DNA from: Albidovulum sediminicola
GTDB taxonomy: Bacteria; Pseudomonadota; Alphaproteobacteria; Rhodobacterales; Rhodobacteraceae
Length of the DNA: 64,000 bases
Direction: 5' to 3'
Assembly (NCBI RefSeq): GCF_025751575.1
Contig: NZ_JAOWLA010000004.1
Location: forward strand, 1 to 64,000
Position numbers and translations under genes: made by a program. This document shows, piece after piece, positions 1 to 64,000 of the stretch. The number at the start of each line of letters is the position of its first letter. Position 1 is the stretch's first letter. Below the pieces are notes generated by a model. That model did no database searches. It was not told the DNA's origin and was given only the letters and a program-made list of their open reading frames with translations.

Positions 1-73
1 TCCGGCCGCTGGTCAGTGCCAACCGAACCGCTTCACGACGAAACTCCGGCGTCGGCCTGTTTCCGTTTCCCAT
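1..73 (-). CDS. IS3-family transposase OrfA, N-terminal fragment (cut by window edge)
   Basis: The 24 residues visible match the start of IS3/IS911-type OrfA proteins, which bind the terminal repeats through an N-terminal helix-turn-helix. A Shine-Dalgarno sequence lies 5-9 nt upstream of the ATG. The remainder of the gene, including the OrfB/DDE part that would catalyse transposition, is outside the window, so I cannot say whether the element is active. Confidence 0.7.
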   Translation of the reverse strand, partial: MGNGNRPTPEFRREAVRLALTSGR

Positions 74-127
74 AGAACACCTCCTGGTTCCTCAGTTGGT
101 GCTCTCCACATTTTCCGGGCAAGTCCA
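1..127 (-). mobile_element. End of an IS3-family-like insertion sequence (left part outside window)
   Basis: Read on the minus strand, an open frame starts at ATG 71-73 and runs off the window edge; it begins MGNGNRPTPEFRREAVRLAL, the typical N-terminus of an IS3-family OrfA helix-turn-helix transposase. It is preceded by a Shine-Dalgarno-like AGGAGG. The element end appears to lie near 127, where the minus strand reads TGGACTTGCCCGGAAAATGT; IS3-type terminal repeats also start with TG. Only one end is visible, so completeness, the target duplication and the second terminal repeat cannot be checked. Confidence 0.75.
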
Positions 128-129
128 AG

Positions 130-744
130 GTGACCTTCGGCGAAGATGATTACGAAAGGGCCGCTCGGGAGGTTCTCGCCAGCTTGGGCGGGGGGCCTAT
201 CTGGGTCTTCGCCTATGGATCGCTGCTCTGGAAGCCGGTTGCCGCACCGGTCGAGCAGCGCCTTTGCACGGCCGAGGGCTGGCATCGATCCTTTTGCATC
301 GAGATGCGACGCTGGCGCGGAACCCCGGAAGAGCCTGGCTTGATGATGGGCCTGCGCAGGGGTGGAATCTGCGCCGGTATCGCGCAAAGGTTTCAGGGCG
401 AAGATCGTCACCGCCTGATGATCGATCTTTTGAAGCGGGAGGTCGGTGGGCCGGTGGGGCTTTCCTCGCTAAGACAGATCACGCTCGCCTCAAATCGCGG
501 CCCGATCCGCGCGCTTTGCTTTTACGCGGAGCCCGACGAGGCCGCTGCAACGCCCGAAAGAAGCGAGCAGGAGGTTGCAGAAATCTTGTCGCGCGCCTGC
601 GGGCCGGCTGGTTCCGGGGCCGAGTACTTGTTCAAGACAGTCTCTGCGCTTCAGGCCCATGGTATTTGCGACCCTCATCTTTGGCGACTTCAGGAGTTGG
701 TCGCCGCGGCGATATCGATGAAAGCCGCGACCCAGTGCCCGTGA
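130..744 (+). CDS. ChaC-like gamma-glutamylcyclotransferase, probably 5'-truncated by the IS
   Basis: 204 residues from a GTG. The stretch WVFAYGSLLWKP (about residues 25-36) is the gamma-glutamylcyclotransferase YGSL signature, and the glutamate of LKREVGG fits the expected catalytic Glu position. ChaC enzymes split glutathione into 5-oxoproline and Cys-Gly in the cytosol. The reading frame begins two or three bases after the IS end, leaving no room for a native promoter or ribosome site. The GTG is therefore probably an internal codon and the original N-terminus was probably lost on the far side of the element. Family members are usually somewhat longer at the N-terminus. Expression would depend on readthrough from the IS. 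No Shine-Dalgarno was found. Confidence 0.7.
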   Translation: MTFGEDDYERAAREVLASLGGGPIWVFAYGSLLWKPVAAPVEQRLCTAEGWHRSFCIEMRRWRGTPEEPGLMMGLRRGGICAGIAQRFQGEDRHRLMIDLLKREVGGPVGLSSLRQITLASNRGPIRALCFYAEPDEAAATPERSEQEVAEILSRACGPAGSGAEYLFKTVSALQAHGICDPHLWRLQELVAAAISMKAATQCP

Positions 745-817
745 GCCTTTTTTGCTCGCACTCATGCCAAGCTACACAAGCGGCTGAAGGCGCGAATGCC
801 CCGAGGAGGACACTGGC

Positions 818-1084
818 TTATACTCGATCATGAGGGTTACCTCGCTGCCCCGCGCGTTCCCAGATCCGCGTTCCTGCCACGCGTTCAGCGGGTCGGACCA
901 ACCCTCTGCTTTCGAGCCGCCGCAGGAGATGCAGGATCCCGCTGTTGCTCATGCCGAGCGCGTCCCGCAGTTCCGCCTGCGTGCGCGGCCGCCTGAGCGC
1001 CTCCAGAACAATGCGGCGGCGCTCGTCCGCTCCTCTGTTCCTGCGCGTGTAACCGCGGCCTGACGTGGAGGAGGTATCGGGCAT
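818..1084 (-). CDS. Small winged-helix DNA-binding protein downstream of SulP
   Basis: 88 residues. After a basic N-terminus the segment from about residue 22 to 75 (RRRIVLEALRRPRTQAELRDALG, then SNSGILHLLRRLESRGLV) has the helix-turn-helix-wing pattern of MarR/ArsR-type regulators. Its ATG overlaps the stop of the SulP gene as ATGA, so the two are translationally coupled. Coupling suggests a local regulator of the transporter or of a shared stimulus, but the ligand is unknown. No metal-binding Cys pair is visible, so an ArsR-type metal sensor is unlikely. Confidence 0.7.
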   Translation of the reverse strand: MPDTSSTSGRGYTRRNRGADERRRIVLEALRRPRTQAELRDALGMSNSGILHLLRRLESRGLVRPAERVAGTRIWERAGQRGNPHDRV

Positions 1085-2805
1085 CAGGCCGCCTCCCGGA
1101 CCCTTGCGCTCGCATCGAGCATCCTTGCCAGCGCATCCTCCACCGTTGGGGCATACCGCACCAACGGCCGTTTCAGCCCATGCATGACGAAGGCCCGCCG
1201 GATGTCGCGGTTGGCGCCAGTCAGCCAGAGCGCGACGCCGCGCCCATGCGCCTTATGTGCCAGGCCCTCGATCATGTTGGCACCTGTCGAGTCGAGGAAA
1301 GGCACCGCCGAAAAGTCGATGATCAGTGCCTTGTGGCTATCCTGGATGCGATCAAGCACCGATCCTATGGAAGCCGTCGCGCCAAAGAACAGGGCGCCGG
1401 TGATGCGGTAGATCACGACCTCCGGGTTCGCGGCGATCTCCTCGTCATAGGCGCTGCGCGGTTGGGACATGTCCGCTTCGTCGCGACCGACGAAGGGGGT
1501 ATGGGTCGTGACGGCCGTCGCGCGGCTCATTCTCTGGATGAAGAGCACCGAGCCTAGGGCGAAGCCGACCACGATGGCTTCGGTCAGATCGCGGAAAATG
1601 GTCAGGCCAAAGGTCGCGGCAAGCACCGTCGTCTCGCCCCAGCCCGAGCGCACCAGGATCGCGATCGCAGGCTTCTCCATCATGTTCCAGGCCACGACCG
1701 CCAAGACGCCCGCCAGTGCCGCCAACGGAATGTAGGCGGCCAGCGGCGCCGCAACGAGGATGAACAGAAGGAGGAACACGGCATGCAACATGCCCGCGAC
1801 CGGACCATGCGCGCCCGAACGCACGTTGGTTGCCGTGCGTGCAATAGTGCCGGTGACACAAAACCCACCAAAGAGCGACGAACCGATATTGGCCGCGCCC
1901 TGTGCGACTAGTTCGCTGTTGGAGCGATGCCGACGCCCCGTCATACCGTCCGCCACGACGGCCGAGAGCAATGACTCGATGGCTCCCAACAGGGTGAAGG
2001 AGATCGCGGCGGGCAGGACGGCCACCATCCGGTCAAGAGAGAGCTCGGGCAGCTGAGGGGTCGGCAAGGACGCGGGAATGCCGCCAAACTTCGTGCCGAT
2101 GGTTTGAACGGGGAGCGCAAGCAGGGCAGTGGCGGCTGCGGCCAGCCCGACTGCGATCAGCATGCCCGGCCAACGCGGTTTCCAGCGACGCAGTCCGACG
2201 ATGGTGGCGATCGTGCCGGCCGAGATGGCCATCGCGGCAATGCTCACGGTTCCCCGCGCGGCCCAGAGCGTCGCGATCTTCTCCAGCAACTCACCCGGTT
2301 CGTGGGCGAGCGTCATCCCGAACAATTCCTTGATCTGGCTTGCGAAGATGATCACCGCGATTCCGGCGGTGAAGCCGACCGTGACCGGAAAGGGGATGAA
2401 CTTGATGAATGTCCCAAGCCGCAGGAACCCGACGGCCGCCAGCATCAGACCCGACAGGAAAGTGGCGAGGATCAGGCCTTCCATGCCGTGCTGCTGAACC
2501 GTGGCCGCGACCAGCACGATGAAGGCCCCGGCGGGGCCGCCGATCTGAAAGCGGGAGCCCCCGAGCAGGGATACGAGGAAGCCGCCGACGATCGCGGTAT
2601 AAAGGCCCTGTGCCGGGGTCGCGCCCGAGGCGATGGCGATGGCCATCGACAGAGGCAACGCCACGATTGCGACGGTTAGCCCCGCGATCGCGTCTGCGCG
2701 CAGTTGCGCCACCCCATAGCCTTCGCGCAGGACGGTGAGCAGTTTCGGGGTAAACAACTCCGCAAAGCTGGGTGCATTGCTGCGTCTGTTCTTCTTGGCT
2801 TTCAT
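1084..2805 (-). CDS. SulP-family inorganic anion transporter with STAS domain
   Basis: 573 residues from ATG 2803-2805; a GTG four codons upstream (2817) is the alternative start. The first 420 or so residues hold about 10-12 hydrophobic segments with the SulP pattern (GLTVAIVALPLSMAIAIASG, then PAQGLYTAIVGG and GGPAGAFIVL), followed by a cytoplasmic STAS domain (about 455-560) with the characteristic IDFSAVPFLDSTGANMIE phosphorylation-loop motif. SulP proteins import sulfate, bicarbonate or other anions; the substrate cannot be told from sequence. It forms an operon with the winged-helix gene (ATGA overlap) and sits downstream of an Xre gene. Confidence 0.9.
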   Translation of the reverse strand: MKAKKNRRSNAPSFAELFTPKLLTVLREGYGVAQLRADAIAGLTVAIVALPLSMAIAIASGATPAQGLYTAIVGGFLVSLLGGSRFQIGGPAGAFIVLVAATVQQHGMEGLILATFLSGLMLAAVGFLRLGTFIKFIPFPVTVGFTAGIAVIIFASQIKELFGMTLAHEPGELLEKIATLWAARGTVSIAAMAISAGTIATIVGLRRWKPRWPGMLIAVGLAAAATALLALPVQTIGTKFGGIPASLPTPQLPELSLDRMVAVLPAAISFTLLGAIESLLSAVVADGMTGRRHRSNSELVAQGAANIGSSLFGGFCVTGTIARTATNVRSGAHGPVAGMLHAVFLLLFILVAAPLAAYIPLAALAGVLAVVAWNMMEKPAIAILVRSGWGETTVLAATFGLTIFRDLTEAIVVGFALGSVLFIQRMSRATAVTTHTPFVGRDEADMSQPRSAYDEEIAANPEVVIYRITGALFFGATASIGSVLDRIQDSHKALIIDFSAVPFLDSTGANMIEGLAHKAHGRGVALWLTGANRDIRRAFVMHGLKRPLVRYAPTVEDALARMLDASARVREAA

Positions 2806-2880
2806 CGGGGGCCGCACCTTCGAGGGGCTGCGGCGGGATCGTCGGCATGTCGTCGGCGGTCGCCGTCGCGGGTTGGGGGA

Positions 2881-3141
2881 TCAGTGTTTCGGTGGAGGAG
2901 CCTTCAGGCGCACGCCGCGCCCGCCGGCCGTGCTGACGGAGCCTTCTCCGATGAGTTCGACCCCGGCGAGTTCCAGCGCCGCGACGACCTTGGTCAGGCT
3001 GTCCACGACCCCTCGAACGTTGCCTTCGCTGGCCTCCATGCGCTGAATCGTCGGCACGGATAATCCGGCCAGTTCAGCCAGGGCCTTCTGGTCGATACCG
3101 AGAAGGGCACGCGCAGCACGCATCTGTGGCCCAGAGATCAT
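2881..3141 (-). CDS. Xre-family helix-turn-helix regulator
   Basis: 86 residues. Residues 5-60 form a single Cro/C1-type HTH: MRAARALLGIDQKALAELAG is the scaffold and LSVPTIQRMEASEG the recognition helix, followed by a short tail (VVAALELAGVEL) that recalls other small Xre proteins with a C-terminal beta segment. It lies 75 bp upstream of the SulP gene on the same strand and probably controls it and itself. An AT-rich inverted repeat just upstream of the start is a plausible operator. Confidence 0.8.
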   Translation of the reverse strand: MISGPQMRAARALLGIDQKALAELAGLSVPTIQRMEASEGNVRGVVDSLTKVVAALELAGVELIGEGSVSTAGGRGVRLKAPPPKH

Positions 3142-3174
3142 GCGAGATATCCTGAGATTTACTATGAAGGTTAA

Positions 3175-3203
3175 TGATATTCTTTATGATATGTCAAATA
3201 TCA
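3175..3203 (-). promoter_or_regulatory. Promoter with inverted-repeat operator candidate for the xre-sulP operon
   Basis: An unusually AT-rich patch in GC-rich DNA. On the minus strand a perfect TTGACA (3192-3197) lies about 55 nt upstream of the xre start; the -10 is weak (TAACCT near 3168-3173). A perfect 7-bp inverted repeat, TGATATT (3175-3181) and AATATCA (3197-3203), overlaps it, with an extra GATAT half-site between. Autoregulation by the Xre protein is inferred. Confidence 0.5.
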
Positions 3204-3494
3204 ATACTGATAGTCGGGATAGCCAGACCTTCGCGCCTGCGGATCGGATGTATGTCTCCCAAACGCACGGCGACCGCTCCTCCGCGCGGCGGAAGGCTGG
3301 GTCAATAGAAGCACGGGCAAACTGCGAGCTACTCGCAGAAGATGAAGAGCTCAGGCTTCATCCCGGTCTTCGCGATTGGTTTCGCCAGATGGAGTGGGTC
3401 GGAACGCGAGCGGTTTGTCTCCAAGTTGGACTGCAACCCTAGCCAGAAGACATCGACCGCTCAGCCGGGGGGGTGATCTCTGGCGGCCCAAATG
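3204..3494. other. Intergenic region without recognisable gene
   Basis: About 290 bp between the xre promoter and the tRNA terminator. An open frame of about 100 codons crosses it on the plus strand from 3140, but it starts inside the promoter, has no Shine-Dalgarno and resembles no family I know. I see no RNA gene or repeat here. Confidence 0.4.
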
Positions 3495-3524
3495 CCAAAT
3501 AGCTGATCAAGAGCAGCTATTTGG
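3495..3524 (-). terminator. Hairpin terminator candidate for the tRNA gene
   Basis: Perfect 11-bp inverted repeat CCAAATAGCTG / CAGCTATTTGG with an 8-nt loop, 7 nt past the CCA end of the tRNA on the minus strand. The U-run is weak (TTTGG then CATTT), so termination efficiency is uncertain. Confidence 0.55.
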
Positions 3525-3530
3525 GTTATG

Positions 3531-3606
3531 TGGTAGGCCCGGAGGGACTCGAACCCCCAACCAAGGCGTTATGAGCGCCCTGCTCTGACCATTGAGCTAC
3601 AGGCCC
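3531..3606 (-). tRNA. tRNA with CAU anticodon, most likely tRNA-Ile2 (lysidine type)
   Basis: 76 nt with CCA encoded. The cloverleaf folds: acceptor GGGCCTG with CGGGCCT (a G-U at the end), D-stem GCTC/GAGC, anticodon stem GGGCG/CGCCT with loop CTCATAA, T-arm GGGGG TTCGAGT CCCTC. The anticodon is CAU. The C4-G69/C5-G68 acceptor and A73 resemble the minor isoleucine tRNA whose wobble C is modified by TilS rather than the elongator tRNA-Met of alphaproteobacteria. This assignment is from memory of the families; elongator Met is the alternative. Confidence 0.85.
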
Positions 3607-3616
3607 GGCCAAGCCC

Positions 3617-3645
3617 TGATTAGGGGGGGCGCGGTCGGCGGTCAA
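3617..3645 (-). promoter_or_regulatory. Sigma-70 promoter for the tRNA(CAU) gene
   Basis: On the minus strand TTGACC (3640-3645), a 17-bp GC-rich spacer, then TAATCA (3617-3622). The -10 ends 11 nt before the first tRNA base, the spacing expected of a tRNA promoter. Confidence 0.65.
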
Positions 3646-3735
3646 GGGCGAGGCGTGACGGGAAAGCCCGCGCGTGACCGTGGACAGTCGGGCGGCATTC
3701 GTCTATCGGGAGCGCGACAATCAATGGAGGGCGCG

Positions 3736-4782
3736 ATGGCAGCCGGAAAGAGCGGTCTCACCTATGCCGATGCGGGTGTCGATATCGATGCGGGCAACGA
3801 GCTTGTCGAGCGGATCAAGCCGGCCGCGAAGCGCACCGGACGGTCGGGCACGGTCGCGGGTCTGGGCGGGTTCGGCGCGCTTTTCGACCTGAAGGCCGCG
3901 GGTTACTCCGACCCGATCCTGGTCGCCGCCACCGACGGCGTGGGCACCAAGCTGCGCATCGCGATCGACACCGGCAATGTCGATACCATCGGCATCGACC
4001 TTGTGGCCATGTGCGTGAACGATCTGGTCTGCCAGGGCGCGGAGCCGCTTTTCTTCCTCGACTACTTCGCGACCGGCAAACTCGACGTGGCGCAGGCTAC
4101 GCGGATCATTGAGGGCATCGCCGAAGGTTGCGCGGCCTCGGGCTGCGCGCTGGTCGGCGGCGAGACGGCGGAAATGCCGGGCATGTATCACGGCGGCGAT
4201 TTCGACCTGGCGGGCTTTGCGGTCGGGGCGATGGAGCGCGGAAGCGACCTGCCGGCGGGCGTGAAGGCGGGGGATGTCCTTCTGGGCCTCGCCTCGAACG
4301 GGGTGCATTCGAACGGCTACAGCTTCGTGCGCAAGGTTGTGGAGCTTTCGGGCCTGTCGTGGGACGCGGCCTCTCCCTTCGGGGAAGGCACGCTGGGGGC
4401 GGCTCTTCTGGCGCCGACCCGGCTTTACGTCAAGCAGGCGCTGGCCGCGATCCGCGCGGGCGGGGTGCACGCGCTGGCCCATATCACCGGCGGCGGCCTG
4501 ACCGAGAACCTGCCGCGCGTCCTGCCCGAGGGGTTGGGCGCCACGATCGACCTTGACGCCTGGACCTTGCCGCCGGTCTTCCGCTGGCTGGCCGAAACGG
4601 CGGGCATGGCCGAGGCGGAACTCTTGAAGACCTTCAACTGCGGCATCGGCCTGATCGTCGTCGTCGAAGCGGACCGGGCCGCGGCGCTGCAGGCGGTGCT
4701 GGAGGGCGCGGGCGAAACCGTGACCGTCATTGGCCGTGTCCAGCCGGGGCAGGGCGTCAGCTACAGCGGGTCGCTTCTGTGA
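3736..4782 (+). CDS. purM: Phosphoribosylformylglycinamidine cyclo-ligase (AIR synthetase)
   Basis: 348 residues from ATG 3736, chosen because GGAGG sits five bases upstream; an in-frame ATG at 3724 would add four residues. PurM closes the imidazole ring: FGAM + ATP to AIR, step five of de novo purine synthesis. The protein matches PurM throughout: [13 protein letters not shown] at the N-terminus, the ATP/substrate regions [12 protein letters not shown] and [13 protein letters not shown], and the C-terminal [15 protein letters not shown]. Its stop overlaps the GTG start of purN (GTGA), so the two are co-translated, the usual proteobacterial purMN arrangement. Confidence 0.97.
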
Positions 4783-5369
4783 AGCGTGTCGCCATCCTGA
4801 TTTCCGGGGGTGGCTCCAACATGGTGGCGCTTGTCCGCAGCATGACGGGCGACCACCCGGCGCGCGCTGTGCTCGTGGCCTCCAACGACCCGGAGGCGGG
4901 CGGCCTTGTGAAGGCGCGCGAGATGGGGGTGGAGACCGCAGCGGTCGATCACCGCCCCTTCGGCCGCGACCGGGCGGGCTTCGAAGCGGCACTGCTGGAG
5001 CCCGTTCTGGCGGCGAAGCCCGACATCCTCTGCCTCGCCGGGTTCATGCGCGTCCTGACGCCGGATTTCGTCCAGCGCTTCGCGGGGCGGATGCTGAACA
5101 TCCACCCGTCGCTCCTTCCGAAGTATCCCGGCCTGCGCACCCACCAGCGCGCGCTCGATGCGGGCGATGCGGAGGCAGGCTGCACCGTGCACGAGGTCAC
5201 GTCCGAACTGGACGCGGGGCCGATGCTGGGGCAGGCGCGGGTCCCGGTTCTGCCGGGCGATACGGCAGACAGTTTGGCCGCACGCGTGCTGGCGGCAGAA
5301 CACAAGCTCTATCCCGCCGTGCTGCGCCGTTTCGCGCAAGGCGCGCGCGAGCCCCTCTTCCTGCCCTGA
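4779..5369 (+). CDS. purN: Phosphoribosylglycinamide formyltransferase
   Basis: 196 residues from GTG 4779, overlapping the purM stop by 4 bp. PurN transfers the formyl group of 10-formyl-THF to GAR, step three of purine synthesis. Visible family features are the Rossmann start [12 protein letters not shown], the catalytic block [13 protein letters not shown] followed by [15 protein letters not shown] (catalytic Asn-His and the folate-loop), and the late Asp in [11 protein letters not shown]. Length is normal. Confidence 0.97.
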
Positions 5370-5514
5370 GCCGGGATCCGGGGGGTGCGCCTAACCGCGA
5401 ATGCGCCCGTTGGGCCACACTTTTCCTTTGCGCGACGGAGCATCTTTTCAAGCGGTCCGCAACTTTCTATCAAGAACGAACCTGCGGGATGACCCCGCAC
5501 CAGACGGGACGAGA

Positions 5515-6669
5515 ATGCGAACAATCACCACGACCGAGGACCTTGCCGTATTCTGCGAGGCCGCCAAGGAACAGCCCTACGTTACCGTCGATACCGAATT
5601 CCTGAGGGAGCGGACCTATTACTCCAAGCTGTGTCTGATCCAGCTTGCGCTGCCCGGCAAGTCCGGCGAGGCGGTTCTGGTCGATCCGCTGGCCAAGGGG
5701 CTCCAGCTCGACCCGCTCTACGACCTTTTCCGGCACAAGAACACGGTCAAGGTCTTTCACGCCGCGCGGCAGGATCTGGAGATCTTCTTCGTCGAAGGCA
5801 ATGTCTTCCCCGAGCCGCTGTTCGACACCCAGGTCGCGGCGATGGTCTGCGGCTTCGGCGAACAGGTCGGGTACGAGACGCTGGTGCGCAAGATCGCGCG
5901 CGAAAGCCTCGACAAGACCTCGCGCTTTACCGACTGGTCGCACCGCCCGCTGAGCGAGGCGCAAAAAACCTACGCTCTGGCCGACGTGACCCACCTGAGG
6001 GTGATCTACGAGTTCCTGAACAAGGAGCTTTCGCGCACGGCGCGGCACAAATGGGTGGCGGAGGAGCTTGCGATCCTGACCGACCCGGAAACCTACACGA
6101 CGCGGCCCGAAGACGCCTGGATGCGGGTCAAGACCCGGACCCAGTCCGGCCGCTTCCTCGCCGTGGTGCGGGAACTGGCGCGCTTCCGCGAGGATTACGC
6201 GCAGACCCGCAACGTGCCCCGCGCGCGCGTTTTCAAGGATGACGCGCTGTTGGAGCTTGCCTCCACCCGGCCCACGAATGTCGAGGAACTGGGGCGTTCA
6301 CGCCTTCTGCTGCGAGAGGGGCGCAAGGCCGATATCGCCGAGGGTATCCTGGGCGCGATCCAGGCGGGAATGGCCGTCAAGCCGGAGAACTACCCCAAGG
6401 TCGAGAACGGGCGCGAACAGCTTCAGGTCGATTCCGCTTTGGCCGACCTGCTGCGCGTCCTGCTGAAATCGAAGTCCGAGGAAGCCGGCGTTGCGCAGAA
6501 GCTGATCGCCAGCTCATCGGATCTGGATGTGATCGCCGCCGGTCAGCGCGACGTGGCCGCGATGAAGGGCTGGCGCTACGAGGTCTTCGGTGAGGACGCC
6601 CTGCGGCTTTGCCGGGGCGAGATCGCCCTGACCGCGCGCGGCGGCGCCGTGCGGGTCCTTCAGGTCTGA
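5515..6669 (+). CDS. rnd: Ribonuclease D
   Basis: 384 residues from ATG 5515 (MRTITTTEDL); the open frame extends 38 codons upstream but without family similarity. RNase D is a 3'-5' exonuclease that trims tRNA precursors. All DEDDy residues can be seen: VDTEFLRERTYY (D, E), FHAARQDLEIF (D) and YALADVTHLRVIYEFL (Y, D), followed by an HRDC domain at about 205-290 and a C-terminal HRDC-like part. It is a single gene 145 bp after purN and convergent with the lipoprotein gene. Confidence 0.95.
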   Translation: MRTITTTEDLAVFCEAAKEQPYVTVDTEFLRERTYYSKLCLIQLALPGKSGEAVLVDPLAKGLQLDPLYDLFRHKNTVKVFHAARQDLEIFFVEGNVFPEPLFDTQVAAMVCGFGEQVGYETLVRKIARESLDKTSRFTDWSHRPLSEAQKTYALADVTHLRVIYEFLNKELSRTARHKWVAEELAILTDPETYTTRPEDAWMRVKTRTQSGRFLAVVRELARFREDYAQTRNVPRARVFKDDALLELASTRPTNVEELGRSRLLLREGRKADIAEGILGAIQAGMAVKPENYPKVENGREQLQVDSALADLLRVLLKSKSEEAGVAQKLIASSSDLDVIAAGQRDVAAMKGWRYEVFGEDALRLCRGEIALTARGGAVRVLQV

Positions 6670-6722
6670 TGATCGTCGGCGCGGGCGGCGCCCATGAACA
6701 GGCCGCGCCCGCCCGGACGACG

Positions 6723-7199
6723 TCAGCGCTTTGAGCTGCGGCTGTTGGCCTCGCCGGTCACGACGATGCTGCGGATCGATTCCAGCTTGATGTTCGACAG
6801 GAAGGCCGCGGCGGTCACTTCGCGCGATTGCGGTGTCGAGGCGGGCTTGGCCCCCACCGGGGGCGCGATGACGAAGCGGTAGGTCATGACGCCCTCGACC
6901 GGATCGCCGCCGTTCTCGGCGACCAGTTCGGCCTTCCACCAGCCCTGAGTCGGGGGAAGGCCGGTGGCGCGGACGATGGCGCCTTCGGGCATCCGTTCGA
7001 CGACAAGCTCGGTGACCTGCGCGACCAGCAGGCGCGGATCGTTCGGCACGCCGCTCGCGGTTTCCTGCACCTGCGCGGGGGCCTCCTTGGAGCGGCCGAA
7101 CCAGTTGAACGGATTGAGCTTGCTTTCGCGCACCTTCGCGCAGCCGGCAAGCGACAGGGCGATGGCAATGGCCATGAGCACGGTGGCGGGCTTACGCAT
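6723..7199 (-). CDS. Conserved hypothetical lipoprotein
   Basis: 158 residues beginning with a type II signal peptide (MRKPATVLMAIAIALSLAGC) in which LAGC is a clear lipobox with Cys20 as the lipidated residue. The mature part has a short charged linker (ESKLNPFNWFGRSKEA) and a folded region with GWWKAELV and MTYRFVIAPP. It probably sits in the inner or outer membrane facing the periplasm. The NPFNWFGRS-type segment is seen in Rhodobacterales lipoproteins of unknown role. I cannot assign a function. Confidence 0.75.
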   Translation of the reverse strand: MRKPATVLMAIAIALSLAGCAKVRESKLNPFNWFGRSKEAPAQVQETASGVPNDPRLLVAQVTELVVERMPEGAIVRATGLPPTQGWWKAELVAENGGDPVEGVMTYRFVIAPPVGAKPASTPQSREVTAAAFLSNIKLESIRSIVVTGEANSRSSKR

Positions 7200-7320
7200 C
7201 TGGGGCTCCCTCGTTCTTTGTCCTTGGGTAGCCGATCTTGGGGGGCGTGAAAAGGGGCCGGGCGGCTGGACCTTCGCGGCGCAAGTGACTACGTCATGGG
7301 CGACACGGATGGAGTGGACC

Positions 7321-7746
7321 ATGGCCAGCGCCGCCTTCGAGGAGATCGCCGAAACCTTCGACTTCCTGGACGACTGGGAAGACCGCTATCGCCATGTCAT
7401 CGAACTGGGCAAGGCGATGCCGGCGCTGGAAGAGGCCTTCCGCGTTCCCGCGACCAAGGTCGAGGGCTGCGCAAGTCAGGTCTGGCTGCTGCCGCGGATC
7501 GAAGGGCAGGGCGCCGCCGCCCGCTTCGATTTTCAGGGTGACAGCGACGCGATGATCGTGCGCGGCCTGATCGCGATCCTGCACGCGCTTTTCTCGGGCC
7601 TGAGCGTGACGGAGGTCCTAAAGGTCGACGCCGGCGCGGAGCTTGCCCGTCTGGGGTTGAACGAACACCTGTCCTCCCAGCGCTCGAACGGGGTCAGGGC
7701 CATGGTCGAGCGCATCCGGAAACACGCGGCAGAGGTCGCCGCCTAG
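7321..7746 (+). CDS. sufE: SufE-family sulfur acceptor
   Basis: 141 residues from ATG 7321 (MASAAFEEIAE); an ATG at 7309 is possible. SufE takes persulfide sulfur from SufS and passes it to the SufBCD scaffold for Fe-S assembly. The conserved pattern KVEGCASQVWL holds the acceptor Cys at about residue 50, and GDSDAMIVRGLIAILHALFSG and GLNEHLSSQRSNGVRAM are diagnostic. It stands alone here; the suf operon is not in the window. The gene is divergent from the lipoprotein and convergent, with one base between stops, with the DUF1638 gene. Confidence 0.93.
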   Translation: MASAAFEEIAETFDFLDDWEDRYRHVIELGKAMPALEEAFRVPATKVEGCASQVWLLPRIEGQGAAARFDFQGDSDAMIVRGLIAILHALFSGLSVTEVLKVDAGAELARLGLNEHLSSQRSNGVRAMVERIRKHAAEVAA

Positions 7747-7747
7747 G

Positions 7748-8374
7748 TCACAGCGCCGAAAGCGCCGTGGCCAGGTCGCCGTATCCGGTCAGGCGCCGTT
7801 CGTAAGCAAGCCCGAGCCGGGCCGCGCAGTCACGCGCCTTTGCGTCAAGGGCCGGGTCGTCGGTCTGCGCCTGGTAGACGAGCTTCTCGTAATTGCCGAA
7901 ATACATGTCCCGAAGCTCCGGGTGCCGGTCGAGGCCCATGGGCTTCCAGACGAAGGCGTCGAACTGCCGGACAAGGAAATCGGTGAGGTAGAAGGCGGTA
8001 AATTCGTCCCGCGCTGCGAAGGTCGCATTGCCTTCGAAGAAGGAATAGCAATGCGGACCCGCCACCATCTCAACCCCCAGGTCGCGGCAGCGGGCCTCAA
8101 GCAAACCGCCGGTGCCGCAGTCCGCGTAGACGACGAAGATCCCGTCATAGTCGTCGCGATGCCGGGTGACCGCCTCGGTCACGGCCTCGGTGATCTTTTC
8201 GGGGTAGAGGTGCAGCTTCGCGGGCAGGCAGGTCAGATCCAGATGCGTCCAGCTGTTCGCGGCCTTGAGGTCCAGGATCTCCCGCGCCAAGGCCCCGCAG
8301 GCGATCAGCAGGATGCGCCCGCGGCCCTCTGGGGCCAGACCCGCCTCGGTCAGTTCGCGGTCGGCGGGGATCAT
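7748..8374 (-). CDS. DUF1638 protein, associated with corrinoid methyl transfer
   Basis: 208 residues from ATG 8372-8374. It contains the DUF1638 pattern: ILLIACGALAREIL near the N-terminus, HLDLTCLPAKLHLYPEKI with a conserved Cys, then VVYADCGTGGLLEA with a second Cys and a late AGPHCYSFFEG. Several conserved Cys and His suggest a metal or corrinoid-related role. In Rhodobacterales this family sits beside corrinoid methyltransferase proteins, as here, and it has been linked to the split methionine synthase; that link is from memory and not visible in the sequence. Its start overlaps the stop of the small membrane protein (ATGA). Confidence 0.85.
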   Translation of the reverse strand: MIPADRELTEAGLAPEGRGRILLIACGALAREILDLKAANSWTHLDLTCLPAKLHLYPEKITEAVTEAVTRHRDDYDGIFVVYADCGTGGLLEARCRDLGVEMVAGPHCYSFFEGNATFAARDEFTAFYLTDFLVRQFDAFVWKPMGLDRHPELRDMYFGNYEKLVYQAQTDDPALDAKARDCAARLGLAYERRLTGYGDLATALSAL

Positions 8375-8535
8375 CGCGCCACCCTGCGCAGGATCAGCGC
8401 CAGGGCCAGCGGTACGCAAAGCGCCCAGGCGGGCAGGGCAGCCCCCATCTGGCCCGACACCGTCGCCGCAACCGCGACCGTCAGTGCCGCCGCCAGAAGA
8501 ACGCCGAGGATCAGCATCATGTAACGCAGGTGCAT
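8371..8535 (-). CDS. Small two-helix membrane protein
   Basis: 54 residues from ATG 8533-8535, preceded by GGAGG. Two hydrophobic segments (LGVLLAAALTVAVAATVSG and ALPAWALCVPLALALIL) predict a small integral inner-membrane protein. It ends LRRVAR. It is translationally coupled to the DUF1638 gene by an ATGA overlap. I do not recognise a family; the context suggests a role connected with the corrinoid cluster. Confidence 0.65.
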   Translation of the reverse strand: MHLRYMMLILGVLLAAALTVAVAATVSGQMGAALPAWALCVPLALALILRRVAR

Positions 8536-8590
8536 CGCAACCTCCTTCCCCCAATGTAGGGGGGCGGGCTGGGGGGCGGAAGGCCCCAAG

Positions 8591-8622
8591 AAAAAAGGCC
8601 CCGCAGCCTGCGCCGCGGGACC
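8591..8622 (-). terminator. Rho-independent terminator after the corrinoid protein gene
   Basis: Minus strand: GGTCCCGCGGC / GGCTGCGGGGCC stem (two G-U pairs) with a 3-nt loop, followed by six T residues. It separates the corrinoid protein gene from the membrane protein/DUF1638 pair, so those two probably have their own promoter or rely on readthrough. Confidence 0.8.
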
Positions 8623-8646
8623 CCGAAGACTTGCCTCGGACCTCTA

Positions 8647-9339
8647 TCAGGCCATCGCGTTGTGCTTGCGCGCGATGAAGTCCTTCGCGGTCTGCACCGC
8701 AACCGCGGCGTCGCGGCAGTAGGCGTCGGCGCCGATGGCCTTGCCGAATTCCTCGTTGAGGGGCGCGCCGCCAACCAGAACGATGTAGTCGTCGCGCATG
8801 CCCTTTTCCTTGAGCGTGTCGATCACGACCTTCATGTAGGGCATGGTGGTGGTCAGCAGGGCGGACATGCCGAGGATGTCGGCCTGCTCGCGCTCAAGCG
8901 CTTCCAGGTATTTTTCGACCGGGTTGTTGATACCGATGTCGACGACCTCGAAGCCCGCGCCTTCCATCATCATGCCGACAAGGTTCTTGCCGATGTCGTG
9001 GATGTCGCCCTTGACGGTGCCGATAACCATCTTGCCGACCTTGGGCGCGCCGGTTTCGGCCAGCAGCGGCTTCAGGATCGCCATGCCCGCCTTCATCGCG
9101 TTCGCGGCCAGCAGCACTTCCGGAACGAAGAGGATGCCGTCGCGGAAGTCGGCGCCCACGATGGTCATGCCCGCCACAAGTGCCTTGGTCAGCACGTCGT
9201 AGGGCGTCCAGCCACGGTCGAGAAGGATGCGAACGCCTTCTTCGATCTCTTCCTTGAGACCGTCGTAAAGGTCGTCATGCATCTGAAGCACGAGCTCTTC
9301 GTCATCGAGCTCCGAAAGAATGATTTCGTCGTCGGCCAT
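8647..9339 (-). CDS. Corrinoid (B12-binding) protein of the split methionine synthase
   Basis: 230 residues. N-terminal Met-synthase cap domain (about 15-95: helical, with GILFVPEVLLAANAMKAGM) and a cobalamin-binding Rossmann domain (about 100-220) with the KGDIHDIGKNLV motif, whose His is the lower axial ligand, followed by GMSALLTTTMPYM and VLVGGAPLNEEF. This architecture equals the B12 module of MetH or of MtbC/MttC corrinoid proteins. With the homocysteine methyltransferase encoded 1.3 kb away it most likely carries methyl groups to homocysteine; a methylamine or betaine corrinoid protein is the alternative. No pterin-binding methyltransferase or reactivase gene is in the window. Confidence 0.88.
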   Translation of the reverse strand: MADDEIILSELDDEELVLQMHDDLYDGLKEEIEEGVRILLDRGWTPYDVLTKALVAGMTIVGADFRDGILFVPEVLLAANAMKAGMAILKPLLAETGAPKVGKMVIGTVKGDIHDIGKNLVGMMMEGAGFEVVDIGINNPVEKYLEALEREQADILGMSALLTTTMPYMKVVIDTLKEKGMRDDYIVLVGGAPLNEEFGKAIGADAYCRDAAVAVQTAKDFIARKHNAMA

Positions 9340-9476
9340 GTTTGTCTCCTCGGCGCCTTTGGCCAGTTAATGCGATCAAACCCTCGTCGCAACTTGGCGA
9401 TTTGCGACATCGGCAGGACGTTGACCGACCTGAGCAAACTTCGTTCCCCCTTGCGTGTCAAAGGCCTTGTGAGAAT

Positions 9477-9491
9477 GTTCGCTTTATGTTC
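9477..9491 (+). promoter_or_regulatory. LexA (SOS) box
   Basis: GTTC GCTTTAT GTTC is an exact match to the alphaproteobacterial LexA operator GTTC-N7-GTTC. It lies 11-25 nt upstream of the radical SAM start codon, in the right place to block its promoter. The divergent corrinoid gene starts 138 bp away and is less likely to be the target. Confidence 0.8.
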
Positions 9492-9501
9492 TCATTTGGC
9501 G

Positions 9502-10584
9502 ATGCCCATCCCGCCCCCCGATCCCTTCCTGCGCCTCAAGGCGCGCGGCGCGGCCACGAATGCCGCCGGCCGCTACGAGGCTCACGAAAGGGTCGCCGAA
9601 AACGACGGCTGGGATATCCCGGAGGACGAGCGGCTGCTGAGGACCGAGGTCTCGGAGGAACGGCCAAGATCGGTGATCAACCCTGTCGCCTCGCCCGATC
9701 TGCCCTTCGACCGCTCGCTGAACCCCTACAGAGGCTGCGAGCACGGATGCAGCTACTGCTTCGCGCGGCCCAGCCACGCCTGGCTCGGCCTTTCCGCGGG
9801 GCTGGATTTCGAAACCCGGCTGGTGGCCCGCCCCGATGCGGCCCGCGTGCTGGAGCGGGAGCTCGCCCGCAAGTCCTACCGCCCCGCGACGCTCGCGATC
9901 GGCACCAATACCGATCCCTACCAGCCGATCGAATCGCGCTACCGGATCATGCGTGCGATCCTCAGCGTGCTGTCCGAGTGGAATCATCCCGTTGCGATCG
10001 TCACCAAGGGCGCGCTGATCGAACGCGACATCGACATCCTGGCGCCCATGGCCGAACGCGGCCTGGTGCAGGTGGGCGTCTCGGTCACCACGCTCGACCC
10101 GCGTCTGTCGCGCGCGCTCGAACCGCGAGCCCCGGCGCCGGCCCGTCGGCTCACCACCATCGCCCGGCTTGCCGGCGCGGGCATACCGGTCCGGGCCATG
10201 GTCGCCCCGGTCATCCCGGTCCTTACAGATCCGGAGATGGAACGGATCATGACCCAGGCCCGCGAGCACGGGGCAACGGCTGCGTCCTGGATCCTCCTGC
10301 GCCTTCCGCTCGAGGTCGCGCCGCTCTTTCGCGATTGGCTCGCGCGCAACGAACCGGGCCGGGCCGCCCATGTCATGAACCGTCTTCGTGAAATGCGGGG
10401 TGGGGCGGATTACGATGCTGACTGGGGCAAGCGCATGCGGGGCGAGGGGGTTGCGGCCCGGCTGCTCGCCCAGCGATTCGATCTCGCGGCGCGCAGGCTC
10501 GGCCTTGATAGGCCCTTGCCTGGGCTCAGGACAGATCTCTTCGCGCCCCCACCCCGGTCCGGTGACCAGCTTTCGCTGTTCTGA
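9502..10584 (+). CDS. PA0069-family radical SAM protein (SplB-related)
   Basis: 360 residues from ATG 9502 (MPIPPPDPFLRL); an earlier ATG at 9475 overlaps the LexA box. The radical SAM cluster motif is GCEHGCSYCFARPSHA (Cys-x3-Cys-x2-Cys at about residues 79-86), followed by IGTNTDPYQPIE and VSVTTLDPRLSRALEPRAP. The family is distantly related to spore photoproduct lyase and is widespread in bacteria without an established reaction. Control by LexA suggests induction by DNA damage, which fits a role in repair or tolerance; that is inference. Confidence 0.88.
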   Translation: MPIPPPDPFLRLKARGAATNAAGRYEAHERVAENDGWDIPEDERLLRTEVSEERPRSVINPVASPDLPFDRSLNPYRGCEHGCSYCFARPSHAWLGLSAGLDFETRLVARPDAARVLERELARKSYRPATLAIGTNTDPYQPIESRYRIMRAILSVLSEWNHPVAIVTKGALIERDIDILAPMAERGLVQVGVSVTTLDPRLSRALEPRAPAPARRLTTIARLAGAGIPVRAMVAPVIPVLTDPEMERIMTQAREHGATAASWILLRLPLEVAPLFRDWLARNEPGRAAHVMNRLREMRGGADYDADWGKRMRGEGVAARLLAQRFDLAARRLGLDRPLPGLRTDLFAPPPRSGDQLSLF

Positions 10585-10592
10585 TCTTCTGC

Positions 10593-10632
10593 TTTTCCCA
10601 AATATCCCGGGGGTGCGGGGGCTGGCCCCCGC
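10593..10632 (-). repeat. Dispersed GC-rich hairpin repeat, copy A
   Basis: TTTTCCCAAATATCCCGGGG, then GTGCGGGGGCTGGCCCCCGC: an AT-rich conserved tail, a C/G block, then an inverted repeat GCGGGGGC/GCCCCCGC. On the minus strand it reads like copies C and D. It lies between the convergent radical SAM and homocysteine methyltransferase genes and may serve as a terminator. Confidence 0.6.
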
Positions 10633-10656
10633 TCCGCCCGTCTCAGCCGCGCGCGG

Positions 10657-11670
10657 TCAACCCCTGCGGCGTCCGCGCCGTTCACGCGCGGCCCCTGCAT
10701 CATCTCCCGTCCCGTCCGAAGCCGAGGAGAACCCGCCCAGCTTGTCCGCGATTTCGTCAAGCGTGGGCCGCGGCCCGCGGGGACGGGTTTCCAGCGCCTT
10801 GCGCATCGCGGCCAGGTGCTCGGACATGGTGCCACAGCAGCCCCCGATGATCGTCGCGCCCGCATCGCGCGCCAGCACAGCGTATTCTGCCATCAATTCC
10901 GGCGTGCCGTCGTAATGGATGTGACCGTCGTGGTACTTCGGGATGCCGGCATTGCCCTTGGCGATGATCGGGCGTTCGGGACCCGCCGCGACGAAGCCCA
11001 GCACTGTGCGCATCAGGTCTGCGGCGCCGACACCACAGTTCGCGCCGAAGGCGAGCGGCGGATGCGGCAGCTTGTCCACCATCGCCACCATCTGCGCCGA
11101 GGTGACGCCCATCATCGTGCGCCCCGCGGTGTCAAAGCTCATGGTGCCGCACCAGGGCATGCCGACCTTCGCGAAGGCCTCCGCGGCGGCCTTGAATTCC
11201 TCAGGCGCGGAGATCGTCTCGACCCAAAGAACGTCCGCTCCGGCTTCCTTCAGCGCGTCGGCCTGTTCGTGGAAGATCTCAACGGCGAGCTCGTGGGTCA
11301 GCGATCCCATGGGCGCCATGATCTCACCCGTCGGCCCGATGGAAGCCGCGACGACCACCGGTCGGCCGGCCGCGTCCGCGACCTCGCGCCCCAGATCGAC
11401 GCCCGCCTTGTTGATCTCCCGCACACGCCCCGAAGCGCCGTGCAGCTTCAGGCGGCTCGCGTTGCCGCCGAAGGTGTTGGTGAGGAAGATGTCGGACCCG
11501 GCGTCCACCGCGCTGCGGTAGAGCTTGCGGATGTTGTCCGGCTGTTCGAGGTTCCACAGTTCCGGCGCCTCGCCGGAGGCGAGCCCCATGTTGAACAGGT
11601 TCGTGCCGGTCGCGCCATCGGCCATGAGCCAGTCGCGCGTTTCAAGCAGGCGGGAGAGGAGATCGCTCAT
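10657..11670 (-). CDS. bmt: Homocysteine S-methyltransferase domain protein (BHMT/MetH N-terminal type)
   Basis: 337 residues. Barrel-type homocysteine methyltransferase: LMADGATGTNLFNMGL at the start, IFLTNTFGGNASRLKLHG, and the three zinc ligands in FGANCGVG (about residue 217) and GGCCGTMSEHL (about 282-283). The enzyme transfers a methyl group to homocysteine. Proteins of this type are annotated betaine-homocysteine methyltransferase, but with a free corrinoid protein and DUF1638 next door it is more likely the homocysteine module of a three-part methionine synthase. The C-terminal 30 residues are low-complexity and basic. Its start lies 29 nt inside the end of the MprF-like gene. Confidence 0.85.
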   Translation of the reverse strand: MSDLLSRLLETRDWLMADGATGTNLFNMGLASGEAPELWNLEQPDNIRKLYRSAVDAGSDIFLTNTFGGNASRLKLHGASGRVREINKAGVDLGREVADAAGRPVVVAASIGPTGEIMAPMGSLTHELAVEIFHEQADALKEAGADVLWVETISAPEEFKAAAEAFAKVGMPWCGTMSFDTAGRTMMGVTSAQMVAMVDKLPHPPLAFGANCGVGAADLMRTVLGFVAAGPERPIIAKGNAGIPKYHDGHIHYDGTPELMAEYAVLARDAGATIIGGCCGTMSEHLAAMRKALETRPRGPRPTLDEIADKLGGFSSASDGTGDDAGAARERRGRRRG

Positions 11671-13651
11671 CAGGGTGCCTTTCTCTTGCGGCCGCCGCGA
11701 TCACGGCGGGCTTGCCTCCGATGTGCCACGACGGCGCGCGGGTTGCAAATTCATCGTGATCACGAAGGTCTTGAATCCCATGCATGCGCCCGGACGCTCG
11801 AACCGGCGGAAGCGGTCGCGGGAAGCGGATCGCCCAGGCCAGATCTGCTACTGCGGGCAGGAGCGCGCCGGGGTGCGCAACCGCGATGTAGAGTGGCTCA
11901 GACCGGGGCGCGAAGGCGGCCTTGAACTGGCGCAACCCGTCGGCGCGCCGCGCGACCCGGTCCTGAAGCCATCTCAGCGGCAAGGCGCCCGATCCGCGTG
12001 CCGGAACGGCTGCAAGAGACAGGCGCGGGATCCCAGCCTCGCGCGCGGCTGCGATCCCGGCGGCGACAAGCGCCTGCATGGTGCCGTCCGGCGCCGAAGC
12101 CTCGTGCCGCATAAGATCGAGCGTCCATTCCTGCGCGCCCACATGGAAGCTCGCGAAGGCGACGAGGCGGGCGCCACGGGTGGCAAGGATGACCCGTTGA
12201 TGGCGCAGGTAGCGGGCGTCGAATCGGCCCATGCTGAACCCGCGTTCGCCACCGTGGCATGCCGCCCAGTCCAACGCTACCCGCGCCATCTGGCCGAATG
12301 GCAGCGGATCGCCGGGTGCGCAGTGGCGGAATGCAACCCCGGCCGCCTCGGCCCGGCGCAGCTTGCGCCGCAGCCGGGCAAGGCCGTGGCCGGCTTGCGT
12401 CCATCGACGGGGGTCCAGCCACAGCTCCTCGGCGACGGGCAGGACGGCCCAACCCGCGCGCCGGGCGCTGACGGCCGTGCGCGCGCCCACCTTGTAAAGG
12501 CAGGGGCGCAGGGCGCGTTCCCGCGCGCGGCGGACGAGAGCGCCCAACGGTTCGACCCCTTCGCTCCTGCCCAGCGGGTCTCCGATTGCAACCAGCGTCG
12601 AACCCGCGCGGGCGGTGACCCAGCCCGACGCCGCCCCGCGAAGGGGGAGGATCGCATGACCGGGCTGGTGGGCCAGGCCCGCCTCCGCCCATGGGGCGCG
12701 GCGTAGAATCCGGCGGGCAGCGCGCGGCCCGAGGCTGCTGACGCGCGTGGCCCCGCGGGGCCCGCGCCAGAGGATCGCGCCGGCCCAGACTGCGGGCAGC
12801 GCGTAGTAGACCGCACGAAAGGCCAGGATCGCCGCGAATATCTCAGCCGCCTCGGCGCCTGGGAACGCGTTCAGCAAGACGGTCTCGAAAGCGCCAAGGC
12901 CGCCGGGCAGCCCGGCCAAAAGCGCCGCGCCAAGCGCCAGCAGATAGACGGCGACGAACGCGGAAAAGGAGACCTCGATGCCAGGGGGAAGCAGCAGCCA
13001 GAGCGCGAGCGCGGCCGACAGCGTATCGACCGCCGTCAACGCGAGAAGCCGCGCGGCGAAGGGTAGAAGGGGCAAGAACCGCCGCCGCCCGACCCAAAGA
13101 CCCGCCGTCAGCGCCGCAAGGCCGGCGCCGGCCAGGGGGGCGGCCCAGCCCGGAACCCCCGGCGCTGTCGGTAGAAATGCCAGCGAGACCAAAAGCAGCA
13201 CCGCCCCCGCCGACAGGAAGGACACCGCGACCGCGAGCGTCACGCGCGTTGCGGTGGCCAGCCCCAGCCGGGGCAGCAGCCGCCAGCGCACAATCGCCCC
13301 GCTGACAAGGCCGAAGCCCAGCACCTGCGCGGCGGCGATGGCGGCCGCCCCGGCGCGCCGCGCCGCCCGCGCGGTCGTTGGCAGCCCCATCTCCGCCTGC
13401 ACCAGCGCATCGTAGCGCCCGACCGCGCGAAAGCTGACGGTGGTCAAGAGGACGGCTGCCAGCCATGCATGCCACGGCGTTCCCCGGAACGTCGCGACGA
13501 TGGCGGCGGTGTCGATATCGCCGATGCGCGAAAGCAGGAGCCAGAGCCCGAGGGACCCCAGTGCTGCGATCGCCGCCTGTCGCGGAAGCGCGCCCCGGAT
13601 AAGCCCTGCGGCATCCTGCGCGCCGCCCCGTGTTCCGTTCCCGATCCCCAT
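11642..13651 (-). CDS. MprF-like membrane protein with DUF2156 (phosphatidylglycerol lysyltransferase-type) domain
   Basis: 669 residues from ATG 13649-13651, chosen for GGAGG six bases upstream; an ATG ten codons earlier lacks a ribosome site. The N-terminal 300 or so residues hold about eight hydrophobic helices (lysylphosphatidylglycerol synthase/UPF0104 type). The C-terminal half is a DUF2156 double-GNAT domain with GDPLGR, FYKVGAR-like CLYKVGART, and GFSMGRFDARYL. MprF homologues attach lysine or alanine to phosphatidylglycerol and flip the product, giving resistance to cationic peptides and acid. Amino-acid specificity cannot be read here. It is the first gene of the unit with the methyltransferase. 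Confidence 0.85.
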   Translation of the reverse strand: MGIGNGTRGGAQDAAGLIRGALPRQAAIAALGSLGLWLLLSRIGDIDTAAIVATFRGTPWHAWLAAVLLTTVSFRAVGRYDALVQAEMGLPTTARAARRAGAAAIAAAQVLGFGLVSGAIVRWRLLPRLGLATATRVTLAVAVSFLSAGAVLLLVSLAFLPTAPGVPGWAAPLAGAGLAALTAGLWVGRRRFLPLLPFAARLLALTAVDTLSAALALWLLLPPGIEVSFSAFVAVYLLALGAALLAGLPGGLGAFETVLLNAFPGAEAAEIFAAILAFRAVYYALPAVWAGAILWRGPRGATRVSSLGPRAARRILRRAPWAEAGLAHQPGHAILPLRGAASGWVTARAGSTLVAIGDPLGRSEGVEPLGALVRRARERALRPCLYKVGARTAVSARRAGWAVLPVAEELWLDPRRWTQAGHGLARLRRKLRRAEAAGVAFRHCAPGDPLPFGQMARVALDWAACHGGERGFSMGRFDARYLRHQRVILATRGARLVAFASFHVGAQEWTLDLMRHEASAPDGTMQALVAAGIAAAREAGIPRLSLAAVPARGSGALPLRWLQDRVARRADGLRQFKAAFAPRSEPLYIAVAHPGALLPAVADLAWAIRFPRPLPPVRASGRMHGIQDLRDHDEFATRAPSWHIGGKPAVIAAAARERHPDERSPLPPA

Positions 13652-13729
13652 GCCATCCCTCCACCGTGGTCGGGGGACCATCGGCCGTGGGCGGTTGCGC
13701 GCGGCTTAACGCGGTGGGCAGAGATTGCT

Positions 13730-13763
13730 AAAATGCGAAGGGCCGCAGCGTCGGCTGCGGCCC
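13730..13763 (-). terminator. Rho-independent terminator after the ATPase zeta gene
   Basis: Minus strand: GGGCCGCAG / CTGCGGCCC 9-bp stem with a 6-nt loop, followed by TTCGCATTTT. It lies 25 nt past the zeta stop codon. Confidence 0.8.
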
Positions 13764-13788
13764 TCTTGCAAGTCATTGAACGATGCGC

Positions 13789-14103
13789 TCAGGCCTCGTT
13801 CATGATCTGGCGCTTGGCCTCTTCCATCAGTTCGAACATCTTGGCGCGGATCGTGACCTCATCGGCGCGGTCGCCCAGATCGCCCGCGACCTTGCGGAAC
13901 ACATCCTCGTCACCCGCTTCCTCGAAGTCGGACACGACCACTTCCTTGGCATAGGCCGCGGCCTCGTCGCCCGCCTTGCCCAGGAGCCCGGCCGCCCAGA
14001 GCCCAAGAAGCTTGTTGCGCCGCGCCTCGGCCTTGAAGCGCAGTTCCTCGTCATGGGCGAATTTGTTCTCGAAGGCGTTCTCGCGTTCGTCGAAGGTGGT
14101 CAT
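13789..14103 (-). CDS. F1Fo-ATPase inhibitor subunit zeta (DUF1476)
   Basis: 104 residues, [20 protein letters not shown] at the N-terminus and [10 protein letters not shown] in the centre, the signature of the alphaproteobacterial zeta subunit. Zeta inserts its N-terminal helix into F1 and blocks ATP hydrolysis, working like mitochondrial IF1. Predicted to be almost all helical. It is monocistronic, between a terminator and the purC promoter region, and the ATP synthase operon is not in the window. Confidence 0.93.
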
Positions 14104-14152
14104 GGGCGCTGTCCCCTTGTGTGCTACTCTCCCTTTTCATATGCCCGCCGCG

Positions 14153-14198
14153 CGCGCGCGCTGCAAGCCCCGGTGCGCGCGCGCTGCAAGCCCCGGTG
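14153..14198 (+). repeat. Perfect tandem duplication of 23 bp
   Basis: CGCGCGCGCTGCAAGCCCCG followed by GTG occurs twice in direct succession (14153-14175 and 14176-14198), just upstream of the purC promoter and of the divergent zeta gene. It may be a slippage product; a regulator site is possible. Confidence 0.85.
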
Positions 14199-14216
14199 AA
14201 ACTGGTGGCCTTTGCC

Positions 14217-14245
14217 TTGCGGGGCGGGGCGCCATGCCCTATAGG
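14217..14245 (+). promoter_or_regulatory. Sigma-70 promoter candidate for purC
   Basis: TTGCGG (14217-14222), 17-bp spacer, TATAGG (14240-14245), giving a leader of about 37 nt before the purC ATG. Confidence 0.6.
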
Positions 14246-14288
14246 GGCCGCAACCTCGGGCGTTTCCGCCCCGACGAACGGAGCTGCC

Positions 14289-15050
14289 ATGGCACGTCGC
14301 AAGAAAATCTACGAAGGCAAGGCGAAGATCCTGTACGAAGGCCCGGAACCGGGAACCTTCATCCAGTACTTCAAGGACGACGCGACCGCCTTCAACGCGC
14401 AGAAGAAGGCGACGATCGACGGCAAGGGCGTGCTGAACAACCGCCTGTCCGAGTATTTCATGACCGGGCTTACCAACATCGGCGTGCCCAACCACTTCAT
14501 CCGCCGCATTAACATGCGCGAGCAGCTGATCCGCCAGGTCGAGATCGTGCCGCTGGAAGTGATCGTGCGCAACTTTGCCGCGGGCTCGATCGCCAAGCGC
14601 CTCGGGATGGAGGAGGGCACGCCGCTGCCGCGCCCCATCGTCGAGTACAGCTACAAGAACGACGCGCTCGGCGACCCGATGGTCAGCGAGGAATACATCA
14701 TCGCCTTCGGTTGGGCCAACCAGCAGGACCTCGACGATATCGTCTCGCTCGCGCTGCGGGTCAACGACTTCCTCTCGGGCGTGTTCTATGGCGTGGGCAT
14801 CAAGCTCATCGACTTCAAGATCGAGATCGGCCGCATCTGGGATGGCGACTTCATGCGCCTCATCGTCGCGGATGAGATCAGCCCCGACAGCTGCCGCCTG
14901 TGGGACATCAAGACCGGCCAGAAGCTCGACAAGGACGTGTTCCGCCGCGACCTGGGCAACCTGACGGATGCCTATTCCGAGGTCGCCCGGCGCCTTGGCG
15001 TACTGCCCGCGCAAACGACCCACCTGACCAAACCGACCCTGATCAACTGA
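14289..15050 (+). CDS. purC: Phosphoribosylaminoimidazole-succinocarboxamide (SAICAR) synthase
   Basis: 253 residues. PurC couples CAIR with aspartate using ATP to make SAICAR. The N-terminus [19 protein letters not shown], the [13 protein letters not shown] motif, IDFKIEIG and [13 protein letters not shown] (usual family form DEISPD) are all diagnostic. Normal length for the bacterial class. It leads a pur cluster purC-purS-(adh)-purQ; purL is not present in the window. Confidence 0.97.
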
Positions 15051-15064
15051 AAGGCCCGCCTGCC

Positions 15065-15304
15065 ATGAAAGCCCGTGTCCATGTCATGCTCAAGGATGGC
15101 GTTCTCGACCCGCAGGGCGAGGCGGTGCGCCACGCGCTCGGCACGCTGGGCTTTTCCGGCGTCGAGGCCGTGCGCCAGGGCAAGGTGATTGAGCTTGACC
15201 TCACCGCGACCGACAAGGCCGCGGCCGAGGCCGAGGTGAAGGCGATGTGCGAAAAGCTCCTCGCGAACACGGTTATCGAGAAATACACCGTCGAGATCGC
15301 GTGA
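15065..15304 (+). CDS. purS: FGAM synthase subunit PurS
   Basis: 79 residues, MKARVHVMLKDGVLDPQGEA start and VIEKYTVEI end, the PurS signature. PurS, PurQ and the small-type PurL form the three-part FGAM synthase in which PurS helps pass ammonia from PurQ to PurL. Fourteen bases after purC. Its stop and the start of the next gene overlap as TGATG. Confidence 0.96.
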   Translation: MKARVHVMLKDGVLDPQGEAVRHALGTLGFSGVEAVRQGKVIELDLTATDKAAAEAEVKAMCEKLLANTVIEKYTVEIA

Positions 15305-16347
15305 TGCGCGCCGCGGTCCTGACAGGGTTCCGCGCGCCTCTCGAAATCGCGGACCTTGCCGAACCGACCTGCGCGGAGGACGGGGTTGTCCTGTCCGTCC
15401 TAGCCTGCGGCGTCTGCCGGTCCGACTGGCACAGCTGGACCGGCGCCGACACCGATGTGGCGCTGCCCCATGTGCCGGGCCATGAATACTGCGGCGTGGT
15501 GGAAGAGGTCGGCGCCCGCGTCACCCGCTGGAAACGCGGCGACCGCGTGATCGCGCCCTTCATCCTGGCCTGCGGAACCTGTCCGGCCTGCGCGGCGGGC
15601 AACCAGACGACCTGTCCGACGCAAATCATCCCCGGCTTCACCCATCCCGGTGCCTTCGCCGAACGCATTGCCGTCGCGCGCGCCGACCACAACCTCAGCC
15701 CGCTGCCGGAGGCGATGGACCCGGCGCTTGCCGCCGCGCTTGGGTGTCGCGTGACGACCGCCTGGCACGGGCTCACGGGGCGCGCGGCACTTCAGCCTGG
15801 CGAATGGCTGGCCGTCTTCGGCACTGGCGGCATCGGGCTTTCGGCAATGCTTCTGGCGCGTGCGATCGGCGCCCGCGTGGTGATGGTCGATGTCGTCGCC
15901 GAAAAGCTCGACCATGCAAAGGCGCACGGCGCCGACGCGGTTGTAAATGCCGCGACCACCGATGCCCCTGCGGCCATCCGGGAACTGACCAATGGCGGCG
16001 CCCATGTTGCCATCGAGGCGCTGGGGATCGAGGCCACGACCGTCGGCGCGCTGAAATCGCTCCGCAAGCTCGGCCGGATGGTGCAGATCGGCATGCCGGC
16101 CGGCCCCCACACGAACATGACCTTGCCGATGGACGCGGTCTATTCCGGCCAGCTCGCGCTCTTCGGGACCCGCGGCATGCCCGCCTGGCGCTACCCGAGC
16201 CTGCTGAACCTGATCGAGGCCGGACAGGTCGACCTGACGCCGCTGATCGCGCGCCGCGTGCCCCTTTCGGCGGCCTCGGACGAACTGGCCGCCTTCGACG
16301 GCCCGACGCCCCCCGGCGTCGCCGTTATCACGGATTTCGCCCGCTGA
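15304..16347 (+). CDS. Zinc-dependent alcohol dehydrogenase (MDR family)
   Basis: 347 residues from ATG 15304. Catalytic zinc ligands appear as CGVCRSDWHSW (Cys about 37) and GHEYCGVVEEVG (His-Glu about 60), the structural zinc as CGTCPACAAGNQTTC (four Cys, about 92-106), and the NAD(P) fold as VFGTGGIGLSAMLLARAIG. Substrate unknown. It is translationally coupled to purS (TGATG) although it has no known purine role, and a dispersed repeat separates it from purQ. This looks like an insertion into the pur cluster. Confidence 0.9.
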   Translation: MRAAVLTGFRAPLEIADLAEPTCAEDGVVLSVLACGVCRSDWHSWTGADTDVALPHVPGHEYCGVVEEVGARVTRWKRGDRVIAPFILACGTCPACAAGNQTTCPTQIIPGFTHPGAFAERIAVARADHNLSPLPEAMDPALAAALGCRVTTAWHGLTGRAALQPGEWLAVFGTGGIGLSAMLLARAIGARVVMVDVVAEKLDHAKAHGADAVVNAATTDAPAAIRELTNGGAHVAIEALGIEATTVGALKSLRKLGRMVQIGMPAGPHTNMTLPMDAVYSGQLALFGTRGMPAWRYPSLLNLIEAGQVDLTPLIARRVPLSAASDELAAFDGPTPPGVAVITDFAR

Positions 16348-16351
16348 TGCT

Positions 16352-16396
16352 TCTTCATTGCTCAAATACCCCGGGGTTTGGGGCAGCGCCCCAATC
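16352..16396 (-). repeat. Dispersed GC-rich hairpin repeat, copy B
   Basis: TTCTTCATTGCTCAAATACC, then CCGGGGTTTGGGGCAGCGCCCCAA. Same layout as copies A, C and D: conserved ATTC-type tail with AAATA, C/G block, then the hairpin TTGGGGC/GCCCCAA. It lies between the alcohol dehydrogenase and purQ. Confidence 0.6.
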
Positions 16397-16462
16397 CGGC
16401 GCTGGAACCCGCGCGGCGTTTGAGCTAACAGGCCCCCAACCCCCGAAGCCCGAGGATCGCCC

Positions 16463-17131
16463 ATGAAAGCCGCCGTCATCACCTTCCCAGGATCGAATTG
16501 CGACAGGGACCTCGCCATGGCCTTCGAAAAGGCCGGGGCGGAGGTGCTGCGGGTCTGGCACAAGGACGCGGACCTGCCCAAGGGCATCGACATTGTCGGC
16601 ATCCCCGGCGGCTTTTCCTTCGGCGACTACCTGCGCTGCGGCGCGATTGCGGCGCAATCGCCGATCATGCGCGGCGTCGCGGACTTCGTCCACGCGGGCG
16701 GCTACGCGCTGGGGATCTGCAACGGCTTCCAGGTGCTGACCGAAACCGGGCTGCTGCCCGGCGCGCTGATGCGCAATGCGGGGCTCAAGTTCGTCTGCAA
16801 GCCCGTTGATCTGCGGGTGGAGACAGCCGACAGCGCCTTCACCTCGGGCTGGTCGAAGGGCGATACGGTGCGCGTGCCGATCGCGCATCATGACGGCAAT
16901 TACACGATCGATGCCGAAGGCTTGGCCCGGCTGCAGGGCGAGGACCGGATCGCCTTCACCTATGTCGAAAACCCCAACGGCGCGACCGCCGACATCGCGG
17001 GTGTGCTTTCGGACAACCGCCGGGTGCTCGGAATGATGCCGCATCCGGAACGCGCGGTCGAAGACGCCCTGGGCGGCACCGACGGATCGGCGCTCTTCCG
17101 CGCGCTGATGAGCGCGATGGCGCTTGCCTGA
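16463..17131 (+). CDS. purQ: FGAM synthase glutaminase subunit PurQ
   Basis: 222 residues. Class I glutamine amidotransferase: VITFPGSNCDRD start, the nucleophile elbow ALGICNGFQVL (Cys about 86), and the His-Glu of MMPHPERAVED near the C-terminus. It supplies ammonia for FGAM formation with PurS and PurL. A 115-bp gap carrying a dispersed repeat lies upstream, so it may have its own promoter. Confidence 0.97.
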   Translation: MKAAVITFPGSNCDRDLAMAFEKAGAEVLRVWHKDADLPKGIDIVGIPGGFSFGDYLRCGAIAAQSPIMRGVADFVHAGGYALGICNGFQVLTETGLLPGALMRNAGLKFVCKPVDLRVETADSAFTSGWSKGDTVRVPIAHHDGNYTIDAEGLARLQGEDRIAFTYVENPNGATADIAGVLSDNRRVLGMMPHPERAVEDALGGTDGSALFRALMSAMALA

Positions 17132-17177
17132 GGCCACCCGGCTTGAGGCGGATCGGGCCAGCGGCTAGATTCGCCTC

Positions 17178-18953
17178 ATGAGTGCACTCGAACGCGAGAA
17201 GACGCCGCGCGCCGCCGCGCGCAGGCAGGACGCGCGCGGCCGTTGGGCCCTTCGCGCTGTCGCGATCTCGGTGATCGCCATCGCGGCCGCGGTGATCTGG
17301 TACACCAACGCGTTCCTGACGCAAAGCTTCACCGAATCCACGCGCGGTCGGGCCGAGGTGCGCCTTGCGCTTTACACCGGCAACATCCTGACCGAATTGC
17401 AGCGGACGTCCGTTGTGCCGCTGCTTCTGGCGCGCGATCCGTCCTTGTCGGGCGCGCTTATCGCGGGCGAGTTCTCGATGACCTCGCAGAAACTGATCTC
17501 GGCCCAGGCCGAGATCGGGGCCGCCTCGATCCAGCTTCTGGACATCGACGGTCGCACGGTCGCCGCGACCGACCGCAACAAGATCGGGATCAACCTCGGC
17601 CAGACACCGCAGTTCGTCGATGCGCTGCGCGCGCGCGACACGATTTTCACCGTCGCCGCCCGTGAATCGAGCGGATATGACTTCACCTACTCCCGCTCGA
17701 TCCAGGTCGACGGCAAGGTCGTAGGCGTGATCCTGGTCTCGGCCGAACTGGCGAAGTTCGAGCGGGGCTGGGCGGGATTTGCCGATGCCGTCGCGGTTAC
17801 CGACAGTTCCGGCAACGTGATCCTTGCGACGGAGCCGCGCTGGCGCGGTCGTCCGCTGGACGAGGCACTGGCGCTGCGCCCCGCCGAAACCGCCATCGGG
17901 CGCGCGGTCCGGGCGACCTTTGACTGGGCGAATTCCCCGCCCGATGCCTATGTCCGGGGTGAGGCGGTGATGCGCAACGAGGCGCGGGTGCCCTTCCGCG
18001 GCTGGCGCATCGTCAGCTTCACGACCTTCGATTCGATCCGGGAGCGGGTGAACGCCGTCCTGTCACTTGAAATCATGGGCTTTGCTCTGCTTCTGGCGGC
18101 TGCCTTCTGGTTCATGTCGCGGCGCGCGCGGAATGAAACCGCGGTCGTCCGGCGGGAATCGGCGGAGCTGCGCCAGCTCAACGCCCGCCTCCAGCGCGAA
18201 ATCGCCGAGCGCGAAAAGGTGCAGAAGGACCTTGCCGTGGCCGAACAGACGCTGGCGCAGTCCTCCAAGCTCGCCGCCCTGGGAGAGATGTCGGCGGCCG
18301 TCAGCCATGAACTCAACCAGCCGCTTGCGGCGATGAAGACCTACTTGGCAGGTGCCCGGCTACTGCTGCAACGCCGACGGGCGGAGGAGGCGCTGTCCTC
18401 GTTCCAGCGCATCGACGACCTGATCGAGCGGATGGGCGCGATCACGCGCCAGCTGAAAAGCTACGCGCGCAAGGGCGGCGAGGCGTTCGAGCCCATCGAC
18501 GTTCGCGCCAGCGTGTCCTCGGCGCTCTCGATGATGGAGCCGACGCTGCGCTCCGGCAGGGTGCGGATCTCCCACGCGCTACCGCGCGCGCCGGTCATGG
18601 TGATGGCCGACCGCATCCGGCTGGAGCAGGTGCTGATCAACCTCCTGCGCAATGCCGTGGACGCGACCAAGGACGTGGCGGAGCCGCAGGTGGAGCTTTT
18701 GTTGACCGCAGGCGAGACGGCGACGCTGTCGGTGCGCGACAACGGGCATGGGATCACGGATTTGGACAATCTGTTCGAACCGTTCTACACCACCAAGAAG
18801 CCCGGCGACGGGGTCGGGCTCGGACTTGCCATTTCCTCCGGCATCGTCAACGACCTCGGGGGGCGGCTGACGGCGCGCAATGCGCCGGGCGGGGGGGCTG
18901 TATTCGAAGTTCAACTCCCCATATTGCAAGACAAGACCCGCGCGGCGGAATGA
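17178..18953 (+). CDS. DctB-like sensor histidine kinase
   Basis: 591 residues. TM helix at about 25-48, periplasmic PDC/dCache-type sensor to about 295 (ILTELQRTSVVPLLLARDP, GASIQLLDIDGRTVAAT), second TM about 297-315, coiled coil, then HisKA with His377 in AAVSHELNQPLAAMKTY and HATPase with NLLRNAVDA, DNGHGITD and GVGLGLAIS. The architecture is that of DctB, the C4-dicarboxylate sensor. The substrate here is not certain and no dctA or dctPQM gene is nearby. It forms an operon with the regulator 7 bp downstream. Confidence 0.88.
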   Translation: MSALEREKTPRAAARRQDARGRWALRAVAISVIAIAAAVIWYTNAFLTQSFTESTRGRAEVRLALYTGNILTELQRTSVVPLLLARDPSLSGALIAGEFSMTSQKLISAQAEIGAASIQLLDIDGRTVAATDRNKIGINLGQTPQFVDALRARDTIFTVAARESSGYDFTYSRSIQVDGKVVGVILVSAELAKFERGWAGFADAVAVTDSSGNVILATEPRWRGRPLDEALALRPAETAIGRAVRATFDWANSPPDAYVRGEAVMRNEARVPFRGWRIVSFTTFDSIRERVNAVLSLEIMGFALLLAAAFWFMSRRARNETAVVRRESAELRQLNARLQREIAEREKVQKDLAVAEQTLAQSSKLAALGEMSAAVSHELNQPLAAMKTYLAGARLLLQRRRAEEALSSFQRIDDLIERMGAITRQLKSYARKGGEAFEPIDVRASVSSALSMMEPTLRSGRVRISHALPRAPVMVMADRIRLEQVLINLLRNAVDATKDVAEPQVELLLTAGETATLSVRDNGHGITDLDNLFEPFYTTKKPGDGVGLGLAISSGIVNDLGGRLTARNAPGGGAVFEVQLPILQDKTRAAE

Positions 18954-18960
18954 GGTGACC

Positions 18961-20292
18961 ATGGCTCGCATGATGAAGATCGCGATCGTCGATGACGAAC
19001 AGGACATGCGCCAGTCGATCAGCCAGTGGCTGGCGCTGTCGGGGTTCGACACCGAAACCTATCCCTCTGCCGAAGAGGCGTTGAAGGCGATCGGGCCGGA
19101 CTGGCCGGGCGTGGTGGTCTCGGACATCAAGATGCCGGGGATGGATGGCATGGCCTTCCTCAAGCGGCTGATGAGCGTCGACAGCGGGCTTCCGGTGATC
19201 ATGATCACGGGCCATGGGGACGTGCCCATGGCTGTCGAGGCGATGCGGATCGGCGCTTACGACTTCCTGGAGAAACCCTTCAACCCGGACAGGATGACCG
19301 AGCTTGCCAAGCGCGCGACCCAGACGCGGCGCATGACGCTTGATAACCGGGCGCTGCGGCGTGAGCTTGCGGACGGCTCGACGCTGATGAAGAAACTCAT
19401 CGGCAATTCCCCCGCGATGGAGCGCCTGCGCGAGGATATCCTCGATCTGGGGCAAGCGGACGGGCATGTGCTGATCGATGGCGAAACCGGCACCGGCAAG
19501 ACGCTGGTCGCGCATGCGCTTCACGCCGTGGGGCCGCGCGCGGGCAAGAAGTTCGTCGTGGTCAGCTGCGCCGCCTTTGCCGAGGACATGCTGGGCAAGC
19601 GGCTTTTCGGCCCGATGGACGAGGGCGGGCAGATCCCGCTGGTCGAGGAGGCGCGCGGCGGCACGCTGGTGCTTGAGGACGTGGAGGCGCTGAGCCACGC
19701 GCTGCAATCGCGGCTGCTGACCTTCATCAACGACCAGGGCATCCCGGCCGAGACGCGGATCATCGCCATCTGCAACGATCATGAGCAGGGCCGAACGGTC
19801 GAGGATGCTTTGCGACCGGATCTTTACTACCGCCTGGCCGCGCTGAAGATCATGCTGCCGCCGCTGCGCTCGCGCGGCGAGGACATCCTGGTCCTGTTCA
19901 CCCGCCTGTCCGAGCAGTTCGCCGAGGAATACGGCTGCGAGGCCCCGCAAGTGACCGCGCAGGAGGCAGCCCAGCTTCTTCAGGCGCCCTGGCCCGGCAA
20001 CGTGCGCCAGCTGATCAACGTGGCCGAACGCGCTGTCCTGCAGAACCGCCGTGGCACGGGATCGATCGCCTCGCTCCTCATGTCCGAGAATGAGGACGCG
20101 GGCCAGACGATGACGACAGAGGGCAAGCCGCTGAAGGAATATGTCGAAAGCTTCGAGAAGATGCTGATCGACAATACCATGCGCCGCCATCGCGGATCGA
20201 TCACCGCCGTGATGGAGGAGCTTTGCCTTCCGCGCCGGACGCTGAACGAAAAGATGGCCAAGTACGGGCTGCAGCGTCAGGATTACCTCTGA
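18961..20292 (+). CDS. DctD/NtrC-like response regulator lacking the GAFTGA loop
   Basis: 443 residues: receiver domain (phospho-acceptor Asp55 in SDIKMPGMDG), AAA+ domain (Walker A GETGTGKT 174-181; arginine motif RPDLYYRLAAL), Fis-type HTH at the end (GSITAVMEELCLPRRTLNEK). Between LFG (215-217) and GGTL (233-236) only 15 residues remain where DctD-type proteins have about 23, and the GAFTGA sigma-54 contact is absent. Walker B reads LVLED rather than LFLDE. It therefore probably does not activate sigma-54 RNA polymerase and may act on sigma-70, as reported for NtrC of Rhodobacter. Partner of the upstream kinase. Confidence 0.88.
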   Translation: MARMMKIAIVDDEQDMRQSISQWLALSGFDTETYPSAEEALKAIGPDWPGVVVSDIKMPGMDGMAFLKRLMSVDSGLPVIMITGHGDVPMAVEAMRIGAYDFLEKPFNPDRMTELAKRATQTRRMTLDNRALRRELADGSTLMKKLIGNSPAMERLREDILDLGQADGHVLIDGETGTGKTLVAHALHAVGPRAGKKFVVVSCAAFAEDMLGKRLFGPMDEGGQIPLVEEARGGTLVLEDVEALSHALQSRLLTFINDQGIPAETRIIAICNDHEQGRTVEDALRPDLYYRLAALKIMLPPLRSRGEDILVLFTRLSEQFAEEYGCEAPQVTAQEAAQLLQAPWPGNVRQLINVAERAVLQNRRGTGSIASLLMSENEDAGQTMTTEGKPLKEYVESFEKMLIDNTMRRHRGSITAVMEELCLPRRTLNEKMAKYGLQRQDYL

Positions 20293-20314
20293 TCCGCCTG
20301 GCGCGGGGCGAAGG

Positions 20315-20361
20315 CCGGGGGCGCTGCCCCCGGACCCCCGGAGTATTTGGGCCAGAATGAA
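20315..20361 (+). repeat. Dispersed GC-rich hairpin repeat, copy C (best copy)
   Basis: Hairpin CCGGGGGC GCTGCCCCCGG, then ACCCCCGGAGTATTTGGGCC and AGAATGAA. The AGTATTTGGGCCAGAATGAA tail is identical to copy D over 20 bases. It follows the DctD-like gene by 22 bp. Confidence 0.75.
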
Positions 20362-20748
20362 TGGCGCGCCGATAGGCGCATTTTGGCCATTGTGTTTGCG
20401 CCTCCAACCCCGCTAATGTTGGCCTCAGGCGGTTCGACGCGTCATTGGCGTGCGCCGGCTTGAAGAATTCTCTGCCCGGTTCCCTTCGGAATCCCGGCAG
20501 GTGACATTGGCCGAAAGGCCGATCAAACACCCCGCTGGCCGACAAGGCGCGGGGATCACAACGGGTGCCTCTCGGGGCAGTCAGGACAGAAACGCGATGC
20601 TACGCGACGCAAGAAGAGACGAGATGGCAGGCGCAAGATCGCCCGCCCGCGCCGTTCTTTCGCCGTCCCGCAACGCCACAGCACAACATGCCCCCAGCCG
20701 TTCCCGCCCGCCAGGACGGGCGCGGCCAGGTGCATGCGGAACCCATTC
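20362..20748 (+). other. RNase E 5' leader region with candidate promoter
   Basis: About 390 bp without a gene. A possible sigma-70 promoter is TTGTGT (20390-20395), 18-bp spacer, TAATGT (20414-20419), which would give a leader of more than 300 nt. Long rne leaders that RNase E itself cleaves are known in enterobacteria; whether this one works that way is inference. Confidence 0.4.
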
Positions 20749-23529
20749 ATGGCCAAGAAAATGCTCATCGATGCCACCCACGCGGAAGAGACCCGCGTTG
20801 TGGTGGTCGACGGAAACAAGGTCGAGGAATTCGACTTTGAGACAGTCAACAAACGCCAGCTAGCCGGCAATATCTACCTCGCCAAGGTGACGCGCGTCGA
20901 GCCGTCGCTTCAGGCGGCCTTCGTGGATTACGGCGGAAACCGGCATGGTTTCCTCGCCTTCTCGGAAATCCATCCGGACTATTACCAGATCCCTGTCGCG
21001 GACCGTAAGGCGCTGCTGGCCGAGGAAAAGGCCTATGCCGAGGCCATGGATGCCGAGGAGAACACCCGTTCGCGCCGCCGCCGTCCCGATCGCCGCGCAG
21101 AAGAGGTCCGTTCGGCCGATCCGGTGGCGACCAGCGAGGAAATCCCCGGCATGTCGATCGTCGACCTGTCGGAAGATGAGGCGCCGGTCGAGGTCGTCGA
21201 GACCGGGGAGGGCGAGGCGCCCGCCGAAGTGACGGAAGCGCCCGCGCGGACGGAGGATGCGACCGAGGATCAGGACGGCGAGGCGTCCGACGGCGCCGCC
21301 GGCGATGAACCTTATGTTGCCGCCGACCACGCCGCCGATGCCGACCCGGAGATCGAATCGGTCGCCGAAGAGGACGTCGCGGAGGAGATCCGCCAGCCGC
21401 GCAAGCCGCGGCCGCGCAAGTACAAGATCCAGGAGGTCGTCAAGGTCCGGCAGATCATGCTGGTCCAGGTGGTCAAGGAAGAGCGCGGCAACAAGGGCGC
21501 GGCGCTGACGACCTACCTCAGCCTCGCGGGCCGCTACTGCGTGCTGATGCCGAACACCGCGCGTGGCGGCGGCATTTCGCGCAAGATCACCAATGCCGCC
21601 GACCGCAAGAAGCTGAAAGAGATCGCGACCGAGATCGACGTGCCGGAGGGCATGGGCCTGATCATCCGCACGGCGGGCAGCCAGCGGACCAAGACCGAGA
21701 TCAAGCGCGACTACGAATACCTGATGCGGCTCTGGGAGCAGATCCGCGACCTGACGCTGAAATCGGTCGCGCCTGCGCCCATCTACGAAGAAGGCGATCT
21801 GATCAAGCGCTCGATCCGCGACCTCTACAACAAGGACATCGACGAGGTCCTGGTCGAGGGCGACAAGGGCTACCGCGCGGCCAAGGACTTCATGAAGATG
21901 ATCATGCCGTCCCACGCCAAGAACGTGAAGCATTACACCGAGGCGCTGCCGCTTTTCGCGCGCTACCAGGTGGAAAGCTACCTGGCGGGGATGTTCAACC
22001 CGGTCGTGCAGCTGAAATCGGGCGGCTACATCGTCATCGGCGTGACCGAGGCGCTGGTCGCCATCGACGTGAACTCCGGCCGGGCGACCAAGGAAGGCTC
22101 GATCGAGGAGACCGCGCTCAAGACCAACCTTGAGGCTGCCGACGAGGTCGCGCGCCAGCTGCGCCTGCGCGACCTGGCGGGGCTGATCGTCATCGACTTC
22201 ATCGACATGGAGGAGCGTAAGAACAACGCCGCCGTCGAGAAGCGCCTGAAGGAACGGCTGAAAACCGACCGCGCCCGCATCCAGGTGGGGCGGATCTCCG
22301 GCTTCGGCCTTCTGGAGATGAGCCGTCAGCGCCTGCGTCCGGGCATGCTCGAATCGACGACGCAGCCCTGCGCGCATTGCCACGGGACGGGCATCATCCG
22401 TTCGGACGACAGCTTGGCGCTGCAGATCCTGCGCCAGCTTGAGGAAGAGGGGACGCGCAAGCGTTCGCGCGAGGTTCTGCTGAAGGCGCCGATCGCGGTG
22501 GTCAACTTCCTGATGAACCAGAAGCGCGAACACATCGCCCAGATCGAGGCGCGCTATGGGCTTTCGGTGCGGGTGGAGGCCGATCCGACGCTGGTCAGCC
22601 CCGATTACGCGATCGAGAAGTTCAAGACCGCGACCCGCTTCGTGCCCGAGGTGCAGACGCCTGTGGTGTCGGTCGATGCCACGCTGATGCCCGAGATCGA
22701 GGAAGAGGAAGAAGAGGACCTCGAGGTCGAAGTGGACGAGGCGGAGGAGGAGGCCGCACCGGCGCCTGCCGCGCAGGCCGACGGCGAGCCCGGTCGCAAG
22801 AAAAAGCGTCGTCGTCGGCGGCGTCGCAAGGGCGGCAACGGCGATGCGCGTGCAGCTGACGGCGCTGAGGCCGCGGGCGAAGGCGCGGATGACGAGACCG
22901 CTGAGGACGAGGGCGAGGCCGCCAACGGTGCCGAGGCCGTGAGCGCCGCCGAGGCTGCACCTGAGGCCGCCGAGGCGCCCGTCGCCCCGGAGAAACCGAA
23001 ATCGCGCCGTAGCCGGTCGAGGAAATCTGCCAAGGCGGAGGAGGTGGCACCCGCGTCCGATGAGGCGGCGGCATCCGAGGCGCCGGCAGCGCCCGAAGCT
23101 GAAGTGCCCGCCGAAGCGACCGAAGAGGCTCCGGCAAAGCCGAAGCGGACCCGCAAGCCTAAGGCCGCGCCCAAGTCCGAGGGCGCCGAAGAGGCCAAGC
23201 CCGCCCGCACGCGCAAACCGCGCGCGAAAGCCAAGCCTGCCGAAGAGGCAGCCGAGTCGGCGGCCACCCCCGCCGCAGCAGAGCAAACGGCGGCGCCGGA
23301 GCCCGAGGCACAGCCCGCGCCTGTTGCCGAGACTGAGCCTGAGCCCCAGCCCGAGGTTGCCGCGCAGCCCGAGCCCATGGCGCAGCCCGAGCCCGAGCCG
23401 GTCGCACAACCGGCGCTGGAACCGGCTTCGGCCGAGGCCGGATTGCAGCCCGACCCGGAAGAGGACGCGTCCTCCGCATCCGACCCGGACAAGCCCCGGC
23501 GGCGGGGCTGGTGGTCGCTCGGCCGCTGA
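20749..23529 (+). CDS. rne: Ribonuclease E (Rne/Rng family)
   Basis: 926 residues from ATG 20749 (MAKKMLIDATHAEETRV); five codons can be added upstream. RNase E is the endonuclease that starts mRNA decay and processes rRNA and tRNA. The S1 domain is split by an acidic insertion (about residues 105-220: EEVVETGEGEAPAEV-like stretches), as in many alphaproteobacteria. The catalytic core follows (AIDVNSGRATKEG, VIDFIDMEERKNN), with the zinc-link CAHCHGTG at about 543-550. The C-terminal third is low-complexity Ala/Glu/Pro/Lys with an arginine-rich KKKRRRRRRRK segment, the disordered scaffold that binds RNA and degradosome partners. Confidence 0.95.
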   Translation: MAKKMLIDATHAEETRVVVVDGNKVEEFDFETVNKRQLAGNIYLAKVTRVEPSLQAAFVDYGGNRHGFLAFSEIHPDYYQIPVADRKALLAEEKAYAEAMDAEENTRSRRRRPDRRAEEVRSADPVATSEEIPGMSIVDLSEDEAPVEVVETGEGEAPAEVTEAPARTEDATEDQDGEASDGAAGDEPYVAADHAADADPEIESVAEEDVAEEIRQPRKPRPRKYKIQEVVKVRQIMLVQVVKEERGNKGAALTTYLSLAGRYCVLMPNTARGGGISRKITNAADRKKLKEIATEIDVPEGMGLIIRTAGSQRTKTEIKRDYEYLMRLWEQIRDLTLKSVAPAPIYEEGDLIKRSIRDLYNKDIDEVLVEGDKGYRAAKDFMKMIMPSHAKNVKHYTEALPLFARYQVESYLAGMFNPVVQLKSGGYIVIGVTEALVAIDVNSGRATKEGSIEETALKTNLEAADEVARQLRLRDLAGLIVIDFIDMEERKNNAAVEKRLKERLKTDRARIQVGRISGFGLLEMSRQRLRPGMLESTTQPCAHCHGTGIIRSDDSLALQILRQLEEEGTRKRSREVLLKAPIAVVNFLMNQKREHIAQIEARYGLSVRVEADPTLVSPDYAIEKFKTATRFVPEVQTPVVSVDATLMPEIEEEEEEDLEVEVDEAEEEAAPAPAAQADGEPGRKKKRRRRRRRKGGNGDARAADGAEAAGEGADDETAEDEGEAANGAEAVSAAEAAPEAAEAPVAPEKPKSRRSRSRKSAKAEEVAPASDEAAASEAPAAPEAEVPAEATEEAPAKPKRTRKPKAAPKSEGAEEAKPARTRKPRAKAKPAEEAAESAATPAAAEQTAAPEPEAQPAPVAETEPEPQPEVAAQPEPMAQPEPEPVAQPALEPASAEAGLQPDPEEDASSASDPDKPRRRGWWSLGR

Positions 23530-23539
23530 TGAACGCAGG

Positions 23540-23570
23540 AACGCCGGGCCATGTCGCCCGGCGTTTCGTT
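23540..23570 (+). terminator. Rho-independent terminator of rne
   Basis: AACGCCGGGC / GCCCGGCGTT stem with a 6-nt loop, followed by TCGTTT, 10 nt after the rne stop. Confidence 0.8.
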
Positions 23571-23647
23571 TATGGGGCACGCGCATGTGACAATTGCGCG
23601 GCCTTCGGCCTCGTGACCTTGTCCGCGGCCTGCGCTATGGAAGGACC

Positions 23648-24400
23648 ATGTTCGATCCAAGTATCCTGACCGGCGGGTTTCCCCTGGCCGCCCTCGTCGC
23701 CCTGATCGCAGGCGTCTTTTCCTTCGTCAGCCCCTGCGTGCTGCCGATCGTGCCGTCCTACCTTGCTTACATGGCAGGGGTCGGCATGGGTGACATGGCG
23801 GGCGAGGTGCGGGCGCGGCGCGCGGCGCTTCTGGCGGCGGTGTTCTTTGTGCTGGGGTTGTCGACGGTCTTCCTCCTGCTCGGGATTGCCGCCTCCGCGC
23901 TCGGGCGCTTCCTGCTGCAGAACCAGGACTGGTTCGCCACCGCCTCCGGCATCGTCATCATGGTCTTCGGCGCGCATTTCATCGGTGTCTACCGCATCCC
24001 CTTCCTTGACCGGGAGGCGCGCATCGACGCGGGCGACCGCGGCGGCAGCGCCTTTGGCGCCTACGTCCTGGGGCTCGCCTTCGCGTTCGGCTGGACGCCC
24101 TGCATCGGGCCGCAACTGGGCATGATCCTGACTCTCGCGGCCGAGGATGCGAGCCTGCCGCGCGGGGCCGCGCTTCTGGCGGTCTACGCGCTGGGGCTGG
24201 GGATCCCCTTCCTTCTGGTCGCGGCCTTCTTCCCGCGCCTCAAGGGCGCGATGGGCTTTCTCAAGCGGAACCTGGAGCAGATCGAGAAGATCATGGGGCT
24301 TCTCCTCTGGACTATCGGCCTCCTGATGGCGACGGGCAGTTTCAGCGCGTTTTCCTACTGGCTGCTGGAAACCTTCCCCGCGCTCGGCGTGGTGGGGTAG
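23648..24400 (+). CDS. ccdA: CcdA-type cytochrome c biogenesis protein
   Basis: 250 residues with six hydrophobic helices. The two redox-active cysteines are in FSFVSPCVLPIVPSY (Cys30) and GWTPCIGP (about 160), as in CcdA/DsbD transmembrane domains. It carries reducing equivalents from thioredoxin across the inner membrane for apocytochrome c maturation and periplasmic disulfide reduction. It is monocistronic between the rne terminator and the rplU promoter. Confidence 0.92.
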   Translation: MFDPSILTGGFPLAALVALIAGVFSFVSPCVLPIVPSYLAYMAGVGMGDMAGEVRARRAALLAAVFFVLGLSTVFLLLGIAASALGRFLLQNQDWFATASGIVIMVFGAHFIGVYRIPFLDREARIDAGDRGGSAFGAYVLGLAFAFGWTPCIGPQLGMILTLAAEDASLPRGAALLAVYALGLGIPFLLVAAFFPRLKGAMGFLKRNLEQIEKIMGLLLWTIGLLMATGSFSAFSYWLLETFPALGVVG

Positions 24401-24418
24401 GGCGCGCGTCCCCGGCGC

Positions 24419-24447
24419 TTGACATTCCAGGCGTGATTGCCGATAAG
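24419..24447 (+). promoter_or_regulatory. Sigma-70 promoter and leader of rplU-rpmA
   Basis: TTGACA (24419-24424), 17-bp spacer, GATAAG (24442-24447). The expected transcript starts near 24454 and has a leader of about 140 nt that is rich in hairpins (for example CCCGCATCCCGACGGG). It shares the initial AAGCCCGCATCC with the rplM promoter. A ribosomal-protein leader structure for L21 is possible but not demonstrable by eye. Confidence 0.75.
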
Positions 24448-24593
24448 CCCGCATCCCGACGGGCCTCAGGCCCGGCCGGGATTCTCTGTTGCAATGACGT
24501 CCCCAGGAGGGGGCGCGCTGTCCGAGGCGGCCGAAGGGCCGGAAACACCCGAAGCGGGGGCCACAGGGCGCGGAAACGAAGAAGGAAAGACCC

Positions 24594-25034
24594 ATGTTCG
24601 CGGTCCTCAAGACCGGTGGCAAACAGTACAAGGTCCAGGCGGGCGACGTCCTGCGCGTGGAACTTCTGGCCGCCAACGCCGGTGACAAGATTCAGTTCAA
24701 CGAAGTGCTCATGATCGGTGGCGATGCCCCGGTTCTGGGCAGCCCCCTCGTCGCGGGCGCGGCCGTTCAGGCCGAGGTCATCGACCAGATCAAGGCCGAC
24801 AAGGTCATCACCTTCTGGAAGCGCCGCCGCAAGCACTCCTCGCAGCGCACCCGTGGCCACCGCCAGAAGCTGACGCTCGTGCGCGTGACGGATATCCTCG
24901 CCTCGGGCGCGGAAAAGTCGGGCGTTACGGCAGCGACCGGCACCCACGCCGCCCGCGTCGCGGCGCACAATGCCGAAGCCAAGCCCGCCGAAGCCCCCAA
25001 GGCAAAGCGCGCCTCGAAAAAAGCCGAAGCGTAA
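24594..25034 (+). CDS. rplU: 50S ribosomal protein L21 with C-terminal extension
   Basis: 146 residues. MFAVLKTGGKQYKVQAGD start and FWKRRRKHSSQRTRGHRQKLTLVRV are the L21 core (about 1-105). The extra 40 residues are an Ala/Lys-rich tail (HAARVAAHNAEAKPAEAPK), common in alphaproteobacterial L21. L21 binds 23S rRNA on the large subunit. First gene of the L21-L27 operon. Confidence 0.97.
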   Translation: MFAVLKTGGKQYKVQAGDVLRVELLAANAGDKIQFNEVLMIGGDAPVLGSPLVAGAAVQAEVIDQIKADKVITFWKRRRKHSSQRTRGHRQKLTLVRVTDILASGAEKSGVTAATGTHAARVAAHNAEAKPAEAPKAKRASKKAEA

Positions 25035-25047
25035 GGAGTAACACCCC

Positions 25048-25317
25048 ATGGCACATAAAAAAGCAGGCGGTTCCTCCCGCAACGGCCGCGACTCCGCGGG
25101 CCGTCGTCTCGGCGTGAAACTGTTCGGCGGCCAGTCGGCCCAGCCGGGCGCCATCATCGTGCGTCAGCGCGGCACCACCTGGTGGCCGGGCGAAGGCGTC
25201 GGCATGGGCCGTGACCACACGATCTATGCGACCGTCGATGGCCGCGTGACCTTCAAGCAAGGTCTCAAGGGCCGCACGTTTATTTCGGTCCTCCCTGTGG
25301 CGGAGGCCGCCGAGTAA
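25048..25317 (+). CDS. rpmA: 50S ribosomal protein L27
   Basis: 89 residues. [21 protein letters not shown]-terminus and [20 protein letters not shown] are the L27 signature; its N-terminal tail reaches the peptidyl-transferase centre. Thirteen bases after rplU with a strong Shine-Dalgarno. Confidence 0.98.
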
Positions 25318-25346
25318 GCCGAACCGTTACAATCGGATTGTAAAGG

Positions 25347-25380
25347 GGGATCGGCCGAAAGGCCGGTCCCTTTCCTTTTG
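25347..25380 (+). terminator. Rho-independent terminator of rplU-rpmA
   Basis: GGGATCGGCC GAAA GGCCGGTCCC stem with a GNRA-like loop followed by TTTCCTTTTG. A second small hairpin TTACAAT/ATTGTAA (25327-25343) precedes it. Confidence 0.85.
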
Positions 25381-25602
25381 CCCGGCGCCGCGACGTGGTT
25401 CACGGGTCAAGGGGGCGGGCCGGACGATTTGCGCCGCGATTCAGACACGGCAGGGGATTGGTTCCGCCATTCATAGGCCCCATTTGGAAAATAGGGTCGG
25501 GTCAGAGCGGCCGAGCGACGGCGCCGGGGGCATAGTATTTCAAGCCCTCCATGCTTTTCGGATCGGCTTCGCCTGCTGCCCCGGCAACGGAGGAGGGAGA
25601 GC
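25381..25602. other. Intergenic region before the GNAT gene
   Basis: 220 bp. No gene, tRNA or clear promoter recognised; it contains an AT-richer patch (TTTGGAAAATAGGGTC, near 25483-25498) that may hold the promoter of the downstream gene. Confidence 0.3.
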
Positions 25603-26142
25603 ATGCTTTACGAACAGATCGCGACCTTGCCCGTGATCCGGGCGGAGCGCTTCATGTTGCGCCCGCTAAGGCGGTCCGACGTGGGGCTGATCGGCTTCTA
25701 CACGGCCGACAAGCGCGTGGCCGAGGCCACCCGGGTCATTCCGCACCCGTTGCCCGCCGGCGCGACCGAGGCTTATGTGGAGCGGTGCCTGAACGAGGGC
25801 TGCGGCGAGGATATCTGGGTCATGGATGGCTCGGAACATGGCCTCGATGAGGTTCTGGGCGTCGTCAGCCTGACCCCCATGGACCGCGGGCAGAGCGAGA
25901 TCGTCTATTGGGTGGCTCCGGCGCTCTGGAACACGGGCCTTGCGTCCGAGGCGGTGGCCGCCATGGTGGAGGCGAACCCCCACCGTGCGCGCACGCTCTT
26001 CGCCGAGGTTTTTCAGGATAACCTGGGCTCTGCCCGTGTGCTGACGAACAGCGGTTTTGAGTATCTGGGCGATGCGGAGGCCTATTCGGTCGCGCGTGGC
26101 CGCACCGTCCCGACCTGGACCTACGTGCGCAAGATGGCCTGA
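25603..26142 (+). CDS. GNAT-family N-acetyltransferase (RimJ/RimL type)
   Basis: 179 residues from an ATG preceded by GGAGGGAGA. The fold order is that of RimJ/RimL-like acetyltransferases: RAERFMLRPLRRSDV at the start, VSLTPMDRGQSEIVYWVAPALWNTGLASEA (acetyl-CoA binding region) and QDNLGSARVLTNSGFEYLG at the end. The substrate, perhaps a protein N-terminus or a small amine, is unknown. Members of this family next to rpmA/obgE are common in Rhodobacterales. Confidence 0.85.
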   Translation: MLYEQIATLPVIRAERFMLRPLRRSDVGLIGFYTADKRVAEATRVIPHPLPAGATEAYVERCLNEGCGEDIWVMDGSEHGLDEVLGVVSLTPMDRGQSEIVYWVAPALWNTGLASEAVAAMVEANPHRARTLFAEVFQDNLGSARVLTNSGFEYLGDAEAYSVARGRTVPTWTYVRKMA

Positions 26143-26271
26143 ACGGGTCATCTGCCACATCCGGGACGGCAATCTTGGTTTTTCCTCTGGCTGGGGCAGT
26201 TTTGCCCTTGTCCGCCCGCGCTCCCGTCATGCAGGTTCGGCGGGGTCGCGGTCGCGACCTCGGAGGCTAGG

Positions 26272-27342
26272 GTGACGAACAAGAACGGCAAGGGCAGGGG
26301 CCTCCTGTTCGAGGCGGTGCCGGACAGCGGCCAGGTCCGCGTTCGGATCGAGGATAGCGGCCGTCCCACCTACCTTTGGCCCAACCGGACGCTGCTGAGC
26401 GAAGGCGCGCTCGACAAGCTGCGCAAGCTTGGCAGCCTGTTCTTCTACCCGCCGCCCCGTCCAGCGGAACAGCGTGGTCTGTCCTGGGTCGTCAACCTAT
26501 GCGCCGACGCCGACGAATACCGCAGCGGGCTTCTGGGCCTCGACGCGGCGTTCGGGGCGACGCTGCCGATTTTCAACCACCCCCGCGCGGTGGCGCTGAC
26601 GCGGCGCGATCTTTCGGCGGCGCGGCTTGCCGGGATCGACGGGCTTGTCGTCCCCCGGTGCCACCGTTTCCTGGCGGAGGAGACCGACAGTTTCCAAAAG
26701 GCCTTCAAGGACGGCGGCTTCCGCTACCCGGTGCTGGTGCGGCCTGCGGCCTCTCAGACCGGGCGCGACCTGGTGCGGATCGACACGCCCTTCGACTGGC
26801 CGAAGGTCTACAAGACCCACTGGTACGGCAAGCCGCATTTCATGACGCAGTTTCACGACACACAGGGGCCGGAGGGCTTCCTGAAGCTGCGCGCGGGCTG
26901 GTTCGGCGGCCAGATGCGCGTGCACTCGATCAAACATTCGCAGCACTGGCGGATCAATCACGAGACCGGCGAAACCCCGCCCGACATCTTTGCCGCGCGA
27001 GAGGCGGAGCTGGCAGAGCAGCTGGTGGCCGAGGGCCGCCTGGCCGCGGTCATGGCCGAGATCGGAGCGCGCAGCGCGATGGACTTCATCGGGGCTGACC
27101 TTGGCCTCGCGCCGGATGGCCGCCTTGTGCTTTTCGAGGCGAACGCGGCGATGACGATGGTCCAGCCGCTCAGTTTCTTCAAGTCTTCCATCGGGAAGGA
27201 GCGGTTCCGCAGGCTCCACGGACCGGTGCGCGCGGCGATCGATGCGGCGGTCGACGGCTTCCTTGCCCGCGCCGCGACCGGCGACGCAGGCCCGGCGGCA
27301 GCCCTTCCCAGCGTGTCGGAGATTTTCGAACGTGCGCCCTGA
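26272..27342 (+). CDS. ATP-grasp-like protein of unknown function
   Basis: 356 residues from GTG 26272 (CGGAGG upstream). The C-terminal two-thirds resembles an ATP-grasp fold: FRYPVLVRPAASQTGRDLVRI (nucleotide-binding strand), MTQFHDTQGPEGFLKLRAG, and MDFIGADLGLAPDGRLVLFEANAAMTM, which supplies the metal-binding Asp/Glu/Asn. The N-terminal 130 residues (PTYLWPNRTLLSEGALDKLR, NLCADADEYRSGL) match no domain I know. ATP-grasp enzymes ligate a carboxylate to an amine or thiol. The gene lies between a GNAT gene and obgE with no coupling. Confidence 0.7.
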   Translation: MTNKNGKGRGLLFEAVPDSGQVRVRIEDSGRPTYLWPNRTLLSEGALDKLRKLGSLFFYPPPRPAEQRGLSWVVNLCADADEYRSGLLGLDAAFGATLPIFNHPRAVALTRRDLSAARLAGIDGLVVPRCHRFLAEETDSFQKAFKDGGFRYPVLVRPAASQTGRDLVRIDTPFDWPKVYKTHWYGKPHFMTQFHDTQGPEGFLKLRAGWFGGQMRVHSIKHSQHWRINHETGETPPDIFAAREAELAEQLVAEGRLAAVMAEIGARSAMDFIGADLGLAPDGRLVLFEANAAMTMVQPLSFFKSSIGKERFRRLHGPVRAAIDAAVDGFLARAATGDAGPAAALPSVSEIFERAP

Positions 27343-29591
<2,249 letters not shown>

Positions 29592-29616
29592 CGATGGTTC
29601 TGTGACGTCGGTGCTT

Positions 29617-29667
29617 TGCCCCGGCCGGGGATGCCTCCGGCGGGAGTATTTGGGCCAGAATGAAGAG
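29617..29667 (+). repeat. Dispersed GC-rich hairpin repeat, copy D
   Basis: CCCCGGCCGGGGATGCCTCC, then GGCGGGAGTATTTGGGCCAG and AATGAAGAGG. The tail is identical to copy C over AGTATTTGGGCCAGAATGAA, whereas the hairpin part differs (CCCCGGCCGGGG). It lies in the proB-proA gap and contains an ATG that could be mistaken for the proA start. Confidence 0.7.
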
Positions 29668-29683
29668 GCGGCGGGTGAAAGAT

Positions 29684-30928
29684 ATGGATGACATCGCGGC
29701 GATGATGGCTGGGATCGGCGCGCGGGCGAAGGAAGCGGCGGCGGAACTGGCCTGTGCCCCCGCGCATGCCCGGCAAGCCGCGCTGGAGGCGGCGGCGGAG
29801 GCCGTGGCGGCCGGCGAGGCCGCGATCATCGCGGCCAATGCCGAGGATCTGGCCTTTGGCCGCGAAAAGGGCCTGAGCTCGGCGATGATGGACCGGCTTA
29901 TGCTCGATGGCACCCGGATCGGCGCCATTGTCAGCGGGCTCCGGGCCGTTGCCGCGCAGAAGGACCCGGTGGGTGAGGTCATCGCCGAATGGGACATGCC
30001 TTCCGGCCTCAACATCCGGCGTGTGCGCACGCCGCTGGGCGTGATCGGCGTGATCTATGAAAGCCGCCCGAACGTGACGGCGGACGCGGGCGCGCTTTGC
30101 CTGAAATCCGGCAATGCCGTCATCCTGCGCGGCGGGTCGGAAAGCTTCCATTCCAGCCGTGCGATTCACGCCTGCCTGGTGCAGGGTCTGAAGGCTGCGG
30201 GCCTGCCGGAAGCTGCGATCCAGCTTGTCCCGACGCGCGACCGGGCCGCCGTGGCCGAGATGCTGCGCGCGGTCGGCACCATTGACGTCATCGTGCCTCG
30301 TGGCGGCAAGGGCCTTGTCGGTCTGGTCCAGGCCGAGGCGCGCGTGCCGGTCTTCGCGCATCTGGAGGGGATCTGCCACGTCTATGTCGATCGCGCCGCC
30401 GATCCTGAGATGGCGCGCAAGGTGGTGATGAACGCCAAGACCCGCCGTACCGGCATCTGCGGGGCGGCGGAATGCCTGCTGGTCCATCGCGACGTGGCGG
30501 CTACCCTTGGCCAGCAGATCGTCGAAGACCTGATGGCGGCCGGTGTCGAGGTGCGGGCCGAGGGGATGCGCGGCTCCCGACCCGCGACGGCGGAGGATTT
30601 CGGACGCGAGTTCCTGGATATGATCATCGCCGCGCGCGTGGTCGATGATATCGACGGCGCGATCGCGCATATCCGCACCTACGGCTCTTCGCATACCGAG
30701 GCGATCCTGACCGAGGATGACGCGGCGGCGGAGCGGTTCTTCGCCCGGCTCGACAGCGCGATTCTGATGCGCAACGCGTCGACCCAGTTCGCCGATGGCG
30801 GGGAGTTCGGCATGGGCGCGGAAATCGGGATCGCCACGGGCAAGATGCATGCGCGGGGACCCGTGGGGGCCGAGCAGCTGACGAGCTTCAAGTACCTGGT
30901 CGATGGGCACGGCGCGGTCCGGGCCTGA
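29684..30928 (+). CDS. proA: Glutamate-5-semialdehyde dehydrogenase (gamma-glutamyl phosphate reductase)
   Basis: 414 residues from ATG 29684 ([12 protein letters not shown]). An ATG at 29660 is in frame, but it is part of the dispersed repeat, so I prefer the later start, which also gives normal length. ProA reduces gamma-glutamyl phosphate with NADPH. Visible motifs: [33 protein letters not shown], and the catalytic cysteine in [13 protein letters not shown]. Confidence 0.96.
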
Positions 30929-30951
30929 GTGCCACGGGACCATTGACGGGA

Positions 30952-31542
30952 TCAGAAGCGGATGTCGATCCGGGTTTCGTCCCGCTCCAGCAGAAGGGCG
31001 CGGCCAAGCGCGCCGGCCTCGATCGGGGCCAGCGCGAACTGGACCTGCGCGGCGGAGACGGGTGCGCCCCCGCCCTCAAACCGCTGCCAAAGCGCTGCGT
31101 CGATCTTCAGCGTGTCGGCGCGCGCGGCGAGCCGCCAGTGCCCATCGGCTTCGGTGATGGTGACGGTTCCGCCAAAGGGCATCGCGCTTTCGCAGCATTG
31201 AAGAAGAAGGAAGGCAAGCTTTACCAGGCCGCGCGGCTGGTCGCCCGCCGGCTGCCAGTCGTAGCGCAGCCGGCCTGCCCGCGTCAGGTCCGACAGGACG
31301 GCGCGCACCTCGGACGGGCCGACGCGATGATCCTGCGGCGCGGCACCGAAGGCGATGCGGAAGAACCGGATACGCGCGTTTGCGGCAGCGACGCTTTCGG
31401 CAATCAGCGTGACCTCTGGCCCGGCGGTTCCCGCCATCTCCAGCAATTCGACACCATTGCCGATGGCGCCGATCGGACTGATAAGATCGTGGCACATGCG
31501 CGAGCCGATAAGCGCGGCAAGCTCGGCCGTATCATGCGGCAT
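30952..31542 (-). CDS. chpT: Histidine phosphotransferase ChpT
   Basis: 196 residues. The dimerisation/phosphorylation helix carries the conserved RMCHDLISPIGAIGNGVELL with the phospho-accepting His at about residue 18, followed by a degenerate HATPase-like C-terminal domain lacking ATP-binding boxes. ChpT receives phosphate from CckA and passes it to CtrA and CpdR; in Rhodobacterales this relay controls motility and gene transfer agents. Single gene, convergent with proA and divergent from the DUF3553 gene. Confidence 0.9.
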   Translation of the reverse strand: MPHDTAELAALIGSRMCHDLISPIGAIGNGVELLEMAGTAGPEVTLIAESVAAANARIRFFRIAFGAAPQDHRVGPSEVRAVLSDLTRAGRLRYDWQPAGDQPRGLVKLAFLLLQCCESAMPFGGTVTITEADGHWRLAARADTLKIDAALWQRFEGGGAPVSAAQVQFALAPIEAGALGRALLLERDETRIDIRF

Positions 31543-31562
31543 GGACAGACCTCGGAGGATGC

Positions 31563-31751
31563 ATGAAGGGACTGAACGCGATGCTTGAGCCGGGAATGAC
31601 CGTGCGGAACCCGGCCGCGCCCGACTGGGGTCTGGGCCAGGTCCAGTCGCGGATCGGGGCCCGCATAACCGTGAATTTCGAACATGCCGGCAAAGTGGTC
31701 ATCAACGGACTTGAGGTGGAACTTGAACCCGTCTTCGGGGAAGATAGTTGA
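31563..31751 (+). CDS. DUF3553 small protein
   Basis: 62 residues from ATG 31563 (GGAGG close upstream); an ATG six codons later is the other candidate. The sequence MLEPGMTVRNPAAPDWGLGQVQS...VNFEHAGKVVI is the DUF3553 pattern, which resembles the small SH3-like N-terminal segment of UvrD/CarD-type proteins. The function is unknown. It starts 20 bp from the divergent chpT. Confidence 0.85.
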   Translation: MKGLNAMLEPGMTVRNPAAPDWGLGQVQSRIGARITVNFEHAGKVVINGLEVELEPVFGEDS

Positions 31752-31871
31752 CGAAAGGTTAATGCCGCAAGCGATTGCAACTCTTGCGTGTGATGGCCCG
31801 GGCGCCGGACATGATTCCGTTGCAAAAGATGCGCATGGTGCCTAAATCGCGCATCACCCCAAGGAGCAACC

Positions 31872-32672
31872 GTGCTGGACCGGCCGATGATCCCCGAGAC
31901 CTCGCCCCTCACAATCCGCCTGGCTGAGACCGAGCAGGATTTTCTGGCCGCGCAACGCCTGCGCTATGCGGTCTTCGTGGAGGAACTGGGCGGTGACGGG
32001 CCGATGGTGGACCATGCCAACCGGCTTGAGCGGGACGAGTTCGACGCCGTGAACGATCACCTGATCCTTGTGGACAGCCGGCGCGATGCGGCGGCACTGG
32101 ATCATGTCGTGGCCGTCTACCGGCTTTTCCCCGGGGAGCGCGCGGCGGACTTTGGGCGTTTCTACTGCGATGCGGAATACGATCTGACGAAGCTACGCGC
32201 CTCGGGGCGCAGGCTGCTGGAACTGGGGCGGTCCTGCGTGCATCCAGACTACCGCACCGGATCGGCCATGTTCCTGATGTGGAACGGGCTCTCCGAATAC
32301 GTTCTGGAGCGCGACATCGAGGTGATGTTCGGCGTGGCAAGCTTCCATGGCACGGATATCGAGGCGCTGAAGGCTCCGCTGTCCTGGCTGCACCGTCACC
32401 ACCTGGCGCCGGAGCCTCTGCGGGTGCGCGTGGTGGAGGGGCATTTCCAACCCATGGACCTGCTGCCGGCCGAGGCGCTGGACAAGCGCGCGGCGCTTGG
32501 CGCGATGCCCGCGCTGATGAAAGCCTACTTGCGGCTCGGCGGCTTCGTGGGCGAGGGTGCGTTTGTCGATTACGCCTTCAATACGACCGACGTTATGCTG
32601 CTGATGGATACCGCGGCGATGAGCGCCAAGCACAAGGGCTTCTACGTCCGCAAGTTCGAGGCGAAGGTTTGA
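31872..32672 (+). CDS. olsB: Ornithine N-acyltransferase OlsB
   Basis: 266 residues from GTG 31872 (AGGAG six bases upstream). It is a GNAT-fold acyltransferase of the OlsB/hemolysin type: LRYAVFVEELGGDG, VVAVYRLF, GRRLLELGRSCVHPDYR, and the C-terminal AYLRLGGFVGEGAFVDYAFNTTDV. It transfers a 3-hydroxyacyl chain from ACP to ornithine to give lyso-ornithine lipid, the first step of phosphorus-free membrane lipid synthesis. It overlaps olsA by 4 bp. Confidence 0.92.
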   Translation: MLDRPMIPETSPLTIRLAETEQDFLAAQRLRYAVFVEELGGDGPMVDHANRLERDEFDAVNDHLILVDSRRDAAALDHVVAVYRLFPGERAADFGRFYCDAEYDLTKLRASGRRLLELGRSCVHPDYRTGSAMFLMWNGLSEYVLERDIEVMFGVASFHGTDIEALKAPLSWLHRHHLAPEPLRVRVVEGHFQPMDLLPAEALDKRAALGAMPALMKAYLRLGGFVGEGAFVDYAFNTTDVMLLMDTAAMSAKHKGFYVRKFEAKV

Positions 32673-33505
32673 CCACCTGGCGCAGCAAGGATGCGCCCGA
32701 AGCCCCGCGCATCGGTCCGCTCGGCTGGGCTGTCGCAGGTGTGCGCGGTCTGACGCTGGGAACGGTCACCTATGGTTCGCTTGCGGTGCTGCTGGCGCTC
32801 AGGCTGGTAGAGGCGCCGGTCTTTCGCCACCGCCGTCCGCTGAGTCCGTTCGTCACACAGTTCGTCTGCCGCTCGGCCTTCGTCATCCTGGGGATGCGCT
32901 ACCGGGTTCGCGGCCAGCCCATGCGCGAACGGGGGGCGATCGTCGCCAACCACGCCTCATGGCTTGATATCTTTACGCTCAACGCCTGCCAGCGGATCTA
33001 TTTCGTCTCCAAGTCGGAGGTGGCGCGCTGGCCAGGGATCGGCTGGCTTGCGCGCGCGACGGGCACGGTCTTCATCGCCCGTGATCCGCGCCAGGCCAAG
33101 GACCAGCAGCGCGTGATCGAGAGCCGTCTGCGCGCGGGCAACAGGCTTGTGATCTTCCCCGAGGGGACCTCGACCGACGGGTTGAGGGTGCTGCCCTTCA
33201 AGCCGACGCTGTTCCAGGCCTTCTACACCCACGGGCTGGACCACGTGATGCACATCCAGCCCGTCTCGGTCGTCTACCGGGCGCCGGAGGGGCGGGAGCC
33301 GCGCTTCTACGGGTGGTGGGGCGATATGGCGTTCGCGCCCCATTTCCTCAAGTCGCTCGCGACGCTGCGCCACGGCGAGGTTGAGGTGATCTTCCATGAC
33401 CCCGTGGCCGTCGATGCCTTCCCCTCGCGCAAGGAGCTTGCGCGGCACTGCGAAGAGATCGTCCGCCAGGGGTTGGAACAGAGGCTTGCGCCTGAGACGC
33501 GTTAG
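32669..33505 (+). CDS. olsA: Lyso-ornithine lipid O-acyltransferase OlsA
   Basis: 278 residues from a TTG that overlaps the olsB stop (TTGA); no ATG exists before the catalytic region, so this start is well supported. It is a PlsC-type acyltransferase with the HX4D box in VANHASWLDIF and the FPEGTSTDG motif, and one N-terminal membrane helix (about 25-45). OlsA adds the second acyl chain to make ornithine lipid at the inner membrane. The olsBA order is standard. Confidence 0.92.
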   Translation: MTTWRSKDAPEAPRIGPLGWAVAGVRGLTLGTVTYGSLAVLLALRLVEAPVFRHRRPLSPFVTQFVCRSAFVILGMRYRVRGQPMRERGAIVANHASWLDIFTLNACQRIYFVSKSEVARWPGIGWLARATGTVFIARDPRQAKDQQRVIESRLRAGNRLVIFPEGTSTDGLRVLPFKPTLFQAFYTHGLDHVMHIQPVSVVYRAPEGREPRFYGWWGDMAFAPHFLKSLATLRHGEVEVIFHDPVAVDAFPSRKELARHCEEIVRQGLEQRLAPETR

Positions 33506-34122
33506 AGGATCGGTGCCAGAAGGCGTTTAGCGGCTGCGGCAGGGTCCTCGCTTGACCAGATCTCGTCGCCGACGGCGAAGAAATCGGTGACCGGCGCCAG
33601 GCTTTCGACAAGTTCCAGCGTCAGCCCGCCTTCGGCGATGATCGGTACCTCGACCATGGCCGACCACCAGTCGAAAAGGTCGCGGTCGGCCACTGCGTCT
33701 GCGCCAAGCGCGACGGCGCCCACCGGCCCGAAGGCCACATAGTCGGCCCCGGCCTCGCCGGCGTTGATGCCCTCGTGGCGGGTGTTGCCGCAGTAGGAGC
33801 CGACGATCGCGTCCGCGCCAAGCGCCTTGCGCGCCGTGCGGATCGAGCGCGCGCCATCGGTCAGGTGGACGCCGTCCAGCCCGTGGCGCTCGGCGATCTG
33901 CACATGCGTCTCGATCACCACCGGGATATCGCGGTCATGGGCGACAAGGCGCACGGCATCGGCGGCCCGTGCGATGCGGTCCTCGTCCCGCGTGGCCAGA
34001 GACAGGCGGATGCAAGCGGTCTCGACCGCGTCCAGAACCGAGGACAGCGCGTCCGAGAAGGTCTCCAGGTCGATCTCCGCCGGGGTGATCAGGCACAGTT
34101 GCGGGAGGTCCTTGTCAGACAT
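33502..34122 (-). CDS. ThiE-like protein (divergent thiamine phosphate synthase family)
   Basis: 206 residues with the TIM-barrel pattern of ThiE: PQLCLITPAEID, DGVHLTDGARSIRTARKALG, AGADYVAFGPVGA and IIAEGGLTLE. Several substrate-contact regions differ from true ThiE: the loop normally reading SAHT is SYCGNTRHE, and the GPIFPT pyrimidine loop is GPVGAVA. It may be a TenI-like regulator or carry out another reaction. No other thi gene is near. It is convergent with olsA (4-bp stop overlap). Confidence 0.75.
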   Translation of the reverse strand: MSDKDLPQLCLITPAEIDLETFSDALSSVLDAVETACIRLSLATRDEDRIARAADAVRLVAHDRDIPVVIETHVQIAERHGLDGVHLTDGARSIRTARKALGADAIVGSYCGNTRHEGINAGEAGADYVAFGPVGAVALGADAVADRDLFDWWSAMVEVPIIAEGGLTLELVESLAPVTDFFAVGDEIWSSEDPAAAAKRLLAPIL

Positions 34123-34256
34123 GCCGGGCTCCGAAGCGATGGTTTCGACGGGAATTAGCCCAGATCGCGGGGGAAGTCCAAGGGCGTGTTGGGGCGGGCG
34201 TTCTTGTCAGGCCCGGCACAAGGTCGTATCAGGCGCCAAAGCCGCAGGACCCCAAG

Positions 34257-34994
34257 ATGACCGACGCCCAACCCGCCTTCGTTCTCGTCCGCCCGCAGAT
34301 GGGCGAAAACATCGGCGCCGCCGCGCGCGCGATGCTGAACTTCGGGCTGAGCCGCATGCGCCTTGTCGATCCGCGTGACGGCTGGCCCAACCCGCGCGCC
34401 GTCGCGATGGCCTCTGGCGCGGCGAGCCGGGTGCTGGACCACGCAGGCGTCTTCGCGACCCTGCCCGAGGCGGTTTCCGACTGCGCCTATGTCTTCGCCA
34501 CCACCGCCCGGTCGCGCGACCTGACCAAGCCGGTGATGACACCGGAGCGCGCGATGGAGCACGCCCGCGCGCTGATCGCCTCGGGCCAGAAGGTGGCGAT
34601 CCTTTTCGGGCCCGAGCGCACGGGGCTTGAAAACCCCGACATCGTGCGGGCGAACGCGATCATCTCGATCCCCGTCAATCCCGAGTTTGCCTCGCTCAAC
34701 CTCGGGCAGGCGGTGTTGCTCTGCGCCTACGAATGGCTGCGCCAGGGCGACACCCGCCCGGCAGAGGTGCTGGAACTGGCAGGAACCGAGCTTGCGCCCG
34801 CCATCGAGATCGAACGCCTGGGCGATCATTTCGAGGAACGGCTGGAGGAGGCGGGCTTCTTCTTCCCCGCCACCAAGGCCGAGGGGATGAAGCTGAACCT
34901 GAGGAACCTCTGGAGCCGGATGCCGCTGACCCGCGCCGATGTGCAGACGCTTCACGGGGCGCTGCGCCAGCTCCTTCGCAAGCGTGACGGCTAA
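34257..34994 (+). CDS. trmJ: tRNA/rRNA ribose 2'-O-methyltransferase, TrmJ-like (SPOUT)
   Basis: 245 residues. The knotted SPOUT motifs are clear: VLVRPQMGENIGAAARAMLNFG at the N-terminus, VAILFGPERTGLENPDI and SIPVNPEFASLNLGQAVLLCAYEW. TrmJ methylates ribose 32 in tRNA anticodon loops. The C-terminal extension (about 165-245) fits the TrmJ dimer helix. Single gene with 135 bp upstream. Confidence 0.9.
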   Translation: MTDAQPAFVLVRPQMGENIGAAARAMLNFGLSRMRLVDPRDGWPNPRAVAMASGAASRVLDHAGVFATLPEAVSDCAYVFATTARSRDLTKPVMTPERAMEHARALIASGQKVAILFGPERTGLENPDIVRANAIISIPVNPEFASLNLGQAVLLCAYEWLRQGDTRPAEVLELAGTELAPAIEIERLGDHFEERLEEAGFFFPATKAEGMKLNLRNLWSRMPLTRADVQTLHGALRQLLRKRDG

Positions 34995-35061
34995 AGCGCG
35001 GCCGCGCCCCTTGAAGCGGCGCGCGCGCGCGCCTAGTGTCCCGCCGATCAAGGAGCGGGAC

Positions 35062-36216
35062 ATGGCCGGGCAAAGAAAGCTGTTCGAAGAGGTTGGGTCT
35101 GAATCCAAGACCGCGCAGACGCCGCAGGGCGGAATGATCGACGCGGGCAAACGCGGCGCGCGGGGAGGCGTCCGGGCCTGGCTTGCGGTGATCTTCGTGC
35201 TGGTCGTGGCGATGATCGCGGTGGGCGGGCTGACCCGGCTGACTGACAGCGGGCTGTCGATCACAGAATGGCGCCCTGTGACGGGGGCAGTGCCGCCGAT
35301 GACCGAGGCCGACTGGCAGGCGGAGTTCGCCAAGTACCAGTCGAGCCCCGAATTCCAGTTGCAGAACCACCAGATGGGTCTTGAGGACTTCAAGTCCATC
35401 TACTGGTGGGAATGGGGGCACCGTCAGCTTGGCCGCGTGATCGGGTTGGTCTGGGCGCTGGGGTTCGTCTTCTTCTGGGTGGCGAGGCGCATCCCGGTCG
35501 GCTGGACCGGACGGCTTCTGGCGTTGGGCGGGCTGGGTGGCCTGCAAGGCGCGATCGGCTGGTGGATGGTCTCATCGGGCCTGACGGGGCGCATGGTCGA
35601 TGTCGCCTCCTACCGGCTTGCCACGCATCTGGGGCTGGCCTTCGCGATCCTTGGCCTGATCGCCTGGTATGTGCTGTCGCTGTCGCGGACCGAGGCCGCG
35701 CTGATGCAGGCCCGCCGCGGGCGCGAGGGCAAGCTCTTTTCGCTGTCGACGGGGCTCATGCACCTGACCTTCGTGCAGATCCTGCTGGGCGCGCTGGTGG
35801 CCGGGATCGACGCGGGCCGGGCATTTCCGACCTGGCCGCTCATGGGCGACAGCTTCTTTCCGGCCGATGCCTTCTATGTGCCCGATGGCGGCGGCAGTTG
35901 GCGGGCCTTTTTCGAGAACCCCGGCCTTGTCCAGTTCGTGCATCGGATGGTGGCCTATCTTGCGCTTGTCTTCGGCGCGGTCGTCTGGTGGCGCGGCCGG
36001 GGATCGGCGCATCCGCTGACCAAGGGGGCCTTTGATCTTGTGGGCGTGGTGCTCCTGGCGCAGGTCATACTCGGCATTTTCACGGTGCTGCATGCCGCGC
36101 CCTTGGGCCTTGGGTTGGCGCATCAGCTGGGCGCGGTCGCGCTTTGGGTCGCGGTCATCCGTGCCCGCCACCGCGCACAATATCCGATCGTTCAGTCCGT
36201 CCGGGGGGCAAGATGA
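35062..36216 (+). CDS. ctaA: Heme A synthase CtaA (Cox15 type)
   Basis: 384 residues from ATG 35062. Eight predicted TM helices. Motifs of alphaproteobacterial CtaA: VGGLTRLTDSGLSITEWRPVTG, WWEWGHRQLGRVIGL (heme-ligating His), LATHLGLAF, FVHRMVAYLAL and AHQLGAVALW with the other conserved His. It oxidises heme O to heme A for aa3-type oxidases. It overlaps the peptidase gene by 4 bp (ATGA). Confidence 0.95.
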   Translation: MAGQRKLFEEVGSESKTAQTPQGGMIDAGKRGARGGVRAWLAVIFVLVVAMIAVGGLTRLTDSGLSITEWRPVTGAVPPMTEADWQAEFAKYQSSPEFQLQNHQMGLEDFKSIYWWEWGHRQLGRVIGLVWALGFVFFWVARRIPVGWTGRLLALGGLGGLQGAIGWWMVSSGLTGRMVDVASYRLATHLGLAFAILGLIAWYVLSLSRTEAALMQARRGREGKLFSLSTGLMHLTFVQILLGALVAGIDAGRAFPTWPLMGDSFFPADAFYVPDGGGSWRAFFENPGLVQFVHRMVAYLALVFGAVVWWRGRGSAHPLTKGAFDLVGVVLLAQVILGIFTVLHAAPLGLGLAHQLGAVALWVAVIRARHRAQYPIVQSVRGAR

Positions 36217-37697
36217 CCGCGTTTGCCGACCTCATGGCCTTCCAGCGCGAGACGGAGGCGCTGGGACAGATCGCCGGCCGGCTGGGCTGGGATCAGGAAA
36301 CCATGATGCCCGAGGGCGCAGCCGAACAGCGCGGCGAAGAGATGGCGGCGATCGAGGGTGTGCTGCATTCAAGGCGCACCGATCCGCGGGTGGGCGAATG
36401 GCTCGCCGCGGCGCAGGCGCCGGACGCCGGCGGGCAGCGCGCGCTGGACCTGATCGCGCGGGCCTATGGGCGCAATGCCTGCCTTCCCGCCCGGCTCGCT
36501 TCCGAGATCGCGCGGGTGACGAGCATCGCGCAGGGCACCTGGGCCGAAGCGCGCGCCCGCGACGATGTCGCGCATTTCCTGCCGACGCTGGAAAAGGTCG
36601 TGGCCCTGAAACGCGAGGCGGGCCAGGCGCTGGCCGCGGGCGGCTACGGCGGGGGCGATGTCTATGACGCCCTGCTGGACGATTACGAGCCCGGCGCAAC
36701 CGGCGACGGCATTGCCGCGATCTTCGGGCGCATGCGCCCGCGTCTTGTTGCCCTGCGCGAGGCGCTTCTGGGCGCCCGCCACGCGCCGGAGCCGCTGGCC
36801 CACAGCTTCGGCAAGGATGGCCAGATGGCGCTGGCGCGCGAACTGGCCACCGCCTTCGGCTACGACTGGAACCGCGGGCGGCTGGATCTGGCGGTGCATC
36901 CGTTTTCCTCCGGCTCCGGCAATGACGCGCGCATCACGACCCGGGTCGCGGAGACGGACCCCTTCAACTGCTTCTACTCCACGATCCACGAGGTCGGCCA
37001 CGCCTGCTATGAGCTTGGCATCGATCAGGCCTATCTGCTGACCCCGCTGGGCGCGGGCGTCTCCATGGGGGTCCATGAAAGCCAGAGCCGGATCTACGAA
37101 AACCAGCTTGGCCGCTCGCGCGCCTTTACCGGCTGGCTTTACGAGCGGATGCGGGAAACCTTCGGCGATTTCGGCCTGCGCGACGCCGACAGCTTTTACC
37201 GTACCGTCAACCGGGTCCAGCCCGGCTTCATCCGGACCGAGGCGGACGAGGTTCATTACAACCTGCACATCATGATGCGTTTCGACCTGGAGCGTCAGCT
37301 GATGTCGGGCGCGCTGGCCGTGGCCGACCTGGAGGAGGCCTGGAATACCCGTTTCCACGCCGACTTCGGCGTCCGCGTCGACAGGCCCTCGCATGGCGTC
37401 TTGCAGGATGTGCACTGGTCGGTGGGTCTCTTTGGCTATTTCCCGACCTACGCGCTTGGCAATGTCTACGCGGGTTGTCTGAACAAGGCGCTGCGCGCGG
37501 CCGTGCCGGATCTGGATGAGGGTCTGGCGCGCGGCGACGCTTCGCCCGCGACCGGCTGGCTGCGGGAGAACCTTCAGCGCCATGGCGGGCTTTACGCCCC
37601 CGCCGAGGTCGTCGAGCGCGCCTGTGGCTTTGCGCCCGACGAGGGGCCGCTTCTCGATTACCTCGACGCGAAGTTCCGCGCGCTTTACGGGATTTAG
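36213..37697 (+). CDS. Carboxypeptidase Taq (M32 metallopeptidase)
   Basis: 494 residues. HExxH zinc motif in TIHEVGHACYE (about residues 262-266), with the third ligand in MGVHESQSRIYEN. The rest matches M32 carboxypeptidases (LGWDQETMMPEGAAEQRGEE at the start, QDVHWSVGLFGYFPTYALGN near the end). It removes C-terminal residues from peptides in the cytosol. Translational coupling to ctaA is by ATGA overlap, though no functional tie is known. Confidence 0.95.
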   Translation: MTAFADLMAFQRETEALGQIAGRLGWDQETMMPEGAAEQRGEEMAAIEGVLHSRRTDPRVGEWLAAAQAPDAGGQRALDLIARAYGRNACLPARLASEIARVTSIAQGTWAEARARDDVAHFLPTLEKVVALKREAGQALAAGGYGGGDVYDALLDDYEPGATGDGIAAIFGRMRPRLVALREALLGARHAPEPLAHSFGKDGQMALARELATAFGYDWNRGRLDLAVHPFSSGSGNDARITTRVAETDPFNCFYSTIHEVGHACYELGIDQAYLLTPLGAGVSMGVHESQSRIYENQLGRSRAFTGWLYERMRETFGDFGLRDADSFYRTVNRVQPGFIRTEADEVHYNLHIMMRFDLERQLMSGALAVADLEEAWNTRFHADFGVRVDRPSHGVLQDVHWSVGLFGYFPTYALGNVYAGCLNKALRAAVPDLDEGLARGDASPATGWLRENLQRHGGLYAPAEVVERACGFAPDEGPLLDYLDAKFRALYGI

Positions 37698-37702
37698 TCC
37701 GG

Positions 37703-38881
37703 ATGTCGCGCGACGAAAGCCGCGGTGTCTGGATCCTTGCCGTGGGCCAGACCGCGGGCTTCGCCGCGCTCCTCTACATGTTCGGCGCGATCATCCTGGC
37801 GCTGGAGGACGGAAGCGGCTGGAGCCGCGCCGAGCTTGCGCTGGGACCGACGCTGGCGCTTCTGGCGCAGGCGGCCCTGGCGCCGTTTTCGGGGCGGCTG
37901 GTCGATGGCGGCCATGGCGGGCGGCTACTGGCGGGCGCTGCGCTTCTGGGGGCGGCTTGCCTGGCGCTGCTTTCGCAGGTCACGCATCTGGCGGCCTGGT
38001 ATGCGATCTGGATGGTCCTCGGCGCCGCGCAGGCCGCGAGCCTTTATGAGACCTGCTTTTCCTTCCTTCTGCGCCGTCTGGGGCCGGAGGCGCGCCGCGC
38101 GATCATCCGGGTCACGCTGGTGGCGGGGTTGGCCTCCACCTTCGCCTTTCCCATCGGCGCCTGGGCGGGGGAGGCGCTTGGCTGGCGCGGCGCGATCCTG
38201 CTTTTCGCGGGTATCGAGGCGCTGATCACGCTTCCCGCCAACATTATCGGCGTCCGCCTTCTCAGACGCGGCGAGCGGCGCGGGGGCGAACGGGCGGAAC
38301 TTAGGGCGGGTGCGGTCCGCGCGGTGCTGCGCCGGCCGGAGTTCTGGGCGCTTGCGCTCTATTTCGGGCTGATGATGGGCAACCATATGATGCTGACGAC
38401 CTACGCCCTGCCGATCCTGACGGAGCGGGGCGCGGCCCATGCGCTGGCGGTGCTTGTCGCCTCCTCCGTCGGGCCGATGCAGGTGGCGGGGCGGCTTCTG
38501 CTGACGCTGCCGGGGCTGCGCGTGGGGACGGGGACGCTTTCGCGGGTCATCGCGCTGGGGATGAGCGGGTCGAGCTTCGCGCTGTTGGTCGCGGCGGGCG
38601 ACTGGTGGCTCTTCGCGATTTATGCCGTGGGGCAGGGCGCCTCGATCGGGGTACAGTCGGTCCTGCGCCCGTTGATCACCGCCGAGGCCCTGGGTCAGGA
38701 AAATTTCGGTGCGATCAGCGGCGCGCTGGCGATGGCACCCCTTGGCGCGGGGGCGGTCGCGCCCTTCCTGGGCGCGATCCTGATCGGGGCGGGGGGCGTG
38801 ACGCTTCTCCTGTCGGTCACGCTTGGCTTTGCGCTGCTGGCGTTCGCGATCGGGCTTTGGCTGCGGGCGCGCGGGATCTGA
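37703..38881 (+). CDS. MFS transporter
   Basis: 392 residues with 12 predicted TM helices and the loop basic patch LLRRGERRGGE between the halves. The cytoplasmic-loop pattern GRLVDGGHGGRLL after TM2 is MFS-like. It belongs to the group with the FWALALYFGLMMGNHMMLTTYALPIL segment, usually annotated as unassigned MFS. The substrate is unknown. It starts 5 bp after the carboxypeptidase stop, so it probably shares that transcript. Confidence 0.85.
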   Translation: MSRDESRGVWILAVGQTAGFAALLYMFGAIILALEDGSGWSRAELALGPTLALLAQAALAPFSGRLVDGGHGGRLLAGAALLGAACLALLSQVTHLAAWYAIWMVLGAAQAASLYETCFSFLLRRLGPEARRAIIRVTLVAGLASTFAFPIGAWAGEALGWRGAILLFAGIEALITLPANIIGVRLLRRGERRGGERAELRAGAVRAVLRRPEFWALALYFGLMMGNHMMLTTYALPILTERGAAHALAVLVASSVGPMQVAGRLLLTLPGLRVGTGTLSRVIALGMSGSSFALLVAAGDWWLFAIYAVGQGASIGVQSVLRPLITAEALGQENFGAISGALAMAPLGAGAVAPFLGAILIGAGGVTLLLSVTLGFALLAFAIGLWLRARGI

Positions 38882-38892
38882 GCGCCAGCCCC

Positions 38893-41800
38893 TTATCCGC
38901 CCGCCCGCTTGCCTTGCCCGAAAATCCTCTGCACGAGGATGAAGAAGAGCGGGATCAGCACCACGCCGAGGATCGTGGCACTAAGCGTGCCGCCCAGCAC
39001 CGCCGCCCCCACCGCCGTCCGCCCGCCCGAGCCCGCACCGCTGGATAGCGCCAGCGGCAGTACGCCCAGCGTGAAGGCCATCGAGGTCATGATGATCGGC
39101 CGGAACCTCTGCCGCGCCGCTTCTCGCACGGCCTGGTAAAGCTCCTCTCCGGCGCGGTAGCGGTCGCGGGCGAATTCGACGATCAGGATCGCGTTCTTGC
39201 CGGTGAGCCCGATCACGGTCAGCAGGCCGACCTGGAAGAAGACGCCGTTGTCGAAGCCGCCGAAGCGCGCTGCCGCGAGCGTTCCGACGATGCCCACGGG
39301 CATTGCCAGCATCACCGCGAAGGGGATGGTCCAGCTTTCGTAAAGTGCCGCGAGGCAGAGGAACACCGCCGCCAGTGACAGCGCGTAAAGGAGCGGCGCC
39401 TGTCCGCTCGAGTCCCGCTCCTCCAGCGACAGGCCCGTCCAGGCGACGGCATAGCCGGGAAGCTGGGCCGCGAGCCGCTCGATCTCGGCCATCGCCTCGC
39501 CGGTAGAGACGCCGGGCGCGGGGGAACCCTGGATCTGCATCGCGGGTACACCGCCGTAGCGGGACAGGCCCTGCGGCCCGTATTGCCAGCGTTCGGTCGT
39601 GAAATTGGCGAAGGGGACGAGGTCGCCCGTACTGTTGCGTACCCGCCATTTCTGCAGGTCCGAGGGCAGGGCGCGCGACCCGGCCTCGCCCTGCACATAG
39701 ACGCGCTTGATACGGCCGTTGTCGATGAAGTCGTTGACGTAGCGCCCCGCCCAGGCGATCGACAGCAGGTTTCCGACATCGGTGGGCGACACCCCCATCG
39801 CGCCCGCCGCACGCCAGTCGATATCGAGGTTGAACTGCGCCGCGTCCTCCAGCCCCGACGGCCGGGCCGAAGCGATCAGCGGGCTCTGCGCCGCCATTCC
39901 CAGCAGCGTGTTGCGTGCCTGAAGCAGGTCCTCATGGCTCTGCCCGCCCTGCGCCTGAAGGTAGAAGTCGAAGCCCGATAGGTTGCCAAGCTCGATCACC
40001 GCGGGCGGCACGATCGGGAAGACCATGGCGTCGCGGATGCCCATGAAGGCGCCGAACGCGCGGCCTGCGATCGCCTGGGCGCTTTGGGCCGGATCGGGCC
40101 GTGCCTCCCAGTCCTTGAGACGGACGAAGACCAGGCCCATGTTCTGACCCCGTCCGGCGAAGGAAAAGCCCGCGATACCGAAGGTGGATTCGACATTCTC
40201 GCCCTCGGCGGTGTTGAAATGCCGCTCGACCTCCTGCACGACCTTCAGCGTCCGCTCGGCGGTGGCGCCCGTCGGCCCCTGGATAAGGGTCATCAGGATG
40301 CCCTGATCCTCGTTCGGCAGAAAGCCCGTGGGTGTCGTCGTGAAAAGCCAGCCGATGCCGCCGCCGATGGCCAGGTAGATCACGCCCACGCGGAGCGGGC
40401 GGAGGATCACCCAGCCCACCGTCCGGGCGTAGCCGCCCAAAAGCGCCTCGAACCCGCGGTTGAAGAGGCCGAGGATCCCGCGCCGGCTGTGATGGGCGTC
40501 CTTGGCGCGCAGGATCGTCGCGCAAAGCGCCGGTGTCAGCGTCAGCGCCACCAGCACCGACAGCGCCATGGCCGAAACGATGGTGATCGCGAACTGCCGG
40601 TAGATCACGCCGGTCGAGCCGCCGAAGAAGGCCATCGGCACGAAGACCGCCGAAAGCACCAGAGCGATTCCCACCAGCGCGCCGGTGATCTGCCCCATCG
40701 ACTTGCGCGTCGCCTCACGAGGGCTCAGGCCCTCGTCCTCGATGATACGTTCGACGTTCTCGACCACAACGATGGCGTCGTCCACCAACAGGCCGATGGC
40801 CAGCACCATCGCCAGCATGGTCAGCACGTTGATCGTAAAACCCGCGATGGCAAGCACCGCGAAGGTGCCAAGGATCACGACCGGGACCGCCAGCGTCGGG
40901 ATCAGCGTCGCCCGCACGTTCTGCAGGAACAAGAGCATCACCAGGAACACGAGCCCGATCGCCTCGAAGAGCGTCTTCACGACCTCCTGGATCGAGATCT
41001 CGATGAAGGGGGTGGTGTCGTAGGGGATGACGTAGCTGACGCCCTCGGGGAAGAACTGCGCGTAGTCGGCGATGCGGTCCTTGACCCGCTGCGCGGTGTC
41101 GAGCGCATTGGCGCCCGAGGCAAGCTGGATCGCCATCCCGGAGGCGGGTTTGCCGTTGAAGCGGGCGATGGTCGAATAGTCCTGCGCGCCGATCTCCACC
41201 CGCGCGACATCCTTCAGAAGGACCAGGCCGCCGTTGGTCTCCGCCCGCAGGACGATGTTCTCGAAATCCTCGGGCGTGGACAGAAGCGACTGCGCCGTGA
41301 TGGTCGCGTTCAGTTGCTGACCCTCGACCGTCGGCAAGGTCCCGAAAGCCCCGGCCGAGATCTGGGCGTTCTGGGCCGACACCGCGTTGACCACGTCCGA
41401 AGGCGCAAGCTGGAACGCCGCCAGCTTCGACGGGTCAAGCCAGATCCGCATGGCGTATTGCGCCCCGAAGACCTGCACCCCGCCCACCCCGTCCAGACGG
41501 CTGAAAGCATCCACGAGGTTGGAGTTGAGGTAATCCGACAGGTCCGACTGGTCGAGCCGCCCGTCGTCTGAGATCAGCGCAATCACCATCAGGAAGCTTG
41601 AGGAGGATTTCTGCACCCTCAGCCCCTGGCGCTGCACCGTCTCGGGCAGAAGCGGTGTGGCCTGGGCAAGCTTGTTCTGCACCTGGACCTGCGCGATATC
41701 GGCGTTGGTCCCGGTCTCGAACGTCAGGTTGACCGAGGCCGAGCCGTCCGAGGTCGAGGACGAGGACATGTAGCGCAGGCCGTCGATCCCGGTCATCTGC

Positions 41801-42000
41801 TGTTCGATGATCTGGGTGACCGTGTTGGCCACCGTATCGGCCGAGGCACCCGGATAGGCGGCGCTGATGCGGACCGAGGGCGGGGCGATCTGCGGATACT
41901 GCGCGATGGGCAGCGACAGGATCGACAAGAGCCCCACCCCCATGATCAGGATGGAGATCACCCAGGCAAAGACCGGCCTGTCGATGAAGAACCGTGCCAT
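38893..42000 (-). CDS. RND efflux pump inner-membrane permease (HAE1 family)
   Basis: 1035 residues, full length. [20 protein letters not shown] start, TM helices and two large periplasmic loops. The proton relay residues of AcrB-type pumps are present: the DD pair in [19 protein letters not shown] and Lys in [17 protein letters not shown]. It expels hydrophobic toxicants through a periplasmic adaptor and an outer-membrane channel. It is 12 bp after the adaptor gene; no TolC-type gene is in the window. Confidence 0.96.
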
Positions 42001-42012
42001 CCGGACCCCCGC

Positions 42013-43146
42013 TCAGTTCGAGGAGGGCGCGGCGCCGCCCTCGGCCCTGCGCTCCTCGGGCGCCACGGGGGCGCCTGCGGCGATCTTCTGCAGCCCCTCC
42101 ACGATGATCCTGTCGCCGCTCGCCAGGCCCTCGGTCACGATCCAGTAGGGGCCCTGGTCGCGCAGCACCGTCAGCGCCCGCTGTTCGACCACGTTGTCGG
42201 CAGTGACCACCATGGCGGTCGGCTGCCCGCGCCGGTCGCGGCCCACGCCCTCCTGTGGGGCGAGGATCGCATTTTCGATCACGCCTTGCGGCATCTCGAC
42301 CTGGACATACATGCCGGGCAGCAGGAAATGGTCCGGGTTCGGGAACATCAGGCGCAGCACCACGACGCCGGTCAGTTCGTTGACGCGCGGCTCGGCGGCC
42401 TCAAGCTGGCCGGTCTGCTCATAGGCCGACCCGTCGGCCAGGCGAAGCCGCACGGTCTGGTCCATGCCCTCTCCGGAGGGGTTCGCGCGGCGCCGGCGCA
42501 GAAGCTCCGCCGCCGATTGCGTCACGTCCACATAGACCGGATCGAGGGCGCGGATAACCGTTAGCGCAGAGGATTGCCCGGCGGTGACGAGTGCGCCCTG
42601 CGTCGTCTCGCTCAGCCCCACGACGCCGGACAGCGGCGCCCGGATGGTGGTGCGGTCAAGATCGATCTGCGCCGATTGCAGGTTGGCGCGCGCCACCTGC
42701 ACGGCCGCCTCGGCCACGTCACGCGCGGCGATGGCGTCGTCGAGGTTCTGCTGGCTGACCACCGAACGTCCCAGAAGGGTTTCCTGCCGCTTGGCCTCGC
42801 TTTCGGCGGCGCGCAGCGTCGCCTCGGCCTGCGTCAGCCCTGCCTGCGCGGCGGCGACCTTGGCCTCGTAGCTGGCCGGGTCGATCTGGTAGAGGGGATC
42901 GTCCTTCTGCACCTCGGCCCCCTCGTCGAAGAGCCGCGCGGTGATGATGCCGTTGACCTGCGGGCGCACCTCCGCGACGCCGGAGGCCGCGACCCGCCCC
43001 GGCAGGGGGGAGATCAGCGTGACCGGCTGGGCCTCCAGCGTCACGACGGTCACCGGCGTCGGCGGGGGCGATCCGGCCTCCTGGGCCGAGGTGTTCGCCC
43101 CAAGGGCAATCAGCGCCGCAGAAAGGGCGAGGCTATGGCGCAGCAT
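42013..43146 (-). CDS. RND periplasmic adaptor (membrane fusion protein)
   Basis: 377 residues. N-terminal signal peptide (MLRHSLALSAALIALGANTS, cleavage after about 21), then the lipoyl/barrel-sandwich halves (GRVAASGVAEVRPQVNGIIT and TTIRAPLSGVVGLSETTQG) flanking a coiled-coil hairpin (about 95-160), and the beta-barrel and membrane-proximal domains. It bridges the RND permease and an outer-membrane channel. It lacks the lipobox Cys of AcrA, so it is a soluble periplasmic form or is anchored by its signal. Confidence 0.94.
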   Translation of the reverse strand: MLRHSLALSAALIALGANTSAQEAGSPPPTPVTVVTLEAQPVTLISPLPGRVAASGVAEVRPQVNGIITARLFDEGAEVQKDDPLYQIDPASYEAKVAAAQAGLTQAEATLRAAESEAKRQETLLGRSVVSQQNLDDAIAARDVAEAAVQVARANLQSAQIDLDRTTIRAPLSGVVGLSETTQGALVTAGQSSALTVIRALDPVYVDVTQSAAELLRRRRANPSGEGMDQTVRLRLADGSAYEQTGQLEAAEPRVNELTGVVVLRLMFPNPDHFLLPGMYVQVEMPQGVIENAILAPQEGVGRDRRGQPTAMVVTADNVVEQRALTVLRDQGPYWIVTEGLASGDRIIVEGLQKIAAGAPVAPEERRAEGGAAPSSN

Positions 43147-43316
43147 GAGGAACTCCCTGGCTATGGTTCCCTTTTATACCCGGCATCCAATCAGGTCCGC
43201 GAAGCAGGTACCAGTGACAGTGTGTGCTCTGACGCACATTCGGGCCGCGCGCGGTGCCGCCGGTCGGGTGTTGCCGACCGATTGCCCAATCCTTGGGCAG
43301 GCCGGGGTGGGAAAGG

Positions 43317-43937
43317 CTAGGCGATTGCCCTCGGGAACAGCAGTTCCAGATAATCCCTGAACTGCTCCGACTGGCGTGCCGTCATGCCCGGATTGCGGTA
43401 GGCCCGCTGAAGGATCAGCCCGCCCTCGATGACCGCAACGAACATCTCGGCCAGCCGCTTGGCTGTCACGGGCCGCACGGGCGGGTGGCGGTCGATGACC
43501 TCCTGGAACTTGCGGATGTACATCGCCGTCCAGCTTTGCAGCGTCTCGGCCACGAAGCCCTTCAGGTCGTTTTCGAAATGGTCGTCCTCGTAAGTGTAAA
43601 GCGCATACATGCAGCCCTTGGGCGGGTTTTCCGGATCAGACAGATAGACCTCGAAATCGGTCAGGAACTGCATGAGCTGATCCATAGGATCGTCATGCGC
43701 GGCCTCGGCCCGGGCGAGGATGGTGCGGAACATCCTGATGTCCCCGTCGGCGTACCAGCGCATCAGCTGGTTCGCCAGATCCGCCTTGGATTTGAAGTGA
43801 TGGAAGAACGCGCCCTTCGATACTCCGGTCTCGGCAAGGATGTCATCGACGGAGGTGCCCGCAAAGCCCTTGCGCATGACCAGCGCCTTGGCCCCCGTCA
43901 GGATCTTCTCTTTCGCTAATGCGCCTTTTGGGGTCAT
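43317..43937 (-). CDS. TetR-family repressor
   Basis: 206 residues. TetR HTH at 8-55: AKEKILTGAKALVMRKGFAGTSVDDILAETGVSKGAFFHHFKSKADL. The C-terminal domain (CMYALYTYEDDHFENDL, MFVAVIEGGLILQRAY) resembles the AcuR/YcdC-like group. It is upstream of, and on the same strand as, the RND pair and divergent from the ygjV-like gene, so it probably controls both. Two copies of an ACAGACC-type site lie in the divergent region. Confidence 0.9.
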   Translation of the reverse strand: MTPKGALAKEKILTGAKALVMRKGFAGTSVDDILAETGVSKGAFFHHFKSKADLANQLMRWYADGDIRMFRTILARAEAAHDDPMDQLMQFLTDFEVYLSDPENPPKGCMYALYTYEDDHFENDLKGFVAETLQSWTAMYIRKFQEVIDRHPPVRPVTAKRLAEMFVAVIEGGLILQRAYRNPGMTARQSEQFRDYLELLFPRAIA

Positions 43938-44003
43938 GGGTCACCAGTTTGCAGTTCATATGGTCTGGGAAATATAGGCGGGATTGCCCGCGCGTACCAC
44001 CCA

Positions 44004-44060
44004 GAAACTCTATGTTTCATTCTTGTTTCAGGCACGGAGGTTTTCTGAAACGATCGAAAC
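44004..44060 (+). promoter_or_regulatory. GAAAC-box cluster 1 (divergent tetR/ygjV-like region)
   Basis: GAAAC at 44047-44051 and 44056-44060 with GATC between them gives the 9-bp tandem pair seen elsewhere in the region. A further GAAAC is at 44004-44008 and inverted copies (GTTTC) are at 44014-44018 and 44025-44029. There is no third box 28 bp downstream. Confidence 0.6.
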
Positions 44061-44080
44061 CCGGCTCCGTCTATTCCAAA

Positions 44081-44122
44081 AACAGACCAAATGGTACGCA
44101 TTAAACAGACCAAACAGTCTGT
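44081..44122 (+). promoter_or_regulatory. TetR operator candidates
   Basis: ACAGAC CAAACA GTCTGT (44105-44122) is a perfect 6-bp-arm palindrome. 23 bp upstream, ACAGACC AAAT GGT (44082-44095) repeats the left half with a short right half. The first ends 17 nt before the ygjV-like ATG and would block its transcription. The TetR-type length and divergent position fit autoregulation by the adjacent repressor. Confidence 0.65.
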
Positions 44123-44139
44123 AATATGCGGAGCCCACG

Positions 44140-44685
44140 ATGACCTTCCTGATCGACCAAGCCGCCGTCCTGCCGCTGGCCACCCTGTTCGGAACGGCCG
44201 GTCTTGCCGCACAACTCGTATGGCCGCTCTTTCGGAGCCGCGAGACGATGCTGACCGTCCAGCTTGGCGCCTCGTGCTGCTACGCGGCGAGCTACTTTCT
44301 GATGGGCCAGCAGACGGGAACCGCCGTCTGCCTGACCGGCGCGATCCAGACCACGGTTGCGCTTCTGGCGGGGGACCGCCCGTGGCTGGGGAAAATGGGC
44401 TACGTCTTTCTGCCGGTCGCGCTGGCGATCGGGATGCTGACCTTTTCGGGTCTGCCCACGATCCTCGCCGTCACGGCCTGCTGCCTGATCATGATCGGGC
44501 GCTTGCAGTCCGACACGCTCAGGATGCGCCGCATCCAGCTCTGCGCCGCGCCCCTTGGCGCTACCCACGACATCCTGATCGGCGCCTGGCCCTGCCTGGC
44601 CGGGGCGCTGGCCGCCTTCTCGATCGCCTTCACGGCCCTGCGCCGCGAGCAGCGCGAACGCCGCGCCGCCCTCGGGGCCGCCTGA
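44140..44685 (+). CDS. YgjV-family inner-membrane protein
   Basis: 181 residues, about six TM helices: LATLFGTAGLAAQLVWPLF, LGASCCYAASYFLMGQQTGT, MGYVFLPVALAIGMLTFSG, ATHDILIGAWPCLAGAL. It matches the YgjV/Imp-YgjV family of unknown function; the conserved QTTVALL segment is present. It heads a run ygjV-like, dsrE-like, rhodanese on the plus strand and is the probable divergent target of the TetR repressor. Confidence 0.75.
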   Translation: MTFLIDQAAVLPLATLFGTAGLAAQLVWPLFRSRETMLTVQLGASCCYAASYFLMGQQTGTAVCLTGAIQTTVALLAGDRPWLGKMGYVFLPVALAIGMLTFSGLPTILAVTACCLIMIGRLQSDTLRMRRIQLCAAPLGATHDILIGAWPCLAGALAAFSIAFTALRREQRERRAALGAA

Positions 44686-44751
44686 ACCCGATCCCGGCCG
44701 GACCGGGGACTGTCCGGAACCCCACTCAACCTCGCAAAAAGGAATGAAAAG

Positions 44752-45123
44752 ATGGAAGACCAAGTCAAGAAGCTCGCAATCGTCGTGTCCCGCGGTCTGG
44801 ATGATGAACGGGCGACCGTCGCCTTCACCATCGCCAATACCGGCGTCGCGTCCGGGCAGCAGGTAACGCTGTTCATGGTCAGCGCGGCGGTGGACGTGGT
44901 GCGCAAGGGTGCCGCCGACAACGTGCGCATGAACCCCTTCGATCCGCCGCTGAAGGAACTGATCGACAAGTTCCAAGCCGGGGGTGGCCGCATCCTTGTG
45001 TGCCCGCCCTGCGCCAAGGTCCGTGGCTACGGCGAGGGCGACTTCATCGAGGGCGTTCAGGTCGTGGGCTCGCCCGCGCTGCATGCCCTGATCCTCGACG
45101 GCGCAGCCACGCTGAGCTTCTGA
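44752..45123 (+). CDS. DsrE-family sulfur-transfer-like protein
   Basis: 123 residues. DsrE fold: KKLAIVVSRGLDDERATVAFTIANTG, then VTLFMVSAAVDVVRKGAAD and a C-terminal conserved VCPPCAKVRGYGEGDFIEGV with Cys84 and Cys87. The PPCAxxRGY form is typical of DsrE-like proteins. Such proteins accept and move sulfane sulfur. It is directly upstream of a rhodanese, which supports a persulfide role. Confidence 0.82.
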   Translation: MEDQVKKLAIVVSRGLDDERATVAFTIANTGVASGQQVTLFMVSAAVDVVRKGAADNVRMNPFDPPLKELIDKFQAGGGRILVCPPCAKVRGYGEGDFIEGVQVVGSPALHALILDGAATLSF

Positions 45124-45150
45124 ACCCCACCCCAACGAAGGAGAAAGACC

Positions 45151-45516
45151 ATGACTTCCTGCACCAACGCTGGCGTAGTCGCCAACTCCACCGCCACCGC
45201 GATCACCGCCGCCGAGGCGAAGGGCCACCACGGGCGCGCGGGCGTCGAGTTCGTCGATCCGCGCCCGGCCCAGGCCATCGCCGCGACCACCGGCAAGATC
45301 CCCGGCGCGCGGGTCATCGCGCTTGCTGATATCGAGGCGGGACGCCTGCCGCCGGCCTTCGCCGACCGCTCGATCCATGTCGTCACGTCGTGCCAGGCGG
45401 GTCCCATGGCCGCGCGCGCGGCTGCGGCCTTCGCCCGGCTCGGCTTCGCCCGGGTCAGCTGGATCGACGGCGGCACCCAAGCCTGGGTCGCGGCAGGGCT
45501 TCCGACCGTCCGCTAA
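45151..45516 (+). CDS. Single-domain rhodanese
   Basis: 121 residues. The active-site loop reads VVTSCQAGPMAARAA with the persulfide-forming Cys81; the usual CRSGxRS loop is replaced by CQAGPMA. Family start FVDPRPAQA and end WIDGGTQAWVAAGLPTV are normal. Rhodaneses carry sulfur as a Cys persulfide. It follows the DsrE gene by 27 bp in the same unit. Confidence 0.87.
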   Translation: MTSCTNAGVVANSTATAITAAEAKGHHGRAGVEFVDPRPAQAIAATTGKIPGARVIALADIEAGRLPPAFADRSIHVVTSCQAGPMAARAAAAFARLGFARVSWIDGGTQAWVAAGLPTVR

Positions 45517-45538
45517 AGCCGGATCTTCCCGGCCGAAC

Positions 45539-45568
45539 GCAGCACCGCGCGGACCCGCCCGGTGCTGC
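45539..45568 (+). terminator. Possible terminator hairpin after the rhodanese gene
   Basis: GCAGCACCG / CGGTGCTGC 9-bp stem with a 12-nt loop, 22 nt past the stop. There is no U-run, so it may rather be a processing or Rho-pause structure. Confidence 0.4.
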
Positions 45569-45609
45569 GCTGCGGTTCCGTTAGGCCGCGCGGCCCGACC
45601 CCTCGTGTC

Positions 45610-45646
45610 GAAACCATTGAAACACGCGCCGCAATTTCGCTGAAAC
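45610..45646 (+). promoter_or_regulatory. GAAAC-box array 2 (osmC-like promoter)
   Basis: GAAAC (45610-45614) CATT GAAAC (45619-45623), then 18 bp, then GCTGAAAC ending at 45646. The pair has the same 4-bp gap as arrays 1, 4 and 5. The third box is 10 bp (one helical turn) nearer than in arrays 3 to 5. Confidence 0.7.
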
Positions 45647-45723
45647 GTGGCGGCCCTAGACCTCCTGTCCATCGGGCGAACAGATCGCTCGTACGCAAAC
45701 AGTGGAAAGACAGGAGACCCCAC

Positions 45724-46305
45724 ATGACCATCGAGACGACCCAGAAGCCTCAGAAAGTCGCCATCAACGGCGTCGACGTGCCGACCTTTGTCGCCACGCT
45801 GGGGGTTGTCGGACAGCAGCCCGACATCGCCAAGTTCACCTTCCGCGCCAACGGCGAGTGGCTTTCGGGAACCCATTCCCGCACCGCATTCCCCGGCTTC
45901 TTCGGCGCGATGGCCGAGCAGCAGCATCGCCAGCCCCACAGCATCGACGGCGATCACCCGCAGGTGCTTTGCGGCACGGACAACGGCGTCACGCCGGTCG
46001 AGATGCTGCTGGCCGGGCTCTCGGCCTGCATCACCGCCGGGATCGGCAATATCGCCTCCATCCGCCAGGTGAAGCTGACCTCGGTCGAAACCACGGTCGA
46101 GGGCGACATCAACCTCAACGGGATCCTCGGCCTCGACAAGGGCGTGCGCAACGGGTTCTCGGGCGTCCGCGCGACGTTCCGGATCAAGGGCGACGCGCCG
46201 GATGAGGTGCTGGAACAGATTGTTCAACAGTCCGTCGCGCGTTCGGCCGTGTTCGATGTGCTGACGAACGGCGTGCCGGTGACCGTGGCCGCGATCGCGA
46301 ACTGA
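45724..46305 (+). CDS. OsmC-family peroxide/organic hydroperoxide resistance-type protein
   Basis: 193 residues from ATG 45724. The OsmC pattern is clear from about 75: GVTPVEMLLAGLSACITAGIGNIAS with Cys102, and the tail VLEQIVQQSVARSAVFDVLTNGVPVTV. Cys83 may pair with Cys102; the family usually has two redox Cys about 60 residues apart, so this spacing is atypical and reactivity is uncertain. The group with YDV/DVLTN ends is often called OsmC-like and may process persulfides or other thiols. Confidence 0.82.
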   Translation: MTIETTQKPQKVAINGVDVPTFVATLGVVGQQPDIAKFTFRANGEWLSGTHSRTAFPGFFGAMAEQQHRQPHSIDGDHPQVLCGTDNGVTPVEMLLAGLSACITAGIGNIASIRQVKLTSVETTVEGDINLNGILGLDKGVRNGFSGVRATFRIKGDAPDEVLEQIVQQSVARSAVFDVLTNGVPVTVAAIAN

Positions 46306-46374
46306 CATCGGGTGGCGGGGCGCATCCCCGCCGTCCGCCCTTCAAAAACCAAACCCCGTGAAAGGAATACGACA

Positions 46375-46533
46375 ATGCAGAAGACCCAGATGACCAAGAC
46401 CTACGGCAACGGCTTCGATCACATGGCCAACAAGCAGGCGCAGCGTGACTTCATCGCCTGGTGGAATGACCGGAGCCACTTTCCCTTCGCAGCGGCCGCC
46501 GAGCCGAAGCAGGACTTCGCCATGGCCGCCTGA
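46375..46533 (+). CDS. Small protein of unknown function (52 aa)
   Basis: 52 residues from ATG 46375 (AAAGGAAT upstream). Sequence begins MQKTQMTKTYGNGFDHMANK and continues with AQRDFIAWWNDRSHFPFAAAAE. It has an aromatic WW motif and an Ala-rich end, no signal or membrane segment. It is 69 bp after the osmC-like gene and ahead of a terminator, so it is probably the second gene of that unit. No family recognised. Confidence 0.6.
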   Translation: MQKTQMTKTYGNGFDHMANKQAQRDFIAWWNDRSHFPFAAAAEPKQDFAMAA

Positions 46534-46554
46534 TCCCCAACCCTGTTCCCCGTG

Positions 46555-46586
46555 AACGCCCGTGGTGAAAGCCGCGGGCGTTTTCG
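46555..46586 (+). terminator. Rho-independent terminator of the osmC-like unit
   Basis: AACGCCCGTGG / CCGCGGGCGTT 11-bp stem (one G-U) with a 6-nt loop, followed by TTCGT. Confidence 0.75.
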
Positions 46587-46620
46587 TCTGGGCCAGAGCC
46601 TCAGGGCGCCCGGGCGGGGC

Positions 46621-46667
46621 GATACAAATGAAACGCGCCGCCCGCAGGGACGAAGTCGTCCTGAAAC
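46621..46667 (+). promoter_or_regulatory. GAAAC-box array 3 (FAD enzyme promoter)
   Basis: GATAC (46621-46625) AAAT GAAAC (46630-46634), then exactly 28 bp, then CCTGAAAC ending at 46667. The first box has one mismatch. It lies between a terminator and the first FAD gene. Confidence 0.65.
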
Positions 46668-46714
46668 ACCGCGCCGCCAAGTTGCGACCAAGCAACCGAG
46701 AGCGGAGTGAAAAC

Positions 46715-47956
46715 ATGTCGAGATCTGTGGACCTTATCATCATCGGCGCCGGGCCGGCGGGTCTTGCCCTGAGCTGGTCCATGCGCCAGCGTGGCGTCGA
46801 TCACCTCGTGCTTGAACGGGGCAGGGTTGGTGAGCGCTGGCACAGCGAGCGCTGGCCCGGGCTTCGGCTGCTGACACCCAACTGGATGAATGCGCTGCCC
46901 GGTATGGCCACGGTCGGACCGGTGGGCGGCTTCATGTCCGCCAGCGATTTCGCCGGCCGTCTGACCCGTTACGGCACGCGCATCGCCGCGCCTGTGGTGA
47001 GCGGCTGCGCAGTGCAGTCGGTCACGCAGGATGGGGACGGATTTCGCGTGCTGTCCACCGCCGGGGAATGGCGGTGCCGCGCGTTGGTGATCGCGACCGG
47101 CGCCTGCGACCAGGCGGCGATCCCGGACTGGGCCTCGGCGCTGCCCCGCCAGGTTTGGCAGGTGGCGCCCAGCCACTATCGCGGACCCGACAGCCTGCCC
47201 CAAGGCAACGTGCTGGTGGTCGGCGCTTCCGCGACGGGGGCGCAACTGGCCTCCGAGATCCAGGCCAGCGGCAGGAAGGTGACGCTGTCGGTTGGCCGGC
47301 ATGTGCGGGCACCCCGCCGCTACCGTGGGCGCGATGTCTTCGACTGGCTTGACGGCAGCGGGTTCCTGAGGGAGGCGCGGTCACGCGCGACCTCTCGTCC
47401 GGTGGCGCTTCCCTCGCTCCAGCTTGTGGGCCGCCCGGACAATCGCGACATCGACCTTGCCATGCTGGCCGCGCAGGGCGTCAGGATCGCCGGTCGTGCC
47501 TTGGGCGTTTCGCAGGGGCGGGTCCGCTTTGCCCCGACGCTTGCCACGGAATGCGCGGCCTCCGAGGTGCGGCGGCGGAAGCTTCTGACGGTGATCGACC
47601 GTCACATCGCCGGCGCGGGGATCGAAGCCCCCAAAGATCCGCAGGCATGGGAGGCCCGCGTGCCCCCGGTCGCCCAATTCGCCGGTGCGGACTTGCCCAC
47701 GCAAGAGATCGCTACCGTGGTCTGGGCCACCGGTTTTCGGCGCAGCTATCCCTGGTTGCGGGTGCCGGTCCTCGATGCCGCTGGCGAGATCGTCAGCGAC
47801 GGCGGCGTGACGCCCGTGGATGGGCTTTTCACGCTGGGCCTGCCGTTCATGCGCCACCGCAGTTCGGCCTTCATCCACGGCTTCGGTCGTGACGCCGAGG
47901 CGATCGCCTCCGCCATTTCCCATCACCTCGACAAATGCGCCGCGCGCGCCGCCTGA
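46715..47956 (+). CDS. FAD/NAD(P)-binding oxidoreductase (flavin monooxygenase-like)
   Basis: 413 residues from ATG 46715. N-terminal FAD site LIIIGAGPAGLALSWSMRQRGVDHLVLE (residues 6-33), then GERWHSERWPGLRLLTPNW, typical of CzcO/FMO-like enzymes, and the second nucleotide site NVLVVGASATGAQLASEI at about 167-184. VVWATGFRRSYPWL is the conserved ATGF box. It is likely an NADPH-dependent flavin monooxygenase or a dithiol/sulfide-type oxidoreductase; the substrate is unknown. First of two FAD genes in one unit. Confidence 0.82.
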   Translation: MSRSVDLIIIGAGPAGLALSWSMRQRGVDHLVLERGRVGERWHSERWPGLRLLTPNWMNALPGMATVGPVGGFMSASDFAGRLTRYGTRIAAPVVSGCAVQSVTQDGDGFRVLSTAGEWRCRALVIATGACDQAAIPDWASALPRQVWQVAPSHYRGPDSLPQGNVLVVGASATGAQLASEIQASGRKVTLSVGRHVRAPRRYRGRDVFDWLDGSGFLREARSRATSRPVALPSLQLVGRPDNRDIDLAMLAAQGVRIAGRALGVSQGRVRFAPTLATECAASEVRRRKLLTVIDRHIAGAGIEAPKDPQAWEARVPPVAQFAGADLPTQEIATVVWATGFRRSYPWLRVPVLDAAGEIVSDGGVTPVDGLFTLGLPFMRHRSSAFIHGFGRDAEAIASAISHHLDKCAARAA

Positions 47957-47967
47957 AAGGACTGACC

Positions 47968-49125
47968 ATGACCGAAAGACTGCAAACGAACCGTTACGAT
48001 GCCATCGTCGTTGGCGCCCGCTGTGCCGGTGCCGCGACCGCGCTTTTGCTTGCTCGGCAGGGGGCGAGGGTGCTTGTCGTCGATCACGACAGCCCCGGCA
48101 CCGACACGATGTCGACCCATGCGCTGATGCGCGGCGCGGTGATCCAGCTTCACAGATGGGGCCTGCTCGACCCGATCGCCCGGGCCGGGACACCCGCGAT
48201 CCGCCGCACCAGCTTCATTTACGAGGATCAGGCGGTGGACGTGGACATCAAGCCCGAGCATGGCATCGACGCGCTTTACGCGCCGCGCCGTAGCCTGCTG
48301 GACGCGACACTGGCCGAGGCCGCCGCCGCCGCGGGGGCAGAGCTTCGCTACCGTACCGGCTGCGTGGGCCTGCTGCGGGCGGAGGACGGCCGCGTTCTTG
48401 GCGTAACGCTGCGGACCCCGTCAGGCGCGACCGAGGATGTGCACGCGGACATCGTCATCGGCGCGGACGGCCGCCGCTCGACCGTGGCGCGTCATGTCGG
48501 TGCGCAGATCACGCGGCGGGCGCAAAACAGCATCGGCTGCGTCTACGCCTATATGGGCGGCCTGCCCGAGCGCGGCTACCGCTGGCACTTCGCGCCGGGG
48601 GCGGCGGGCGGGATCATCCCGACAAACGAGGGCCTTTCCTGCGTCTTCGCCGCCGTCACACCGGCGGTCTTGGCCGAGGCGCGCGCGAGCGGCGATGCTG
48701 GCCATGCCGCGCTGATCGCGCGCCACCTGCCGGTTCTGTCCGAGGAACTGGCGAATGCCGTCCCGGCAGAGCGTCCCGTCACCTTCCCGGGCAGCTACGG
48801 CTATTTCCGGCAGTCGGCGGGGCCGGGTTGGGCCTTGGTCGGGGACGCAGGCTACTTTCGCGACCCCCTGACCGCGCATGGGATCACCGATGCGCTGCGC
48901 GATGCCGAGGTGCTGGCCAACGCCGTGATCCAGGGAACCGTCGTCGGCTACCCGACGCTGCGCGAGGCGCTGTCGTCGGAGTTCTTCGATATCACCGACC
49001 GGATTGCCGCGCTTACCTGGTCGATGGAGGAGATCCAGCAACTGCACCGCAGGCTGAACAAGGCGATGAAGGCCAATCAGGACTGGATCGCCGCGCAGGA
49101 CGGATCGCTGCGCCAAGCCGCCTGA
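47968..49125 (+). CDS. FAD-dependent monooxygenase-like protein (group A)
   Basis: 385 residues. FAD site DAIVVGARCAGAATALLLARQGARVLVVD (10-38), the DG motif VIGADGRRSTVAR at about 168, and the GD motif WALVGDAGYFRDPLTAHGITDALRDAE near 290. It resembles p-hydroxybenzoate hydroxylase and geranylgeranyl reductase-like flavoproteins. Substrate unknown. Starts 11 bp after the first FAD gene, so they form an operon ending at a clear terminator. Confidence 0.82.
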   Translation: MTERLQTNRYDAIVVGARCAGAATALLLARQGARVLVVDHDSPGTDTMSTHALMRGAVIQLHRWGLLDPIARAGTPAIRRTSFIYEDQAVDVDIKPEHGIDALYAPRRSLLDATLAEAAAAAGAELRYRTGCVGLLRAEDGRVLGVTLRTPSGATEDVHADIVIGADGRRSTVARHVGAQITRRAQNSIGCVYAYMGGLPERGYRWHFAPGAAGGIIPTNEGLSCVFAAVTPAVLAEARASGDAGHAALIARHLPVLSEELANAVPAERPVTFPGSYGYFRQSAGPGWALVGDAGYFRDPLTAHGITDALRDAEVLANAVIQGTVVGYPTLREALSSEFFDITDRIAALTWSMEEIQQLHRRLNKAMKANQDWIAAQDGSLRQAA

Positions 49126-49145
49126 GGCGGCATGGAACGCAAGGC

Positions 49146-49175
49146 AAGGCTCGCCCGCAGGGGCGAGCCTTTTCG
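49146..49175 (+). terminator. Rho-independent terminator of the FAD operon
   Basis: AAGGCTCGCCC GCAG GGGCGAGCCTT stem followed by TTCG. It is 20 nt after the stop codon. Symmetry allows it to work on both strands. Confidence 0.85.
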
Positions 49176-49216
49176 CTGTCCCGCGCGGACGCCGGCAGAC
49201 AGACCCGGTGCCCGGC

Positions 49217-49247
49217 AAAAGAAAAGACCCGCCGTGAAAGGCGGGTC
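49217..49247 (-). terminator. Rho-independent terminator of the DUF1127-like gene
   Basis: Minus strand: GACCCGCC / GGCGGGTC 8-bp stem with 6-nt loop, followed by TTTTCTTTT. Confidence 0.85.
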
Positions 49248-49275
49248 AGTCAGGGAGGAAGAAGGGGAAAGCGGC

Positions 49276-49425
49276 TCAGATGCGGTGGGCCAGGCGCGAT
49301 GCGTGATCGAGGTGAAGGCCGACGTCGCGGGCCAGCCAGGGCTCGAGATGCCGCATCGAGCGGTAAAGGGCGCGGGCCTCGCGGCGGTTGACCAGGGCGG
49401 TGTGCAGTTCGTTCAGGGCTTTCAT
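49276..49425 (-). CDS. DUF1127-like microprotein (49 aa)
   Basis: 49 residues: MKALNELHTALVNRREARAL, then YRSMRHLEPWLARDVGLHLD and HASRLAHRI. A Shine-Dalgarno GGAGAG precedes the ATG and a strong terminator follows, which support a real gene. The LYRSMRHLEPWLARDVGL core recalls DUF1127 proteins (small, basic, usually ELARLDDRLLRDIGL). It is divergent from the truncated hemoglobin gene, and its upstream region holds a degenerate GAAAC array. DUF1127 proteins in alphaproteobacteria affect RNA turnover and phosphate or stress responses. Confidence 0.7.
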   Translation of the reverse strand: MKALNELHTALVNRREARALYRSMRHLEPWLARDVGLHLDHASRLAHRI

Positions 49426-49474
49426 CGTGTCTCTCCGGGGTTCGTTTTCGATGGAGCCACTATCGCCCCGCCGC

Positions 49475-49521
49475 GTTTCAGCCTGATATCCGCGGCCTTG
49501 CGATCATGCTTCAATTGCAGC
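49475..49521 (-). promoter_or_regulatory. GAAAC-box array 6 (DUF1127-like gene, minus strand)
   Basis: Read on the minus strand: GCTGC (49517-49521) AATT GAAGC (49508-49512), exactly 28 bp, then GCTGAAAC with GAAAC at 49475-49479. The third box and the 28-bp spacing are exact; the first two boxes are degenerate. Confidence 0.45.
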
Positions 49522-49539
49522 GCCAGTCGGTGCGGCTCT

Positions 49540-49586
49540 GAAACATTTGAAACGTGGCACCCCCTTTCCCGACACAGAGCTGAAAC
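49540..49586 (+). promoter_or_regulatory. GAAAC-box array 4 (truncated hemoglobin operon)
   Basis: GAAAC (49540-49544) ATTT GAAAC (49549-49553), 28 bp, GCTGAAAC ending at 49586. All three boxes are exact. CGACACAGAGCT precedes the third box, matching CGACACCACGCT in array 5 at the same place. Confidence 0.75.
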
Positions 49587-49720
49587 ATGGCGAAGAAATG
49601 CTGGGGGGCGGGAACGAATTGAAAAACTTGCCAAAAGGGCCGGGTTTGACCATGCTCGACGTTATAACGAAAACGGATGTCGGCGACCAAAAGGCCCTCG
49701 CGGGCCAGGAGGGTGTTCCC

Positions 49721-50077
49721 ATGACAAAGTCGCTTTTCGAGAAATACGGTGGGTTCTCGGTCGTCAGCAAGATCGTGCTCGACCTGTACGACCGGCTTCT
49801 GGACGACGACGAGGTCGGGCCGTTCTTCGACGAGGTGGAAATGGCCCGCATCGTCGATCACCAGACCAAGTTCGTGTCGTCGCTGATGGGCGGGCCCGCG
49901 TCCTACACGGATGACCAGATATCGCGGATGCATGCGCGGCTGACGATCACGAACGCGCATTTCGATACGCTCCAGGGCATCCTGCTTCAAACGCTTCTGG
50001 ATCATGGCGTCAGTGAGGAGGACGCCGCCGCGATCGCCGCCGCGTTCGAGGCCCGTCGCACTCTGGTGGTGGAGTAG
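49721..50077 (+). CDS. Truncated hemoglobin, group I
   Basis: 118 residues from ATG 49721 (CCAGGAGGG eight bases before); the frame stays open upstream but the family begins at LFEKYGGFSVVSKIVLDLYDR. Features of TrHbI: Tyr B10 in VLDLYDRLL, glycine motif, proximal His in TITNAHFDTL. It binds NO or O2 at heme. It is four bases ahead of the cyclase gene, followed by a kinase and a regulator, which suggests it is a separate heme sensor for that unit or an NO dioxygenase controlled by it. Confidence 0.9.
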   Translation: MTKSLFEKYGGFSVVSKIVLDLYDRLLDDDEVGPFFDEVEMARIVDHQTKFVSSLMGGPASYTDDQISRMHARLTITNAHFDTLQGILLQTLLDHGVSEEDAAAIAAAFEARRTLVVE

Positions 50078-50081
50078 GCTC

Positions 50082-51131
50082 TTGTCGATAGCCGCGATCA
50101 ACGAACAGCTCTTGCGCGCCATCGGGGTCGGTGTCGCGCTTCTTGACCTCGAAACGCTGCGTCTGCGATTCTACAACGACACATTCCGCGAATGGTTCGG
50201 AGAGATCGAGGTTGGCCAGCACATGACCGACCTCTTTTCCGGCCTTGACGCCGAGGCGCTGAAGGCCGGGCTGTCGGGAGAGGGGCGCTATGCCACCGAA
50301 ACCAGCTTTCGCCTGCGCCGCCGCACCATGACCGTCGCACTGTCGTTCAACCGCGCGCTGGAGAATGATGAGGCGATCGCCGTCCTCGTCTGCCAGAACA
50401 TCTCCCGCATCAAGGAGTTGGAGTCGATGATCGACTCCTACTCCATGATGGTCGAGCGCAACACGCGCGAGATCAAGCGCGAGAAGGAGCAGGTCGAGAA
50501 GCTGCTGCTCAACATGATGCCGCGCTCGGTCTACGAGGAATACAAGACCTTCGGCATCGTGACGCCGCGGCTATACGATCCGGTCGCGGTGCTTTGCCTC
50601 GACTTCATCGGCTTTGCGGGCATGGTCACGGCGCATGATCCGGGCGTGATCGTCAGCGAATTGAACGACATCTACACGGCCTTTGACCGGATCGGCGAAC
50701 AGTTCGGCTGCGCGCGTATCCGCGCGGTCGGCGATTTCTACATCGCGATGGCGGGGATGCCTGACCCGACCGATGATTACGCACAATCCGCCGCCAGTGC
50801 CGCCGTCCGTTTCATCCGCTACCTGAAGCAACGCAACGAAACCCACCCGATCCAGTGGACCGCCCGTGTCGGCATCGCGGCGGGGCCGGTGGTGGGATCG
50901 GTCGTGGGGGTGCAGAAATACATCTACGATGTCTTCGGCGGCGCCGTCATCCACGCCAGCCGCCTGCGCTACTTCGCCAATCCCATGTGCATCGTCGCGA
51001 ACCGCGCCCTGACCGATCAGCTTGACGACAGGTTCGTCGCCCATGCCGAGGGCAAGATCGAGCTTGCGGACGAACAGCCCGAGGAGGTCTTCAAGATCGA
51101 GGCGGAGGTGCAGGCCTCTGGCGGGGGCTGA
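50082..51131 (+). CDS. PAS-class III nucleotide cyclase, soluble guanylate cyclase-like
   Basis: 349 residues from TTG 50082. N-terminal PAS-like domain (about 5-112), a signalling helix with KEKEQVEKLLLNMMPRSVYE (close to the linker of eukaryotic NO-sensing guanylate cyclase), then a class III cyclase domain. The metal Asp pair is present (Asp174 in LCLDFIGF, Asp218 in AVGDFYIAM) and Arg294 in ASR. The catalytic Asn is replaced by Ile290 (AVIHASR) and the base-binding Lys by Arg214. It may be a weak or inactive cyclase, or use another substrate. Encoded between the hemoglobin and the hybrid kinase. Confidence 0.85.
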   Translation: MSIAAINEQLLRAIGVGVALLDLETLRLRFYNDTFREWFGEIEVGQHMTDLFSGLDAEALKAGLSGEGRYATETSFRLRRRTMTVALSFNRALENDEAIAVLVCQNISRIKELESMIDSYSMMVERNTREIKREKEQVEKLLLNMMPRSVYEEYKTFGIVTPRLYDPVAVLCLDFIGFAGMVTAHDPGVIVSELNDIYTAFDRIGEQFGCARIRAVGDFYIAMAGMPDPTDDYAQSAASAAVRFIRYLKQRNETHPIQWTARVGIAAGPVVGSVVGVQKYIYDVFGGAVIHASRLRYFANPMCIVANRALTDQLDDRFVAHAEGKIELADEQPEEVFKIEAEVQASGGG

Positions 51132-51133
51132 CG

Positions 51134-53059
51134 ATGGCCGTGCGGTTCGATCCCTCCGTGCCCGACGCGCCGCTGGCCGACACTGCGGACGGACGGGGCT
51201 CGGACATCCTGGACGAGGTGATCGACGCGCTCTCCGAAGGGCTCGCGGTCTTCAACGAAGACGCCATGCTGATCCGGCTCAACGCGGGATTCCGCGCCAT
51301 GAACCCGCAGATCGCGGAGCTTTTGCAGCCCGGCCTCAGCTGGGACATCCTCCTGCGGGAATGGGTCGGGCGTGGCGGCATGCCGCCGTCGGCCCGGGAA
51401 AGGCTTGCCTGGATGGAAGCGCGGCTGGCCAGTGGCGAACCCGGGACAATGCCCATCGAGTTCGAGACGAGCGGTCACGTCTTTGAGGTCCTGATGCGCG
51501 CGACCGCGACCGGCGGTTTCGTCCTGGTCCAGAACGACATCACCGACCGGCGCAGCTTCGAGGAGACCGAGCGCGAGGCGGACATGCTGCTGCGCCAGGT
51601 GCTGGAAGCCTGCCCGGCGAACATCGTGATGACGCGCGTCGGCGACGGGGAGGTCATCTACCGCACCCCCGCCGCAACCGAGCTTCTGGGCACCGGCAAG
51701 CGCCCCAACGGCATCTTTTCCTCCCGCGAGGAGCGGGCGGACTTCATCACCGCGCTGCTGCCCGATGGCCGTGTCGATGATATGACCGTCACCGGCGTCA
51801 AGGCCGACGGAACGCGCTTTCCCTGCATGATCTCGGCCCGGCTGATCGACTACCGGGGCGAGGACGTGATGGTCTCCACCACCGTCGACATCAGCAAGGA
51901 GGTCGAACTGCGCCGCCGTCTGGCCGAGCAGCGCGAACAGATCTTCCAGGCCGAGAAGATGTCCGCTTTGGGCGAGCTTCTGGCGGGCGTGGCGCATGAG
52001 TTGAACAACCCGCTCTCCGTCGTCGTCGGGCACGCCCTGATGCTGCGGGACGAGAGCATTGCGCCCGAAACGCTCCGCCGTGTCGAGAAGATCAGCGAGG
52101 CCGCCGAGCGCTGCGCCAAGATCGTCAAATCCTTCCTGGCGATGGCTCGGCAGCAGCCCGCGCGGCTGGTGCCGATCGACGTGAACGACACGCTCGAAAT
52201 CGCCATCGATGCGCTTCAGAACGGGGCCGACGGGGTTACGACACCGATCGAGACCGATTTCGCGGCAGACCTGCCGCCGATCCGGGGGGATGCGCACCAG
52301 ATCGCACAGATCCTCATCAACCTCGTGACCAATGCCGATCAGGCGATCGTCGAAAGCGGCAAGGGCGACCAGATCCGCATCACCGCGCGTCACGACGGCG
52401 GTGCCGACATGCTGGAGATCACGGTCGCCGACAACGGCCCCGGCATCCCGAACGCGATCCAGGGCCGCGTGTTCGACCCGCTTTTTACGACGAAGCCCGT
52501 GGGGTCGGGCACGGGCATCGGGTTGGCGCTTTGCCACCGGATCGTCACCGCGCATTCGGGGCAGATCCGGGTCATGCCCGACAAGGGCACCGGGGCGGTG
52601 ATCGTCGTTCGCCTGCCCACCACGACTGACGCGGATGCGGGAACGGTCACCGGCCCCGCCAGCATCGTCGGCCAGTCCAAGGGGCGCGTTCTGGTCGTGG
52701 ATGACGAAGACGATGTCTCTGATCTGATCCGGGAGATCCTTGTCCGAGACGGGTTCGAGGTTGCGGTCGCGGGCACGGCCGAGGCCGCGCTTGCCATGAC
52801 CGACTCGCAGGACTTCGCCCTGATCCTGACCGATCTGAACATGCCCGGGATGGGCGGGCGAGGGTTCTACGAAACCCTGCTGCGCAACCGTCCTTCGCTG
52901 GCCCGGCGTGTGGGTTTTGTCACCGGCGACACGATGAGCCCGCAGGCCCGCGGGTTTCTGGATGGGGCAGGGCGGCCCTGCCTTGAAAAGCCGATCGCCC
53001 CGTCGGAGCTGCGCAAGCTCGCGCAGTCCATGCTGGGCAATCACGGGGATAGGGCATGA
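51134..53059 (+). CDS. PAS-PAS hybrid sensor histidine kinase with C-terminal receiver
   Basis: 641 residues, soluble (no membrane segment). Two PAS domains (about 20-140 and 150-265, the second ending VDISKEVELRRRL), HisKA with His288 in AGVAHELNNPLSVVVG, HATPase (NLVTNADQAI, VADNGPGIP, GTGIGLALCHRI) to about 495, and a complete receiver (about 515-635: VVDDEDD, TDLNMPG, VTGD, EKP). No heme or Cys sensor motif is visible, so the signal may come from a partner such as the hemoglobin. It is 2 bp after the cyclase and overlaps the regulator by 4 bp. Confidence 0.92.
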   Translation: MAVRFDPSVPDAPLADTADGRGSDILDEVIDALSEGLAVFNEDAMLIRLNAGFRAMNPQIAELLQPGLSWDILLREWVGRGGMPPSARERLAWMEARLASGEPGTMPIEFETSGHVFEVLMRATATGGFVLVQNDITDRRSFEETEREADMLLRQVLEACPANIVMTRVGDGEVIYRTPAATELLGTGKRPNGIFSSREERADFITALLPDGRVDDMTVTGVKADGTRFPCMISARLIDYRGEDVMVSTTVDISKEVELRRRLAEQREQIFQAEKMSALGELLAGVAHELNNPLSVVVGHALMLRDESIAPETLRRVEKISEAAERCAKIVKSFLAMARQQPARLVPIDVNDTLEIAIDALQNGADGVTTPIETDFAADLPPIRGDAHQIAQILINLVTNADQAIVESGKGDQIRITARHDGGADMLEITVADNGPGIPNAIQGRVFDPLFTTKPVGSGTGIGLALCHRIVTAHSGQIRVMPDKGTGAVIVVRLPTTTDADAGTVTGPASIVGQSKGRVLVVDDEDDVSDLIREILVRDGFEVAVAGTAEAALAMTDSQDFALILTDLNMPGMGGRGFYETLLRNRPSLARRVGFVTGDTMSPQARGFLDGAGRPCLEKPIAPSELRKLAQSMLGNHGDRA

Positions 53060-53757
53060 GCGATCACATCCTCATCTGCGATGACGAACGCGAACTGCGC
53101 GAGATGCTGGCGGAATACCTGGGCAAGCGGGGCTTTCGCACCAGCCTGGCCGCCCAGGCCGAAGAACTGCGCGCGGCGCTTGCGCGGGAAAAGCCCGACC
53201 TGATCCTTCTGGATATCAACATGCCGGGCGAGGACGGGCTGTCGGTGCTGCGCAGCCTTCAGGGGCCGGATGCGCCCCATGTCATCATGCTGACCGCGGC
53301 GGGCGAGGTGGTCGACCGGGTCGTCGGGCTTGAGATGGGGGCGGACGACTATCTGGCCAAGCCCGTCGACCTGCGGGAGCTTGCCTCGCGCATCAAGGCG
53401 GTGCTGCGCCGCCGCGTCACCGCCGCCGCCGCCGAACCCGCGAGCGAGCGCACGCGCTTCCGCTTCGGCAAGACCTGGCTTGACCTCGAGGCGGCGAAGC
53501 TACTGGATGATGAGGGGAACGAGGTGCCGCTGACCTCGATGGAGTTCAATCTTCTCAAGCTCTTCGCCCGCAACCGTGGACGTGTCCTCAATCGCGACCA
53601 GATCCTGGAGGGCGCGCATGACCGCGCCTGGGATCCCTTCGACCGCTCGATCGATATCCGTATCTCGCGCCTGCGCAAGAAGATCGAGCTCAACCCGCAG
53701 AAGCCCGAGATCATCCGCACCGTGCGCGGCGTGGGCTATATCTACGACCCTTCCTGA
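53056..53757 (+). CDS. OmpR-family response regulator
   Basis: 233 residues. Receiver with Asp53 in LLDINMPGED and Lys in YLAKPVDLREL, and a winged-helix Trans_reg_C domain (about 135-230: LTSMEFNLLKLFARNRGRVLNRDQIL, RSIDIRISRLRKKIE, IRTVRGVGYIYDP). It is coupled to the hybrid kinase and is the most plausible binder of the GAAAC direct-repeat arrays; OmpR-type proteins bind direct repeats. Array 5 begins inside its stop codon. Confidence 0.94.
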   Translation: MSDHILICDDERELREMLAEYLGKRGFRTSLAAQAEELRAALAREKPDLILLDINMPGEDGLSVLRSLQGPDAPHVIMLTAAGEVVDRVVGLEMGADDYLAKPVDLRELASRIKAVLRRRVTAAAAEPASERTRFRFGKTWLDLEAAKLLDDEGNEVPLTSMEFNLLKLFARNRGRVLNRDQILEGAHDRAWDPFDRSIDIRISRLRKKIELNPQKPEIIRTVRGVGYIYDPS

Positions 53758-53802
53758 AACAACTGAAACCCTGAGCGGCCCCGCGCGACACCACGCTGAA
53801 AC
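53756..53802 (+). promoter_or_regulatory. GAAAC-box array 5 (globin/cysK unit)
   Basis: GAAAC (53756-53760) AACT GAAAC (53765-53769), 28 bp, GCTGAAAC ending at 53802. All boxes exact. It overlaps the stop codon of the response regulator and lies 48 bp before the globin start. Confidence 0.75.
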
Positions 53803-53849
53803 GGGCCGCAGGCAAGGTGATGGCATCAACCGCAAGGAAGGATGCCACC

Positions 53850-54284
53850 ATGAGCCTGACACCTGAGATGATCGCGACGGTCCGGAACAGCTGGACGGCG
53901 CTGTCGATGGACCCCGACACCCTGACGCGGACCTTCTACGCGGAGCTTTTCCGCATCGCACCGGAAGTGCGGCCGATGTTCGCGGGGACAGACCTGCAAT
54001 CCCAGCGCCGCAAGCTTGCCGCCGCGATCGCGATGGTCGTGCACCGGGCGGACAACCTTGCGGCCATCGTGCCCGCGCTTGAGGACCTTGGCCGCCGGCA
54101 TGTCGGCTACGGCGTTTCCGACGCGCAATATGACGCGGTCGGCCGCGCCCTGATCCATGCCATCGCCGCCTTCCACGGCCCCTCGTTTACTCCCGCCATC
54201 CAGGAAGCCTGGGTCGCGGCCTACACGGCTGTCGCCTCGGCGATGCAGGCAGGCGCCGCGACCGCGTTCCGGAAATCCGCCTGA
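53850..54284 (+). CDS. Single-domain globin (flavohemoglobin-type)
   Basis: 144 residues from ATG 53850. Globin fold with Tyr B10 in TFYAELFRIAPEVRPMF and proximal His in DLGRRHVGYGV, as in bacterial hemoglobins and the globin part of Hmp; there is no flavin domain. It likely binds O2 or NO. It is the second globin of the cluster and is under array 5, immediately downstream of the regulator. Confidence 0.9.
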   Translation: MSLTPEMIATVRNSWTALSMDPDTLTRTFYAELFRIAPEVRPMFAGTDLQSQRRKLAAAIAMVVHRADNLAAIVPALEDLGRRHVGYGVSDAQYDAVGRALIHAIAAFHGPSFTPAIQEAWVAAYTAVASAMQAGAATAFRKSA

Positions 54285-54310
54285 CCCTCACCCCAGAAAG
54301 GAGAAATCCA

Positions 54311-54490
54311 ATGACCCGCAAAATGCCCATCCCGCCCCGCATGACCCTGCCCGAGCCCGAGTTCGTCGGCCCCTTCAGTCGCTGGCCACGCAAGGAAACC
54401 CGGCGTCCGTCCGTCCGCGCCATGGCCACCACCGCCAGCGCCGTCGTCGCTGCGGCAGTCTTCGCCCACTGCATCGTCCCGATGATCTGA
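54311..54490 (+). CDS. Small protein with one membrane helix (59 aa)
   Basis: 59 residues: basic, proline-rich N-terminus (MTRKMPIPPRMTLPEPEFVG) and a single hydrophobic C-terminal segment ATTASAVVAAAVFAHCIVPM. AAAGGAGAAA is the ribosome site, and the gene is in line between the globin (27 bp) and cysK (13 bp), which supports coding. No family recognised. Confidence 0.6.
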   Translation: MTRKMPIPPRMTLPEPEFVGPFSRWPRKETRRPSVRAMATTASAVVAAAVFAHCIVPMI

Positions 54491-54502
54491 GGAGCCCTCC
54501 AG

Positions 54503-55999
54503 ATGAACGCTCTCCACCCCTCCATCCTCGGTACCGTCGGCAACACGCCGATCGTGCGCATCAACAAGCTCGCGCCCGAAGGGGTGGAGCTTTACGTCAA
54601 GCTCGAAGCCTTCAACCCGATGGGTTCGGTCAAGGACCGCCTGGCCCTCGGCATCATCGAGGCCGCCGAACGCGACGGGTCACTGAAGCCCGGCCAGACG
54701 GTGATCGAGGCGACCTCGGGCAACACCGGCATCGGGCTTGCCATGGTCTGTGCGGCCAAGGGCTATCCGCTGGTCGTGACCATGGCCGAAAGCTTTTCGG
54801 TCGAGCGGCGCAAGCTGATGCGGTTCCTGGGCGCGCGGGTCATCCTGACGCCGGCCTCGGAAAAGGGCTCCGGCATGGTCGCCAAGGCGAAGGAACTTGC
54901 CGAGAAGCACGGCTGGTTCCTGGCCCGCCAGTTCGAGAATGAGGCCGGACCCGACATCCACTCCCGCACCACCGCGCGTGAGATCCTGGACGATTTCGCC
55001 GAAACGCCGCTTGATTTCTGGGTTTCGGGCTTTGGCACCGGGGGCACGATGAAAGGCGTCGCCCGCGTGATCAAGGCCGAAAGCCCTGCGACGCAGGTGA
55101 TCGCCGCAGAACCCGACAACTCCCCGCTTCTGGGGTCCGGGATCGCGCAGACCTACGCGGACGACGGCACGCCCACCGCAAGCCACCCCGCCTTCCGGCC
55201 GCATCTGATGCAGGGCTGGACGCCGGATTTCATTCCCCGGCTGACCGCCGATGTCATCGCGGCGGGCCATATCGACAAGGTCCAGCCCGTCCCCGGCGAC
55301 GCGGCGCTGAAATGCGCCCGCGACCTCGCGCTGTACGAGGGGATCCTGTGCGGCATCTCCGGTGGGGCGACCTTTGCCGCCGCGCTGGAGGTCGCGCGCC
55401 GGGCGCCGAAGGGATCGCGCATCCTGGCCATGCTGCCCGACACGGGTGAGCGTTACCTGTCCACCCCGCTCTTCGCCGATATCGAGGAAACGATGAGCGA
55501 CGAGGAAAACGCCATCGCCGCCTCCACCCCCCGGTTCCGCTTCGATGCGGCTGCGGCCCCGGCTGCCGCCGCACCGGTTCCGGCGCCGACCGAAGCGGCC
55601 GTCGAACATGTCGACGCGATCCTTGCGGACCAGGACCAGCCGGTCGTCCTTTTCGCGCTGGAGTGGTGCGAGTTCAGCTGGTCGGTGCGTAAGCTCTTTG
55701 CCGCCGCCGGCATCCCCTATCGCTCGGTCGATCTCGACGGGCCTGAGTACCGAGAGGACGACTGGGGTGGTGCGGTGCGCAAGGCCCTTGCCCGCAAGAC
55801 CGGCGCAGTGACGATCCCGCAGATCTTCGTCGGCGGCCAGCATATCGGCGGCGCCACTGAGACCTTCGACGCCTTCAACGACGGCACGCTGCACAAGATG
55901 GTGCGGCAGGCCGGGATCGACCTCAAGGATGCCAGCGTCGGGAATGCCTATGGCTTCTTGCCCGCCTGGCTTCATCCCCGCAAGCCCGCCGCCGCCTGA
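54503..55999 (+). CDS. Cysteine synthase A fused to a C-terminal glutaredoxin domain
   Basis: 498 residues. CysK domain (1-330): PLP lysine Lys44 in NPMGSVKDRLALG, SGNTGIG phosphate loop at 72-78, GISGGAT at 284. A linker of Ala/Pro (334-372) leads to a glutaredoxin domain (373-485) with ALEWCEFSWSVRKLF, where Cys389 begins a one-thiol CEFS site, and the GSH-binding VTIPQIFVGGQHIGGATETFDAF. It makes cysteine from O-acetylserine and sulfide; the Grx part may reduce, deglutathionylate or take persulfide. Normal cysteine synthases are about 320 residues, so this is a true fusion. Confidence 0.9.
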   Translation: MNALHPSILGTVGNTPIVRINKLAPEGVELYVKLEAFNPMGSVKDRLALGIIEAAERDGSLKPGQTVIEATSGNTGIGLAMVCAAKGYPLVVTMAESFSVERRKLMRFLGARVILTPASEKGSGMVAKAKELAEKHGWFLARQFENEAGPDIHSRTTAREILDDFAETPLDFWVSGFGTGGTMKGVARVIKAESPATQVIAAEPDNSPLLGSGIAQTYADDGTPTASHPAFRPHLMQGWTPDFIPRLTADVIAAGHIDKVQPVPGDAALKCARDLALYEGILCGISGGATFAAALEVARRAPKGSRILAMLPDTGERYLSTPLFADIEETMSDEENAIAASTPRFRFDAAAAPAAAAPVPAPTEAAVEHVDAILADQDQPVVLFALEWCEFSWSVRKLFAAAGIPYRSVDLDGPEYREDDWGGAVRKALARKTGAVTIPQIFVGGQHIGGATETFDAFNDGTLHKMVRQAGIDLKDASVGNAYGFLPAWLHPRKPAAA

Positions 56000-56027
56000 C
56001 CCGCGGCCCGGCAAAAGGAGCAGCCCG

Positions 56028-57260
56028 ATGACCCCGAATACCAACACCCCGAGCCGCTATCGCTGGGTCATCGTGGCTGTCGCCGCCGCGATCCTCGCCA
56101 TCGCGATGGGCCAACTCGTGAACGGCCTTTCCGCCTTCTTTGCCCCCCTGGAGCAGGAGTTCGGCTGGGGAAGAGGAGAGATCGCGTTCATCAACACCGC
56201 CGGGCTCATCGGCATCTCGCTCGGCGGGGTCGTCATGGGGTTCGTTGCCGATCGGTTGAACATCCGCCTGGTTGTCTTGCTGGGCGCCAGCGTGACGGCG
56301 CTGTGCATGATCGCGGCGTCTCAGGCGACGACGCTCTGGCAGCTCTATGCCATCTTCTTCGCGGCGGGCGCCCTTGGCGGCGGCGCGCTTTTCGCACCGC
56401 TTTTCGCGCTGGTTGGCGGCTGGTTCCGGACCGGTGCCGGGCTGGCCATCGGCATCGTCGCCGCGGGGCAGGCGATCGGGCAGGGGGGCATCCCCTTTGC
56501 CAACGCGGTCCTCATCGACGCGCTCGGCTGGCGCGCGGCGCTTCTGGCCTTGGGGGTCTTCTCGCTCGTGGCGCTGGTGCCGCTGGCCCTCCTGGTCCGT
56601 AAACCCGAACCGGCGGCGACCTTTGCCGGGCGGCCCTCGACCGAGCCTGCGCCCAATGTGCCCCTGCCGCGCGTGGTCGTGGTGATGAGTGCCGCTGTCC
56701 TCTGCTGCTGCAGCCTCATGTCGGTGCCGCTGATGCATCTTGTCCCGCTGATCCAGGGCTGCGGCGTACCGGCACCCGAGGCGGGCAGCGTCGTCTTCGC
56801 GATGATGATCACCGCGATCTTCGGGCGTGTGGCCTTCGGTCGCCTCGCCGACATGATCGGCGCGGTGCCCGCCTACCTTGCCGCCTCCGCCTGGCAGACG
56901 GCGCTGGTCTTCTTCTTCACGCAGATCGACGACCTGAGCCTGTTCTACCTGTTCGCGCCGATCTACGGTTTCGGCTACGCGGGCGTCATGACCGGGGTCC
57001 TGACCACGATCCGTGTGCTGACGCCCGCCGACCGCCGGGCAAGCGCCACCGGCATCATCCTGGCCTTCGCCTGGGCCGGGCACGGGCTGGGCGGCTATCT
57101 TGGCGGGCTGTTCTTCGATCTGACCGGCACTTACGAGCTGACCTTCGCGGTCGCGGTCGTGGCGGGGATCGTCAATCTGGCGCTCGTGGCGTCGCTTTTC
57201 CTGATGGACACCAAGGGGCGCCGGCGGGGCCCGGCCCTCCTTGTCCCGGCGCAGGGCTGA
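56028..57260 (+). CDS. MFS transporter (monocarboxylate/OFA-like)
   Basis: 410 residues, 12 predicted TM helices: GQLVNGLSAFFAPLEQEFGWGRGEIAFI in TM1-TM2 is the OFA/monocarboxylate-type start (usually SFGVFFxPLxxEFGWSR), and GRVAFGRLADMIG is the central loop. It may export or import a small organic or thiol acid. It lies 28 bp after the cysK fusion and is probably co-transcribed with it, so the substrate may be related to cysteine or O-acetylserine; this is a guess from context. Confidence 0.8.
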   Translation: MTPNTNTPSRYRWVIVAVAAAILAIAMGQLVNGLSAFFAPLEQEFGWGRGEIAFINTAGLIGISLGGVVMGFVADRLNIRLVVLLGASVTALCMIAASQATTLWQLYAIFFAAGALGGGALFAPLFALVGGWFRTGAGLAIGIVAAGQAIGQGGIPFANAVLIDALGWRAALLALGVFSLVALVPLALLVRKPEPAATFAGRPSTEPAPNVPLPRVVVVMSAAVLCCCSLMSVPLMHLVPLIQGCGVPAPEAGSVVFAMMITAIFGRVAFGRLADMIGAVPAYLAASAWQTALVFFFTQIDDLSLFYLFAPIYGFGYAGVMTGVLTTIRVLTPADRRASATGIILAFAWAGHGLGGYLGGLFFDLTGTYELTFAVAVVAGIVNLALVASLFLMDTKGRRRGPALLVPAQG

Positions 57261-57286
57261 ACGCCGCGCCGGGCGCCCCTTTGGGC

Positions 57287-58075
57287 TCAGGACCAGTCGG
57301 GCTTGCGCTTTTCGAGGAAGGCGCTGATCCCTTCCTCGGTGTCGCGCCAGAGCATGTTTTCCACCATCACGGCGGCGGCGTGGTCATACGCCTCGGCGCG
57401 CGTCATCTCGATCTGGTCGTAAAAGGCGCGCTTGCCGATCTTGACCGCCGCTGTCAGCTTGCCAGCCACGGTTTCAGCCAGCGCGCGCGTTTCCGCCGCC
57501 AGCGCGTCATGGGAGACGACGTGGTTCACCAGCCCCACCTCGGCCGCGCGGGCGGCGTCGATGAACTGGCCGGTGGTCAGCATCTCGAACGCGACCTTGC
57601 GCGGCACGTTGCGGGTCAGCGCAACCATCGGGGTCGAGCAGAAGAGGCCGATATTGACCCCGTTGACGCCAAAGCGCGTGCCCTCCGCCGCCACCGCCAT
57701 GTCGCAGGAGGCGACAAGCTGGCACCCCGCAGCGGTGGCGATGCCGTGGACCTCGGCGATGACGGGCTGGGGCAGCGCGGGGATCATCTGCATGACCTCC
57801 GCGCAGCGCGCGAAGAGGTCGGCGAAATAGGCGCGGCCCTTGTCGGCGGCCTGCCGGCCGGCCTGCATCTCCTTCAGGTCGTGGCCCGCGCAAAAGGCCT
57901 TGCCTGCGCCTTTCAGGATCACGACGCGCACGCTCCGGTCCTCCGCCAGCGCGGCGAAGGTGCCCTTCAGCGCCGCCAGCATGGCGTCCGAAAGTGCATT
58001 CAGGCTGCCGGGTGTGTTCAGCGTCAGCGTGGCGATCCCGTCCCGGTCGTCGCGCAGAAGGATGGTGTCGGTCAT
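57287..58075 (-). CDS. ECHDC3-like enoyl-CoA hydratase family protein
   Basis: 262 residues from ATG 58073-58075. Crotonase fold: GAGKAFCAGHDLKEM (first oxyanion loop), TAAGCQLVASCDMAV and FGVNGVNIGLFCSTPMVAL. The GCQLVASCD and GVNIGLFCSTP patterns match ECHDC3. Both catalytic glutamates of true hydratases are missing (Gln and Val/Asn in their places), so it is probably not a 2-enoyl-CoA hydratase. The real substrate is unknown. Divergent from the thioesterase gene by 55 bp. Confidence 0.85.
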   Translation of the reverse strand: MTDTILLRDDRDGIATLTLNTPGSLNALSDAMLAALKGTFAALAEDRSVRVVILKGAGKAFCAGHDLKEMQAGRQAADKGRAYFADLFARCAEVMQMIPALPQPVIAEVHGIATAAGCQLVASCDMAVAAEGTRFGVNGVNIGLFCSTPMVALTRNVPRKVAFEMLTTGQFIDAARAAEVGLVNHVVSHDALAAETRALAETVAGKLTAAVKIGKRAFYDQIEMTRAEAYDHAAAVMVENMLWRDTEEGISAFLEKRKPDWS

Positions 58076-58130
58076 CTTGTCATTCCCTTGTGTTCGCGCA
58101 ACCTTAGGCCGCGATGTGGCAGGAGGGAAG

Positions 58131-58553
58131 ATGCAGACGGTCATGAGCGCGGCGGAGCTTTCCGTCTTCCTGGAGCGTGAGTTTCCCCAGGTCCGGGGCG
58201 ACTTCGCCATCGACCGCCTGACCGAGGACGGCATCGTCATGCGCCTCATGGTGGCCGACCGGCACCTGCGGCCGGGGGGCACCGTGTCGGGTCCGAACAT
58301 GTTCGCGCTGGCCGATGTGGCGGTCTACCTCGCCATTCTTGCCCGCATCGGACCCGTGGCGCTGGCGGTGACCACGAGCGGCGGCATCGACTTCCTGCGC
58401 AAGCCCGAGGCGGGGCGCGATCTGATCGGAGAGGCGCGTCTGCTGAAGCTGGGGCGGGTCCTCGCCGTGGGTGAGGTGCTGATCCGTTCCGAGGGGCGGC
58501 CGGAGCCTGTCGCGCGGGCGAACATGACCTATTCGATCCCGCCGAAGCGCTAG
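58131..58553 (+). CDS. PaaI-type hotdog thioesterase
   Basis: 140 residues from ATG 58131 (AGGAGGGA upstream). Hotdog fold: RHLRPGGTVSGPNMFALADVAVYLAIL is the PaaI/DUF4442-like helix with Asn and Asp, followed by TSGGIDFLRKPEAGRDLIGEA. It likely hydrolyses a short acyl- or aryl-CoA. It is divergent from the ECHDC3-like gene, a pairing that suggests a common acyl-CoA role. Confidence 0.85.
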   Translation: MQTVMSAAELSVFLEREFPQVRGDFAIDRLTEDGIVMRLMVADRHLRPGGTVSGPNMFALADVAVYLAILARIGPVALAVTTSGGIDFLRKPEAGRDLIGEARLLKLGRVLAVGEVLIRSEGRPEPVARANMTYSIPPKR

Positions 58554-58774
58554 TCCCGCAGAAAACCGTCGCCACCACAGGCTGAGCAGCGGGTCGTGCG
58601 GGATCCGTAACAGCCGCTACAGCGTTCGAACCTTGGTTTTCCGTGCCCGTCCGTTCCGACCATGATCTGACCGTTTCCGTTACAGATCTGGCAGGGCGCG
58701 CGACCCGAACCATGGCAGCGGTGGCACCGGCGCTTGATGGGTGGCGTGGGGTCGTTGTGCGAGGGTGGGGTCAT
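58550..58774 (-). CDS. Small DnaJ-like zinc-knuckle protein
   Basis: 74 residues from ATG 58772-58774. Four CxxCxG-type repeats: CHRCHGSG, CQICNGNG, CSGCYGSR and CSACGGDG, the pattern of the DnaJ cysteine-rich domain, which binds two zinc ions, without J domain or substrate domain. One glycine of the third repeat is changed. A stand-alone zinc-knuckle may act as a thiol-disulfide or folding helper. Its stop overlaps that of the thioesterase gene (convergent). Confidence 0.7.
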   Translation of the reverse strand: MTPPSHNDPTPPIKRRCHRCHGSGRAPCQICNGNGQIMVGTDGHGKPRFERCSGCYGSRTTRCSACGGDGFLRD

Positions 58775-58825
58775 GCCAATTTCCGAGGGTTTGATCTTGG
58801 TGAGCGCCAGCCAGCACAGGAGACC

Positions 58826-58843
58826 ACAGGAGGTTAATCCTGT
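58826..58843. promoter_or_regulatory. Palindrome upstream of the zinc-knuckle gene
   Basis: ACAGGA GGTTAA TCCTGT: perfect 6-bp arms with a 6-bp centre, 52 bp upstream of the zinc-knuckle start. Possibly an operator; nothing else supports it. Confidence 0.35.
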
Positions 58844-58905
58844 CATCCGTCAATCCACGCAGGGTCACGAAAGCCCGCAAGCGTTGCAGATCGGCGTAAA
58901 ATGTG

Positions 58906-58928
58906 AGGTATTTAGATACCTATTTTTT
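58906..58928 (+). terminator. Hairpin with U-run upstream of rplM
   Basis: AGGTAT TTAG ATACCT stem followed by ATTTTTT in an AT-rich patch. It looks like an intrinsic terminator on the plus strand although no gene ends nearby: the nearest plus-strand stop is at 58553. It may end an unannotated short RNA or be part of a minus-strand promoter. Confidence 0.5.
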
Positions 58929-58968
58929 AACGCATTGAATTCGCTAGGAAAATGCAAGATGAATGCGC

Positions 58969-58997
58969 TTGACCTGCCGTCATGGATCGGGGAAAAG
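58969..58997 (+). promoter_or_regulatory. Promoter of rplM-rpsI
   Basis: TTGACC (58969-58974), 17-bp spacer, GAAAAG (58992-58997), then CCCGCATCC. Layout and start region match the rplU promoter; leader about 56 nt. Confidence 0.65.
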
Positions 58998-59059
58998 CCC
59001 GCATCCGAATTTCGGGTGGTCTTCGGGCCGCCCAAGATCCCGAACTCGAAGGGCTGACA

Positions 59060-59524
59060 ATGAAGACCTATACCGCAAAACCGGCGGAGATCGAGAAGAA
59101 GTGGATCCTGATCGACGCCGAGGGCGTCGTTCTGGGCCGCCTTGCCGTGATCGTCGCCAACCGCCTGCGTGGCAAGCACAAAGCCACTTTCACGCCGCAC
59201 ATGGACATGGGCGACAACGTGATCGTCGTCAACGCCGACAAGGTGCAGATGACTGGCAACAAGCGTGCCGACAAGCGCTACTACTGGCACACCGGCCACC
59301 CGGGCGGGATCAAGTTCCGCACCGCCGAGCAGGTGCTGGACGGCGCCCACCCCGAGCGCGTTGTGATCAAGGCCGTCGAGCGCATGATCTCGCGCAACCG
59401 TCTTGGCCGTCAGCAGATGTCGAACCTGCGCGTCTACGCCGGTGCCGCCCATCCGCATGAAGCCCAAGCCCCTGAAGTTCTCGACGTCAAGTCGATGAGC
59501 CCGAAGAATACCCGGAGCGCGTAA
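59060..59524 (+). CDS. rplM: 50S ribosomal protein L13
   Basis: 154 residues from ATG 59060. [20 protein letters not shown] start, [34 protein letters not shown] and [16 protein letters not shown] are all L13. It binds 23S rRNA early in assembly. In an operon with rpsI, one base between the two genes. Confidence 0.98.
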
Positions 59525-59525
59525 G

Positions 59526-60017
59526 ATGGCCGACGAAATCAAATCCCTCGACGACCTGAAGTCCGCCGTCGCAGGCAAGCCGGCCGCAGCTGCTGCCGAA
59601 GAAGCCCCCCGCACCCCGGTGCGTGACTCCCTCGGCCGTTCCTACGCGACCGGCAAGCGGAAGGACGCGGTCGCCCGCGTCTGGATCAAGCCGGGCTCCG
59701 GCAAGGTCACCGTCAACGGCAAGGAAATGGGCGTCTACTTCGCCCGTCCGGTGCTCCAGATGATCCTGAAGCAGCCGTTCCAGATCGCCAATGTCGAAGG
59801 CCAGTTCGACGTGATGGCCACCGTTGTCGGCGGCGGTCTGTCGGGTCAGGCCGGTGCTGTCAAGCACGGCATCTCGAAGGCGCTGCAGCTTTACGAACCC
59901 TCGCTGCGCGGCGCGCTGAAGGCCGCCGGCTTCCTGACCCGCGACTCGCGCGTGGTCGAACGGAAGAAATACGGCAAGGCGAAAGCCCGCCGCTCCTTCC
60001 AGTTCTCGAAGCGCTAA
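59526..60017 (+). CDS. rpsI: 30S ribosomal protein S9
   Basis: 163 residues. The N-terminal 35 residues ([20 protein letters not shown]) are an alphaproteobacterial extension; the S9 core follows ([42 protein letters not shown]), ending [17 protein letters not shown], whose tail contacts P-site tRNA. Confidence 0.98.
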
Positions 60018-60043
60018 GGCTTTCGGGTTCATCACGAAATGCG

Positions 60044-60079
60044 AACGGCCGCGGAGTTCCGCGGCCGTTTTGCTTTTTG
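60044..60079 (+). terminator. Rho-independent terminator of rplM-rpsI
   Basis: AACGGCCGCGG AGTT CCGCGGCCGTT stem followed by TTGCTTTTT. Confidence 0.9.
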
Positions 60080-60099
60080 GGGCCTTGGTGGCGCGGGTG

Positions 60100-61350
60100 T
60101 CAGGCCAGCGCCTCCTCCATTGCGTCCAGGAAGCGGCCCACCTCCTCGGGGCTGTTGTAGTGGCAGATGGAGGCGCGCACGCAGGATGCAATGCCGAGCG
60201 GCGCGAGGATGTTGCCGCAATAGTGGTCGTTCAGGCGGATATGGGTGCGGATGCCGCGTGCGTTCAGGTGGGCCACCAGATCGGCGGCGGGCATGGTGGC
60301 CAGCGTGAAGCTCACGACGCCCTCGCGCCCCTCACCCGCGCCGCCGATCAGCGTGATGCCGGGCATGTCGGCCAGGCCGCGCCGGTTGCCGATACCGTTC
60401 AGGATCGCCCCCATCAGCGCGGCCTCGTGGGCGTGGATCGCCGCGGCGGCGGCAACGATCCGCGCGCGGGGGTTGTCGCCGCCGCCCGTCACGCCGCCCA
60501 GCCAGTCGAAATAGGCCACCACATCGGAGAATGTCGCATAGGCGCCGGCGTCCCGCGTGCCCTGTTCCCAGTTGCGGGGCGAGCCGCCGATCACCGTTTC
60601 CTTGGTGAAGCCGGTCAACCGCTCCGACGCCCAGCCCAGCCCGTAGCCGTGGCGGGAGAAGACCTTGTAGGGGGAGACCGCATAGCCGTCGATGCCGTAG
60701 GCCGCGATTTCGATATGGCCGTGGCTGGCGTGCTGGATGCCGTCGACGAGGATCAGGCAGCCGGGGGCGGCCGCGCGGATCATCGCGGCGATGCGCGCTA
60801 CATCCACCGCCATCCCGGTCACGGGAGAGGTCTGGACGATGGTCGCAACCCGCAGGTCGGGCGTGATGTGTTTGGCATAGGCGTCAGCCGTCACGGTTCC
60901 CGTTGCGTCGTCATGGGCGACCAGCACATGCGGGCGCCCGGTGACTTCGGCCCAGCGGGCCATGGCGCTGCGCGAGGCGGGATGCTCAAGCGTCGAGCCC
61001 AGCATGACGCCGCCCGGCTCCGCGCCAAGCGCGGCGGTGCGGACGAGGCGGAACAGGACCTCCGTCCCGCTTTCGCCGACGAAGACCTCGCCGCCAGGGG
61101 CGTTCAGGAAGACCCGCGCGTCCGCCTTGCCCTTCGCGATCGCCGCCATCAGCGCGCGGGAGGCCGGATTGTCGCGCCCCTGGTTGTCCGGATAGCCCGC
61201 GTAGGCCGCCGAGGTCTCGATCACGGATTTCAGCCGCAGCGCCCCGCCGGCGTTCTCGAAGAAGACGCGCGGGCCTTCAAAGGGGCAGGCTTCCACATGT
61301 GCGAAGCGGGCGCGAATGTCATCGAGATGGGGCAGAAGCGGGCTTTTCAT
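60100..61350 (-). CDS. Class V aminotransferase / cysteine desulfurase-like protein
   Basis: 416 residues. Fold-type I PLP enzyme of the class V (SufS/NifS-like) group: VFFENAGGALRLKSVI start, the PLP-lysine in AVSPYKVFSRHGYGLGW, SLEHPASRSAM region and LVDGIQHASHGHIEI. C-terminal residues include HYNSPEEVGRFLDAM. A Cys in DHYCGNIL (about residue 380) is roughly where desulfurases carry their active Cys, but the assignment is not sure. It could be an isopenicillin-epimerase-like or selenocysteine-lyase-like enzyme. Convergent with rpsI. Confidence 0.82.
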   Translation of the reverse strand: MKSPLLPHLDDIRARFAHVEACPFEGPRVFFENAGGALRLKSVIETSAAYAGYPDNQGRDNPASRALMAAIAKGKADARVFLNAPGGEVFVGESGTEVLFRLVRTAALGAEPGGVMLGSTLEHPASRSAMARWAEVTGRPHVLVAHDDATGTVTADAYAKHITPDLRVATIVQTSPVTGMAVDVARIAAMIRAAAPGCLILVDGIQHASHGHIEIAAYGIDGYAVSPYKVFSRHGYGLGWASERLTGFTKETVIGGSPRNWEQGTRDAGAYATFSDVVAYFDWLGGVTGGGDNPRARIVAAAAAIHAHEAALMGAILNGIGNRRGLADMPGITLIGGAGEGREGVVSFTLATMPAADLVAHLNARGIRTHIRLNDHYCGNILAPLGIASCVRASICHYNSPEEVGRFLDAMEEALA

Positions 61351-61480
61351 CGGGGGATCTCCGGGCGGGGCGAGTCGTTCAGCGAGTGCGCGGGTGGATA
61401 ACAGGGGGCGGGAACGGCAAGGTCAAGCGCGCCCCGGAAGACGCTGCGGAAAATCCTTGCAGAAATCCTGCCGGGGCCGC

Positions 61481-61509
61481 TTGACGGGGGGGCGCGGGAT
61501 GCATATTAC
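61481..61509 (+). promoter_or_regulatory. Promoter of the tRNA-Asp pair
   Basis: TTGACG (61481-61486), 17-bp spacer, TATTAC (61504-61509), 39 nt before the first tRNA. Confidence 0.8.
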
Positions 61510-61548
61510 GCATCCCACGCTCGGGCGGCGATCCGGGCGGGTGGACAC

Positions 61549-61625
61549 GCGGTTGTAGCTCAGTCGGTTAGAGTACCGGCCTGTCACGCCGGGGGTCGCG
61601 GGTTCGAGCCCCGTCAACCGCGCCA
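61549..61625 (+). tRNA. tRNA-Asp (GUC), copy 1
   Basis: 77 nt with CCA encoded. Acceptor GCGGTTG/CAACCGC, anticodon loop CTGTCAC giving GUC, G73 discriminator. Follows a strong promoter. Confidence 0.97.
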
Positions 61626-61654
61626 CCACCCGGATCGCCCGAGAGCTGACCAGC

Positions 61655-61731
61655 GCGGTTGTAGCTCAGTCGGTTAGAGTACCGGCCTGTCACGCCGGGG
61701 GTCGCGGGTTCGAGCCCCGTCAACCGCGCCA
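61655..61731 (+). tRNA. tRNA-Asp (GUC), copy 2
   Basis: Identical over all 77 nt to copy 1 and 29 bp downstream, so both probably come from one transcript. CTTTTTCC directly after the CCA can serve as a termination run. Confidence 0.97.
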
Positions 61732-61835
61732 CTTTTTCCAGATCGTCACGCCAGTCGACAAGGCCGCGCTGTTTGGTCTCAGCGCACGGTCGCGCGTGAT
61801 CGGCCAAGATGCGCGGGAACCGCAGGGGGCGCGAC

Positions 61836-62057
61836 ATGGAATTCCTCGACAAGATCCCGTTGACCATCGTGGTGCTGGCGGCGCTGACGCTGGGGCTCGC
61901 ACCGTTCGTTCCGGAGCCGCACATCTGGGAAAAGCTGAAGATGCTTGCCGCCGGCGTGCTGACACGGCCGATCGACATCTTCGACCTAGCCCTGCACGCC
62001 GCGCCCTGGCTCGTCCTGGCGGCAAAGCTGTTCCGAATGCTGGTCGCGCGCGCCTAG
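61836..62057 (+). CDS. Small membrane protein (often mis-called RND transporter)
   Basis: 73 residues from ATG 61836 (MEFLDKIPLTIVVLAAL). Two hydrophobic stretches (IPLTIVVLAALTLGLAPFV and ALHAAPWLVLAAKLFRMLV) with WEKLKMLAAGVLTRPIDIFD between. The PEPHIWEKLKML...PIDIFDL pattern is conserved across alphaproteobacteria without known function. Its stop overlaps the convergent GNAT gene by 4 bp. Confidence 0.75.
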   Translation: MEFLDKIPLTIVVLAALTLGLAPFVPEPHIWEKLKMLAAGVLTRPIDIFDLALHAAPWLVLAAKLFRMLVARA

Positions 62058-62515
62058 GGCGCAAGCGCGGCGCGGTAGCGGATATGGCCGTCGGGCGCCG
62101 CGAAGGCGTCGTAGAGCTTCCGTGCCGCGGCGTTGGTCTCCTCCGTCATCCAGTAGATTCGGGCGCAGCCGCGCGCCTTGCCGATCGCCACAAGGTCCGC
62201 GATCAGCGCGCGCCCGACACCATGGCCCCGTGCGGCGGGCGTGACGAAAAGATCCTCCAGGTAAAGGTCCGGCGTGGCGACCCAGCTGGAATCATGTGTC
62301 TGCCAGAGGGAGAATCCGACCGGCACGCCATCGACCTCTGCCAGCCTGAGCGACATGGGATGGCCGGGGTCCAAGATGCGCGCCCAGGTGCGGTCATTGA
62401 CCGCCTCGGGCAGGGCCTTGTCGTAAAAGGCCAGGAACTCTGCCCAGAGCGCGCGCCAGGCCGTTTCGTCCCGCGACTCCGCGTCGCGGATGGTCAGTTC
62501 CGCCCCCGCCATCAT
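62054..62515 (-). CDS. GNAT-family N-acetyltransferase
   Basis: 153 residues from ATG 62513-62515 (a second ATG follows at once). Acetyl-CoA site LEDLFVTPAARGHGVGRALIADLVAIGKARG (V-x-x-x-x-R-G-x-G-x-G/A) is clear, as are FYDKALPEAV and WMTEETNAAARKLYD. The substrate is unknown, perhaps a polyamine or amino acid. The start overlaps the stop of the dipeptidase gene (ATGA), so they form an operon. Confidence 0.88.
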   Translation of the reverse strand: MMAGAELTIRDAESRDETAWRALWAEFLAFYDKALPEAVNDRTWARILDPGHPMSLRLAEVDGVPVGFSLWQTHDSSWVATPDLYLEDLFVTPAARGHGVGRALIADLVAIGKARGCARIYWMTEETNAAARKLYDAFAAPDGHIRYRAALAP

Positions 62516-63885
62516 CCGGCGATCCGGTCGAGGATTCGCGCCCAGCTGCGAATGCCATGGTGGAAGCTTTCCAGGTCGTATTTCTCGTTCGGGGAATGGA
62601 TCTGGTCATCGTCCTTGCCGAAGCCGATCAGCATCGCGTCCATGCCGAGGATTGACTTGAAGAAGCCCGCGATCGGAATCGATCCGCCGCAGCCGATGAA
62701 GGCCGCCGGGCTGCCCCATTCCTCGCTCAGCGCGTGGCGGGCGGCCTCGAAGGCGGGGTTGTCGATCTCCATGACCGAGGCGGGGGAGCCGTCCGGCTCG
62801 CTCCAGACCAGTTCGCAATCCTCGGGAAGCTGGTCCTCAATCCAGCCCCTGAAGGCCTGCAGGATCTTGTCCGGGTCCTGACGTGACACCAGCCGGAAGG
62901 AGACCTTGGCATGGGCTTCGGCGGGAAGAACCGTCTTGAAGCCCGCGCCGGTGTAGCCGCCCCAGACGCCGTTCACCTCCGCGGTGGGACGCGACCAGAT
63001 CATCTCAAGCGGAGTGCGCCCGGTTTCGCCCGCCGGGACCGACAAGCCGACATCGCCCAGATAGGCACTGTGATCGAAGGCCAGAGATTGCCACTGGGCG
63101 CGGATCGCCTCGGGCAATTCGTCCACGTCGTCGTAGAAGCCGGGCACCTGGACGCGGCCCTGGTCATCGTGAAGCTGGCCGAGGATGCGGGACAGGACGT
63201 GGATCGGGTTGCGTGCCAGACCGCCATACATGCCCGAATGCAGGTCACGGCCGGCGGCGCGGACGGTGAACTCCACCCGCGCGAGGCCGCGCAGCATGGT
63301 CGTGATCGCGGGCCGGGCGGAGTCGAAAAGCCCGGTGTCGCAGATCAGCGCCAGGTCCGCCGCAAGCTCGGCGCTGTTATCCGTCATGAAGGGCACGAGC
63401 GAAGGGGAGCCCGATTCCTCCTCCCCCTCAAGGAAGATCGTCAGGCGGCAGGGCAGGGCGCCGTGAACGGCCTTCCAGGCACGGCAGGCCTCCAGGAAGG
63501 TCATGAGCTGACCCTTGTCGTCCGACGATCCGCGCCCACGGATGACCTTGCCCTTGGCCGTTTCCTCGATCGCCGGGTCGAAGGGATCGCGATGCCAAAG
63601 CGTCAGCGGATCGACCGGCTGCACATCGTAGTGGCCGTAGAAAAGCAGGTGCGGGCCGCCTTCGCCACCATGCGCCACGACCATGGGGTGGCCGGGCGTG
63701 GGGCGCGACGAGGCCTCGAACCCCAGCGATCTCAGATCCTCGACCAGCCAGTCGGCGGCCGCTGCGCAATCGCCGCGATAGGCCGGATCGGTGGAGATCG
63801 AGGGGATTCGCAGCAGCCCGAACAGGCGGTCCAGCGCCTCGGGCAGGGTATCGTCGATCCGGGACAGGACGGCCTCAAGGCTCAT
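62512..63885 (-). CDS. M20-family dipeptidase
   Basis: 457 residues. M20 metal-binding residues: LLFYGHYDVQPVDPLTLW (His, Asp), GRGSSDDKGQ (bridging Asp), EGEEESGSPSL (Glu catalytic pair), ICDTGLFDS and the C-terminal IGFGKDDDQIHSPNEKYD. The insert SRGLARVEFTVRAAGRDLHSGMYGG is the dimer lid. It belongs to the group often called dipeptidase or carnosinase-like (DapE/CPG2 relatives). First gene of a unit with the GNAT enzyme. Confidence 0.92.
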   Translation of the reverse strand: MSLEAVLSRIDDTLPEALDRLFGLLRIPSISTDPAYRGDCAAAADWLVEDLRSLGFEASSRPTPGHPMVVAHGGEGGPHLLFYGHYDVQPVDPLTLWHRDPFDPAIEETAKGKVIRGRGSSDDKGQLMTFLEACRAWKAVHGALPCRLTIFLEGEEESGSPSLVPFMTDNSAELAADLALICDTGLFDSARPAITTMLRGLARVEFTVRAAGRDLHSGMYGGLARNPIHVLSRILGQLHDDQGRVQVPGFYDDVDELPEAIRAQWQSLAFDHSAYLGDVGLSVPAGETGRTPLEMIWSRPTAEVNGVWGGYTGAGFKTVLPAEAHAKVSFRLVSRQDPDKILQAFRGWIEDQLPEDCELVWSEPDGSPASVMEIDNPAFEAARHALSEEWGSPAAFIGCGGSIPIAGFFKSILGMDAMLIGFGKDDDQIHSPNEKYDLESFHHGIRSWARILDRIAG

Positions 63886-64000
63886 GGTCGGCTCCTCGTG
63901 AACAGCGGCGCGGGCAGCCTAGCAGGCGCGCGCGCGGTGTCCAGCGTCCACCGGACGTTGCAGAAAAACCCTAAAAACGCCGAGCGCGGCAAATTGTACA

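Follow-up and report, generated by a model that had tools for sequence, protein, structure and literature searches.

The DNA sites of OmpR-family regulators usually have a period of 10 to 11 bp, and the sites of OmpR itself contain GAAAC-like half-sites. The alphaproteobacterial LexA site is a direct repeat of a GAAC-like word, and some −35 elements of ECF sigma factors resemble TGAAAC. The operator type of LmrA-like TetR proteins is AGACC...GGTCT. For PhoB, tandem half-sites with a period of 11 bp are described (PMC2648988), which lie near the −10 element and replace a −35 element (PMC2648988, PMC4971064, PMC4496699). No paper describing the motif or the gene cluster presented here was found in the open-licence literature. 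On the sequence evidence we assign a probability of about 0.8 to the reading that the GAAAC boxes serve as combined operator and promoter elements of a small local regulon, whose controlling protein is the OmpR-type response regulator of this cluster.

Gene cluster and GAAAC sites

The window, a stretch of 64,000 nucleotides from Albidovulum sediminicola, contains the following genes of the cluster.

43317–43937, minus strand: TetR-family protein, LmrA/YxaF-like C-terminal domain
44140–45516, plus strand: YgjV-like membrane protein, DsrE, rhodanese
45724–46305, plus strand: OsmC family protein
46715–47956, plus strand: FAD-dependent oxidoreductase, called FMO (TIGR04046-like, below the cut-off of this model)
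47935–49125, plus strand: second FAD-dependent oxidoreductase
49276–49425, minus strand: DUF1127-like small ORF (label from the initial annotation; no Pfam match)
49652–50077, plus strand: truncated haemoglobin (alternative start 49721)
50082–51131, plus strand: adenylate/guanylate cyclase domain (weak N-terminal PAS match)
51134–53059, plus strand: PAS-PAS hybrid histidine kinase, proposed sensor
53056–53757, plus strand: OmpR-family response regulator, proposed motif binder (Pfam Response_reg and Trans_reg_C)
53850–54284, plus strand: single-domain globin
54503–55999, plus strand: cysteine synthase-glutaredoxin fusion

Genes of this cluster are preceded by six sites, five on the plus strand and a degenerate one on the minus strand; all coordinates given for them in the initial annotation were confirmed by re-reading the sequence. 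The pair GAAAC-N4-GAAAC is exact at 44047, 45610, 49540 and 53756 on the plus strand and has GATAC as its first box at 46621. Box 3, a GAAAC that follows CT, begins at 46663, 49582 and 53798, each time after a gap of 28 bp. In the osmC promoter it begins at 45642 after a gap of 18 bp, so that in this genome the upstream pair lies one helical turn nearer there than elsewhere (N28). The minus-strand version before the DUF1127-like gene consists of GAAGC, N28 and GAAAC.

Two parts had been overlooked previously, namely a half-site (GACAY, GCAAT or GAAAA) that precedes box 3 by 11 bp and a −10-like hexamer that starts 10 bp after box 3 and almost always has A as its second base. The whole element thus reads ctGAAACAatTGAAAC, spacer, GACAY (or GCAAT/GAAAA), 6 bp, GAAAC, 10 bp and the −10-like hexamer, and it includes an 11-bp direct repeat close to this hexamer (GACAY-N6-GAAAC, then N10), whereas the first pair has a period of 9 bp. 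The sites and their parts are located as follows.

44014–44029, minus strand: GAAAC-N6-GAAAC, 11-bp period, facing tetR (read from the sequence)
44047–44060, plus strand: site 1, pair GAAAC-N4-GAAAC upstream of YgjV-DsrE-rhodanese; poor third box AAAAC at 44079–44083 (N18)
44084–44121, plus strand: two TetR-type operators, AGACCAAATGGT (44084–44095) and AGACCAAACAGTCTG (44107–44121), distinct from the GAAAC motif
45610–45662, plus strand: osmC site, boxes 45610–45614 and 45619–45623, half-site GCAAT 45631–45635, box 3 45642–45646 (N18), −10-like TAGACC 45657–45662
46621–46683, plus strand: FMO site, GATAC 46621–46625, GAAAC 46630–46634, half-site GAAGT 46652–46656, box 3 46663–46667 (N28), −10-like CAAGTT 46678–46683
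49459–49521, minus strand: DUF1127 site, degenerate box 1, GAAGC 49512–49508, half-site GATAT 49490–49486, box 3 GAAAC 49479–49475 (N28), −10-like GATAGT 49464–49459
49540–49602, plus strand: truncated-globin/cyclase/kinase/regulator site, boxes 49540–49544 and 49549–49553, half-site GACAC 49571–49575, box 3 49582–49586 (N28), −10-like AATGCT 49597–49602
53756–53818, plus strand: globin (and CysK-Grx) site, boxes 53756–53760 and 53765–53769, half-site GACAC 53787–53791, box 3 53798–53802 (N28), −10-like CAAGGT 53813–53818

The pair of site 1 is kept in four related loci (L043, L137, L138, L141). The GAAAC-N6-GAAAC facing tetR was seen by eye in the sequences of L043 and L137 as well.

Distribution in the genome and conservation

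In the window, seven GAAAC-N4-GAAAC matches with at most one mismatch were detected, five of them inside the cluster; shuffled windows contained 2.30 on average and six at most, and seven were reached in none of 100. The genome-wide pattern search proposed with the initial annotation was carried out on the 4.13 Mb genome and revealed no random distribution. Twelve exact pairs were found, four of them in the cluster (reversed-pattern control: five). With a third box at N28 and up to one mismatch there were four matches, three in the cluster (control: one), and with a third box at N18 there were two, both in the cluster (control: none). On a matrix trained without the window, the window sites score 56.8, 52.8, 51.0, 46.7 and 27.9 (DUF1127), compared with a best score of 17.3 in ten windows shuffled in two-base blocks. 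Site 1, which adjoins a TetR operator, has a strong first pair (23.2) and a total of 16.8, within the shuffled range. A random scatter of the motif over the genome was rejected, as the eight exact pairs outside the cluster score low: six neighbourhoods contain no matrix score above 5, and the other two reach at most 12.7 and 13.2. The one N28 near-match outside the cluster, on contig C6, reaches 12.6, and an off-cluster match of the element model (C69:161433, E 0.0024) was taken as noise at a matrix score of 7.7.

Judged by sequence comparison, the GAAAC boxes are a real and strongly conserved site ahead of a small stress-type cluster in several alphaproteobacterial groups. A non-random set of 24 loci (504 kb in all, the window among them), selected for the regulator domain or for OsmC, contained 57 exact pairs against 0.75 ± 0.70 in 20 shuffles; L043 and L050 belong to one genome, and sites of related species are not independent events. 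A third TGAAAC is present in 41 cases, and in 40 of them the gap measures 17/18 or 27/28 bp (17 bp, n = 2; 18 bp, n = 11; 27 bp, n = 3; 28 bp, n = 24; 35 bp, n = 1). The repeat genomes L131–L136 were omitted from the 24 loci, L132 and L133 nonetheless being scanned once, and the distant OsmC matches L142 and L143 were left unused. Because the same site can be listed with different gaps, up to three times, its best-scoring reading was taken as the site; the list of 78 matrix matches contains a few second readings of the same site.

Position and spacing of the osmC, FMO, DUF1127, truncated-globin and globin sites are kept in relatives. With start codons in relatives extrapolated from tblastn, box 1 is located 104–122 bp before the start codon at osmC N18 sites, 89–121 bp at FMO, 94–98 bp at DUF1127, 100–118 bp at the truncated and 89–95 bp at the single-domain globin. 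The DUF1127 orthologue is preceded by a site in L043, L044, L045, L122, L137 and L139. A loss of spacing in relatives that keep the genes was looked for and not found. The conserved sequence, spacing and position strongly support the proposal that these promoters share one regulator, which recognises a site of fixed spacing.

The OmpR-type regulator as candidate binder

Very probably, the protein that binds the boxes is the OmpR-type regulator of the cluster itself. It combines a receiver domain with a winged-helix Trans_reg_C domain like an OmpR/PhoB-family response regulator. Its phosphorylation residues D9, D10, D53 and K102 are near-invariant in 15 sequences (window included); a structure prediction without alignment (mean pLDDT 44.5) was set aside. 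The kinase ORF overlaps the regulator ORF, and the kinase co-occurs with the regulator. The DNA-binding domain, about residues 125–233 of the regulator, is present in 7 of 22 genus genomes. In all seven, the cluster has an exact triple, either N28 or N18, and no exact triple was found in the 15 genus genomes lacking the domain. The best E-value of the element model, which was trained on sites of six of the seven positive genomes, is at most 1.7e-4 in the former and at least 0.0038 in the latter. Two class-level genomes, G506 and G496, have consensus-like sites and no domain at 1e-47; more distant domain relatives turned up in both (E 6e-39 and 3e-44, respectively) and in none of the eight other match-bearing genomes without the domain at this threshold. 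In G506, a kinase (39%) and a regulator (52%) adjoin the sites. The paralogous-regulator control gave no match above 20 (24 loci, 88 kb). The OmpR-type protein, named as first candidate in the initial annotation, gains support from genus co-occurrence, from a partly successful distant prediction and from receiver-less homologues.

Several observations count against the link. Among family genomes, the exact N28-T triple occurs in only 5 of 11 domain-bearing ones versus 3 of 284 others, and one of the five (G254, score 23.3) has it away from the regulator gene. No strong site was found in the stretches examined around the regulators of L128 (12 kb), L130 and L181, and none in that of L050, the second, receiver-less copy in G013. 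In G496, the predicted regulator was not found near the motif-found sites in the stretches examined; the two domain relatives are located on other contigs, where further sites occur. Triples with at most one mismatch occur in the 15 domain-free genus genomes (N28 in nine, N18 in five) about as often as in the reversed control.

In four genomes that keep the motif (G006, G016, G018, G288), the domain occurs solely in a receiver-less form, and a search for kinase relatives at E ≤ 1e-60 found none. The kinase is present in four of eight tested genomes, which are those with the receiver-bearing regulator. A receiver domain is absent from the L047, L048, L049, L050 and L122 proteins, Trans_reg_C being the only significant family in all five (the L122 sequence analysed lacked its first residues; two further families reached no better than E 0.025 and 0.35). 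We lean slightly towards an interchangeable controller, in which the same element and targets would be under a kinase-driven or a receiver-less, kinase-free regulator depending on the species, two-component and one-component regulons sharing operators.

Alternative explanations

The TetR protein, second candidate of the initial annotation, is encoded in the cluster adjoining site 1. As a binder of the GAAAC boxes it is extremely unlikely and was rejected, because it has operators of its own: AGACCAAA-type operators, differing in sequence from GAAAC, are conserved beside tetR in all five loci examined, and the GAAAC boxes do not match the LmrA-like type. Moreover, the motif persists in L044, L045, L139 and L140, where no TetR match was found in the stretches examined, and in L151, where no TetR is annotated. 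The likeness of TGAAAC to some ECF −35 elements would allow box 3 to be the −35 element of an alternative (ECF-type) sigma factor with the pair as its enhancer. The only strongly conserved downstream element, the −10-like hexamer, starts 10 bp after box 3 and is too near for a −35/−10 arrangement, and the motif tracks the OmpR-type domain; this reading is very unlikely and was likewise rejected.

Two further readings retain the regulator. The element might be shared by two proteins, with the regulator on the 11-bp tandem and another protein on the 9-bp pair. The differing periods and site 1, a pair with only a poor third box, speak for this, but pair and tandem share the GAAAC core, and both are found together with one and the same domain; this reading is quite unlikely. 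Since a 9-bp period is unusual for the OmpR family, the first pair may have a different mode of binding or a different binding protein. That the regulator binds and mainly represses is rather unlikely: the direction of control is not readable from sequence, and an OmpR-type regulator, GltR, can repress (PMC5902321), but a tandem half-site with a −10 hexamer 10 bp away is the geometry described for PhoB activation (PMC4971064, PMC4496699).

Proposed mechanism and significance

By analogy, the 11-bp tandem and the −10-like hexamer are arranged as in promoters that PhoB activates in the absence of a −35 element. In the preferred reading, control by the cluster's own regulator, the phosphorylated protein would activate the three-box promoters. 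One dimer would occupy the tandem half-sites GACAY-N6-GAAAC, standing in for the −35 element, and recruit RNA polymerase via sigma region 4 in a PhoB-like manner; the upstream pair, which lies on the same face of the helix, would hold a second dimer that stabilises the first. The PAS-PAS hybrid kinase would phosphorylate the regulator upon a signal, probably a chemical one; reactive species of oxygen, nitrogen or sulfur are suggested by the globins, OsmC, the flavin oxidoreductases and CysK-Grx. The truncated-globin element is also located upstream of the kinase and regulator genes, and the circuit is therefore likely self-reinforcing. In some relatives, where kinase and receiver are missing, the receiver-less domain would act on these promoters instead, with control probably exerted through its abundance.

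A so far uncharacterised OmpR-family regulator would thereby gain a precise predicted code for its binding sites and a short list of predicted targets, i.e., OsmC, the flavin oxidoreductases, two globins, the cyclase, CysK-Grx and its own kinase and regulator genes. Element and targets occur in Rhodobacteraceae, Oricola and Novosphingobium. With two natural spacings that differ by one helical turn, and with natural receiver- and kinase-free versions that keep the operators, this is a good system for studying both response-regulator activation without a −35 element and the exchange between two- and one-component control.

Comparison with known systems

In contrast to the LexA repeat, the word is GAAAC, the periods are 9 and 11 bp, and the motif tracks another protein. 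Among NCBIfam models, the regulator matches that of enterobacterial OmpR best (232.6 bits, below the NF007005 cut-off of 331), but the gene neighbourhood differs and a PAS hybrid kinase takes the place of EnvZ. Against the PhoB model TIGR02154 the regulator scores 165.5 bits, below the cut-off of 296.2 for PhoB orthology. The box is GAAAC/GACAY instead of the CTGTCAT of the pho box, and an extra upstream pair with a 9-bp period is present, unlike in the pho box; the likeness to PhoB and the pho box lies in the regulator, which here too is of the OmpR/PhoB family, and in the 11-bp tandem close to a −10-like hexamer where a −35 element would be expected.

The GAAAC Element in the Genome

The gene cluster comprises OsmC, two FAD oxidoreductases, a truncated globin (trHb), a cyclase, a PAS-PAS hybrid kinase, the OmpR-type regulator, a globin, a cysteine synthase-glutaredoxin fusion (CysK-Grx), MFS, a DUF1127-like ORF and YgjV-DsrE-rhodanese. 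The first FAD oxidoreductase is TIGR04046-like (3.7e-94, below the cut-off), and the phosphorylation residues of the regulator are intact. This gene make-up suggests that the cluster may answer reactive oxygen, nitrogen or sulfur species. In the fusion protein (54503-55999), the glutaredoxin domain has one near-invariant cysteine, C389 (13 sequences). A 52-aa ORF without a Pfam match is located between osmC and FMO (46375-46533) and shows 44-58% identity in relatives.

The coordinates of the initial annotation were all verified on the window sequence. In the genome holding the window (4.13 Mb, 70 contigs), 12 exact GAAAC-N4-GAAAC pairs were found, of which 4 are located in the cluster; the reversed-pattern control gave 5. 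In the genome-wide check for a third GAAAC (box 3), allowing one mismatch, a gap of 28 bp (N28) gave 4 matches, 3 of them in the cluster (control 1), and a gap of 18 bp (N18) gave 2, both in the cluster (control 0).

A position matrix was trained on 45 exact-pair triples, excluding the window. It scored the window sites at trHb with 56.8, globin 52.8, osmC 51.0, FMO 46.7 and DUF1127 (minus strand) 27.9; ten two-base-block shuffles of the window peaked at 17.3. At site 1 (44047, YgjV-DsrE-rhodanese), only the first pair is good (23.2; total 16.8).

Conservation in Relatives

The surroundings of either the regulator domain or osmC were fetched from other genomes. In 24 loci (503,726 bases, window counted in), 57 exact pairs were present, compared to 0.75 ± 0.70 in dinucleotide shuffles (n = 20, maximum 2). 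The gap to a following TGAAAC within 60 bp was 17 (2 cases), 18 (11), 27 (3), 28 (24) or 35 bp (1), and no such triple occurred in the shuffles. From relative to relative, the element precedes the same genes, and its distance to them hardly varies. At osmC, the N18 form is found in Defluviimonas-like loci and L137-L140, the N28 form in L123-L127, L141 and L151, and the degenerate DUF1127 site was found again in 6 other loci. Names on the osmC loci are Brevirhabdus, Maritimibacter, Alloyangia pacifica, Oceanibium sediminis, Salipiger thiooxidans and Oricola. On plasmid pLA3 of Novosphingobium pentaromativorans, osmC-FMO-FAD-trHb-cyclase-kinase-regulator-CysK/Grx form a single run with sites ahead of osmC, FMO and CysK/Grx. 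The GAAAC element is real, conserved and informative.

In more distant relatives, an N27 element with a mostly GAAA-type half-site lies 5′ of the kinase gene (L123 7278, L124 12760, L126 7386, L127 13007, L129 12810).

Co-occurrence with the OmpR-Type Regulator

Close relatives of the regulator's DNA-binding domain (profile A1, E ≤ 1e-47) were detected in 7 of 22 genus, 11 of 295 family and 4 of 385 class genomes. Within the genus, exact cluster triples (N28 in six genomes, N18 at osmC in six) occur in exactly the 7 domain carriers, in line with the regulator having been named the first-candidate binder. The 15 domain-less genomes contain none; one further exact N18 match, in contig C3 of G015, looks like chance. 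With up to one mismatch, N28 matches appeared in 9 and N18 matches in 5 of these 15, similar to the reversed control. For independent genomes, the 7/15 split would arise by chance once in 170,544, but related genomes are not independent. The element model, trained on sites from 6 of the 7 domain-bearing genomes, gave best E-values of 2.2e-13 to 1.7e-4 in these seven and at least 0.0038 in the other 15. Among 39 genomes from outside the genus, five (G033, G036, G038, G043, G051) hold an exact N28 match, none with T before box 3.

Exact N28-T triples were present in 8 of 295 family and 10 of 385 class genomes, 16 different genomes in all. Of the family genomes, 5 of 11 with the domain had one vs. 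3 of 284 others; the triple of G254 lies away from the regulator gene (score 23.3), and one of two in G195 is off-cluster. Five of the six domain-bearing family genomes lacking an exact triple have N27, N18 or inexact sites beside the regulator; in the sixth (G284), the fetched stretch contained no site. G506 and G496 of the class sample have consensus-like sites, yet no domain at 1e-47. The predicted nearby OmpR-type regulator was found beside the sites in G506 (regulator 52%, kinase 39%) and was absent from the fetched stretches of G496. Eleven of the 16 triple-bearing genomes were re-searched at E ≤ 1e-30, the remaining 5 being known domain carriers. The domain was found in G506, G496 (two copies, on other contigs that hold additional sites with scores of 24-47) and the already known G254, and in none of the 8 others. 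No strong site was present in the fetched stretches of domain-carrying L128, L130, L181 and L050, and no matrix match >20 around 24 paralogous-regulator loci (88 kb).

The OmpR-type regulator very likely binds the GAAAC element; activation of the promoters is likely.

Receiver-Less Regulators

In G006, G016, G018 and Brevirhabdus (G288), the domain is part of a protein of ~200-225 residues (start uncertain) without receiver; G013 has both a full and a receiver-less regulator. Trans_reg_C is the sole significant Pfam family in all five receiver-less proteins.

Receiver-less OmpR-type proteins in the fetched loci
L047, 2725-3399
L048, 9595-10260
L049, 6682-7371 (contig edge)
L050, 9545-10246
L122, up to 10206

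A hybrid kinase relative (E ≤ 1e-60) was present in 4/4 tested genomes with the full regulator and was not found in G006, G016, G018 and G288, which include draft assemblies. These four keep the motif at osmC, FMO or CysK-Grx. By eye, a DUF1127-like ORF seems to lie just 5′ of the receiver-less regulator in L047, L048 and L050. Near that of G013, RND pump and HlyD genes (L050, 2770-6960) share 82-83% and 71% identity with their window counterparts (38893-43146), which adjoin tetR.

TetR and Site 1

Operators of the AGACCAAA type were found in the YgjV/tetR intergenic region of all five loci examined. They fit the LmrA/YxaF-like C-terminal domain of the TetR protein, a domain class associated with this operator type.

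Features around site 1
44084-44121, two conserved LmrA-like TetR operators, beside the poorly matching box 3 of site 1
44029-44014, minus strand, GAAAC-N6-GAAAC (11-bp period) facing tetR, by eye also in L043 and L137

Site 1, whose poor box 3 borders the TetR operator, is probably under additional control by TetR. No clear -10 was seen by eye after the minus-strand GAAAC-N6-GAAAC.

Architecture of the Element

The anatomy was derived from 36 N28 sites aligned without gaps and from 78 matrix matches >35, grouped by gap class and including a few second readings of one site. They show a conserved half-site upstream of box 3, at a distance of exactly 11 bp (GACA in N28, GCAAT in N18, GAAAA in N27). 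As N18 and N28 differ by 10 bp, the upstream pair stays on the same helix face. A hexamer (e.g., CAAGGT, TAGACC) begins 10 bp after box 3 and has A as its second base (≥90% of the 36 N28 sites), like the sigma-70 -10 element. Box 3 would therefore occupy the -35 position.

As far as could be seen, the motif, its arrangement in three parts and the naturally occurring versions that lack receiver and kinase are new; no description of motif or cluster was found in open-licence literature. The protein family and its mode of action are already known in kind. For PhoB, 11-bp tandem half-sites close to the -10 that replace the -35 have been described (PMC2648988; PMC4971064; PMC4496699). The GAAAC element would share this layout, with 11-bp tandem half-sites near a putative -10 and box 3 in place of the -35.
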